A program made the translations under genes and the position numbers. Below are positions 1 through 34,504 of a stretch of 34,504 nucleotides of DNA, piece by piece (position 1 is the stretch's first letter; every line of letters begins with the position of its first letter). This stretch comes from Methanobacteriota archaeon (GTDB lineage: Archaea; Thermoplasmatota; E2; DHVEG-1): contig JAPKYE010000079.1 of NCBI GenBank assembly GCA_026394495.1, forward strand, positions 1-34,504, given 5' to 3'. The notes under the pieces were generated by a model, which was not told the origin of the DNA, made no database searches, and saw only the letters and a list, made by a program, of their open reading frames with translations.

Positions 1-2
1 AT

Positions 3-1448
3 ACTGATTCTACAGCCCCTTATCTCCTCTGGTCCTGGTATCCAGTGGTGAACGGTGTACATCCAAATAGGCCGCAAAACGGTTATGCATTTGTATGGAA
101 TGATGGATTGATAATTAGATTCTATAAAAGTTCAGATTTGAAATGGGAAGGCGGAGATCAATCTGATACTACATATTGGCTTGCAAAAGGTATTATGTCT
201 GAAGCTAGTATAGGAGTACAGCAGGAGCAAATAGCAGTTGGATGGTGTGTGCTAAATAGACTTCATAACGAAAGTTTTGGAGAAACGATGGAAGCTGTGG
301 TTAAAAATGGATTTGCATGGAATCAAGAACCAACACAACAAATAAAGAATTTGGCGAATGATCTCCTTGAAGGAATACAACCTGACCCAACAGACGGTGC
401 ATTGTATTTCTTCTCACCTCGGAGTATGCCAAAAGATGGAGAGAACACACAGGGTTACGATGTTGAAGGAAGAATCCATATCATACCTGGAACATCGTAC
501 AAAGTGTATTTCCCAAGTTGGGCAGAACCTACCAAAGAAATTGATGAAAATACCAAATCCTATCAGACGACTAGTGATATGGAGTGGACTGAGTTAAATG
601 ACATAAGAAACTGGTATTTTATGTTCTATCATCCATACTCATCACAGATTTCCTCGCATGTGGATGAACCTAATCAACGTCGTAACATAATGCTGACTGG
701 CTTCTGGAATCCAACAGGTCAAATGATAGCGCAGTTTAGTACTGATCCTTCCTTAAATCCAGGTGGTTGGAAAGGTGAAAACTGGGAAAACCTTGGGTAT
801 ACTATTTACTCTTATTTTCCAACATCAGGAACATATACTGGTGTGTTCCAAGTAGATTATCAGGCTACCTTGGAAGATTTCCAAAATATTACCGATAAAA
901 TTAAACCAGTTGCCATCATTAGTTTTGGTGCTGGTGACAAGGGTTATTCATGGACAATCGAACACAACGCAAGAAACCTCAACATATGGGAAGATGATGA
1001 AAAGGCACCAACTCAACCCACACCCTGCCCGCCAGATAGTAGTCAGAATGTTGGCTATGTACGTCATTCTACCCTTCCTGTCCAAGCGATTGAAAATGCT
1101 GTGAAAACTCAGACTTCTGTTGAAGCATGGGTTGATTGGGATGGTAACCCTGGAGCCTATTTATGTGAATATATGGCGTATCTAGGAATGCAGTATCAAG
1201 CACTCCATAACACTTCAAACGATCCTTACCAGTGTCTGGCCGCTGGATTTATTCATGTAAAACCCGACTTAAAACTTGAAGATGCTATGATGGCTACAAA
1301 TGTTACAATTCGAGAAGTAGTAAAATATCTCCAAAATACTCCCTCAGATCACACTGGTAACAAACAACCTGGTTTTGAGATCATTATTATAATCGGTGCG
1401 ATAGCGTTGGTTTTGTTTTGGAAACGAAAAAGGAGAGATGGAGATTAG
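3..1448 (+). CDS. SleB-like hydrolase / C15 pyroglutamyl-peptidase-like fusion with PGF-CTERM tail (5' truncated)
   Basis: The frame is open to the left edge, so the true start lies outside the window; residues here count from the GTG at 45. Residues about 46-125 resemble the SleB/Hydrolase_2 cell-wall hydrolase fold: SEA with Glu53, AVGWCVLNR, and a late DPTDGALYFFSP. Residues about 214-430 resemble peptidase family C15: NIMLTGF at the start, Glu306 in TIEHNARNLN, STLPVQAI, Cys374 in GAYLCEYMAY and His404 in AGFIHVKP, so all three members of a Glu-Cys-His triad can be placed. The C-terminus is PGF followed by a hydrophobic helix and basic residues, the layout of a PGF-CTERM sorting signal, so the protein is probably surface-anchored. 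Domain calls rest on motif recognition. The substrate is unknown, and archaea do not make murein. Confidence 0.75.
   Translation, partial: TDSTAPYLLWSWYPVVNGVHPNRPQNGYAFVWNDGLIIRFYKSSDLKWEGGDQSDTTYWLAKGIMSEASIGVQQEQIAVGWCVLNRLHNESFGETMEAVVKNGFAWNQEPTQQIKNLANDLLEGIQPDPTDGALYFFSPRSMPKDGENTQGYDVEGRIHIIPGTSYKVYFPSWAEPTKEIDENTKSYQTTSDMEWTELNDIRNWYFMFYHPYSSQISSHVDEPNQRRNIMLTGFWNPTGQMIAQFSTDPSLNPGGWKGENWENLGYTIYSYFPTSGTYTGVFQVDYQATLEDFQNITDKIKPVAIISFGAGDKGYSWTIEHNARNLNIWEDDEKAPTQPTPCPPDSSQNVGYVRHSTLPVQAIENAVKTQTSVEAWVDWDGNPGAYLCEYMAYLGMQYQALHNTSNDPYQCLAAGFIHVKPDLKLEDAMMATNVTIREVVKYLQNTPSDHTGNKQPGFEIIIIIGAIALVLFWKRKRRDGD
1368..1430 (+). repeat. DNA module encoding the sorting tail, copy A
   Basis: A 63-base segment encoding PGFEIIIIIGAIALVLFW and the basic residues matches 3811-3873 at 61 of 63 positions, with differences only at one A/G and one T/C. 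The two proteins are otherwise unrelated, so the tail DNA itself appears copied, shuffled or kept alike by gene conversion. Confidence 0.85.
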
Positions 1449-1530
1449 CACAAAACATGAGTTAAGTTTTAGATGTATAAGATTTATAAAGAAAAAATTG
1501 TTACAAAACTACAAGGCGGAGGCAAAGGTT
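1443..1530 (+). promoter_or_regulatory. Promoter/leader repeat, copy 1
   Basis: First of three related leaders (others at 1906 and 4499). It starts with GATTAGCA, overlapping the stop codon of the upstream gene, and continues with an A-run, CAT, GTTAAGTTTT and AGATGTATA. A TATA-like TTTATAAA lies near 1484-1491, then a TTGTTACAAA block. A strong Shine-Dalgarno GGAGG at 1518-1522 lies 8 bases before the ATG at 1531. A TATA box here would start transcription near 1512-1516, giving a very short 5' leader. The conserved block upstream of TATA could be an operator. Confidence 0.6.
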
Positions 1531-1893
1531 ATGAAAAAACAATTAGTAATCATAGCAATAATTACCCTTTTTGTATGTGTTGGGTTGAGTGGATGTTCTA
1601 ATAAAGGAATTGGATTAACAAATTCCTTACAATCCGATAGAGATAAACTTGTAGGAACATGGACAACAACAGAAGAGAGTCCTGAATATTTTAAATTGGT
1701 TTTCTTTTTTAATGGTACACTCACAGTTACCGCTAGGACTAATAGTTCAGGAACTTATGAAATTAAAGATGGCAAACTTACATTGGGAAATGTAACAGGT
1801 CAAATATATGATTATTCTTTTTCAAGTGATGGTAAAGAATTAACATTACAACAAATTGATAGCGATTTTGTTATAACTCTTACAAAGCAATAA
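1531..1893 (+). CDS. Small lipoprotein, lipocalin-like/DUF5640-like domain
   Basis: The protein has 120 residues. The start is set by GGAGG eight bases upstream and by the following signal peptide MKKQLVIIAIITLFVCVG; an in-frame ATG at 1438 would put 31 odd residues before the signal. The lipobox is LSGC, so Cys22 is the likely lipidated residue, anchoring the protein on the outer face of the membrane. The rest (DKLVGTWTTTEESPEYFKL to the end) is a short all-beta pattern beginning with a G-T-W motif, as in DUF5640/lipocalin-like domains; no catalytic residues are evident. It shares leader sequence and the first signal-peptide codons with the next gene. Binding function is unknown. Confidence 0.8.
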   Translation: MKKQLVIIAIITLFVCVGLSGCSNKGIGLTNSLQSDRDKLVGTWTTTEESPEYFKLVFFFNGTLTVTARTNSSGTYEIKDGKLTLGNVTGQIYDYSFSSDGKELTLQQIDSDFVITLTKQ

Positions 1894-1905
1894 TGAGTGT
1901 CAATC

Positions 1906-1992
1906 GATTAGCACAAAAACATTGGTTAAGTTTTAGATGTATAGATTTTTAAAGAAGTAATTGTTACAAATCCATTGGTGGAGGTAAAGGAT
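1906..1992 (+). promoter_or_regulatory. Promoter/leader repeat, copy 2
   Basis: Close copy of the leader at 1443: GATTAGCA, an A-run, CATTGGTTAAGTTTTAGATG, a TATA-like TTTTTAAA near 1947-1954, TTGTTACAAA, then the Shine-Dalgarno GGTGGAGG at 1977-1984 eight bases before the ATG at 1993. The similarity continues into the first codons of the gene (ATGAAAAAACAATTAGT). Two secreted proteins therefore share both promoter and signal-peptide start, consistent with duplication and probably common regulation. Confidence 0.6.
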
Positions 1993-3885
1993 ATGAAAAA
2001 ACAATTAGTCATAATTGGCAAAATTAAAGCGATATTACTTTGTGTATTTTTATTATTCATGATTTTTAATAACACTATCGTCATGAAAGGAGCTGCTGCA
2101 GAAGATGAAGATATAGCAGATATCTCTGGAGTTTGGAGTGGGAATTGGTATACTGGGTCTGGGTCAAGTGGAACTAGCGAATATCATCTGACTCAGACGG
2201 ACTCAAGTGTTACTGGTTACGAATTAGAAACATATTATTCTTGCAGTGCTAACTATTCTGTTTCTGGCAATGTTAATTTGGATGGTACTGTTATTTTTAG
2301 TAAGAATACAGCTAGTAGCTCCTGGTATTGTAGCTGGATTAGTCAAGTAACATGGACTGGAACGCTATCTGAAGGCAATACAAAAATTACCGGTGCCTAC
2401 AGTGGCGAAGGAGGTTCTGGTACATTTACATTAACGAGTGAAAAAAATCAACCACCAATTGCACAGTTTACCTATTCTCCCTCTGACCCTATTGTTGATG
2501 TGATTATTCGGTTTGATGGATCAGCTTCAAGGGATAACAATAAACACGGTAGAATTGAATCATATGAATGGGATTTCGGCGACGGAACGAGTGCTTCTGA
2601 AAAAATTGCTACCCATGCATATAAAAGACCATTATTTTATATTGTTAATTTAACGGTTATCGATGATGAAGGTCTGAAGTCACATTACTTAAAATCAGTT
2701 CCCGTATATTTTAGTAATCCTACTATGGAAATTGCTAATTGTGATGAGCAAGACAGGATACAATTATATAAGGTTATAAAGCAAGTTCTTGACATAAAGG
2801 AAGCAAGAGAAAAATTATTGGGTGTCCAAGATCAAACTGTGCTGAATTCTTTGAATGTTCTCCTGGAACAGATTCATCCCGATAAAATGGATGCTGATGT
2901 ACAAATAAAGGATATGGTAAAAGAGTTGTCTTTTGAAAATGAAGTGATTGTTGGAGGACTCTCCGCAGTAGGAAATCAAGGATTTATGTATATTGGTCTT
3001 ATGTTAGGTAATCCTGTATTACGATTAATTGGAGCTGCTTTTCCTATTTTCGCGGATAAGGCTAAGCAACTCGGATTACGAATAGGTGAGCATATGGAAA
3101 TTGGTGATATTGGAACCGCTTCCTTGAATTACCCGCCAGTGGGAAGAATGGATATCATCTGGTTAAGACCACCAAAAGATAGAGTACTGGTTACTTTTCA
3201 ATTACAGAGACAAAATAAACAGGGAGCGATGGTAATATCTGTTGGAGATTGGAGAAATGATCTGATTATTGATTGGGGGTTAAACACTCTCACTACAATC
3301 CCTGTGGTCAATGCCTTTGATTACCCGCCGAAATACTTACTCTCAGATTCTAACGCCATTATTGATTATGTAGAAATAATCGGTTTGCACAGCCCCTGTG
3401 AAATAGCTGTGTATGATTCAATTGGGAGACTCACCGGAATTATAAACGGCACTATTACTACTGAAATACCAGGTACAGTATATGATCCAGAGAATGAGAT
3501 GGTAGTGATTTATTCACCTGCCGATCAATATAATTATGAAGTTGTTGGTCTTGAACAAGGCACCTATAGTTTAAGGGTAGTCACTGTAAAAAATGGTGAA
3601 TCTACCGATTTTATTGCAAATAATGTCTCAATCTCAAAAGATCAGAAACATCGATACAACATCAATTGGACATCTCTTGGTAAAGGTGAGAATGGTACTA
3701 ATATTTTAATGGATACGAATGGAGATGGAAAATTTGAACAGAACATTACAACAAACGATATTTTCCAACCTACTACCGATAATGGTATTTCTACGACAGG
3801 TAAAAAAACACCTGGTTTTGAGATCATTATTATAATCGGTGCGATGGCGTTGGTCTTGTTTTGGAAACGAAAACGGTTTATGTAA
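1993..3885 (+). CDS. PKD-domain surface protein with PGF-CTERM tail
   Basis: The protein has 630 residues. The start follows GGTGGAGG; a TTG at 1975 is in frame but lies inside the Shine-Dalgarno region. Residues 1-36 form a signal peptide. Next comes a beta-rich segment (SGVWSGNWYTG to GTFTLTSE, about 45-150). A PKD domain follows (about 154-245) with PPIAQFTYSPSDP, the core YEWDFGDGTS, and LTVIDDEG. The middle, about 250-400, is partly helical and matches no family I recognise. Near the C-terminus MDTNGDGKFEQNI resembles a calcium-binding DxNxDGxxE loop. The end is KKTPGFEIIIIIGAMALV and a basic tail, a PGF-CTERM-type anchor. PKD domains usually mediate extracellular contacts; the substrate or partner is unknown. 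Confidence 0.8.
   Translation: MKKQLVIIGKIKAILLCVFLLFMIFNNTIVMKGAAAEDEDIADISGVWSGNWYTGSGSSGTSEYHLTQTDSSVTGYELETYYSCSANYSVSGNVNLDGTVIFSKNTASSSWYCSWISQVTWTGTLSEGNTKITGAYSGEGGSGTFTLTSEKNQPPIAQFTYSPSDPIVDVIIRFDGSASRDNNKHGRIESYEWDFGDGTSASEKIATHAYKRPLFYIVNLTVIDDEGLKSHYLKSVPVYFSNPTMEIANCDEQDRIQLYKVIKQVLDIKEAREKLLGVQDQTVLNSLNVLLEQIHPDKMDADVQIKDMVKELSFENEVIVGGLSAVGNQGFMYIGLMLGNPVLRLIGAAFPIFADKAKQLGLRIGEHMEIGDIGTASLNYPPVGRMDIIWLRPPKDRVLVTFQLQRQNKQGAMVISVGDWRNDLIIDWGLNTLTTIPVVNAFDYPPKYLLSDSNAIIDYVEIIGLHSPCEIAVYDSIGRLTGIINGTITTEIPGTVYDPENEMVVIYSPADQYNYEVVGLEQGTYSLRVVTVKNGESTDFIANNVSISKDQKHRYNINWTSLGKGENGTNILMDTNGDGKFEQNITTNDIFQPTTDNGISTTGKKTPGFEIIIIIGAMALVLFWKRKRFM
3811..3873 (+). repeat. DNA module encoding the sorting tail, copy B
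   Basis: Second copy of the 63-base sorting-tail module, at the 3' end of the PKD gene. See copy A at 1368. One difference changes Ile to Met; the other is silent. Confidence 0.85.
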
Positions 3886-3974
3886 AAATACTGTGTTTCT
3901 TCTGCAGACGTGTGAGGGCGAGCCAAAAAATATATACCCCAATGGTGTTACAAAGGTCTGGTGAGGCAAAAAAT

Positions 3975-4403
3975 ATGGTAGATGATAAATGTAGTAAATG
4001 TGGTGCTGAAATACCTATGGACTCCAAGTTTTGTTTGAGTTGTGGAGCGAAAGTCGGGAAAGAAATACGATCGGTAAGCGAACCGGTCCATCAAGTGTTT
4101 CAATCTCTGTTCTCAAAAAATCTGATCGTCGCAGCAATCCTGCTCGGTATCCTTTTCATATGGATTGGAGCCCTTATCTTACCGTTTAGCACGGATTTAA
4201 CCAGTATCCGGGCCGCTCAAACCCTGAACTCCCTGGGATTCTTTATAGTCGGGGCATTTCTGATAGGCGGCGGAATCACGAACAACATCCTGGATAAATT
4301 CGTAAGGCTGGGTATGATTGTTATGGGCGTGTACATGATAACGTCGGTTCTTTCGCTCACGTCCCTGATTTCATCTTTCAGTTCTTTGATAAGAACCTAT
4401 TAA
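3975..4403 (+). CDS. Zinc-ribbon membrane protein
   Basis: The protein has 142 residues. The start follows GGTGAGG at 3960-3966 with an 8-base spacer; the longer frame back to 3861 lacks this support and overlaps the previous gene. The N-terminal MVDDKCSKCGAEIPMDSKFC with a following CGAK is a classic four-Cys zinc ribbon (CxxC-x11-CxxC), as in DZANK/zinc-ribbon_2 proteins. Three hydrophobic stretches follow (about residues 44-65, 80-100, 108-135), predicted as membrane helices. An A/T-rich TATA-like stretch near 3926-3936 could be its own promoter. G+C content looks higher than in the genes before and after. The role is unknown; such proteins may link membrane events to cytoplasmic partners. 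Confidence 0.8.
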   Translation: MVDDKCSKCGAEIPMDSKFCLSCGAKVGKEIRSVSEPVHQVFQSLFSKNLIVAAILLGILFIWIGALILPFSTDLTSIRAAQTLNSLGFFIVGAFLIGGGITNNILDKFVRLGMIVMGVYMITSVLSLTSLISSFSSLIRTY

Positions 4404-4446
4404 AGTAAAGGGATGCTACGACTCTATCCTGCAACTCTAATCGCTA

Positions 4447-4485
4447 GTAACTTAGGGGATCTAGTTACATTTTTTTCTTTTTTTT
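4447..4485 (+). terminator. Hairpin plus T-run terminator candidate
   Basis: GTAAC at 4447-4451 can pair with GTTAC at 4464-4468, and a T-rich run (4470-4485, broken by one C) follows directly. It sits 44 bases after the stop of the zinc-ribbon gene. Archaeal polymerase terminates on T-runs, so the run matters more than the weak 5-bp stem. Confidence 0.5.
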
Positions 4486-4498
4486 CAGTTTTATAGAA

Positions 4499-4576
4499 GA
4501 TTAGCAAAAAAGCATGGGTTAAGTTTTTAGATGTATAGGTTTTTAAAATAAAACTGTTGAGAGTTAAGGCTGAAAG
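4499..4576 (+). promoter_or_regulatory. Promoter/leader repeat, copy 3 (orphan, cut off)
   Basis: Third copy of the leader found at 1443 and 1906: GATTAGCA, A-run, CATGGGTTAAGTTTTTAG, ATGTATAG, TATA-like TTTTTAAA, then AACTGTTGAGAGTTAAGG, which still resembles the other leaders. The similarity stops just where the 94-base direct repeat begins at 4577. No Shine-Dalgarno/ATG/signal peptide follows. It looks like the promoter of a lost lipoprotein gene, cut at the island border. Confidence 0.55.
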
Positions 4577-4670
4577 CGATTCGAAGAAATTATTTTTTAC
4601 TTTGTCTCAACAGATAAGATATACTGAAATGTGACGTCATTTACACGTTAAAATCCCAGTGCGGGCGTAA
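4577..4670 (+). repeat. 94-base direct repeat, left copy (island border)
   Basis: It begins CGATTCGAAG and ends CAGTGCGGGCGTAA. It matches 19046-19139 in the same orientation at 89 of 94 positions. The five differences all fall in the first 44 bases; the remaining half is identical. It contains the 8-base palindrome TGACGTCA (4632-4639). One frame reads DSKKLFFTLSQQIRYTEM then stop, so it may be the 3' end of a transposase-like gene plus the terminal sequence of an insertion element; that reading is inference. Confidence 0.85.
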
Positions 4671-4731
4671 TATTATTTAGCATGGTTAATATTAACTTGG
4701 CATATGCAACGTATCATAATAAAAAAAGATT

Positions 4732-6156
4732 CTAATAATCGTAACTACTTGATTTTTGTGATGTAATTATCGTTTTGATTTTTTCGAGTGATACATGTGA
4801 AATAACAATAGGTGAAGGTTTTTCAGAATTCGATTTGATTTCATCCACTTCTTTTACATTGATTTGAACTTGAGGACCAACCATTTTCTCATAAGCCTCT
4901 TTTATTCGGTCGATTATTAACTTTACCGATGGATCAATATCTCTGAGTTCATCATCAATTTCAAGTAAAATATCGATATCATCAATACTTTTTTGTATGA
5001 TTTGAAATTGTTTTACTTTGTAAGTTTTCAATTGACTTAATACAATTGAAATAATTGAAAATGTTCCTGGAGTAAATAATCGACCATCTGGTAGAATAAT
5101 ACTAGAACTGATTCTCCCTTCGACACCGGTTATTAATTTTGGTGAACATATTCCGCATTTGCATTTATTATCTGGAGAAATTCTTACCCAATCATCCATG
5201 CCTGTGTATCTGATTATCGGTGTTCCTTTCCCAAATAATCTTGTTATTACAATATGTCCTCTCTGTCCCGAATCAACAATATCCTTATTATGATCGATAG
5301 TTTCTACATGGAAATAATCTTGATTGATGTGCCACGTTCTTTCTTTGCATTCAAAAGCAATATCGGCATTAGCTTCACAAGATGCATAAATATTAAACAT
5401 TTTACATCCAAAACTATTTTCAACATATGATTGGGTGTATTTATCTAGATAATATCCACCAGATATGAGTATTTTTGGATTTAGGTTCTGTCCAAAACCT
5501 TTCCTTTTCAGGAAAGCCAAATGTTGAAATGTAGCTGGTAGTGATACTATTAAATCAGGATTAAAACTATCTAATTTTTTCATTATATTTAATATTGGAT
5601 TGAATGCCGGTATTGAAAGATGGTTTTTTAGGGGTAAGATTGAACGGGCTTTATTTGTAAATACTTTTTCAATTGCATCTGGTGGTGCATTTGGATGATA
5701 ATTCATAACATACGCAAATTTTGATGTTCTCCAATGTAAATTGAACGTTCTAAATACACGTATAGACGTTCCAATTGAGTCTGCCATGGTTTGAAAATCA
5801 GTATACATGTAAACAGGTTTACCAGTGGAACCACTTGTACTTACGACATATCCTTTATTAAAATTATAATTTTTTGGAACAATTTTATTTGGAAAATGTT
5901 TAACAATATCTTGTTTGGTGATAAAGGGGAGTTTAGTAACATCCTCAATTCTATTGATGTCGCTTGGATGGACACCGGCTTCTTTGTATTTTTCATGGTA
6001 TAACGGGACAGTATAGGCATATTTTACTATCCTTTTTATCGCGTTATCTTTATGTTTCTTCATTCTTTCTGGAGTCATTTTTTTTAATCTTTCTGCATCA
6101 AAAATTAATTTTTTAATGAATGGTACTCCTATAATCGGATTTAGAAATGGATTCAT
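4732..6156 (-). CDS. PaaK/CapK-like adenylate-forming ligase
   Basis: The protein has 474 residues, close to the usual phenylacetate-CoA-ligase/CapK length. The ATP/AMP-binding loop STSGSTGKPV lies at about 107-116. Later motifs fit the ANL superfamily: ISGGYYLD, NIYASCEAN (the YxxxE region), GQRGHIVITRL and GTPIIRYTGMDDW. Cys residues in CKCGIC are extra and might bind metal. Such CapK-type proteins often sit in capsule or exopolysaccharide loci, where they are thought to activate an acyl group as adenylate for transfer to CoA or a sugar. No clear Shine-Dalgarno precedes the ATG; a TATA-like box at 6189-6199 would give a nearly leaderless message. It is the first gene inside the left repeat and is transcribed toward it. 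Substrate unknown. Confidence 0.85.
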   Translation of the reverse strand: MNPFLNPIIGVPFIKKLIFDAERLKKMTPERMKKHKDNAIKRIVKYAYTVPLYHEKYKEAGVHPSDINRIEDVTKLPFITKQDIVKHFPNKIVPKNYNFNKGYVVSTSGSTGKPVYMYTDFQTMADSIGTSIRVFRTFNLHWRTSKFAYVMNYHPNAPPDAIEKVFTNKARSILPLKNHLSIPAFNPILNIMKKLDSFNPDLIVSLPATFQHLAFLKRKGFGQNLNPKILISGGYYLDKYTQSYVENSFGCKMFNIYASCEANADIAFECKERTWHINQDYFHVETIDHNKDIVDSGQRGHIVITRLFGKGTPIIRYTGMDDWVRISPDNKCKCGICSPKLITGVEGRISSSIILPDGRLFTPGTFSIISIVLSQLKTYKVKQFQIIQKSIDDIDILLEIDDELRDIDPSVKLIIDRIKEAYEKMVGPQVQINVKEVDEIKSNSEKPSPIVISHVSLEKIKTIITSQKSSSYDY

Positions 6157-6188
6157 TAGTTAATCAATAAAGATAATGATTGATAATT

Positions 6189-6199
6189 GTATATATCTT
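6189..6199 (-). promoter_or_regulatory. TATA-like box for the CapK-like gene
   Basis: On the minus strand this reads AAGATATATAC, about 33-43 bases before the ATG of the CapK-like gene, leaving a 5' leader of only about ten bases, which agrees with the missing Shine-Dalgarno. The rest of the divergent gap 6157-6401 is A/T-rich; GTTATTTATATCC near 6291-6303 is a possible TATA box for the plus-strand gene at 6402. Confidence 0.4.
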
Positions 6200-6401
6200 T
6201 TGCCCCATAATAAATAATTGATATTTTCATCATTTAAAAACTAAACAAATATCTTATTAATGGTCCATAATGTTTAATGTTAGTTGAAAAGTTATTTATA
6301 TCCTATCAGAAATACTTCTTCATATTGATGATAATTTTCAAATAAATTTTCCAGCTGAAAAATTAAAGTCCTAGTATCAATAAATAAAGGTTGAATTAAA
6401 A

Positions 6402-7646
6402 ATGAAAAAAATTTATATCTATTCTAAAAATGTATGTGAACGAAGAAAGTTAGATGCTCGGCGAATCGCAAATTATTTTACTATAAATGGTAACGAAATT
6501 GTATCTAATCCAAAAAATGCAGATATTATTATATTGAGTACTTGCGGTGCAACTGGTGAATGTACTGATTTATCTTTTAGCGCTTTGAAAAAATTGTCAA
6601 AATATTCAGCAGAAATAATTGTAACTGGTTGTGTACCTGCAACAGATAAAAAGAAGTTCGACGAGGTCTTTTCAGGCAAATCAATTATCGCTGAAGAACT
6701 TGATGAATTTGATAAATCATTTGCGGGTTTTAAAATAAAATTAAAGGATGTTGAAGATACAAATAGATCATGGATTACAGAAGACCAGGATTTAGCTTAT
6801 CTGTTTAGTAAAATGATGTACAAATTTTCATTAACTAAAAAAGTTTATTTTTATTGTGTAAAAAAATTTTTAAGTTATATATTTGGTGATTGTTTTATAA
6901 TACTTGAAAATAGCATGAGATATATCAAAAACGATTATTATTACATAACTACCTCATGGGGGTGTTCACAGAATTGTTCATATTGTGGCACAAAATTTGC
7001 AGTAGGCAAGTTTCACTCTAAACCAATAGATAAATGTGTTGAAGAATTTAAATCGGGGTTGAAAAAAGGATTTACTAAATTTGATATCGAAGGTGAAGAT
7101 ATTGGTGGTTACGGGATAGATATTGGAAAAACTTTCCCAGATCTACTTGATGAACTGACCAAAATAGAAGGAAAATATAATATCACCTTATCGACATTGA
7201 ATCCTATCTGGTTTGTAAAATATAAAGACGAAATTCTTGACATATTATCGCGAGGAAAAATAAAATGTATTATTATTCCAATACAATCGGGGAATTCAAG
7301 GATTCTTACTCTTATGCGTCGTTATTCGAATATCGATAAAATGCGAAAGGCGATCATGCAAGTAAAAAGTTCCTATCCAGATATTGCTATAGGCACTCAT
7401 AGTATCATTGGATTTCCAACAGAAACATTTAACGAATTCCGAGATACATTAGATTTTATTAAAGAAGTGAATTTTAATATGGGAATCATCAATTTAATGT
7501 CATTTAAAAGTGGAGCGGAAGCTGAAAAAATTTCACCCAGAATCTCAATAGAGGAAATTAATAGAAGGAAGAAATATGCAAAAAAATATCTTAGAAAGCT
7601 AGGATATAGGATATATCCAACAAAGAAGGCCTTAACATTTGGATAA
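6402..7646 (+). CDS. Methylthiotransferase-like radical SAM protein without TRAM domain
   Basis: The protein has 414 residues. The N-terminal part resembles the UPF0004 domain of MiaB/RimO/MtaB with its three cluster-binding cysteines: Cys12, Cys48 (LSTCGATGE) and Cys77 (VTGCVPA). The radical SAM motif CSQNCSYC gives Cys188, Cys192 and Cys195. Later PIQSGNSRIL, LMRRYS and IGTHSIIGFPTET fit the MTTase core. The usual C-terminal TRAM domain, about 60 residues, is missing; the protein ends soon after the barrel. An insertion of about 60 residues with hydrophobic character (about 120-178) separates the domains. MTTases insert methylthio groups into tRNA or ribosomal protein; loss of TRAM and the setting among glycan genes suggest another substrate, but a tRNA role is not excluded. 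A weak AAAGG lies about 12 bases before the start. Confidence 0.8.
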   Translation: MKKIYIYSKNVCERRKLDARRIANYFTINGNEIVSNPKNADIIILSTCGATGECTDLSFSALKKLSKYSAEIIVTGCVPATDKKKFDEVFSGKSIIAEELDEFDKSFAGFKIKLKDVEDTNRSWITEDQDLAYLFSKMMYKFSLTKKVYFYCVKKFLSYIFGDCFIILENSMRYIKNDYYYITTSWGCSQNCSYCGTKFAVGKFHSKPIDKCVEEFKSGLKKGFTKFDIEGEDIGGYGIDIGKTFPDLLDELTKIEGKYNITLSTLNPIWFVKYKDEILDILSRGKIKCIIIPIQSGNSRILTLMRRYSNIDKMRKAIMQVKSSYPDIAIGTHSIIGFPTETFNEFRDTLDFIKEVNFNMGIINLMSFKSGAEAEKISPRISIEEINRRKKYAKKYLRKLGYRIYPTKKALTFG

Positions 7647-7676
7647 ATAGATTTGAGTATAAAAAATGATATTAAA

Positions 7677-8510
7677 ATGTTAAATGCACTTAGTATTGAC
7701 CTAGAATTTTGGAATTCTGGAGAACCTTATTCTGGATATCCTCAAAAAATAAAAGAAGATCAAATTGAAGAAGCACTGTATCCTCTTTTGAATTTATTAG
7801 ATAAATATAATACACGTAGTACTTTTTTTATTTTAGGACAAGTTGCAGAAACACATCCATCTCTAATAAAAGAAATATATGATCTTGGTCATGAAATTTC
7901 ATCTCATGGATATTCACATAAAAGATTGCATTTGTTTGAAAGGGAAAAATTTGAGGAAGATATTAAAGAATCTATCAAGATATTATATTCAATAACCCGA
8001 GAAAGACCCATTGGATATAGAGCTCCAAGTTTCTCAATAGATAATTCAACAAAGTGGGCTCTTAAAATACTCAAAAATAATGGATTTAAATACGATTCTA
8101 GTGTATTTCCGATAAAAACGCGGCTTTATGGCGAGCCAAATGTTCCCTTGGGGCCTTATAATCCTTCAATGGAAGATATTACAAAAATTGATCCAACAAA
8201 CGAATTGATAGAATTTCCTTTAAGCGTATATAAATTTTTAAATAGAAATATTCCTATCTCTGGAGGTATTCATTTTCGAATAATCCCTTATCAATTATTG
8301 AGATATGCTATAAGAAAAATCAACCAGAAAAGACCGATTATTATGTATATTCACCCTTGGGAGACATATCCAAATACTCCACAAATTAATTTGCCATATA
8401 AGATGAGATTTGTTTCCTATTATGGAATTGATCATACCTTAAAAAAATTTGAGAAGCTTTTAAAGGAATTCAAATTCACAACAATTAAAGATGTACTTAA
8501 AGTAAAATAG
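7677..8510 (+). CDS. NodB-type polysaccharide deacetylase with DUF3473-like C-terminus
   Basis: From the ATG at 7677 the protein has 277 residues; an upstream TTG at 7653 would add eight, but family members begin close to this ATG. The metal-binding motifs are visible: Asp8 in LSIDLEFW, His77 and His81 in SSHGYSHKRL, and the GYRAPSFS arginine motif. The C-terminal region ISGGIHFRIIPYQLLRYAIR with MYIHPWETYP fits the DUF3473 extension of XrtA-type/exopolysaccharide deacetylases. It should remove N- or O-acetyl groups from a sugar polymer or a lipid-linked amino sugar. No signal peptide is seen, so it probably acts in the cytoplasm on a precursor. It follows the preceding gene by 30 bases and is probably cotranscribed. 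Confidence 0.88.
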   Translation: MLNALSIDLEFWNSGEPYSGYPQKIKEDQIEEALYPLLNLLDKYNTRSTFFILGQVAETHPSLIKEIYDLGHEISSHGYSHKRLHLFEREKFEEDIKESIKILYSITRERPIGYRAPSFSIDNSTKWALKILKNNGFKYDSSVFPIKTRLYGEPNVPLGPYNPSMEDITKIDPTNELIEFPLSVYKFLNRNIPISGGIHFRIIPYQLLRYAIRKINQKRPIIMYIHPWETYPNTPQINLPYKMRFVSYYGIDHTLKKFEKLLKEFKFTTIKDVLKVK

Positions 8511-8585
8511 GTAAATTAATAGGAATCATAATATACTTACTTGGTATTTGTTAAGTTCAGGAGATCCTCAGGAGATCAAAAAAGT

Positions 8586-9872
8586 ATGAAAAACTTATCT
8601 TCCTGCACCATTTTCGAAACGTTAACAGGAGAAGCTAACGACTTGGTCATTTCAGACGTCTTTATAAGTCAACAGAAGAGCTTATTAACTCCTGAAGATC
8701 ATATGGTAGAAATTATTGAGGAGAAGTTTAATAAAATTAATTTTGACAAAGGATATGATTTAGTCGGTATATCCTGTTTTACATGTAATGTTAAAAGAGG
8801 TTATGAAATCGCAGATAAATTTAGATGCCAAGGAATTCCAGTAGTTTTAGGTGGTTATCATCCTTCTGCATTGCCCCTTGAAGCGAAAACCCATGCTGAC
8901 AGTGTTGTTATTGGTGAAGCGGAACTAGTTTGGCCACAATTATTAATAGACTTAGAGAATAAGACCCTTAAACCCTTCTATAAATCTAATAAGTACGTTG
9001 ATCCAAAATTTATCCCTCCTGCAAAACGTATTAATCAAAGAAATCCTATTTTTGCATCAATACAAGCGTCACGTGGATGCCCTAACAGTTGCAAATTCTG
9101 TGCAATGCATAATATCGAAGGACCACAATTTCGTCCAAGATGTATAGACAGTATAATTGATGAAATTCGATCAATTAAATGTAAAAATCTATTTTTTGTT
9201 GATTCTTCATTAACTATAAATCCTCGTTTCTCAAAATCTCTTTTTAAGGAAATGATTGGATTAAATAAAAAATTTGAATGTTTTGGAAATATGAATGTCT
9301 TAACAAAAGATGATGAATTACTAGATCTTGCGAGTAAAGCTGGCTGTATTCGATGGTTGGTCGGCATAGAATCAATTTCTCAAGAGACAATTGACAGTAT
9401 GAAAAAAGGAACAAATAAAGTAAAAGAATATGAGATTGCAATTCAAAAAATAAAAGATCATGGAATGTTAGTAACTGGATTGTTCATGTTTGGCTTTGAT
9501 AACGATACACCGGACATATTTAATAGAACACTTCAGGCGATGAATGAATTGAATTTAGATTCTGCTTCATTTAGTATTGTCACTCCTTACCCTGGCACCC
9601 AACTTTTTAATGAGATGGAGGCAGAAGGAAGAATATTAACAAAAGATTGGGCAAAATATACTGAGGGAAATGTTGTATTTAAACCAAAAAACATGTCTGA
9701 AGAAGAACTGTTACAAGGAATAAAAAAAGCAGCTATGAAATACTACTCATTTTCTTGCTCGCTAAGACGATGTTTAAGGAGTAAAAATCTTAGTTTTAAC
9801 CTTATTTTAAAAAAAGTTAGTAGAAATTTTTTTTATACAAAACTGTTTTATAAAGAATTATTCAATTTGTAA
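8586..9872 (+). CDS. B12-binding-type radical SAM protein
   Basis: The start at 8586 follows GGAGAT with a 9-base spacer and gives 428 residues; the frame is open back to 8541 without better support. Residues 34-130 resemble the cobalamin-binding Rossmann half: LTPEDHMVEIIEE, YDLVGISCFTCN, IPVVLGGYHPSALP, ADSVVIGEAE. The radical SAM motif RGCPNSCKFC gives Cys165, Cys169 and Cys172. The tail with VVFKPKNMSEEELLQGI is typical of this BchE/HpnJ-like family, whose members make methyl, ring or cyclitol modifications. The first 30 residues do not look like the normal N-terminus (no beta strand with a PPLG motif), so the 5' end may be damaged or replaced. It ends with a basic, hydrophobic tail. Confidence 0.82.
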   Translation: MKNLSSCTIFETLTGEANDLVISDVFISQQKSLLTPEDHMVEIIEEKFNKINFDKGYDLVGISCFTCNVKRGYEIADKFRCQGIPVVLGGYHPSALPLEAKTHADSVVIGEAELVWPQLLIDLENKTLKPFYKSNKYVDPKFIPPAKRINQRNPIFASIQASRGCPNSCKFCAMHNIEGPQFRPRCIDSIIDEIRSIKCKNLFFVDSSLTINPRFSKSLFKEMIGLNKKFECFGNMNVLTKDDELLDLASKAGCIRWLVGIESISQETIDSMKKGTNKVKEYEIAIQKIKDHGMLVTGLFMFGFDNDTPDIFNRTLQAMNELNLDSASFSIVTPYPGTQLFNEMEAEGRILTKDWAKYTEGNVVFKPKNMSEEELLQGIKKAAMKYYSFSCSLRRCLRSKNLSFNLILKKVSRNFFYTKLFYKELFNL

Positions 9873-9933
9873 AATTTTATGCAAATAAACTTAGATTTCC
9901 ATGCAAAAATACAATTAATGACATACAATTTAA

Positions 9934-10071
9934 AACTATTTAGAAAATTTTACCAGAAAAGATACGATTAAACAAGGGCTTACAAACGAGATTCTAAAAG
10001 CAGGCTTTAAAGATGCTCAAAAAATTTCTAACTTTGAGGATGCTATGCAAGTTGTTATAGGAGAAAAATGA
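9934..10071 (+). pseudogene. 3' remnant of a methyltransferase-like gene
   Basis: A frame without a start reads NYLENFTRKDTIKQGL, then NEILKAGFKDAQKISNFEDA and MQVVIGEK before TGA. The pattern AGFKDAQ then VVIGEK is typical of the last strands of class I SAM-dependent methyltransferases. A stop precedes it and nothing similar lies upstream, so only the end of the gene survives. The rest of the gap 9873-10130 is A/T-rich with no other gene seen. Confidence 0.45.
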
Positions 10072-10130
10072 AATAAGCATAGAGACATTACAATAAAAGT
10101 TTAAGAATCTTCTAAAAGAGGATCTTATCG

Positions 10131-11306
10131 ATGAAAGTAACAATGATTGCCCATTTACCTCCAATAAAAGCGATCAGTCCGTACTGCTTACATTTAACAA
10201 GGGAATTGGCTAAAAAAGTTGATTTAGAAATTATTGGATTTCAGCGATTACAACCTGAAGGTTTATATGATGGAGGTACAACAGAAAAAGGAACAGAATT
10301 TGAGGGGATAGAGAACGCAGATATTAAAAACATAATTTATTGGTATAACCCTTTGTCTTGGATAAAAGCAGGACTAAAAGCAGATGGTGATATTGTTCAT
10401 ATCCAACATTGGGCGCAATATTCGACTGTGATGTATTGTATTATTTTACCTGTTTTAAAATTGAAAAGAAAAACCATTGTTTTAACAATTCATAATATTA
10501 CTCCACACACCAATAATAAATCGATAATTTTAATTGATAAAATATTGAATACATTCGTATTTCCATTTTCTCATCATTTTATTGTTCATAATCAAAGAAA
10601 TAAGGAGAAATTAATGAAACTTTACCATATTGATGAAAAACGGATATCAATCATTACACATGGGGTTCTAAAACCAGAAAACGTTCGACATATTTCTAAA
10701 ATTAACGCTAGAACTCAATTAAATATTCCAATGGATAAAAAGGTAATCCTATACTTTGGTTATATTTGGAGATATAAAGGATTGGATACCTTACTAGAAT
10801 CCCTAACCCTCATAAAAAAATCGATACAAAATGTTTTATTACTCATAGTTGGAGAACCTGTTAAATTCCAGAATTTTTGGGTAAAATGTGAAAAAATAAT
10901 TAGTGATCATAATCTTCGTGACTATGTGATAACGAAATTGGAATATATTCCCGAATCAGAAGTAGGACTATATTTTTCAGCTTCAGATCTTGTTGTTTTA
11001 CCTTATAGGGAACCATTTGACACACATGGCGGTGTAGGTGCTTTATCATTGAGTTATAAAAAACCTTTAGTTGTTACTGATATTGGTGGCTTACCGGAAT
11101 ATGTTAAAGATGAAAAGGTAATATCATCCCCCAATGATGCCAATGGGTTGGCAGATAATATTATTAAAGTTCTGAAGGATGAAAAATTACTTAAAAAGTT
11201 ATCCAAAGACTCAGAGCAACTTAGTCATGAATTGGCTTGGGATGTTATTGCAGATAAAACCGTTGATTTATACAACAATCTTATTGCCGGAAGGAATAGG
11301 TCCTAA
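10131..11306 (+). CDS. GT4-family glycosyltransferase
   Basis: The protein has 391 residues and the two-Rossmann GT-B layout. The N-terminal half begins MKVTMIAHLPPIKAISPYCL and contains DIVHIQHW and TIHNITPHT. The C-terminal half begins KVILYFGYIWRYKGLDTLLE and includes LIVGEP, LYFSASDLVVLPYREPF and GGVGALSLSYKKPLVVTDIG with GLPE, the donor-nucleotide region of GT4 retaining enzymes. It has no membrane helix, so it should act at the cytoplasmic face on a lipid-linked or soluble acceptor. A GAGG lies about 9 bases ahead of the ATG. Its 3' end overlaps the convergent radical SAM gene by 26 bases. The donor sugar cannot be told from sequence. Confidence 0.88.
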   Translation: MKVTMIAHLPPIKAISPYCLHLTRELAKKVDLEIIGFQRLQPEGLYDGGTTEKGTEFEGIENADIKNIIYWYNPLSWIKAGLKADGDIVHIQHWAQYSTVMYCIILPVLKLKRKTIVLTIHNITPHTNNKSIILIDKILNTFVFPFSHHFIVHNQRNKEKLMKLYHIDEKRISIITHGVLKPENVRHISKINARTQLNIPMDKKVILYFGYIWRYKGLDTLLESLTLIKKSIQNVLLLIVGEPVKFQNFWVKCEKIISDHNLRDYVITKLEYIPESEVGLYFSASDLVVLPYREPFDTHGGVGALSLSYKKPLVVTDIGGLPEYVKDEKVISSPNDANGLADNIIKVLKDEKLLKKLSKDSEQLSHELAWDVIADKTVDLYNNLIAGRNRS

Positions 11307-12276
11307 GAAACTCAACAGTATCTTTTATAATAGTTAAATTTTGTTTGTAAATATTAGAGTCAAATCCTAATACTCTATCCCAATATGATAGTCCAAAATA
11401 ACACTCAAAAGTACAGTGTTCACAGAAATCATATTTTCCTGCATTTCTAAAAAGATCCCCCCATTTTGATGAATTATAGAGAGATAGCAGTTTTCCATTA
11501 ATCTGAACCTTTTTGGTGGTTCTGAAGAAACAAGGAGTTGTTAAACAATTATCAGGGCTAATATCGATAGTGGAGCGACCAGACTTACATTTTGGATGAT
11601 AAATATCGTTGCCGCCTTTGAAATAAAAATCCAAATATGGCAAATTCATTCTCACATAGGGTTTCCAAAAATATTTTTTTATTTTTAGAATATTCTCTCT
11701 GTTTAATGATTGATTTTCAAAATATGAAAAACAAGGATGAACTAAAACAGTTACTTTATTTTTTCTACAGAAATCGAATATTGTTGAAATATGGTCAACA
11801 TTTTCATTGGTTACTGTAAGTGTCAAACAAATGTTTTGGTTGAGTGTTTTAGCAATTTGAATACTTTCAACTACTTTATCGTACCCATCGACTCCTCTGA
11901 TTCGTTCATATTCTTCTCGTGAAGTTGTATCCAAGGAAAAATATATCCAATGTACCAATCCTCGCAGCTCTTCAGCCTGTTCAGGATACAAAATCCCATT
12001 TGTAGATAATTTCGTTATAAATCCCAGTTGTTTTGCATGGGATAAAATTCTTGGTAAATCATGATTTAGAAGTGGTTCTCCACCAGTAAAATCGATTATT
12101 TTAACCCCTATTTTTTTAAGATCATTTAGGTTTTTCTGGGCATCGGAAAATTTCGCATCTGAATAGCCATCGAACGCTGGCATCTTCCAAATATTGCAAA
12201 ATTTGCATCTTGAATTACATTTATATGTTGTCCAATAGAGACAGTAGAACGGTTTCCTTGGAAGAGCTGCAAACAT
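11281..12276 (-). CDS. Radical SAM protein with SPASM/twitch-like C-terminus
   Basis: The protein has 331 residues. The motif YKCNSRCKFCNIW places Cys20, Cys24 and Cys27 for the SAM cluster; FTGGEPLLN and LSTNG fit the SAM-binding barrel. The C-terminal half has several further cysteines (HPKCKSGR, NCLTTPCFF, FCEHCTFECYFG) that could hold an auxiliary [4Fe-4S] cluster as in SPASM or twitch domains. The general plan is also that of HpnH/MoaA-like enzymes. It is the last gene of a minus-strand run (DegT, epimerase, GNAT, this one), with 56 bases between it and the GNAT. Substrate unknown; sugar, lipid or peptide are all possible. Confidence 0.85.
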   Translation of the reverse strand: MFAALPRKPFYCLYWTTYKCNSRCKFCNIWKMPAFDGYSDAKFSDAQKNLNDLKKIGVKIIDFTGGEPLLNHDLPRILSHAKQLGFITKLSTNGILYPEQAEELRGLVHWIYFSLDTTSREEYERIRGVDGYDKVVESIQIAKTLNQNICLTLTVTNENVDHISTIFDFCRKNKVTVLVHPCFSYFENQSLNRENILKIKKYFWKPYVRMNLPYLDFYFKGGNDIYHPKCKSGRSTIDISPDNCLTTPCFFRTTKKVQINGKLLSLYNSSKWGDLFRNAGKYDFCEHCTFECYFGLSYWDRVLGFDSNIYKQNLTIIKDTVEFLRTYSFRQ

Positions 12277-12332
12277 TTTTTTTCCATCTCAACAGATATA
12301 TAAGTTAGGTTTAAATTTACTGGTAGATCGTA

Positions 12333-12797
12333 TTATTCTAAAACCAGGGACATTTTGATCTGGCCTGAATCCTCATCTTTGCCTGCAATCTTAAAACCAG
12401 ACTTCTGGTATATCCTAAAAGCCGCATCATTATTAGGATAGACCTTTAATATGACCTTTTTATATCCTAATTCTTTAGCTTTATTTATTGTCCATTGTGT
12501 CAGCATCTTCCCGTATCCTCTGTGTTCATATTCTGAACGAATGCAACAACCAAAACTTGGGATGGTATATTGAAATAATCTGAGGAACGAATATCCGATG
12601 ATTTTTTTATCTGCGATTAACACAAAATAATGATCTTTTTTAGATGAGCATATATCTACTAACGTTTGTCTGTCAAATGGATGAGGGTGGAAAAAATGCT
12701 TTGCATTATTTGATAATGTATTCAATATTTCGTAGAGTTCATCGATATCTCGATTGGTAATTTCTCTGAAAATCAATGAGTTATTCAATTTTTTCAT
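12333..12797 (-). CDS. GNAT-family N-acetyltransferase
   Basis: The protein has 154 residues, normal for a single GNAT domain. The acetyl-CoA pyrophosphate loop is EHRGYGKML, preceded by the beta-4 strand CCIRSEY, and VYPNNDAAFRIYQKSGFK is the usual motif B region. The ATG overlaps the stop of the epimerase gene by four bases (ATGA), so the two are translationally coupled. Next to an aminotransferase and a sugar epimerase it is a good candidate for acetylating an aminosugar nucleotide, though that is inferred from context. Confidence 0.88.
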   Translation of the reverse strand: MKKLNNSLIFREITNRDIDELYEILNTLSNNAKHFFHPHPFDRQTLVDICSSKKDHYFVLIADKKIIGYSFLRLFQYTIPSFGCCIRSEYEHRGYGKMLTQWTINKAKELGYKKVILKVYPNNDAAFRIYQKSGFKIAGKDEDSGQIKMSLVLE

Positions 12798-13732
12798 TTG
12801 AATACCTTATCATTATAGTACTCTTTTTTATGATCAATGAACATAGAAGCTTGTATTAGTTCTTTTATACCATCATCTAATGAATATTTTGTTTTGAATC
12901 CAAGATCGCGGATTTTCTGAAAAGATACTTTGTAATTTCTTTTATCGGGGTCGGTTCCAAACTGAGCAAATTTAAGATGAAAATCCACGTATTTTTTAAT
13001 TGCAAGAGCGACATCTTTCTTTGTAAGACATAACTCCTCTGATCCAACATTATAAATTTCATGATTCATTTCATCAAAGTGATCTAAGGCAAAAAGAAAG
13101 CTTCTTACTATATCTCTTACATGTACAAATGACCGCCAATAGTCTTTTTCATAAATAATTAACTCCTTGTTTTTTACCGCTTTAATGACAAAATCATTGA
13201 CAAGGAGATCTAATCTTGGTCGTAAAGAAAGACCAAACCCTGTTGAAAATCGGTATATGATAAAATCATCGCACTTTCGTATCTCTCGTTCCGCATCGAT
13301 TTTTGTTTTACTATATTCAGTTGCAGGTTTCAATGGAGAATTTTCAGTGCATACCTCTGTTAAAGGTCCGTAGCAACTTCCGGTTGATGCAAAAACAATA
13401 GGTACTTTACAATATTTTACCAATTTCTTTGTTGCTAAATGATTAATTTCCTTCGCTAACTTTGGTTGAGCTTTACAGGCAGGGTAACCAACAAGAGCCG
13501 CAAGATGAATCACTAAATCAATATTTTTCAGAGCATTTTCAATATCTTTCGTATCTCGTATATCTCCATGGAAAAATTCAAAATTTGAATTTCCAAGATT
13601 AGGGAGAAGACCGTAGTAACCATATGTTAAGTTATCAAGAATCTTTACATCATGTTTTTTTAATAGCTCCGGAATCAAACAACTCCCAATATATCCTGCT
13701 CCCCCAGTAACTAATATATTAATGGTTTTCAC
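12794..13732 (-). CDS. NAD-dependent sugar-nucleotide epimerase/dehydratase (extended SDR)
   Basis: The protein has 312 residues. The N-terminal ILVTGGAGYIGS is the NAD-binding Rossmann motif; GDIRD, VIHLAALVG, FASTGSCYG and the catalytic YSKTK (TyrxxxLys) follow in the usual order of GalE/RmlB-like enzymes. The C-terminal half has WRSFVHVRDIVRSF and YNVGSEE. It should convert a nucleotide sugar (4-epimerase, 4,6-dehydratase or related). The start is a GTG directly abutting an AAGGAG that lies in the end of the aminotransferase gene; the two genes overlap by four bases. That spacing is tight, and the real initiation codon could be slightly downstream. Confidence 0.88.
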   Translation of the reverse strand: MKTINILVTGGAGYIGSCLIPELLKKHDVKILDNLTYGYYGLLPNLGNSNFEFFHGDIRDTKDIENALKNIDLVIHLAALVGYPACKAQPKLAKEINHLATKKLVKYCKVPIVFASTGSCYGPLTEVCTENSPLKPATEYSKTKIDAEREIRKCDDFIIYRFSTGFGLSLRPRLDLLVNDFVIKAVKNKELIIYEKDYWRSFVHVRDIVRSFLFALDHFDEMNHEIYNVGSEELCLTKKDVALAIKKYVDFHLKFAQFGTDPDKRNYKVSFQKIRDLGFKTKYSLDDGIKELIQASMFIDHKKEYYNDKVFK

Positions 13733-14808
13733 TCCTTGAATTTATTAATTTTTTTGATGATGTAATCTTGTTCTGTTCTCGTTAAAGATTGATGGAGTGG
13801 TAAAGAAATAACCCTTTCAGATATTTTTTTTGCCATTGGAAAAACTTCTTTGCCATACTTTCTAAATAAAGGTTGTTCGTTTATCGGTAGGGGATACGTA
13901 ATACGAGTATCAATTCCATTTTCATTGAGATGATGGTTTAAACGATCTCTATTCTTTGTTAATATCAAAAAGAAAAAATTAGAATTTATCGTATTTTCTA
14001 ATTGCCGTGGATATTCAACATTCTTTAAATAATCCCTATAATAATCTACTTTTTTCCTTCTTTTTCTTAACGTCCCTTCAAATCTATTCATTTGTGAATT
14101 ACCCATAGCAGCTAATAAATCAATCATCCGGTAATTGTTTCCAAGAAATTGATGATCGAATTTAGCGACATCGCCCTGATTTCTAATTGTTCGTGCTAGC
14201 ATATTCATTTTTTTGTCATTGGTAAAAATCATTCCACCTTCTACGGTAGTAAGAATTTTTGCAGCATGAAAACTTGTTGTATTTATTAGTCCATGAGAAC
14301 AACATTTTACATTATAATATTCTGATCCAAAAGATTGTGCACCATCAACAACCAGGGGAATATCGTATCGCTTTGCTATTTCGAGTAACTTGTTATAATT
14401 TGAAGCATTTCCGCCAAGATCAATATTCATAATCGCTTTAGTTTTGTCAGTAATCTTTTCTTCAATAAGTGAGGTGTCGATATTTAATGTGTCATCTATA
14501 TCCACAAAAACAGGTGTTCCTTGATTATAAAGAACAGCATTTCCTGTCGCTATATATGTTAAAGCAGGAATTATTACTTCATCTCCATTTTTAATTCCTA
14601 TACATTTTAGTGCAATATCAAGGGCTGCAGTTCCATTATTTACCGCAATGGAATATTTAATACGAAGATAAGAAGAAAGCCTCTCTTCAAATTTTTTAAC
14701 TTCATTACCCATAGATAACCAATTAGATTTTATAACTCGTAGAAGCGCATTCTTGTCTTCTTTTTGAAAATTTGGTATCGCCCATGGAATTTGCACGAAT
14801 TTCACCAT
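13729..14808 (-). CDS. DegT/DnrJ/EryC1/StrS-family aminotransferase
   Basis: The protein has 359 residues, the family's usual length. The PLP lysine is Lys184 in SFHAAKILTTVEGGM, and the aspartate contacting the pyridine nitrogen is Asp155 in LVVDGAQSFG. NNGTAALDIAL and PALTYIATGN near the N-terminus fit the phosphate-binding region. These enzymes transaminate keto-sugar nucleotides, for example to 4- or 3-amino sugars, and the downstream epimerase/dehydratase and GNAT complete a usual amino-sugar trio. No clear Shine-Dalgarno precedes the ATG. It is the first gene of the four-gene minus run. Confidence 0.92.
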   Translation of the reverse strand: MVKFVQIPWAIPNFQKEDKNALLRVIKSNWLSMGNEVKKFEERLSSYLRIKYSIAVNNGTAALDIALKCIGIKNGDEVIIPALTYIATGNAVLYNQGTPVFVDIDDTLNIDTSLIEEKITDKTKAIMNIDLGGNASNYNKLLEIAKRYDIPLVVDGAQSFGSEYYNVKCCSHGLINTTSFHAAKILTTVEGGMIFTNDKKMNMLARTIRNQGDVAKFDHQFLGNNYRMIDLLAAMGNSQMNRFEGTLRKRRKKVDYYRDYLKNVEYPRQLENTINSNFFFLILTKNRDRLNHHLNENGIDTRITYPLPINEQPLFRKYGKEVFPMAKKISERVISLPLHQSLTRTEQDYIIKKINKFKE

Positions 14809-14870
14809 TTTTTTTATTAGAAATAATCAAACTCGATTATTTAATAGTATATTCATTGATAATCATTTAT

Positions 14871-16289
14871 TTATAGGATATTTTTAAGCTGCGATGACAT
14901 CGCTACTTTTAAATTATATTTTAGACGAAGAATATCTTTATTTTTCAATGCTCTAAATACTTGGCCAAATACATATCTTGGATTAAAATAAAATCCTCTA
15001 TATGCTTTTTTTAAGTATTTATCCACATCTTCAATTGGTAAGTTTCCAAGTCCTCGATTTGAATCAACCCGAACAACATATTCATTCTCTGATATTTTCC
15101 CTTTCTTAACTGCTTCATTCCAAAATTCAGAACCCATATCATAATAAAAAGGACGAATAACAGCGACATCCAGAGGTAAAGAACGCATAAACTTCATAGT
15201 ATTTTCAAGATGTTTTTTTGTCTCTGTTGGTCCACCAAAAATAAAAGATGATGATAAAAAGAAGTTCATTTTTCTCCCTAAAGTTATGGCTTTTCTTATT
15301 TGCTCTAAAGTAACATTTTTATTATAATAATCAAGAACATCTTGATTCCCAGATTCGATACCAAAACTAATATAACTTACACCCGCTTTTTTCATTTTTT
15401 CATATAACGTTTTATTGGCTGTATCTACTCTTGCTCCAACTATCATAATATCAAGTTCTATCCCCGCTTTAATAAGAAAATCGAAAATTTTTAAGGATCT
15501 ATTTTTATCTGCAAGAAAATTATCATCAACAATAGCTACCGATCTATATTTTTCATTTATTAGAAGTAATTCTTCTATAACGTTTTCTGCTGATCTCTGA
15601 CGGAAACCATACTCTTGAATCACATTGCTATACCGTGAACAAAAACGACAACGATATGCACAACCTCGACTGGTAAGCATGGAAGTAAATTTTTTCTTTG
15701 CTGTATATCCATATGGAAAATTACCATAGTCGTACTTCTCAACCAAGTGTCGCGCAGGAAATGGCAATGAATCCATATTTTGAATTATCTTGAATGGTTT
15801 TCCAGATTTTATCCCATCGGAGTTACGATAAAAAATACCAGGAATCGCTGAAATTTGTTCTTTTCGTTCAAGAAATTTAATAATTTCTAAAATCACATGT
15901 TCTCCTTCGAGTTCAACAGCAATATCTGCTTTTGGGATATCTTTTAACGATCCTGCTTTAAGAAAAGTGCAATGTGGACCTCCTATAATCAAAGGTATCT
16001 TTGGATCAAATTCCTTAATAAAATTTGCTAACTCTGCTGATTTTTTATAAGTATTTGTATAAACACTCATTCCGACAGCATCAGATATTTTTAAATTTTT
16101 TTCTAAAAGTTCTTTTGTAACTTTCTCTGAGCCGAAATCAATAATTTCTACGCTATGACCATTTTCTTCTAAAACAGCTCCAATATTAAGTAAACCAAGA
16201 GGCGGAAAAATTGAAGTAATATTTGGTGGATGACCTAAAATACCAGGTTGTTCCCATTCTTCAGCGAGAGTTAGTAGAAGAAAATGCAT
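14871..16289 (-). CDS. B12-binding domain radical SAM protein
   Basis: The protein has 472 residues with a complete N-terminal cobalamin-binding domain: IFPPLGLLNIGAVLEENGH, VEIIDFG, AVGMSVYTNT, PLIIGGPHCTF and VELEGEH. The radical SAM motif SRGCAYRCRFCSRY gives Cys210, Cys214 and Cys217. YISFGIESGNQDVLDYY and FIFGGPTETKKH continue the barrel. The C-terminal region is helical and basic. A GGGAGG precedes the ATG with an 11-base spacer. Family members perform radical methylations and ring rearrangements (BchE, HpnJ, calditol synthase, GrsA/B are known relatives). The reaction here is unknown. Confidence 0.88.
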   Translation of the reverse strand: MHFLLLTLAEEWEQPGILGHPPNITSIFPPLGLLNIGAVLEENGHSVEIIDFGSEKVTKELLEKNLKISDAVGMSVYTNTYKKSAELANFIKEFDPKIPLIIGGPHCTFLKAGSLKDIPKADIAVELEGEHVILEIIKFLERKEQISAIPGIFYRNSDGIKSGKPFKIIQNMDSLPFPARHLVEKYDYGNFPYGYTAKKKFTSMLTSRGCAYRCRFCSRYSNVIQEYGFRQRSAENVIEELLLINEKYRSVAIVDDNFLADKNRSLKIFDFLIKAGIELDIMIVGARVDTANKTLYEKMKKAGVSYISFGIESGNQDVLDYYNKNVTLEQIRKAITLGRKMNFFLSSSFIFGGPTETKKHLENTMKFMRSLPLDVAVIRPFYYDMGSEFWNEAVKKGKISENEYVVRVDSNRGLGNLPIEDVDKYLKKAYRGFYFNPRYVFGQVFRALKNKDILRLKYNLKVAMSSQLKNIL

Positions 16290-16358
16290 TGAAGATATAA
16301 CCTCCCATTTATTTATCCTCGTCTATTTCAGACAATAGATGACATAGTTCCTTATTTG

Positions 16359-17126
16359 TTAATCGTCTTCTTTCATTAAATGTACCGGTATTCTATCATA
16401 AGCCCAAACAGGTAATAATTCTCTAGTTCGAATCATTAAAACTTGTGTTAATGGGAATTGAATTATTTTCTTATTTCTTTCAAGTCCTTTAAGTATTATT
16501 TCAGCTGCTCGATGTGGTTTAATTGACCCGGGTCTATGATATTCTCCAATCATCGGAGTTTCTACTGAGCCGGGTTTAATAGTTATGAGGTCTATATTGT
16601 ATTTTTGCTTTGCTTCAACTCTCAAACTCTCGATAAGCCAACTTAAAGCAGCTTTGCTCGATCCATAAGCATCAATACCTGGCGTTCCTCGTTTATCCGG
16701 TAAAGTAGAAATTGGCGCTATGATTCCTGATTTTTGAGCTCTCATATAAGGAAATAAATATTCCATAAAGTATATGTTACCAAAAAAATTTATTTTCATC
16801 GATTTCTCGATTATACTACTATCAAATTCATCAATTTTATTTGGAATTAGGACACCTGCTGCAAGAATCGCTAAATCAATTTTGCCATAAGTATCTATGG
16901 TAAATTGTACTGCTTGTTTTACTTCATTTTTAATTTCAACATTACATTTTCGATAGATACATGTAGATTTTGATTTGTTTATCATTGTTGTAATTTCTTT
17001 TAAAAGATCTTCTCTTCTTGAAAAAAGAGCTAATTTACATTCTTCAAGTGCGAAACGCTCAGCTAACGCCCGTCCTATTCCTCCTGTCGCTCCAGAAATT
17101 ATTACTACTTTATCTTTAAATTTCAT
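16359..17126 (-). CDS. Short-chain dehydrogenase/reductase
   Basis: The protein has 255 residues, the classical SDR length. The cofactor motif is SGATGGIG, followed by LFSRRE (Arg after beta-2 hints at NADPH), ILAAGV in place of NNAG, a Ser in PISTLPD and the catalytic YGSSK (TyrxxxLys). ITIKPGSVETPM is the usual C-terminal lid start. It probably reduces a keto group on a sugar, acyl or lipid intermediate of this locus. GGAG lies about five bases before the ATG. It is divergent from the phosphodiesterase gene, with a 177-base gap that is A/T-rich. Confidence 0.9.
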   Translation of the reverse strand: MKFKDKVVIISGATGGIGRALAERFALEECKLALFSRREDLLKEITTMINKSKSTCIYRKCNVEIKNEVKQAVQFTIDTYGKIDLAILAAGVLIPNKIDEFDSSIIEKSMKINFFGNIYFMEYLFPYMRAQKSGIIAPISTLPDKRGTPGIDAYGSSKAALSWLIESLRVEAKQKYNIDLITIKPGSVETPMIGEYHRPGSIKPHRAAEIILKGLERNKKIIQFPLTQVLMIRTRELLPVWAYDRIPVHLMKEDD

Positions 17127-17303
17127 ATAACTCCATAAAATGAATAATAATCGCGTTAATATGAGTATCCTTCATCAAATATTATTTAAGAGACATTTTT
17201 TAAAATATAGGACCTGATGATATTAAATCTAAGTATTTTATTATGTAATAAGTGAAAAAAAGAGAATCGTTCTTGATTCTTAAAAGTAAAATAGGAATTT
17301 ACT

Positions 17304-18920
17304 ATGAAACAAGTTATCATAATCGGAGTTGATGGTGCCACATCCAACCTGATGGATCCTTGGATGGAATCAGGAAAACTTCCAACTTTTGCACGAATGA
17401 ATAAAAACGGTGCCTATGGAACACTTAAATCGACCATTCCACCTTTTAGTGCACCAGCATGGACAACTATTATTACGGGATGTAATCCTGGGAAACATGG
17501 AATTTACGATTTTTTCCGTACAGATAGTTTTTCTAAAAAACTAATAAATTCTAGAGAACGGAAAACTCCTGCACTATGGAATATACTTACTGAGATGAGA
17601 AAAAATTGCATCATTGTTAATGTTCCTGGGACATATCCACCTGAATCAATAAATGGCATTATGATTACGGGTCTTTTAACTCCTTCATCAAAATCAGATT
17701 TTACTTATCCAAAGAGTCTCAAGAAGGATCTTGTCGAAGGAAAAATCGGGAATTTTGAATTAGAATCATTTACCCAAGACGGAATCCCATTGCAATTAAC
17801 AGCAAAACATGCGCCAGAAAAACTTGTACATCAACTCAATAATACGATGCGATCTCAGGGAAAAGTAACAATAAATCTTATGAAAAAAAATAAGTGGAAT
17901 CTTTCAATGGTTGTATTTCGTGGTATTGATGAGGTTCAACATTATTTATGGAATCGAAGAGATCTCCTTCTTTCCTGTTATCAAACAGTGGATACTATTG
18001 TTGATGAGATGATAAATATTTTTCCAAATGCGACAATTATTATTGTATCGGATCATGGCTTTGATGGTGTGAATAAATATTTGTTTATAAATAATGTTTT
18101 GTATAATGCTGGTTATTTAAAGACAAAATCAGACCTCAATTATAGTTATGATTCTTTTTTCTTGAAGTTTTATCAGATTTTCAACAGATTTTTATTTTAT
18201 ACATTACCATTTCGTAAGATAATTCCAAAATCATTAATTTGGAAATTACTTCTTTTGAGTGATACTACAAGTAATATCGATTTTTCACAAACACAAGCGT
18301 TTCTTCATTCAATTAGTTCGCGAGGAATCAGAATAAATTTAAAAAAGAAATATTCACAAGGAATGGTTGATTCTAATGATTATGAAAAACTATTAAATGA
18401 TCTGATTAGACTTTTCAAAGAAATAATCGATCCTGAAACAAATCAGCCAATTATTAAAGATGTTTATCGATCAGAAGATATTTATGGTCCAAATGCAGTT
18501 AATGATCCTCTGGATCTAATCTTAGATCTCGAAAAGGGTTATGGTATACAGGATTTATTGAAAATATCTGAAAAAACAAATCCGGTCGATAAAACCTTGA
18601 AAAATCAATTACCTTTTCTTTCAAATCCAGGATTCTATGATTGGTCAGGTGATCATTTCTCCGACGGAGTTGTTTTTCTTTATGGGAATGAGTTTAAGCA
18701 CAATTTTTTTATCAATGCTTCAGCTGAAGATATTGTTCCAACGATATTAGCAGATTTAGATCTTCCAATTCCAAATCATATCGATGGCAAAGTAATCAAA
18801 GATGCATTTGTTAAAGGATTAAACATCAAAAAAATCAATCTTAATAGTAACTTTTTAAAGAAAAAGGAATTAACGTTATCGGAAAAAAAGAAAATAGAAT
18901 CTTTAAAAAAATATGGTTAA
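17304..18920 (+). CDS. Alkaline-phosphatase-superfamily phosphodiesterase/transferase
   Basis: The protein has 538 residues. The metal-binding start is IIGVDGAT (Asp10). PPFSAPAWTTIITGCNPGKH (about 46-65) is the nucleophile segment of type I phosphodiesterase/nucleotide pyrophosphatase relatives, the nucleophile probably being the Thr after Trp53. VSDHGFDGV and DWSGDHFSDG supply later metal ligands. There is no signal peptide; archaeal members of this group often occur in glycan and lipid loci, where they may move phosphate-linked head groups. AGGA lies about 8 bases before the ATG. It is the last gene before the right repeat and is transcribed toward it. Confidence 0.85.
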   Translation: MKQVIIIGVDGATSNLMDPWMESGKLPTFARMNKNGAYGTLKSTIPPFSAPAWTTIITGCNPGKHGIYDFFRTDSFSKKLINSRERKTPALWNILTEMRKNCIIVNVPGTYPPESINGIMITGLLTPSSKSDFTYPKSLKKDLVEGKIGNFELESFTQDGIPLQLTAKHAPEKLVHQLNNTMRSQGKVTINLMKKNKWNLSMVVFRGIDEVQHYLWNRRDLLLSCYQTVDTIVDEMINIFPNATIIIVSDHGFDGVNKYLFINNVLYNAGYLKTKSDLNYSYDSFFLKFYQIFNRFLFYTLPFRKIIPKSLIWKLLLLSDTTSNIDFSQTQAFLHSISSRGIRINLKKKYSQGMVDSNDYEKLLNDLIRLFKEIIDPETNQPIIKDVYRSEDIYGPNAVNDPLDLILDLEKGYGIQDLLKISEKTNPVDKTLKNQLPFLSNPGFYDWSGDHFSDGVVFLYGNEFKHNFFINASAEDIVPTILADLDLPIPNHIDGKVIKDAFVKGLNIKKINLNSNFLKKKELTLSEKKKIESLKKYG

Positions 18921-18989
18921 ATCATATGTAATGATGCCTAGGAAAGATATCACTTGTATCACTATTCTAGTTATTTTTAACTGGATAAA

Positions 18990-19006
18990 TCGAACTTAAA
19001 GTTCGA
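18990..19006. repeat. 17-base hyphenated palindrome beside the right repeat
   Basis: TCGAACTT-A-AAGTTCGA is perfectly self-complementary around one base. A second small inverted pair, AGCG/CGCT, follows near 19011-19023. Both lie between the phosphodiesterase stop and the right 94-base repeat. They could be a terminator stem, a regulator site or a recombination site. Otherwise the 305-base gap 18921-19225 holds the repeat and no gene. Confidence 0.6.
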
Positions 19007-19045
19007 ATACAGCGAACAGCGCTATAGGAATTATTATTATAAACA

Positions 19046-19139
19046 CGATTCGAAGAAATCACTTTTTACGTTATCTCAACAGATAAGACATACTGAAATG
19101 TGACGTCATTTACACGTTAAAATCCCAGTGCGGGCGTAA
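19046..19139 (+). repeat. 94-base direct repeat, right copy (island border)
   Basis: Direct copy of 4577-4670, 89 of 94 positions identical. It starts CGATTCGAAG and ends GTGCGGGCGTAA, followed by unrelated sequence. One frame reads DSKKSLFTLSQQIRHTEM then stop. Together with the left copy it brackets a block of about 14.4 kb. Confidence 0.85.
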
Positions 19140-19225
19140 CATTTTTTTTCAAATTAATTCGTATGTACTAGACAGACACGAAGAATAATTTGTGTTAGGG
19201 TGTTGGAGTCATTTTTGAGACATAG

Positions 19226-19492
19226 TTATAGGTGATAAAATGCGATAAGTATCGTCAGAATAATTATGAACAATGGACTCATACTATTTCCCTTTTGTTT
19301 ACGTGCGAGGAATAATTTTATCAGAATTTTCAATAGGTTTCCGCCTTTAAGGTCGTTGTTCAAACTATTTGCTTTCTCTACAATCGTTTGTGCATTTGTT
19401 TTTACGGCATTGTACTCTACTGCTGAAATCGATGGTAGTATCGCTAGCATTATTATTGCGAATAGTGTTCCTATTACGATTTTTTTGTTCAT
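19226..19492 (-). CDS. Small secreted/membrane protein of unknown function
   Basis: The protein has 88 residues. The start follows GAGG about seven bases upstream (minus strand). MNKKIVIGTLFAIIMLAILP then SISA/VEYN is a good Sec signal peptide with an A-x-A-like site. The mature part is short and helical (KTNAQTIVEKANSLNNDLKG), then a second hydrophobic stretch (MSPLFIIILTILIAFY) ends the protein, so it may be anchored by its C-terminus. A TATA-like TATAAATA lies about 50 bases upstream of the start. I recognise no family. Confidence 0.6.
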   Translation of the reverse strand: MNKKIVIGTLFAIIMLAILPSISAVEYNAVKTNAQTIVEKANSLNNDLKGGNLLKILIKLFLARKQKGNSMSPLFIIILTILIAFYHL

Positions 19493-19629
19493 GGTATCGC
19501 CTCTATCTTCTCCATTTTTTTTGAAATTATGATATATGGTATTTATACCTTATAATATTTAAATATTTGCATATTAATATATAAGTAAGGACTTTTTTAT
19601 ATAAAAAGAGATGGGTGATGAAGATTTTT

Positions 19630-20601
19630 TTATTCGTTTTTTTGATTGTTTTCTGTATTATGGTTCTGAGTGCGTTTTCTATCAATTAGTCGTACTGGTT
19701 CAAAAGGGTTTAGCCCTAAATCCTTTTTTAAATTCTCAAGTTCTTCCTCAAGTTTATAGACCTTTTCATGGAGCTGCGCTCTGAAATGAGCCTGTTTGTA
19801 CGTCAACCCTTTTGTTTCCATCAACCCCAGTTCATATTTTTCATGTCCTTGAAGGATCTGATCTCTTCGGGCTGGGTTATTGTAGACGTCTTCCCGTATC
19901 CATATCTCATCTTTTGGTATTTTATAGCGAAGATGCTCTGGTAATTCATTTTGCGGCATCAACCCATGGAGCGCAATGTATTCGCCCATCACCGACTCTG
20001 GTTTCACCTTCACGATAAACGGCAGGGATGCTTTTCCGCGTCCATAGGGATCATAAGCTTTTTCTTCCCCTTCTGTTGTCGTCTCTAAATTTTTGTTTTC
20101 TTTCTGATGGTCTCTTCTACGAATCATCCATATGCCTTCGGTGTTAAATCCTTGTGATGTGTAAAAATGATGTGCAGTATTGTTGTATGCTACTCCCACC
20201 CCTATGAATTTAATGTTACTTTTGTGTAGTTCTTGGATGAGTGTGTCTAATAAACGTGTACCAGTGCCACTTTTTCGGTATTCAGATAGTATGCATAACT
20301 CGTCAACATATCCTATTTTTTCTATTGCGTAAATGTTTGCCTCATCTCGTTCTCCAATGTGTCCTGTTGCCATACCGATGATCTTTGTTTGATCTTCTGC
20401 AACAAAAAAAATTTGATCTGTGTCTTTCAAATAGTCTCTCTGGCGATTAATGATGTAGTCTCTGCATTGTTCTTTTGGTTTCAGGATGTCTAGTTCTCCG
20501 TTGTATTGTATGTGTTCTAGAGAGGATATCCAGTATAAATCAAAAAAGGCTTCAAGGTCTTTTTCTTCTCCTCGTCGAATGGTTATTGTTTCTTTTTGCA
20601 T
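19630..20601 (-). CDS. GNAT acetyltransferase fused to a His/Glu-rich domain
   Basis: The protein has 323 residues. Residues 1-160 are a GNAT domain: ITIRRGEEKDLEAF, a beta-4 strand VDELCILSEYRKSGTGTRLL with a variant acetyl-CoA loop, and VAYNNTAHHFYTSQGF. Residues about 190-295 form a second domain, IALHGLMPQNELPEHLRYK, DEIWIREDVY and HEKYELGLMETKGLTYKQAH, with several His and Glu that could bind a metal. The tail is a short coiled-coil-like stretch (LEEELENLKKDLG) and a polar end. Acetylation target unknown; the fused domain may bind or select it. AGGA lies 11 bases before the ATG. I cannot name the second domain. Confidence 0.8.
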   Translation of the reverse strand: MQKETITIRRGEEKDLEAFFDLYWISSLEHIQYNGELDILKPKEQCRDYIINRQRDYLKDTDQIFFVAEDQTKIIGMATGHIGERDEANIYAIEKIGYVDELCILSEYRKSGTGTRLLDTLIQELHKSNIKFIGVGVAYNNTAHHFYTSQGFNTEGIWMIRRRDHQKENKNLETTTEGEEKAYDPYGRGKASLPFIVKVKPESVMGEYIALHGLMPQNELPEHLRYKIPKDEIWIREDVYNNPARRDQILQGHEKYELGLMETKGLTYKQAHFRAQLHEKVYKLEEELENLKKDLGLNPFEPVRLIDRKRTQNHNTENNQKNE

Positions 20602-20763
20602 TTCTGATATGTTCCTTTTTTCAAAATTTAGGAACCGTTGTTTATTTAAAAATATATCTGGAAAAACAATGATTCTGATACTTTTTTAAAAAATGGTATG
20701 TATTTCGTTATGGAAAATTGTATTAAGTCAGATATGATTTCTTTATTCGTGGGTGTAAAAGTA

Positions 20764-20892
20764 ATGGATAAACAAGAAAATAAACTGAAATGTAAGATTT
20801 GTGGTGCGCCGTATCTTTATCCAAACTATAAACACACTGAAAAAGGCGTTATTGCTGTGTGTCCAAGCTGCGGAAGAGAGAACTTTAATTGA
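20764..20892 (+). CDS. 42-residue zinc-ribbon protein
   Basis: MDKQENKLKCKICGAPYLYP starts the protein and CPSCGRENFN ends it, giving two CxxC pairs about 20 residues apart, a compact zinc ribbon. The frame is open back to 20698, but the ATG at 20764 fits the domain start; GGGTG lies about ten bases before it. Probably binds one zinc, and nucleic acid or protein. No partner is named by sequence. Confidence 0.65.
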   Translation: MDKQENKLKCKICGAPYLYPNYKHTEKGVIAVCPSCGRENFN

Positions 20893-21101
20893 CCCTGTTA
20901 TCAGAAACCTGTCTTTTTAATGAATTTACAGAGAAAAATGGTATAAAAAAGCATTCAATGGATAACTATTTAATGGAGAAGCAATTATAGTATCATTAAA
21001 AGAAATAGAAATAAGAGTTTCATTTTTTCATATTTTTTTGAAATCATGGAATTTTTGTTTTTTTCCTTTCGTAGATACATAAATGAAGGGTTGAATATCA
21101 A

Positions 21102-21290
21102 ATGAATCGAAATCGAAGCAATCAGCGGAATAATCGGAACAGCGAAAAACCAAAAAATGTTAAGGTAACACGATGTAATGTACTTCATCGTCCTGTTTTT
21201 GAACATGAAGTGTGTCCCAAACATACGACAAAACCGAGTTCCCAGGTGGATACGCAAAAAAATTGTAAGAATTGCAGTTCCTCCTTTTAA
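21102..21290 (+). CDS. Small basic Cys-containing protein upstream of cold-shock gene
   Basis: The protein has 62 residues. It is rich in Asn, Arg and Lys in its first half (MNRNRSNQRNNRNSEKPKNV) and has four cysteines, Cys25, Cys38, Cys55 and Cys58, that could hold a zinc. GAAGGG sits about 12 bases before the ATG. It ends 72 bases before the cold-shock gene on the same strand. A small nucleic-acid-binding protein is plausible. The gap before it (20893-21101) shows no gene. Confidence 0.5.
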   Translation: MNRNRSNQRNNRNSEKPKNVKVTRCNVLHRPVFEHEVCPKHTTKPSSQVDTQKNCKNCSSSF

Positions 21291-21362
21291 GGAGAATCTG
21301 CAGGAATTTTTTATTTCTATTACATATTTTTAGACAACAATAGTCTGAGGAGGTGAACAGCA

Positions 21363-21554
21363 ATGAAAGGAATTGTCAATTGGTACAATGAGCAAAAAGG
21401 TTATGGATTTGTTTGTGGTGAAGATGGTAACGACGTCTTTGTCTACAGAAAAGCCATAGATTTTTTAACGCTTTTAAACGCGGGTGATGCCGTGGAATAT
21501 GATGTACAGAATGCTGAACAAGGGTTCAACGCGTTCAACGTCAAGAAATTATAA
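21363..21554 (+). CDS. Cold-shock-domain protein (CspA family)
   Basis: The protein has 63 residues, the length of a single cold-shock domain. It starts MKGIVNWYNEQKGYGFVCGE, containing the RNP1-like KGYGFV; the RNP2-like stretch is DVFVYRKAI. A very strong Shine-Dalgarno GAGGAGGTG precedes the ATG with a 7-base gap. Such proteins bind single-stranded RNA or DNA as chaperones. The end AFNVKKL matches the family's last strand. A 19-base T-run follows 36 bases after the stop. Confidence 0.93.
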   Translation: MKGIVNWYNEQKGYGFVCGEDGNDVFVYRKAIDFLTLLNAGDAVEYDVQNAEQGFNAFNVKKL

Positions 21555-21590
21555 GTATATTCTTGTTATAGTTTTTTTTGTTTCTCGTCG

Positions 21591-21609
21591 TTTTTTTTTT
21601 TTTTTTTTT
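21591..21609 (+). terminator. T19 run after the cold-shock gene
   Basis: An uninterrupted run of 19 T on the plus strand, after a shorter T8 run at 21572-21579. It lies between the convergent cold-shock and ABC permease genes, three bases beyond the permease stop. Archaeal RNA polymerase stops on such runs, so it probably ends the cspA message. It gives no T-run for the minus-strand operon. Confidence 0.6.
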
Positions 21610-21612
21610 GAG

Positions 21613-22686
21613 TTATTTCCAATTTGTAAGGATGTTTTCCCGATTGAAGATCGCGCGTGCAAAGAAAAACAATCCAAGGTCGATACATCCATAAACTGCA
21701 GCAGCCAGAACAATCGTCAATGGTGAAAGAAGGATATATCCTGAGAGGACACCAAGCATGAGGACGACGACAGGCATGACGACAAATCCACCGATTTGTT
21801 GTGCTGCGCGGACATCGCTTACTTTTGATGAGACAATGACGCAGGCAAGAATACTCATGAAACAAGTGGTTGGTGCAAGGACTAGCATCGCAAGTATCCA
21901 TGTTGGTGTATTGAGTGGTATGTAGCCGAACCGTGAGAGGAATATATAATCAAGGATGGAGACGCCAACGCAGAAGGAAAAAAGGGTTGCTGCCATCGTT
22001 GGGAGAAACGCGGAGAGGACTTTTCCTGTGAGGATTTCTCCATCGGTGGTTGGTGTCGCAAGTAATGGTTCGAGGCTTCTGTTGTTTTTTTCTCCGACGA
22101 TACTGTATGTTGCTATGATTGTGGGAAGGGTTGCAGGAACGATGATGAATATCATGAGTACCATGTTGAGCATCAGTGGTAGTACAAGCTGAAGTTCTGA
22201 TGGTTTTATTTTGGTAAATGTAAGACTTGAGTTGATGGAGACGATGTTTTGTCCATCAAGATTTTTGCCTTCTGATTCTGTAATAACCACGTTGTTGAGA
22301 TATGTGTTGTTGAGGATGCTTTTTTGAATAGTCGCATCTGAGATTGTGGTATTTTCTATGATGCAGGAGACAACCGTAACATCGGTGAGTTGTGCGTTGA
22401 TAAGGACTGCGTTGGTGATTACAATAGTGTTCACAGAGGTGTTTTCAATGGTGTGGTTCGTGCTTGGTTGTATAAAATCATCGCTCAGATAACCTGTGGC
22501 GATTAACTGGGGGATATCCCATACATCTGTTGTTGGGGTCATGTTGATCATGGGGACAAACATAACAAGGGGGAGTACTACGCCAAGCACAAGTGGCATC
22601 ATGATTATTGAGCCGACGACGAGTTTCTGTTTCTTAAACTCGTCAAGGTCTTTTCTCATGACTATCCATGCGCGTGTCCATCGCAT
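21613..22686 (-). CDS. ABC-2 type transporter permease with pentapeptide-repeat loop
   Basis: The protein has 357 residues. A first helix (KLVVGSIIMMPLVLGVVLPL, about 21-40) is followed by a large external segment to about residue 165, then five more hydrophobic helices, the NatB/ABC-2 exporter plan; EKNNRSLEPLLATPTTDGEI is the conserved coupling region. The external segment holds nine exact pentads from residue 92 to 136 (NAVLI NAQLT DVTVV SCIIE, and so on), each with a small residue second and a Leu/Ile/Val fourth, the spacing of pentapeptide-repeat beta-helices. The gene lies two bases after the ATPase gene and is coupled to it. Substrate unknown. Confidence 0.88.
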   Translation of the reverse strand: MRWTRAWIVMRKDLDEFKKQKLVVGSIIMMPLVLGVVLPLVMFVPMINMTPTTDVWDIPQLIATGYLSDDFIQPSTNHTIENTSVNTIVITNAVLINAQLTDVTVVSCIIENTTISDATIQKSILNNTYLNNVVITESEGKNLDGQNIVSINSSLTFTKIKPSELQLVLPLMLNMVLMIFIIVPATLPTIIATYSIVGEKNNRSLEPLLATPTTDGEILTGKVLSAFLPTMAATLFSFCVGVSILDYIFLSRFGYIPLNTPTWILAMLVLAPTTCFMSILACVIVSSKVSDVRAAQQIGGFVVMPVVVLMLGVLSGYILLSPLTIVLAAAVYGCIDLGLFFFARAIFNRENILTNWK

Positions 22687-22688
22687 AA

Positions 22689-23612
22689 TTATTGATCCTC
22701 CCCGATTAGTTTCAGATAGACATCTTCAAGCGAGTGTTCTTCCTCAGAGACAAATTGAACGTTTACACCATGGGCGAGAAGAAATGATAGGATCATTGGG
22801 TTTTGTTTCTCGGGGTTTTGTACACTAAGGATGAGCTGGTTTTTAGTAAGCTCCACAGCAGATACTCCTTTCAAAGATGCAAGCTCGTTTAAAAGCGTAT
22901 TTGCGATATGATCAATCGTTATCCTGATTTTTCTGGTGAATAGCCCTCGTGCTAGTTCTTTTGGGTTCCCAATTTTAACCATTTTATTTTTCACGAGTGC
23001 AACAGAGTCACAGATTCGTTCTGCCTCTGAAAGATTATGGGTGTTGATAAGTATCGTATCTCCTCGTGCTTTCAGCTCAAGGATATATTCACGGACGGTT
23101 TTTGCAGCCTCTGGGTCTAGGCTTGCGGTGGGTTCATCAAGAAAAATATATTTGGGCTCATGGACGAATGATCGTGCGATCGCAATCTTCTGTTTCATGC
23201 CTTTGGAAAACCCTCCAACTGGTTCGTTTCTGCGTTCCCAGAGTCCAAGATCGGTCAATGTTTTTTTTATGGATTCCTCTCGTTTTGCTTTAGGAACATC
23301 ATAAAACTGTGCGTAATAGTCAAGGTTTTTGTATGCCCCGAGTGTTTCATACAGGCCTGGGACTTCAGGGAGTAGGCCAATCATTTGTCGTATCTTCTGT
23401 GCATCATCTTTGTTGCCGATTTCAAGATCATCTATCCATGCGTTGCCTTTTGTTGGTTTAATTAAACAGCAGAGCATCCGCATGGTCGTTGTTTTTCCTG
23501 CGCCGTTAGGGCCAAGAAGACCAAAAATCTGACCATCGGGGATCTCGACTGTGAAATCTTCGATTGCTTTCACGGCACCAAAATATTTCGTGAGCCCTTT
23601 ACTGACAATCAT
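22689..23612 (-). CDS. ABC transporter ATP-binding protein (NatA-like)
   Basis: From the ATG at 23612 the protein has 307 residues; a longer frame to 23663 would begin inside an A-rich run giving a Lys string and is not credible. Walker A is GPNGAGKT (34-41), the signature is GGFSKGMKQK, Walker B is YIFLDEPTASLD and the switch His is in INTHNLSEAE. The C-terminal extension (RKIRITIDHI to the end) is typical of ABC-2 exporter ATPases. It energises the permease encoded just downstream. The start is preceded by TAGGA at short spacing. Confidence 0.93.
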   Translation of the reverse strand: MIVSKGLTKYFGAVKAIEDFTVEIPDGQIFGLLGPNGAGKTTTMRMLCCLIKPTKGNAWIDDLEIGNKDDAQKIRQMIGLLPEVPGLYETLGAYKNLDYYAQFYDVPKAKREESIKKTLTDLGLWERRNEPVGGFSKGMKQKIAIARSFVHEPKYIFLDEPTASLDPEAAKTVREYILELKARGDTILINTHNLSEAERICDSVALVKNKMVKIGNPKELARGLFTRKIRITIDHIANTLLNELASLKGVSAVELTKNQLILSVQNPEKQNPMILSFLLAHGVNVQFVSEEEHSLEDVYLKLIGEDQ

Positions 23613-23627
23613 TGTTCCTACGCCATC

Positions 23628-23643
23628 TTTTTTTTTTTTTTTT
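23628..23643. repeat. T16 homopolymer upstream of the ABC operon
   Basis: Sixteen T on the plus strand, hence A16 in the 5' leader or promoter of the ABC ATPase, 15 bases before its Shine-Dalgarno-ATG region. With the T19 run at 21591 it brackets the operon. Length variation here could alter expression. Confidence 0.7.
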
Positions 23644-23732
23644 ATTTGTTTAGCTCGTAACAACTAGTTTCTTATAAATATAATGAACAAATTTTGCAAA
23701 ACGTTAATGTACTCTTGTATCTTTTTTGGTAA

Positions 23733-25247
23733 ATGACATCTATGAAAAAAAAATCACAGATTATTCTTCCTGCGCATAAAACAAAAATTGTCTGCACTAT
23801 CGGTCCTGCTTCGCGTTCCCCTCAAGTATTAAAAAAAATGATTGCGAGTGGGATGACGGTTGCTCGGTTGAATTTTTCTCATGGGACTCTTGAGCAGCAT
23901 CGTCGTGATATCCGGCAGATACGGCGTGTTGCATTGGGGATGAGTCGTCCGGTTAGCATCATGATTGATCTTCCTGGTTCGAAGATTCGCGTTGGTACCC
24001 TTCATATCGAACCAATTCTATTAATAAAAGGGGAGATGGTGACTCTTACCATTGGCGATAATCCATGTGATGGTCATCATATTCCAATTGATTACAAGCA
24101 ACTGCCGGATAGTGTATCAAAAGGTAGTATAGTCTATCTAAATGATGGATTTATTACCTTAAGAGTCAACATAGTTGATTCAAATGGTGTGCAATGTCGA
24201 GTGGTCAGTGGAGGCCCTGTGTTTTCTCATAAGGGTGTGAATCTTCCTGGGGCGAAACTTTTTGTTGATTCTGTCACAGAAAAGGATCTTTTCTATGTTT
24301 CATTTGGTTTACGTGAGAACGTCCATATCTTTGGTGCATCGTTCATTAAAAATGCAGATGATGTCCGTATCGTAAAAGAATTCGCTGAAAAAAACGGTGA
24401 ATATGTTCATGTGATCGCAAAAATTGAACGCGGTGAAGCTGTGAAAAACTTTGATGCAATTTTAAAGGTTGCAGATGGTATTATGATTGCTCGTGGAGAT
24501 CTTGGGATGGAGATCCCTATTGAGGATGTCCCTGTGGTGCAGAAACAGTTGATTCGTCGGGCTAACCTTGCGGGACTTCCTGTGATTACCGCAACGCAGA
24601 TGCTGGAGTCAATGACTGAGAATAGTCGTCCGACGCGTGCTGAGGTCACGGATGTTGCAAATGCTATCCTAGATGGGACTGATGCTGTGATGCTTTCTGA
24701 GGAGACAGCGATAGGAAAGTATGCACTTGAGGCTGTGCAGATGATGGGAAAGATTGCGACATCGATTGAACGTCGGCGTAACGGTGTTGATTTTCGTTGT
24801 AATCTTCGTGAGAGTTTCACTGATTCTTGCAGTGGAAAAAAATTATCTGTTGCTGATGTGATCTCATTAAATGTAGTTGAAGCAGCTGAAATTCTTGACG
24901 TTCGATATATATTAACAACGACGGAAAGTGGCAGTACCGCAAGGCGGATATCTCGATTTAAACCGGGTTGCTGGATTCTTTCTTTTAGTAAAAAAAAGGA
25001 GACTGTGGAGTTTCTTCCCTTGTCGTATGGTGTATATCCAATTTTTTTGAACAATCGGGGAAAGAGTTGGCATGATCCTATTCTTCGTTTCATGAAGACT
25101 TCCGGGCTGGTTACATCGAAGGATAAAGTGATTTTAACGCAACGTCGGTTTGCCCGACAAAAAGGAGGGACAGACTCCTTTGGTATTCTTACTGTTGGTC
25201 TTCATGAAAATCATTCCAATCCTGGGGAACCTTTAAAGATAATATAA
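23733..25247 (+). CDS. pyk: Pyruvate kinase
   Basis: The protein has 504 residues. It catalyses phosphoenolpyruvate + ADP to pyruvate + ATP, the last step of glycolysis. The substrate-site motif is KTKIVCTIGPAS near the N-terminus, VARLNFSHG holds the catalytic arginine region, AKIERGEA gives the active-site Lys, and IMIARGDLGMEIPIEDVPVV is the metal-binding signature; NAILDGTDAVMLSEETAIG follows. The B-domain and C-terminal domain are present. A second ATG at 23742 is possible, preceded by GGT only. A TATA-like CTTATAAATA lies near 23669-23678. Six-phosphofructokinase is coded 6 kb downstream. Confidence 0.96.
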   Translation: MTSMKKKSQIILPAHKTKIVCTIGPASRSPQVLKKMIASGMTVARLNFSHGTLEQHRRDIRQIRRVALGMSRPVSIMIDLPGSKIRVGTLHIEPILLIKGEMVTLTIGDNPCDGHHIPIDYKQLPDSVSKGSIVYLNDGFITLRVNIVDSNGVQCRVVSGGPVFSHKGVNLPGAKLFVDSVTEKDLFYVSFGLRENVHIFGASFIKNADDVRIVKEFAEKNGEYVHVIAKIERGEAVKNFDAILKVADGIMIARGDLGMEIPIEDVPVVQKQLIRRANLAGLPVITATQMLESMTENSRPTRAEVTDVANAILDGTDAVMLSEETAIGKYALEAVQMMGKIATSIERRRNGVDFRCNLRESFTDSCSGKKLSVADVISLNVVEAAEILDVRYILTTTESGSTARRISRFKPGCWILSFSKKKETVEFLPLSYGVYPIFLNNRGKSWHDPILRFMKTSGLVTSKDKVILTQRRFARQKGGTDSFGILTVGLHENHSNPGEPLKII

Positions 25248-25249
25248 TT

Positions 25250-25508
25250 ATGAAAATTGGTGTCTGTGGGATCGCCTGTGAGAAATGCCCGTGTATGACA
25301 ATGAAGAAATGTCCAAATGGTGATAAGGGATGTATTTCAAAAGTGTGTTCGTCTGTGTTTTGGTTGCACCCAGTTTCCGTGTGAGACGATGAAATCAGGT
25401 TCGATTAATTATGGATGCTGTCAGTTTATCTCAGGAAAGATGTACTGCTCTTTTTTTTCGTTTGATCTGATTCTTTTTTTGAAATGTTATCGATACACTC
25501 ATGAATGA
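25250..25508 (+). pseudogene. DUF3795-like gene, frameshifted and internally deleted
   Basis: It starts two bases after pyk. The first frame reads MKIGVCGIACEKCPCMTMKK, CPNGDKGC, then stops after a few more codons. A second frame carries CVRLCFGCTQFPCETMKSGS and INYGCCQFISGK. Both halves belong to the same Cys-rich family (DUF3795-like), which normally joins them through another Cys pair, so a stretch in the middle is lost together with the frame. The end, MYCSFFSFDLIL and so on, is not family-like. Decay is more likely than error because sequence is missing as well as shifted. Confidence 0.65.
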
Positions 25509-25541
25509 TGAATGCATTCTCTATATTGTGGGAGGAGTGAT

Positions 25542-26345
25542 GTGTTGACGTCGACGATCGTTGATCCTTCAGCGGCAGATGCCAATGAATTCCTTGAGAA
25601 ACACTACAAATCAAAAGCTGATAAACAGATGCTTCTTGTTCTTGGCGATTGTCTAGTGGATTATCAGGGTCGTGCGCGATCGCTTCTGGATTGGGGAGAA
25701 CGACTCGTATTGATAAAGCAAGATGGGACAGTTATTGTTCATCAACCTGTGATGCGAGAGCCGGTGAACTGGCAGCCTGCGGGAAGTAACACTACGTTTC
25801 GTGTCCATGATAATCAGCTTATTGTTCGATCATGGCATAATAAGCCACCTGAGAAGATGGCAATTACGTTTCGTGGCCTCAAACTTGTTGCAACGTCGTC
25901 GTTGAAAGATCGAGCAAGTCTTGTCATTGCTGGGATGGAAGCAGATGTTGTGAATCAGATCATCTGTGAACCTGATATGCTTGAGGAAGGATTACGAATC
26001 AGTAAACGGGAAAAACCAGTGAAATCCGGAATGATTGATTTATTTGGGTATGATGTAGATCATACACCGGTTGTTATTGAGGTTAAACGTAGTATTGCAA
26101 CTATTAGCGCGGTGCATCAGCTGCGGATGTACGTGAGTGATGTGAAAAAGGATGTGAAAGAGGCAAATGTCCGTGGGATTCTTTGTGCACCAAGGGTTCC
26201 TGATATGGTGAAGAATTTGTTGTCTGATTATGGTTTGGAATGGCGTGAGGTGGCACGTACTGTAGTGTTACCTGATGATCATCAAAAGACGTTATCGGAA
26301 TTTCTAAAAGAGAAAAAAATGTGTACTATTGAATCTGTGGCATGA
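25542..26345 (+). CDS. nucS: Endonuclease NucS
   Basis: The likely start is GTG at 25542 (or TTG at 25545), 6-9 bases after GGAGG at 25531-25535; the frame is open to 25512. It gives 267 residues. The N-terminal DNA-binding domain contains DYQGRARSLLDWGER, and the C-terminal RecB-like nuclease has Asp166 in MIDLFGYD, Glu180 and Lys182 in VVIEVKRS, with the D-x13-E-x-K spacing of the known enzyme. NucS/EndoMS cuts DNA at flaps or mismatches and works with the sliding clamp in archaea and actinobacteria. It stands alone between a pseudogene and a lipoprotein gene. Confidence 0.93.
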   Translation: MLTSTIVDPSAADANEFLEKHYKSKADKQMLLVLGDCLVDYQGRARSLLDWGERLVLIKQDGTVIVHQPVMREPVNWQPAGSNTTFRVHDNQLIVRSWHNKPPEKMAITFRGLKLVATSSLKDRASLVIAGMEADVVNQIICEPDMLEEGLRISKREKPVKSGMIDLFGYDVDHTPVVIEVKRSIATISAVHQLRMYVSDVKKDVKEANVRGILCAPRVPDMVKNLLSDYGLEWREVARTVVLPDDHQKTLSEFLKEKKMCTIESVA

Positions 26346-26358
26346 ATTAAGAAGAAAT

Positions 26359-26368
26359 AAATTTATAA
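26359..26368 (+). promoter_or_regulatory. TATA-like box for the lipoprotein-ferredoxin-AOR genes
   Basis: AAATTTATAA lies about 38 bases before the ATG at 26402, and GAGGAG at 26393-26398 is the Shine-Dalgarno. Transcription would start near 26388-26392 with a short leader. The three genes that follow are nearly contiguous and probably share it. Confidence 0.45.
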
Positions 26369-26401
26369 GAGGATTGATTCTATAGAGTATTTGAGGAGAG
26401 T

Positions 26402-27322
26402 ATGAGTGAGAAGCAGATTTTCATCATAGGAATTATATTTTTCGTTGTAATGGTATGCTTCAGTGGATGTACTAATAATCAACCATCAAACAACGAAGAC
26501 CAGAATAAAAATGATGAAAAATCAGGGGATCAGTATTTATGGTCAACGATGACGCAGGGGCCGTATCATGATAAAATCTCGTTTGCGACAAGCACTGATT
26601 TGTTTAACTGGACTGATTCTCAACAAATGTTAGCAGAGCATGCTTCTGTACCTGGTGCTGTGGTGAAGACTGATGTGATTTATGTGTATTTTGTTGATGT
26701 TTCTGAGGACGGAAAACCTGAGCAGCTTGGATTGATTCGTTCAGAAAACAATGGAAGTAACTGGTCCGAAAAACAGATTGTGAGTTTTGAAGGTATTGGT
26801 GATAAAGTTCCCGTGGACCCGGCACCGTTCCTTCTTTCAGATGGACGGATTCGATTGTATTATTATGATATTAATGAATTTCGTGTTTCTTCTGGTCCAA
26901 GTGGAACAAATAAGATTTATTCTGCGGTTTCAACCGATGGTGTTCGTTTCATCCAAGAAGATGGCGTTCGATTTGAAAAACAAGGCATCTTTGACCCTGC
27001 TGTGATCAATGTGAATAACGTATGGCGGATGTATGTTGGTGATATAGAAAAAAACATGGTGATTTCAGCGGTATCTCAGGATGGATTGACGTTCACAGAG
27101 GAAGGTACTGCGTATCAAGGTGGTGCTGTACCGTTTGTGTTTTTCAAGGATAACATTTATTATTTGTATACCGCGGGAATCGACATATTGGTTTCATCTA
27201 CTGGTTCAACCTTTTCAAAAACCATATATAGTTTCCGTTCGCAGCTAGGTCAAATAACTGCTGATCCCTCTGTGGTTTTGCTTGGTGATGGACGATATAT
27301 GATGTTGTATAAAACAAAATAA
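26402..27322 (+). CDS. Beta-propeller-like lipoprotein
   Basis: The protein has 306 residues. The signal peptide MSEKQIFIIGIIFFVVMVCF is followed by the lipobox FSGC and a low-complexity Asn/Asp-rich linker to about residue 43. The rest repeats strand patterns with aromatic and Asp residues (SFATSTDLFNWTDS, GLIRSENNGSNWSE, YSAVSTDGVRFIQE, SAVSQDGLTFTEEG), as in five-bladed GH43/GH32 or sialidase-like propellers. DPAPFLLSDGRIRLYY and DPSVVLLGDGRYMMLY are blade strands. Probably a surface sugar-binding protein or glycosidase; I cannot assign catalytic residues with confidence. Twelve bases separate it from the ferredoxin gene. Confidence 0.75.
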   Translation: MSEKQIFIIGIIFFVVMVCFSGCTNNQPSNNEDQNKNDEKSGDQYLWSTMTQGPYHDKISFATSTDLFNWTDSQQMLAEHASVPGAVVKTDVIYVYFVDVSEDGKPEQLGLIRSENNGSNWSEKQIVSFEGIGDKVPVDPAPFLLSDGRIRLYYYDINEFRVSSGPSGTNKIYSAVSTDGVRFIQEDGVRFEKQGIFDPAVINVNNVWRMYVGDIEKNMVISAVSQDGLTFTEEGTAYQGGAVPFVFFKDNIYYLYTAGIDILVSSTGSTFSKTIYSFRSQLGQITADPSVVLLGDGRYMMLYKTK

Positions 27323-27334
27323 TTAAGGATTGGT

Positions 27335-27769
27335 ATGGAAAAATCAAGGCTTGCGATCGTTGATACGGAGCGTTGCGTTGGATGTCAAAGCTGCATGTTT
27401 GCTTGTGCTCGTAGATTTGGTGATGGCGGGCTTGGGAAAACATGTATCGGCGTGAAATCTGCGGGTGGTCTTGAACGAGGATTTGTTGTAATCATCTGCA
27501 GAGCCTGCGATAATCCACCGTGTGCAAAGGTGTGTCCGACAAACGCTTTGTCTCTGCGGGAAAGCGGTGGTGTGAATCTAGATCTGAAGAAATGTATTTC
27601 GTGTCGTAATTGCGTTGATGCATGTATTATGAAAGCGGTTTTCTGGGATAATGAAAACAATAAACCGATGATCTGTGTTCATTGCGGGTATTGTGTTGGG
27701 TTTTGCCCTCATAATGTGTTAAAGATGGAGAAAAAATCAAGCGAGGTGATTCCAGTTGCTCCTCAATGA
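27335..27769 (+). CDS. 4Fe-4S polyferredoxin-type subunit next to AOR
   Basis: The protein has 144 residues. Cysteine groups are CVGCQSCMFAC, CRACDNPPCAKVCP, CISCRNCVDAC and CVHCGYCVGFCP, enough for four [4Fe-4S] clusters. It resembles the electron-transfer subunits that accompany aldehyde oxidoreductases and DmsB/HycB-like proteins. Its 3' end overlaps the AOR gene by 14 bases, so the products are likely made together, and it probably carries electrons from the AOR. AAGGA lies about six bases before the ATG. Confidence 0.9.
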   Translation: MEKSRLAIVDTERCVGCQSCMFACARRFGDGGLGKTCIGVKSAGGLERGFVVIICRACDNPPCAKVCPTNALSLRESGGVNLDLKKCISCRNCVDACIMKAVFWDNENNKPMICVHCGYCVGFCPHNVLKMEKKSSEVIPVAPQ

Positions 27770-29522
27770 TCCGCTGTCAAATATTTTGTTTGTTGATCTT
27801 TCAAAAAAAGAGTTCTGGGTGGAAAACCGTCGTGAACTCTTTGATAATTATCTTGGAGGCTCTGGTGTTGGTATTCAGCTTCTTAATGAAACATGTCCGC
27901 AAGGAGCAAAACCGTTGAGTCCTGAGAATCCGATTATTTTTACGGTTGGTCCGCTCACCGGGTTATATCCGCTGGCGTCAAAAACTGTAGCGATGTTCAA
28001 ATCACCTCTTACGGGAAACCTTGGTGAAAGTCATTGTGGTGGACGTAGTGCTATTGCGATTAGGCTTGCGGGATACGGTGCTCTTGTCATCAAAGGAGCA
28101 AGTGATATTCCTTTGTATCTTGCAATTCATCAAGATAAAGTGTTTTTCCGTGATGCGACATCGCTTTGGGGTATGGGTAGTAATTTTACTGTAGGGCGAG
28201 TCATTCGAGAAATCGAGCCAGGGGATGGTTTTCGTACAATCATGAGGATTGGGCGTGCCGGAGAAAATCTTGTCTCGTATGCTTGTGTGATGACCGAGAC
28301 ATATCGTCATTTTGGTCGGTTGGGTCTTGGGGCGGTTTTTGGTAGTAAGAAGCTGAAGGGAATTGTCGTCTCTGGTAAACGTTCGTTGCCTGTTGGAGAA
28401 AAAAAAGAGTATAGGACGTCATATGATGAAATCTATAATGCTGCGGTGAGTTCTACAGCAATGAAAAAATATCATGATATTGGGACTGCGGAGAATGTTT
28501 CTCCTTTGAATGAGCTTGGTGGATTGCCAACAAAGAATCTTACTGAACAGCGGTTTCCTGAGGCATCAAAGATATCTGGTGAGGCGTTTGCAGAGCGGTA
28601 TCTTGGTCGTCGTCTTGCATGTTCGCATTGTCCTGTGGGTTGTATTCATATTGCAGCTCTACGTGAATCCTATGAGGATGAAAAATACTTCTATAAAACA
28701 TCGATGATTTCGTATGATTACGAACCGATTTTTGCGCTGGGAAGCATGCTTGGCATCAATGACCCTGAAGGTTTTCTACGACTGATGGATCAAGTAGAGA
28801 TCCTTGGGTTAGATGCAATGAGTGCTGGGGTGATTCTGGCATGGGCGACCGAAGCACAGAATCATGGATTGATATCTGAGAAAGAGACAGAAGGAATTCG
28901 TCTTCAATGGGGTGATTACCATGCGTACATGCAGATGACGAAAAAAATCGTGGATCAGTCAAATCCTTTTTTTCATGCGTTGGCTCAGGGGATTAATCAT
29001 GCTGCATCATTGTACGGTGGGAAGGAGTATGCTCTTGCTTTTGGGGGAAATGAGATGCCGGGGTATCATACGGGTCCAGGTGCATATATCGGTGTTCTGA
29101 TTGGTGCCCGTCATAGTCATTTGGATAACGCAGGATATAGTGTTGATCAGAAAAACATTGGAAAACCTGTTATGTCTCCTGAAGTACTTGTTGATACTTT
29201 GATTGCTGAGGAAGAATGGCGGCAGATTCTTTCAAGTCTTGTCGTATGTTTTTTTGCTCGAGGTATTTACCCTCGTGATATCATTCTGAAAACACTGAAT
29301 GTCGCTGGTTTTCCTATCAACTCTGAAGAGCTTACCCTTCTTGGGAAAACGATCTTACATGAAAAACTACGCTTTAAGATTCGAGAGGGATACACGCTTA
29401 ATGTCGATAACATACCGCAAAGGATTTTTCAGACTCCTTCGTCATTAGGGCTCATAGATAAAGAATATATTCGAACAGCAGTTGAATATGCTCAGAAAAA
29501 ATTGCTTGAAGCACCGGTATGA
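27756..29522 (+). CDS. aor: Aldehyde:ferredoxin oxidoreductase (tungsten enzyme)
   Basis: The protein has 588 residues, the usual length. It starts with TTG, nine or so bases after GAGGTG, inside the ferredoxin gene. The AOR N-terminal domain is seen in VDLSKKEFWVE, YLGGSGVGIQLL and FTVGPLTGLYPLASK; RLGLGAVFGSKKLKGIVVSG is family-typical. The [4Fe-4S] site is Cys289, Cys292 and Cys296 (ACSHCPVGC), with a more distal Cys in SLVVCFF. It oxidises aldehydes to acids, with the tungsten bis-pterin cofactor, and passes electrons to ferredoxin. The specific aldehyde cannot be read from sequence. Confidence 0.94.
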   Translation: MLLNDPLSNILFVDLSKKEFWVENRRELFDNYLGGSGVGIQLLNETCPQGAKPLSPENPIIFTVGPLTGLYPLASKTVAMFKSPLTGNLGESHCGGRSAIAIRLAGYGALVIKGASDIPLYLAIHQDKVFFRDATSLWGMGSNFTVGRVIREIEPGDGFRTIMRIGRAGENLVSYACVMTETYRHFGRLGLGAVFGSKKLKGIVVSGKRSLPVGEKKEYRTSYDEIYNAAVSSTAMKKYHDIGTAENVSPLNELGGLPTKNLTEQRFPEASKISGEAFAERYLGRRLACSHCPVGCIHIAALRESYEDEKYFYKTSMISYDYEPIFALGSMLGINDPEGFLRLMDQVEILGLDAMSAGVILAWATEAQNHGLISEKETEGIRLQWGDYHAYMQMTKKIVDQSNPFFHALAQGINHAASLYGGKEYALAFGGNEMPGYHTGPGAYIGVLIGARHSHLDNAGYSVDQKNIGKPVMSPEVLVDTLIAEEEWRQILSSLVVCFFARGIYPRDIILKTLNVAGFPINSEELTLLGKTILHEKLRFKIREGYTLNVDNIPQRIFQTPSSLGLIDKEYIRTAVEYAQKKLLEAPV

Positions 29523-29683
29523 TAATATTATTTTGTTGAGATGTAATGCGTGTTGATTTAGTTTGTTTTGAAAAAAAAGTTTATAGTTTTGTGAACGTGA
29601 TGAAAAATTATTGTGAAATAATTCTGATTTGTTTTTAAGAATGTATTTAAATCTTTATTCTTTTACATTTAAACGATATTCAT

Positions 29684-30919
29684 ATGGAACACAAACTGTA
29701 TCTTCGACTTTTGTCTTCATTATATATATCCACTTTTTTTATTCGTACGAGCTTTGGAATTATGATTGCGACCCTTCCGATATATCTTGGTATCACGAAG
29801 GATTACGTTGGGTATGGTCTTGTTGCTGCGGCATCACCTTTGTTTGAGATGGGGACCGTGTTTTTTATTGGGGCTATCGTGGATCGGTATGGGCGAAAGC
29901 AGATACTTCTTTTTGGGTTGTTGATTGCCGGGTTTTTTATGTTTCTGCTTTCTGTTACAAAAAATCTCTATGTTATCTTTGGTATTAATGCGGCTCATGG
30001 TATTGCTGCTGGTGCTATTCTTGTTGCTTCTCTTGCACTTCTTACGGATTATGCGCCTGCAGAGCGACGGGGACGTGAAATGGGGGCGTTTGACGCTTTC
30101 AATATGCTAGGGTGGGTCGTTGGGTATGCTGTTGGGGTGTTGTTCCTTGAGTTTTTCAAAGATGCATTGTGGTCAGCGTTTGTGGTTGCTGGTGTAATGG
30201 CAGTAGCCGGGTTTGTGTATTCGTATATCAATATCACGGAGCCGGAAAAAGGTAGTTATTTGTTTGAAAAAATTCACTTCAGAAGCATACTTGATGTGTT
30301 GAAACAACGGTCTATTATTCTGTTGACGTTGCCGTGGTTTATCGTATTTATGCTTATTGGGGCTGCTATGACGTTTCTTACAGTGTCAACTTCTCAGGGA
30401 ATTATCATGATCAGCCCTGTTGTTCTGGCCACTGTTATTCTTGTCGGTGGACTTTTCCTTATCATAACTCAGATTATTTATGGCAGACTTTCTGATAAAT
30501 ATGGGCGTCTTCCGATTATGTTTGTTGGTACGATTGGTTTTGTTGGTCTGATGGCAATCATCGGGATAGGATATGTGTTTTCTCCAACAACTAGTGGTGA
30601 AGATATTAGGGGGAGTATTACTCGATTCTGGCCACTTCTTGGGTTATTTGGGTTTATGGCGCTCGCTTTTGGTCCGTCTGCGCTCTCGTCGCTTGCTGAT
30701 GAGACTCATCAGAAAAAGAAGGGTGTGACGATGGCGGTGTATAGTGTGGTGATTAGTGCAGGGATGTTTGTGGGAATCCCTTTAATTGCCGCTATTTCTG
30801 ATAATTATGGTGGATTTGGGGTACTTGTTTTCACGATTGGGTGTGCTATTGCGATGTTGTGTCTGATGATTGGACGATATGTTGATGTCAAGGGGAAGAC
30901 AAGAGCTGTAATATCCTAG
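29684..30919 (+). CDS. Major facilitator superfamily transporter
   Basis: The protein has 411 residues with about 12 hydrophobic helices. The loop 2-3 motif is DRYGRKQILLFG, the second-half counterpart is GRLSDKYGRLPIMFVG. The family spans exporters and nutrient uptake carriers; no substrate motif is recognised. No Shine-Dalgarno precedes the ATG, and a TATA-like TATTTAAAT at 29644-29652 lies about 36 bases upstream, so the transcript is probably nearly leaderless. The gap 29523-29683 holds nothing else. Confidence 0.92.
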   Translation: MEHKLYLRLLSSLYISTFFIRTSFGIMIATLPIYLGITKDYVGYGLVAAASPLFEMGTVFFIGAIVDRYGRKQILLFGLLIAGFFMFLLSVTKNLYVIFGINAAHGIAAGAILVASLALLTDYAPAERRGREMGAFDAFNMLGWVVGYAVGVLFLEFFKDALWSAFVVAGVMAVAGFVYSYINITEPEKGSYLFEKIHFRSILDVLKQRSIILLTLPWFIVFMLIGAAMTFLTVSTSQGIIMISPVVLATVILVGGLFLIITQIIYGRLSDKYGRLPIMFVGTIGFVGLMAIIGIGYVFSPTTSGEDIRGSITRFWPLLGLFGFMALAFGPSALSSLADETHQKKKGVTMAVYSVVISAGMFVGIPLIAAISDNYGGFGVLVFTIGCAIAMLCLMIGRYVDVKGKTRAVIS

Positions 30920-31027
30920 TTTTCTTCTGTTTTTCAAAGAAATGTTCCTTGGAGTTCGTGATTTCGGAATGTTTATTAGATGTTTATCTATCAAATAAAA
31001 GAAAATTATTGATGTTTAGGAATGTTT

Positions 31028-31486
31028 ATGTTTGAGATATTACCACCACCGTTGATTTCGTTTCTTTTTGGGGGAATCCCTATCTCCGAGGTTCGAGGTT
31101 CAGCAATTTATTCTTTTAGTGTGAATGATCCTTTTCTAATGGTGTTTGGCATTGTGGGAAATATTGTTGCCTCTCTTGGTCTTTTATTGTTGTGGAATAT
31201 ACTCAAGATTGATCGTATTGGGAAACGGATCGTTGGAAAACGACTTGGGAAAATGATTGAACGGTTTCATAAGAATCATGAGCTTGGGGAAACAATTGGT
31301 CTTGTTGTGTTCATTGGTATCCCATTTCCATTGACCGGAGTGTATTCTGGTGTGTTAGTAGGCAAAATTCTTAAGGTTTCTGATAAAAAAATCATTTGTG
31401 CATGTATTTTTGGTGTTCTTGTCGCATCGTGTATCATGTTTTTTGCTTTGAGTGGTTTTGTTTCACTTTTTTCTTTTTTAACATAA
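31028..31486 (+). CDS. Small multidrug-export-type membrane protein (COG2426)
   Basis: The protein has 152 residues. The start at 31028 is six bases after AGGA; an ATG two codons upstream at 31022 is also possible. PPPLISFLFGGIPISEVRGS matches the PF06695 N-terminus (PxxExRGs), with hydrophobic helices in the middle and GLVVFIGIPFPLTGVYSGVL with A/G-rich helices at the end. Despite the family name, transport activity is poorly established. The gene lies about 100 bases after the MFS gene. Confidence 0.88.
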   Translation: MFEILPPPLISFLFGGIPISEVRGSAIYSFSVNDPFLMVFGIVGNIVASLGLLLLWNILKIDRIGKRIVGKRLGKMIERFHKNHELGETIGLVVFIGIPFPLTGVYSGVLVGKILKVSDKKIICACIFGVLVASCIMFFALSGFVSLFSFLT

Positions 31487-31572
31487 CTTGTTGGTAATGT
31501 TTTATACAGTTTAATATAGGTCGATATTGTTTCTGTTCGTACGATACGCTGTGAGGAGTGTGTTTTTCCACA

Positions 31573-32526
31573 ATGAAAAAAATTGGGTTGTTGACTAGGG
31601 ATTGTGCAGGTGTTAATGCTGCGATTCGTTCTGTGGTGAGATCTGCGGTGTGTTGTGATATTGATGTTGCGGGTGTGTTGAGAGGATATGATGGGTTGAT
31701 TGATGGTGATGTTATTCCGTTGGATCGGCAATCTGTCTCAGGGATAATTAATCGTGGTGGTACTATGTTGAAGACCGCGCGGTCTCAACGGTTCTGTACG
31801 GAACAAGGTCAAAAACAGGCGGTTGAAACCATTCGAAATAATAATATTGATGGTTTGATTGTTATCGGGGGGAATGGTTCGTTGACTGGTGCGCATCTTC
31901 TTGCAACAAGGTATGGTATACCAGTTGTTGGTATTCCTGCAACTATTGATAATGATGTGAATGGGGTGGATTTGACAATTGGTGCTGATACTGCGATTAA
32001 TGTTGCGCTTGATGCGGTTGATAAGATTCGTGATACTGTTTCTAGTCTTGAGCGGATTTTTATTGTGGAGGTGATGGGTCGTTCTTGTGGGTATCTTGCG
32101 TTGCAGGTTGCTCTTGCTGGTGGTTGTGAGGAGGTGCTGCTTCCTGAGCAGGGTTTTGATGTTGAGATGATGTGTAATGAAATCGTTGCTGGGAATACTC
32201 ATGGGAAGACAAGTTGGATTATCATTGTCGCTGAGGGTACTGCGAAAGCTCAGGATATTGCGGCGATGATTACGGGAAAAACAGGTTTGGAGACGCGTGT
32301 GGCGGTCCTGGGTCATATTCAGCGAGGGGGAGCTCCTTCTGCGATTGATCGTATTCTAGCTGCGCGTCTGGGGAATTTTGCGGTTGAGGTGTTACTGGAT
32401 GGTGCGACTGATTGTTGTGTTGGGTTGAAGGATGATCGGTTGATCACCATTCCCTTGGAGGTTGCTATTCAACATAAGAAACTTGAAGTTGAGAGTTTTT
32501 ACAAGTTGATAAAGATTCTTACGTAA
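31573..32526 (+). CDS. pfkA: 6-phosphofructokinase (PfkA family), divergent nucleotide loop
   Basis: The ATG at 31573 gives 317 residues, matching the family start MKKIG; a GTG at 31558 is in frame but overlaps the Shine-Dalgarno GAGGAG at 31553-31558, which is rather far (14 bases) from the ATG. Family motifs are present: GTMLKTARSQRF, PATIDNDVNGVDLTIGADTA with the catalytic Asp126, EVMGRSCGYLAL, and GHIQRGGAPSAIDRILAARL. It should phosphorylate fructose-6-phosphate. Two points are odd: the N-terminal loop reads LTRDCAGVN, two residues shorter than the usual LTSGGDCAGLN, and GGNGS replaces GGDGS (Asn101). Alanine, not lysine, precedes TIDND, arguing for ATP rather than pyrophosphate. Confidence 0.9.
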   Translation: MKKIGLLTRDCAGVNAAIRSVVRSAVCCDIDVAGVLRGYDGLIDGDVIPLDRQSVSGIINRGGTMLKTARSQRFCTEQGQKQAVETIRNNNIDGLIVIGGNGSLTGAHLLATRYGIPVVGIPATIDNDVNGVDLTIGADTAINVALDAVDKIRDTVSSLERIFIVEVMGRSCGYLALQVALAGGCEEVLLPEQGFDVEMMCNEIVAGNTHGKTSWIIIVAEGTAKAQDIAAMITGKTGLETRVAVLGHIQRGGAPSAIDRILAARLGNFAVEVLLDGATDCCVGLKDDRLITIPLEVAIQHKKLEVESFYKLIKILT

Positions 32527-32581
32527 TTGATTGATGTAGTGTTGCTAAAATGTTATCCTGTAAGATAAAAAAGGTTTTGTT

Positions 32582-32704
32582 CTAAATTTTCTCGCTCATT
32601 AATCGACTTGATTCTTTCTGCGCCTTGTATTCTGAGTATCCTTGGTTGATGAAATGCTCGTATACTGCATCACGATACAGGGTTTTTTGTTCATTTTTCA
32701 TCAT
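32582..32704 (-). CDS. 40-residue protein candidate with leaderless promoter
   Basis: The frame reads MMKNEQKTLYRDAVYEHF, then INQGYSEYKAQKESSRLM and SEKI before TAG. The composition is charged and helical, unlike the surrounding A/T-rich noise. On the minus strand AAATTTAAATATA lies around 32728-32738, about 29 bases before the ATG, a spacing that would start transcription at or next to the ATG, typical of leaderless archaeal messages. It is convergent with the PFK gene. No family is recognised. Confidence 0.5.
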   Translation of the reverse strand: MMKNEQKTLYRDAVYEHFINQGYSEYKAQKESSRLMSEKI

Positions 32705-32781
32705 ATTATATGATAGTATGGGTTATATTTAAATTTATCGTTTATATAAATAAAATTATATTTATATATTTTCCATTTTTT

Positions 32782-32851
32782 CCGCCTTTTTTGGGTGAGA
32801 TCATCCCCCGACGGTTTGATGTCGGGGGTTTTGTTCTCGCGATACGGGCGG
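32782..32851 (+). ncRNA. Nested-hairpin RNA candidate
   Basis: Three nested helices can form: CCGCC (32782-32786) with GGCGG (32847-32851); GTGAGA (32795-32800) with TCTCGC (32835-32840), one G-U pair; and CCCCCGAC (32805-32812) with GTCGGGGG (32821-32828) around the loop GGTTTGAT. It is G+C-rich inside an A/T-rich gap, and a TATA-like TTTATATAAATA lies near 32742-32753, about the right distance for a start near 32770-32775. A T-rich stretch follows near 32871-32885. An alternative is an elaborate terminator. Confidence 0.45.
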
Positions 32852-32891
32852 TTGCTCCAATTGTTTGAAATGTTTTTTCCTCCCCTTGTGA

Positions 32892-32916
32892 TGTGTGTGT
32901 GTGTGTGTGTGTGTGT
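32892..32916. repeat. TG dinucleotide microsatellite
   Basis: An unbroken 25-base alternating TG run, about twelve repeats, beginning just after the RNA candidate. Alternating purine-pyrimidine DNA of this length can adopt Z-form and slip in replication. The remainder of the gap, 32917-33245, is A/T-rich and shows no gene I can support. Confidence 0.9.
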
Positions 32917-33245
32917 TTGTTGTCGTTGGAGAGTGAATATTTTTATTCAAGTAATACAATTAATTGTTTTGATATATATAATTTTCCTAAAAAAAGTGAT
33001 GGTATTTTGAAGAGTTTCGAATAAGATACACAACAGGAGTGTTTTTATTGTTAAAATATAGCTTCCTGTATATTCAACGCCAAATCCTCTCTCGAATGTT
33101 ATAATTAGATTCCAGGAACTTAACAACTTCGACAAATACAATTGTTTTTAAAGATTAAATATTACAAAGATATACTTTGCAACCAATAGCATACATAAAC
33201 AAGTCCATTATCGGTATTAAGCGAAAAGACCGAAATGAAAAAAAG

Positions 33246-34124
33246 TTAGGTGTACACTTTTATCACGTTTTTATTGAGGGGGATTTTCATTGATGTTGCA
33301 ATAGCCGTACATTTCGTTCGTAACAGATATAGGATTGGTTTATATGGTGTATCAGAGAACGCTTCGTAGTTTGCCATTCCTTTGCAGATGATGACATCAG
33401 CGTGTTGTAATCGGTTTTCTGTATCTTTAGGTAGTTTTTTGAAATCAACGCCGATGGTGAAACATCCGGTGGTAAGAATTTCATCTGCGACTTCATGAAG
33501 TTTTATATCGTTGGCATCGTCCATGGTAGCATCACTGATGATGGGTTCTCCTTTTACTACGACCGTTAGAAAGATATCTGTGTTAAATTTTTTTATTTCT
33601 CGGCAGAGGATTTTATCGAATACGATTTCGCCGCAGTTGTCGGTGAACAGGATGACATGATGGGCGTTTCTCAACAGTTGTTCTGCCTTTTTGTAGTCAT
33701 CGTATCCAAGGTCCTCTTGCATGTTTTTTTTAAAGTTTTCGGAAAGCATCTTGGGGTAGGTGCTGGATCCTTCAATACCGAAATCCATGATGTTGCCAAC
33801 AATGGAGCAGATCATCGCGGTTTTTAAGGGTGTTTTTGATTGAGATGTAAGGCGTTCAACTTTCGGGATGAGTGATGTTGCGACGCGGTTGCTTTCTTGT
33901 TTGAGTTTTTTATAGGGGTCTTTGTCTTGGAGGGTTTCGTAGACGATTTTATGTACCGCTGTGGCAATAGGTGCGCTTCCCTTGTTTGGGTCGTAGAGTT
34001 CTGAGAGGATTTTGCAGGCTTTTTGTACTGCTTGTGTTCGTCGTTTTTTATCTTGTGTGCTTTGTTCTGTTTCGAAGATGATTCGTTTGAGAAGGCATGG
34101 TACGCATTCGGGTTTTATCTTCAT
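33246..34124 (-). CDS. DUF89-family phosphatase (damage-control type)
   Basis: From the ATG at 34124 the protein has 292 residues; the longer frame to 34262 adds 46 residues unlike the family and crosses the promoter. It begins MKIKPECVPCLLKRIIFETE, with the family's CxxC (Cys7, Cys10). The metal/phosphate site is FTDNCGEIVFDK (Asp162, Asn163), with VKGEPIISDATMDD and ICKGMANYEAF further on. DUF89 enzymes are metal-dependent phosphatases proposed to clear harmful sugar phosphates or cofactor by-products. A TATA-like TTTATATACTT (about 34154-34164) is about 35 bases upstream, giving a near-leaderless message. Confidence 0.9.
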   Translation of the reverse strand: MKIKPECVPCLLKRIIFETEQSTQDKKRRTQAVQKACKILSELYDPNKGSAPIATAVHKIVYETLQDKDPYKKLKQESNRVATSLIPKVERLTSQSKTPLKTAMICSIVGNIMDFGIEGSSTYPKMLSENFKKNMQEDLGYDDYKKAEQLLRNAHHVILFTDNCGEIVFDKILCREIKKFNTDIFLTVVVKGEPIISDATMDDANDIKLHEVADEILTTGCFTIGVDFKKLPKDTENRLQHADVIICKGMANYEAFSDTPYKPILYLLRTKCTAIATSMKIPLNKNVIKVYT

Positions 34125-34262
34125 AGAAAATCGTAAGCGAGCATCTTGTGGGAAGTATATAAAAGATGGGTGTTTAGTAAAAAGAGTGGAATGGATTTTG
34201 GATGGAGAAGCATTAAGGTGGTGAGGAGAGATGGGAAAAATAAAATAATTAGGCTTCTCCAT

Positions 34263-34300
34263 CCGAATTCATTCGGTAATATATTATACTTACAAGTATA
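34263..34300. repeat. Two hyphenated palindromes upstream of the DUF89 gene
   Basis: CCGAAT-TC-ATTCGG at 34263-34276 and TATACTT-AC-AAGTATA at 34285-34300 are each perfectly self-complementary around a two-base centre. They lie about 140-175 bases upstream of the DUF89 start. They could be operators of this gene or of one beyond the right edge. Confidence 0.45.
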
Positions 34301-34394
34301 TAAATTTTATTATATATTTATTATCTGTAATAAAAATTATGTACCTGATCCATCGGCTTAAATAACCTGAGTTTCGCACTTGAATAAATATTAA

Positions 34395-34451
34395 GTGTCT
34401 TCAGCAGTTTGTCTTTTATTGGTGATAAAATTCAAAGCATACTGAAGACAC
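34395..34451. repeat. Ten-base inverted repeat near right edge
   Basis: GTGTCTTCAG (34395-34404) and CTGAAGACAC (34442-34451) are exact reverse complements separated by 37 bases. They could form a stem or mark an element end. No gene is visible between 34265 and the right edge. Confidence 0.5.
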
Positions 34452-34504
34452 CAAACAACATAAAACAAAACAAGAATAAGACCTTTCCGATTGGATCCAT
34501 CCAA

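Follow-up and report, generated by a model that had tools for sequence, protein, structure and literature searches.

Described systems of tRNA-linked gene cassettes

Additive flexible genomic islands of bacteria consist of cassettes closed by tRNA direct repeats, as described for Ca. Actinomarinales (PMC7771536) and Ca. Methylopumilus (PMC10872708). The latter report also treats tycheposons, which carry a tyrosine recombinase. Tyrosine recombinases target the T-stem-loop, the anticodon loop or the 3' end of tRNA genes, and both tandem and integrase-less tRNA-integrated elements have been documented in archaea (PMC8371274).

The island described here belongs to a Thermoplasmatota MAG of 2.22 Mb in 141 contigs (G000, the own genome). 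We read it, with a probability of roughly 0.85, as one unit of a tandem array of elements that entered the 3' end (T-loop) of tRNA-Arg(GCG) by site-specific recombination. The features pointing to this reading were a tRNA fragment, left and right ends common to the units, their tandem arrangement on one strand, an interval of varying size flanked by conserved neighbours, and a unit found in two genera.

The repeat-bordered island

In the window, the whole 34,504-nt stretch of contig C10 that was analysed, two direct copies of a 94-base sequence bracketed the island (Table 1). A repeat search reproduced the match given in the preliminary description, with 89 of 94 bases alike in the same orientation (95% over 94). 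The alignment extended to 102 nt at 93% identity (4577-4678 and 19046-19147, spacing 14,469); this is far beyond chance, and no other direct repeat in the window was as long. Measured from the left to the right junction, the island unit spanned 14,469 bp. Its G+C content was 30.8% (4671-19139), whereas the sequence on the left had 37.5% and that on the right 39.7%, in line with the A/T-richness described earlier, and the low value was counted in favour of an inserted unit. The genes at both borders faced outward, as had also been described.

The contents formed one functional set, as first supposed: the genes encode a pathway of envelope-glycan type. Four radical-SAM enzymes were encoded, two with B12 domains, one MiaB-like and one MoaA-like. 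Domain searches of the encoded proteins found no transposase, integrase or viral genes in the island. We do not claim a defence function, because the PADLOC matches were only to generic radical-SAM and ABC proteins. A viperin reading of the MoaA-like protein was rejected, its viperin-like score being weaker than the scores of other radical-SAM families. Homologues of the phosphodiesterase occurred in 19 of 45 genomes (best other match 56%) and those of the second B12 radical-SAM enzyme (14871-16289) in 32 of 45 (best 60%); both had a patchy distribution and lay on different contigs in relatives. With these two tested cargo genes scattered over contigs, the island does not form a fixed block of conserved synteny, and the synteny in all relatives that would have told against the preliminary description was not seen.

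Table 1. Features of the island, its borders and its flanks in the window
Feature	Position	Strand	Remark
Preceding unit (partial)	3-4403	+	Surface proteins (cell-wall-hydrolase-like, PKD protein, membrane-anchored C-termini), zinc-ribbon protein; stops at left repeat
Left repeat	4577-4670	+	Right-end module of preceding unit fused to tRNA-Arg(GCG) 3' fragment
Parts of left-repeat module	4580-4585; 4608-4617; 4632-4639	+	TTCGAA; CAACAGATAA; palindrome TGACGTCA
tRNA-Arg(GCG) 3'-end fragment TTAAAATCCCAGTGCGGGCG	4648-4667	+	T-loop to acceptor end; putative left attachment junction of island; compare intact tail TTCGAATCCCGGTGCGGGCG on C101
Left end of island unit, TAATATTATTTAGCATGGTTAATATTAAC	4668-4696	+	Near-same sequence 3' of intact tRNA-Arg and of C101 repeat
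Adenylate-forming ligase, PaaK/CapK-like	4732-6156	-	Match below curated cut-offs
MiaB-like radical SAM protein	6402-7646	+	UPF0004 + Radical_SAM
Polysaccharide deacetylase	7653-8510	+	XrtA-system type, DUF3473
B12-binding radical SAM enzyme	8541-9872	+	
GT4-type glycosyltransferase	10131-11306	+	
Radical SAM protein	11281-12276	-	PTO1314/MoaA-like
GNAT acetyltransferase	12333-12797	-	
NAD-dependent sugar epimerase/dehydratase	12794-13732	-	
DegT/LegC-type sugar aminotransferase	13729-14808	-	
B12-binding radical SAM enzyme	14871-16289	-	
Short-chain dehydrogenase (SDR)	16359-17126	-	
Type I phosphodiesterase / AlkP-superfamily protein	17304-18920	+	
Right repeat	19046-19139	+	Island's own right-end module (TTCGAA, CAACAGATAA, TGACGTCA at 19101-19108) fused to tRNA-Arg(GCG) 3' fragment (19117-19136)
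Chromosomal flank beyond array	19630-34262	.	GNAT, ABC transporter, pyruvate kinase, NucS, ferredoxin, aldehyde ferredoxin oxidoreductase, MFS, phosphofructokinase, ARMT1-like

Identity of the repeat

Three copies of the repeat were present in the own genome: besides the two in the window there was one on contig C101, about 7.25 kb downstream of an intact tRNA-Arg(GCG) and on the same strand. In G035, G033 and G037, too, intact tRNA-Arg(GCG) genes stood upstream of repeat copies on the same strand. Each repeat is a conserved element end of ~70 bp joined to ~20 bp of the tRNA-Arg(GCG) 3' end, cut in the T-loop. The right-end module in the copies of relatives comprised TTCGAA, ~20 variable bases, CAACAGATATAAAACAT, AAATGTGACGTCATTTA and NNCG, followed by TTCGAATCCCGATGCGGGCG, which is the T-loop-to-acceptor tail of tRNA-Arg(GCG).

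The sequence TAATATTATTTATCATGGTTAATATTAAC lay directly 3' of the C101 tRNA, and near-identical bases came after the C101 repeat and window copy 1, so that the 29 post-tRNA bases recurred almost unchanged behind two of the three own-genome repeats. This recurrence defined the left end of the unit. Window copy 2 was taken as the outer border because the sequence behind it is different and leads into housekeeping genes (pyruvate kinase, NucS, phosphofructokinase). The unit in the window had tRNA fragments at both borders, as expected inside a tandem array. An RNA gene was rejected: the Rfam gathering search of the window was empty, and ARAGORN reported zero tRNA in it. No overlap between contigs C101 and C10 was found; we infer that C10 follows C101 on the downstream side of the same tRNA-Arg(GCG), an adjacency that joins two separate contigs. 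A search of the own genome for the TCAACAGATATRAAAYCAT motif with 3 mismatches allowed gave mostly noise and zero new arrays.

The preliminary description had seen the repeats as possible insertion-element ends, one frame resembling the tail of a transposase. In that case, they would be the termini of an insertion sequence or MITE, or what is left of one, and the island a composite transposon, as two near-identical direct copies around a cargo block and the dispersed copies in some relatives might suggest. However, the frame contained an in-frame stop within both copies (TLSQQIR.TEM*RHLHVKIPVRA*), Pfam searches found zero transposase in or beside the unit, and the module was without visible terminal inverted repeats. 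The conserved 3' limit was moreover the tRNA 3' end, and the copies lay downstream of tRNA-Arg(GCG) on the same strand. A composite transposon is thus highly improbable, and the repeats are better understood as att-type junctions between an element end and a tRNA-Arg(GCG) 3' fragment.

The tRNA-Arg(GCG) locus in the family

We collected 29 tRNA-Arg(GCG) loci from the family, 27 of which had usable downstream sequence. Copies found with the sequence profile at these loci lay solely downstream and on the strand of the tRNA (eight genomes: G000, G035, G033, G037, G012, G002, G019 and G001). The 17-nt tRNA tail alone (<=3 mismatches) gave 13 same-strand matches versus 1 on the opposite strand downstream of the tRNA in the 29 loci (281 kb). 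The genes upstream of the tRNA were conserved across genera (51-94% identity, four genomes), whereas the downstream genes were not. Within genus g13, the interval between the tRNA and an M14 peptidase gene was 0.42 kb in G029, ~2.6 kb in G043, ~3.5 kb in G044, 6.4 kb in G012 and 11.0 kb in G035. At the near-empty G029 locus, ~350 bp without homology remained. In G035 and G038, a repeat lay 0.1-0.2 kb ahead of the M14 peptidase gene, at the edge of the conserved flank, and G044 carried a tRNA-tail copy at +3270, where the flank homology resumes.

An intact tRNA-Arg(GCG) at one end and a displaced 3' fragment on the same strand were found in the C101 unit, G035, G033, G037 and G044. Tandem cassettes each closed by a tRNA 3' repeat occurred in G033 (contig C85, four junctions in 8 kb), in G035 (C35) and in the own genome (two contigs with three junctions in all). 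The array is a series of interchangeable gene packages that were inserted in turn next to tRNA-Arg(GCG), mostly without an integrase of their own. The earlier proposal that the block can be exchanged, with the repeats as its borders, was borne out by the near-empty versions of the locus and by the copies bordering cassettes of relatives. The right flank of C10 and that of relatives from another genus shared a single gene, MFS, in opposite orientation.

At E <= 1e-6, the sequence profile found a repeat copy in 21 genomes of 11 genera within the family, and the 94-mer had zero matches in 54 searched genomes outside it. The core pattern matched 16 stretches in GTDB species genomes, all titled Thermoplasmata, Thermoplasmatota or Euryarchaeota. 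A viral origin of the module was rejected, the core pattern having no match in IMG/VR. In genus g7 (G026, G006, G033), copies were numerous, part tandem and part dispersed; many ended at the T-loop, and several had no acceptor part. In the search for further copies that had been proposed, copies did border other cassettes; some relatives also had dispersed ones, so a copy does not always mark a border at this locus.

One repeat-ended unit with a B12 radical-SAM gene (9708-11973 of L028, from G033) matched L027 of G011, a different genus, at 93.9% over 2,268 bp. The right-hand homology ended just past the tRNA fragment, and the left neighbours differed.

Integrases and a second target tRNA

A home-made integrase HMM run on all collected loci found no integrase in the window, on C101 or beside tRNA-Arg(GCG) at the 27 usable loci. 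Among the PF00589 (Pfam) matches listed for 12 genomes, none was at tRNA-Arg(GCG); 12 of the listed matches belonged to the own genome. An integrase-like gene directly followed a repeat copy in G011, and in G009 another lay ~1.3 kb beyond a copy. In the own genome, integrases adjoined tRNA-Arg(TCG), Glu, Pro, Val, Thr and Phe. At tRNA-Glu and tRNA-Arg(TCG), displaced tails were found 4.5 and 6.6 kb away, respectively. These integrase-adjoined tRNAs are autonomous-looking examples in the own genome.

The lack of an integrase at the 27 loci would also agree with units that move by homologous recombination alone between their common ends, on DNA taken up from relatives, with the tRNA fragments left as relics of old integrations. 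The 94 bp at 95% identity are usable as homology, and the swapping of bacterial replacement islands by double crossover is discussed in PMC7771536. Such exchange is nevertheless unlikely as the full explanation: the junctions were located at the T-loop/3' end and separated unrelated cargo, the unit common to two genera had differing left junctions, and integrases adjoined several other tRNAs of the same genome.

A sister module was present in G035, G038, G042 and G012, in which TGTTAACA or a similar palindrome replaced TGACGTCA and the tail was TCCGAATCTCCCTCCCCGC. This tail is the 3' end of a tRNA-Ser with the anticodon GCT, as read from the sequence. In G038, a sister-module copy lay 221 bp downstream of tRNA-Ser(GCT), and in G035 an integrase was located ~1 kb downstream of this tRNA. 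This is a parallel array at tRNA-Ser(GCT) with a different core palindrome.

We also considered an integron-type cassette array (CALIN) with attC-like sites. Hairpin folding of the sites was no better than that of shuffled sequences (z from -0.7 to +1.3), and their core was the T-loop and 3' end of a tRNA, not GTTRRRY, the integron core motif. Tandem, strand-consistent cassettes without a local integrase do look alike in both cases, and archaeal genomes do contain integrons (PMC9668308), yet the array is almost certainly not of this type.

Proposed mechanism

Under site-specific insertion at the tRNA, an element would enter the tRNA-Arg(GCG) gene at the T-loop/3' end. Each insertion would rebuild the tRNA, and the displaced tRNA 3' fragment would stay at the distal end, fused to the conserved element end; the two repeats of the window would be two such distal junctions. 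Serial insertions would stack beside the tRNA, making the surface-protein and envelope-glycan cargo exchangeable. We infer that the recombinase responsible is a tyrosine recombinase, and mobilisation in trans is likely at tRNA-Arg(GCG). Since no integrase was found at this tRNA, either a trans-acting enzyme or the loss of the integrase followed by homologous exchange must be assumed. The observations counted against tRNA insertion were the absence of an integrase from the window and the usable loci, the dispersed copies in g7, the separation of C10 from C101, the mismatch of the C10 right flank and the ~350 bp without homology at the G029 locus; neither a circular form nor an empty site within the species was seen.

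A wider system of archaeal cassette capture across the family can be suggested tentatively. Unrelated cassettes with common ends would be inserted in trans at the T-loops of several tRNAs by integrases encoded elsewhere, and the palindrome (TGACGTCA for tRNA-Arg(GCG), TGTTAACA for tRNA-Ser(GCT), with others seen) would set the tRNA used. If true, this system would act like an integron built on tRNA genes.

The array offers uncultured Thermoplasmatota a route to swap surface proteins and envelope-glycan pathways. Its sequence signature locates unit borders in MAGs, and the movement of integrase-less tRNA islands becomes testable with ends, target and candidate integrases all from one genome.

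Comparison with known systems

As a tRNA-targeted genomic island, the locus had the tRNA with its displaced fragment and a variably occupied site (0.42-11 kb within one genus), and no integrase within the element. Because integrase-less members are documented (PMC8371274), the missing integrase lowers the autonomy of the unit and does not remove it from this class. The archaeal elements in that survey likewise have the tRNA 3' end restored on one side and displaced on the other, occur in tandem and in part lack an integrase. They differ in that here no integrase was found at tRNA-Arg(GCG) in 27 usable loci, and the cargo consists of cellular genes instead of plasmid or viral ones. Tycheposons (PMC10872708) are alike in being cargo-bearing, tRNA-linked units and differ because no tyrosine recombinase was present in the units here. 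Integrons and CALINs (PMC9668308) share tandem cassettes, common end sites and the absence of a local integrase, whereas the site here is a tRNA T-loop junction without an attC hairpin.

The array has the tandem cassettes ended by a tRNA 3' repeat that characterise additive flexible genomic islands. Those islands also use tRNA targets for small cassettes, end each insert with a tRNA 3' direct repeat and show cassette transfer between genera, with envelope-related cargo in Actinomarinales (PMC7771536). End modules of the present sort are not mentioned in the accessible parts of PMC7771536 and PMC10872708, and no published account of such archaeal cassette arrays was found in searches of an open-access library. 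Compared with those islands, the present units are archaeal and have in common a right end of ~70 bp, a left end and a palindrome specific to the tRNA (Arg(GCG) or Ser(GCT)). Overall, the kind is already known from bacterial additive islands and integrase-less archaeal elements, and the common end module looks new. What is new is that the cassettes are archaeal, that unrelated cargo carries common end modules and that the palindrome is specific to the tRNA.

Surface-protein genes

Among the surface-protein genes of the window, the C-terminal anchor (PGF-CTERM-like) and leader segments both occur repeatedly, and the third leader copy leads into the left repeat, not into a gene. The same leader precedes repeat copies in the relatives G035 and G042. 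On C101, the own-genome contig with the intact tRNA-Arg(GCG), the unit adjoining the tRNA codes for a single 2,382-aa surface protein with C25 peptidase, beta-helix and PKD domains.

Related element ends and integrases

A parallel array of element ends was found at tRNA-Ser(GCT), in which the palindrome TGTTAACA replaces TGACGTCA; in G035, this tRNA has an integrase ~1 kb away. Repeat copies occur by the dozen, dispersed or in short tandems, in G026 (C1, 1.09-1.92 Mb), G033 and G006. Many of these stop at the T-loop, and an additional att-like motif, TTTTTACYRGTAAA-N-GTTCAAATCTCG, is present, in many cases with TTGTCTGATGGATGTGAGGATGAT coming after it.

In the source genome (G000), tyrosine integrases immediately adjoin tRNA-Arg(TCG), Phe, Glu, Pro, Val and Thr. 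These six cases indicate that the genome is rich in tRNA-linked elements. In the relative G009, a gene block following a repeat copy (C56, 7667-18000; L033) codes for an integrase and ribbon-helix-helix-like proteins. This block is possibly plasmid- or virus-like, and may represent an autonomous partner.

Coordinates of repeated segments, element ends and integrases
Feature	Location	Strand
Repeated C-terminal anchor; leader segments (window surface-protein genes)	1353-1433, 3796-3876; 1452-1564, 1916-2026, 4499-4553	
C101 unit adjoining the tRNA	L035:1315-8463	
tRNA-Ser(GCT)-type element ends	G038:C102 (L234); G035:C119 (L165: 3270, 8207, 11046); G035:C81 (L232)	
tRNA-adjoining tyrosine integrases, G000	C109, C5, C117, C21, C120, C116	
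Integrase of the G009:C56 block (L033)	9030-9581	-
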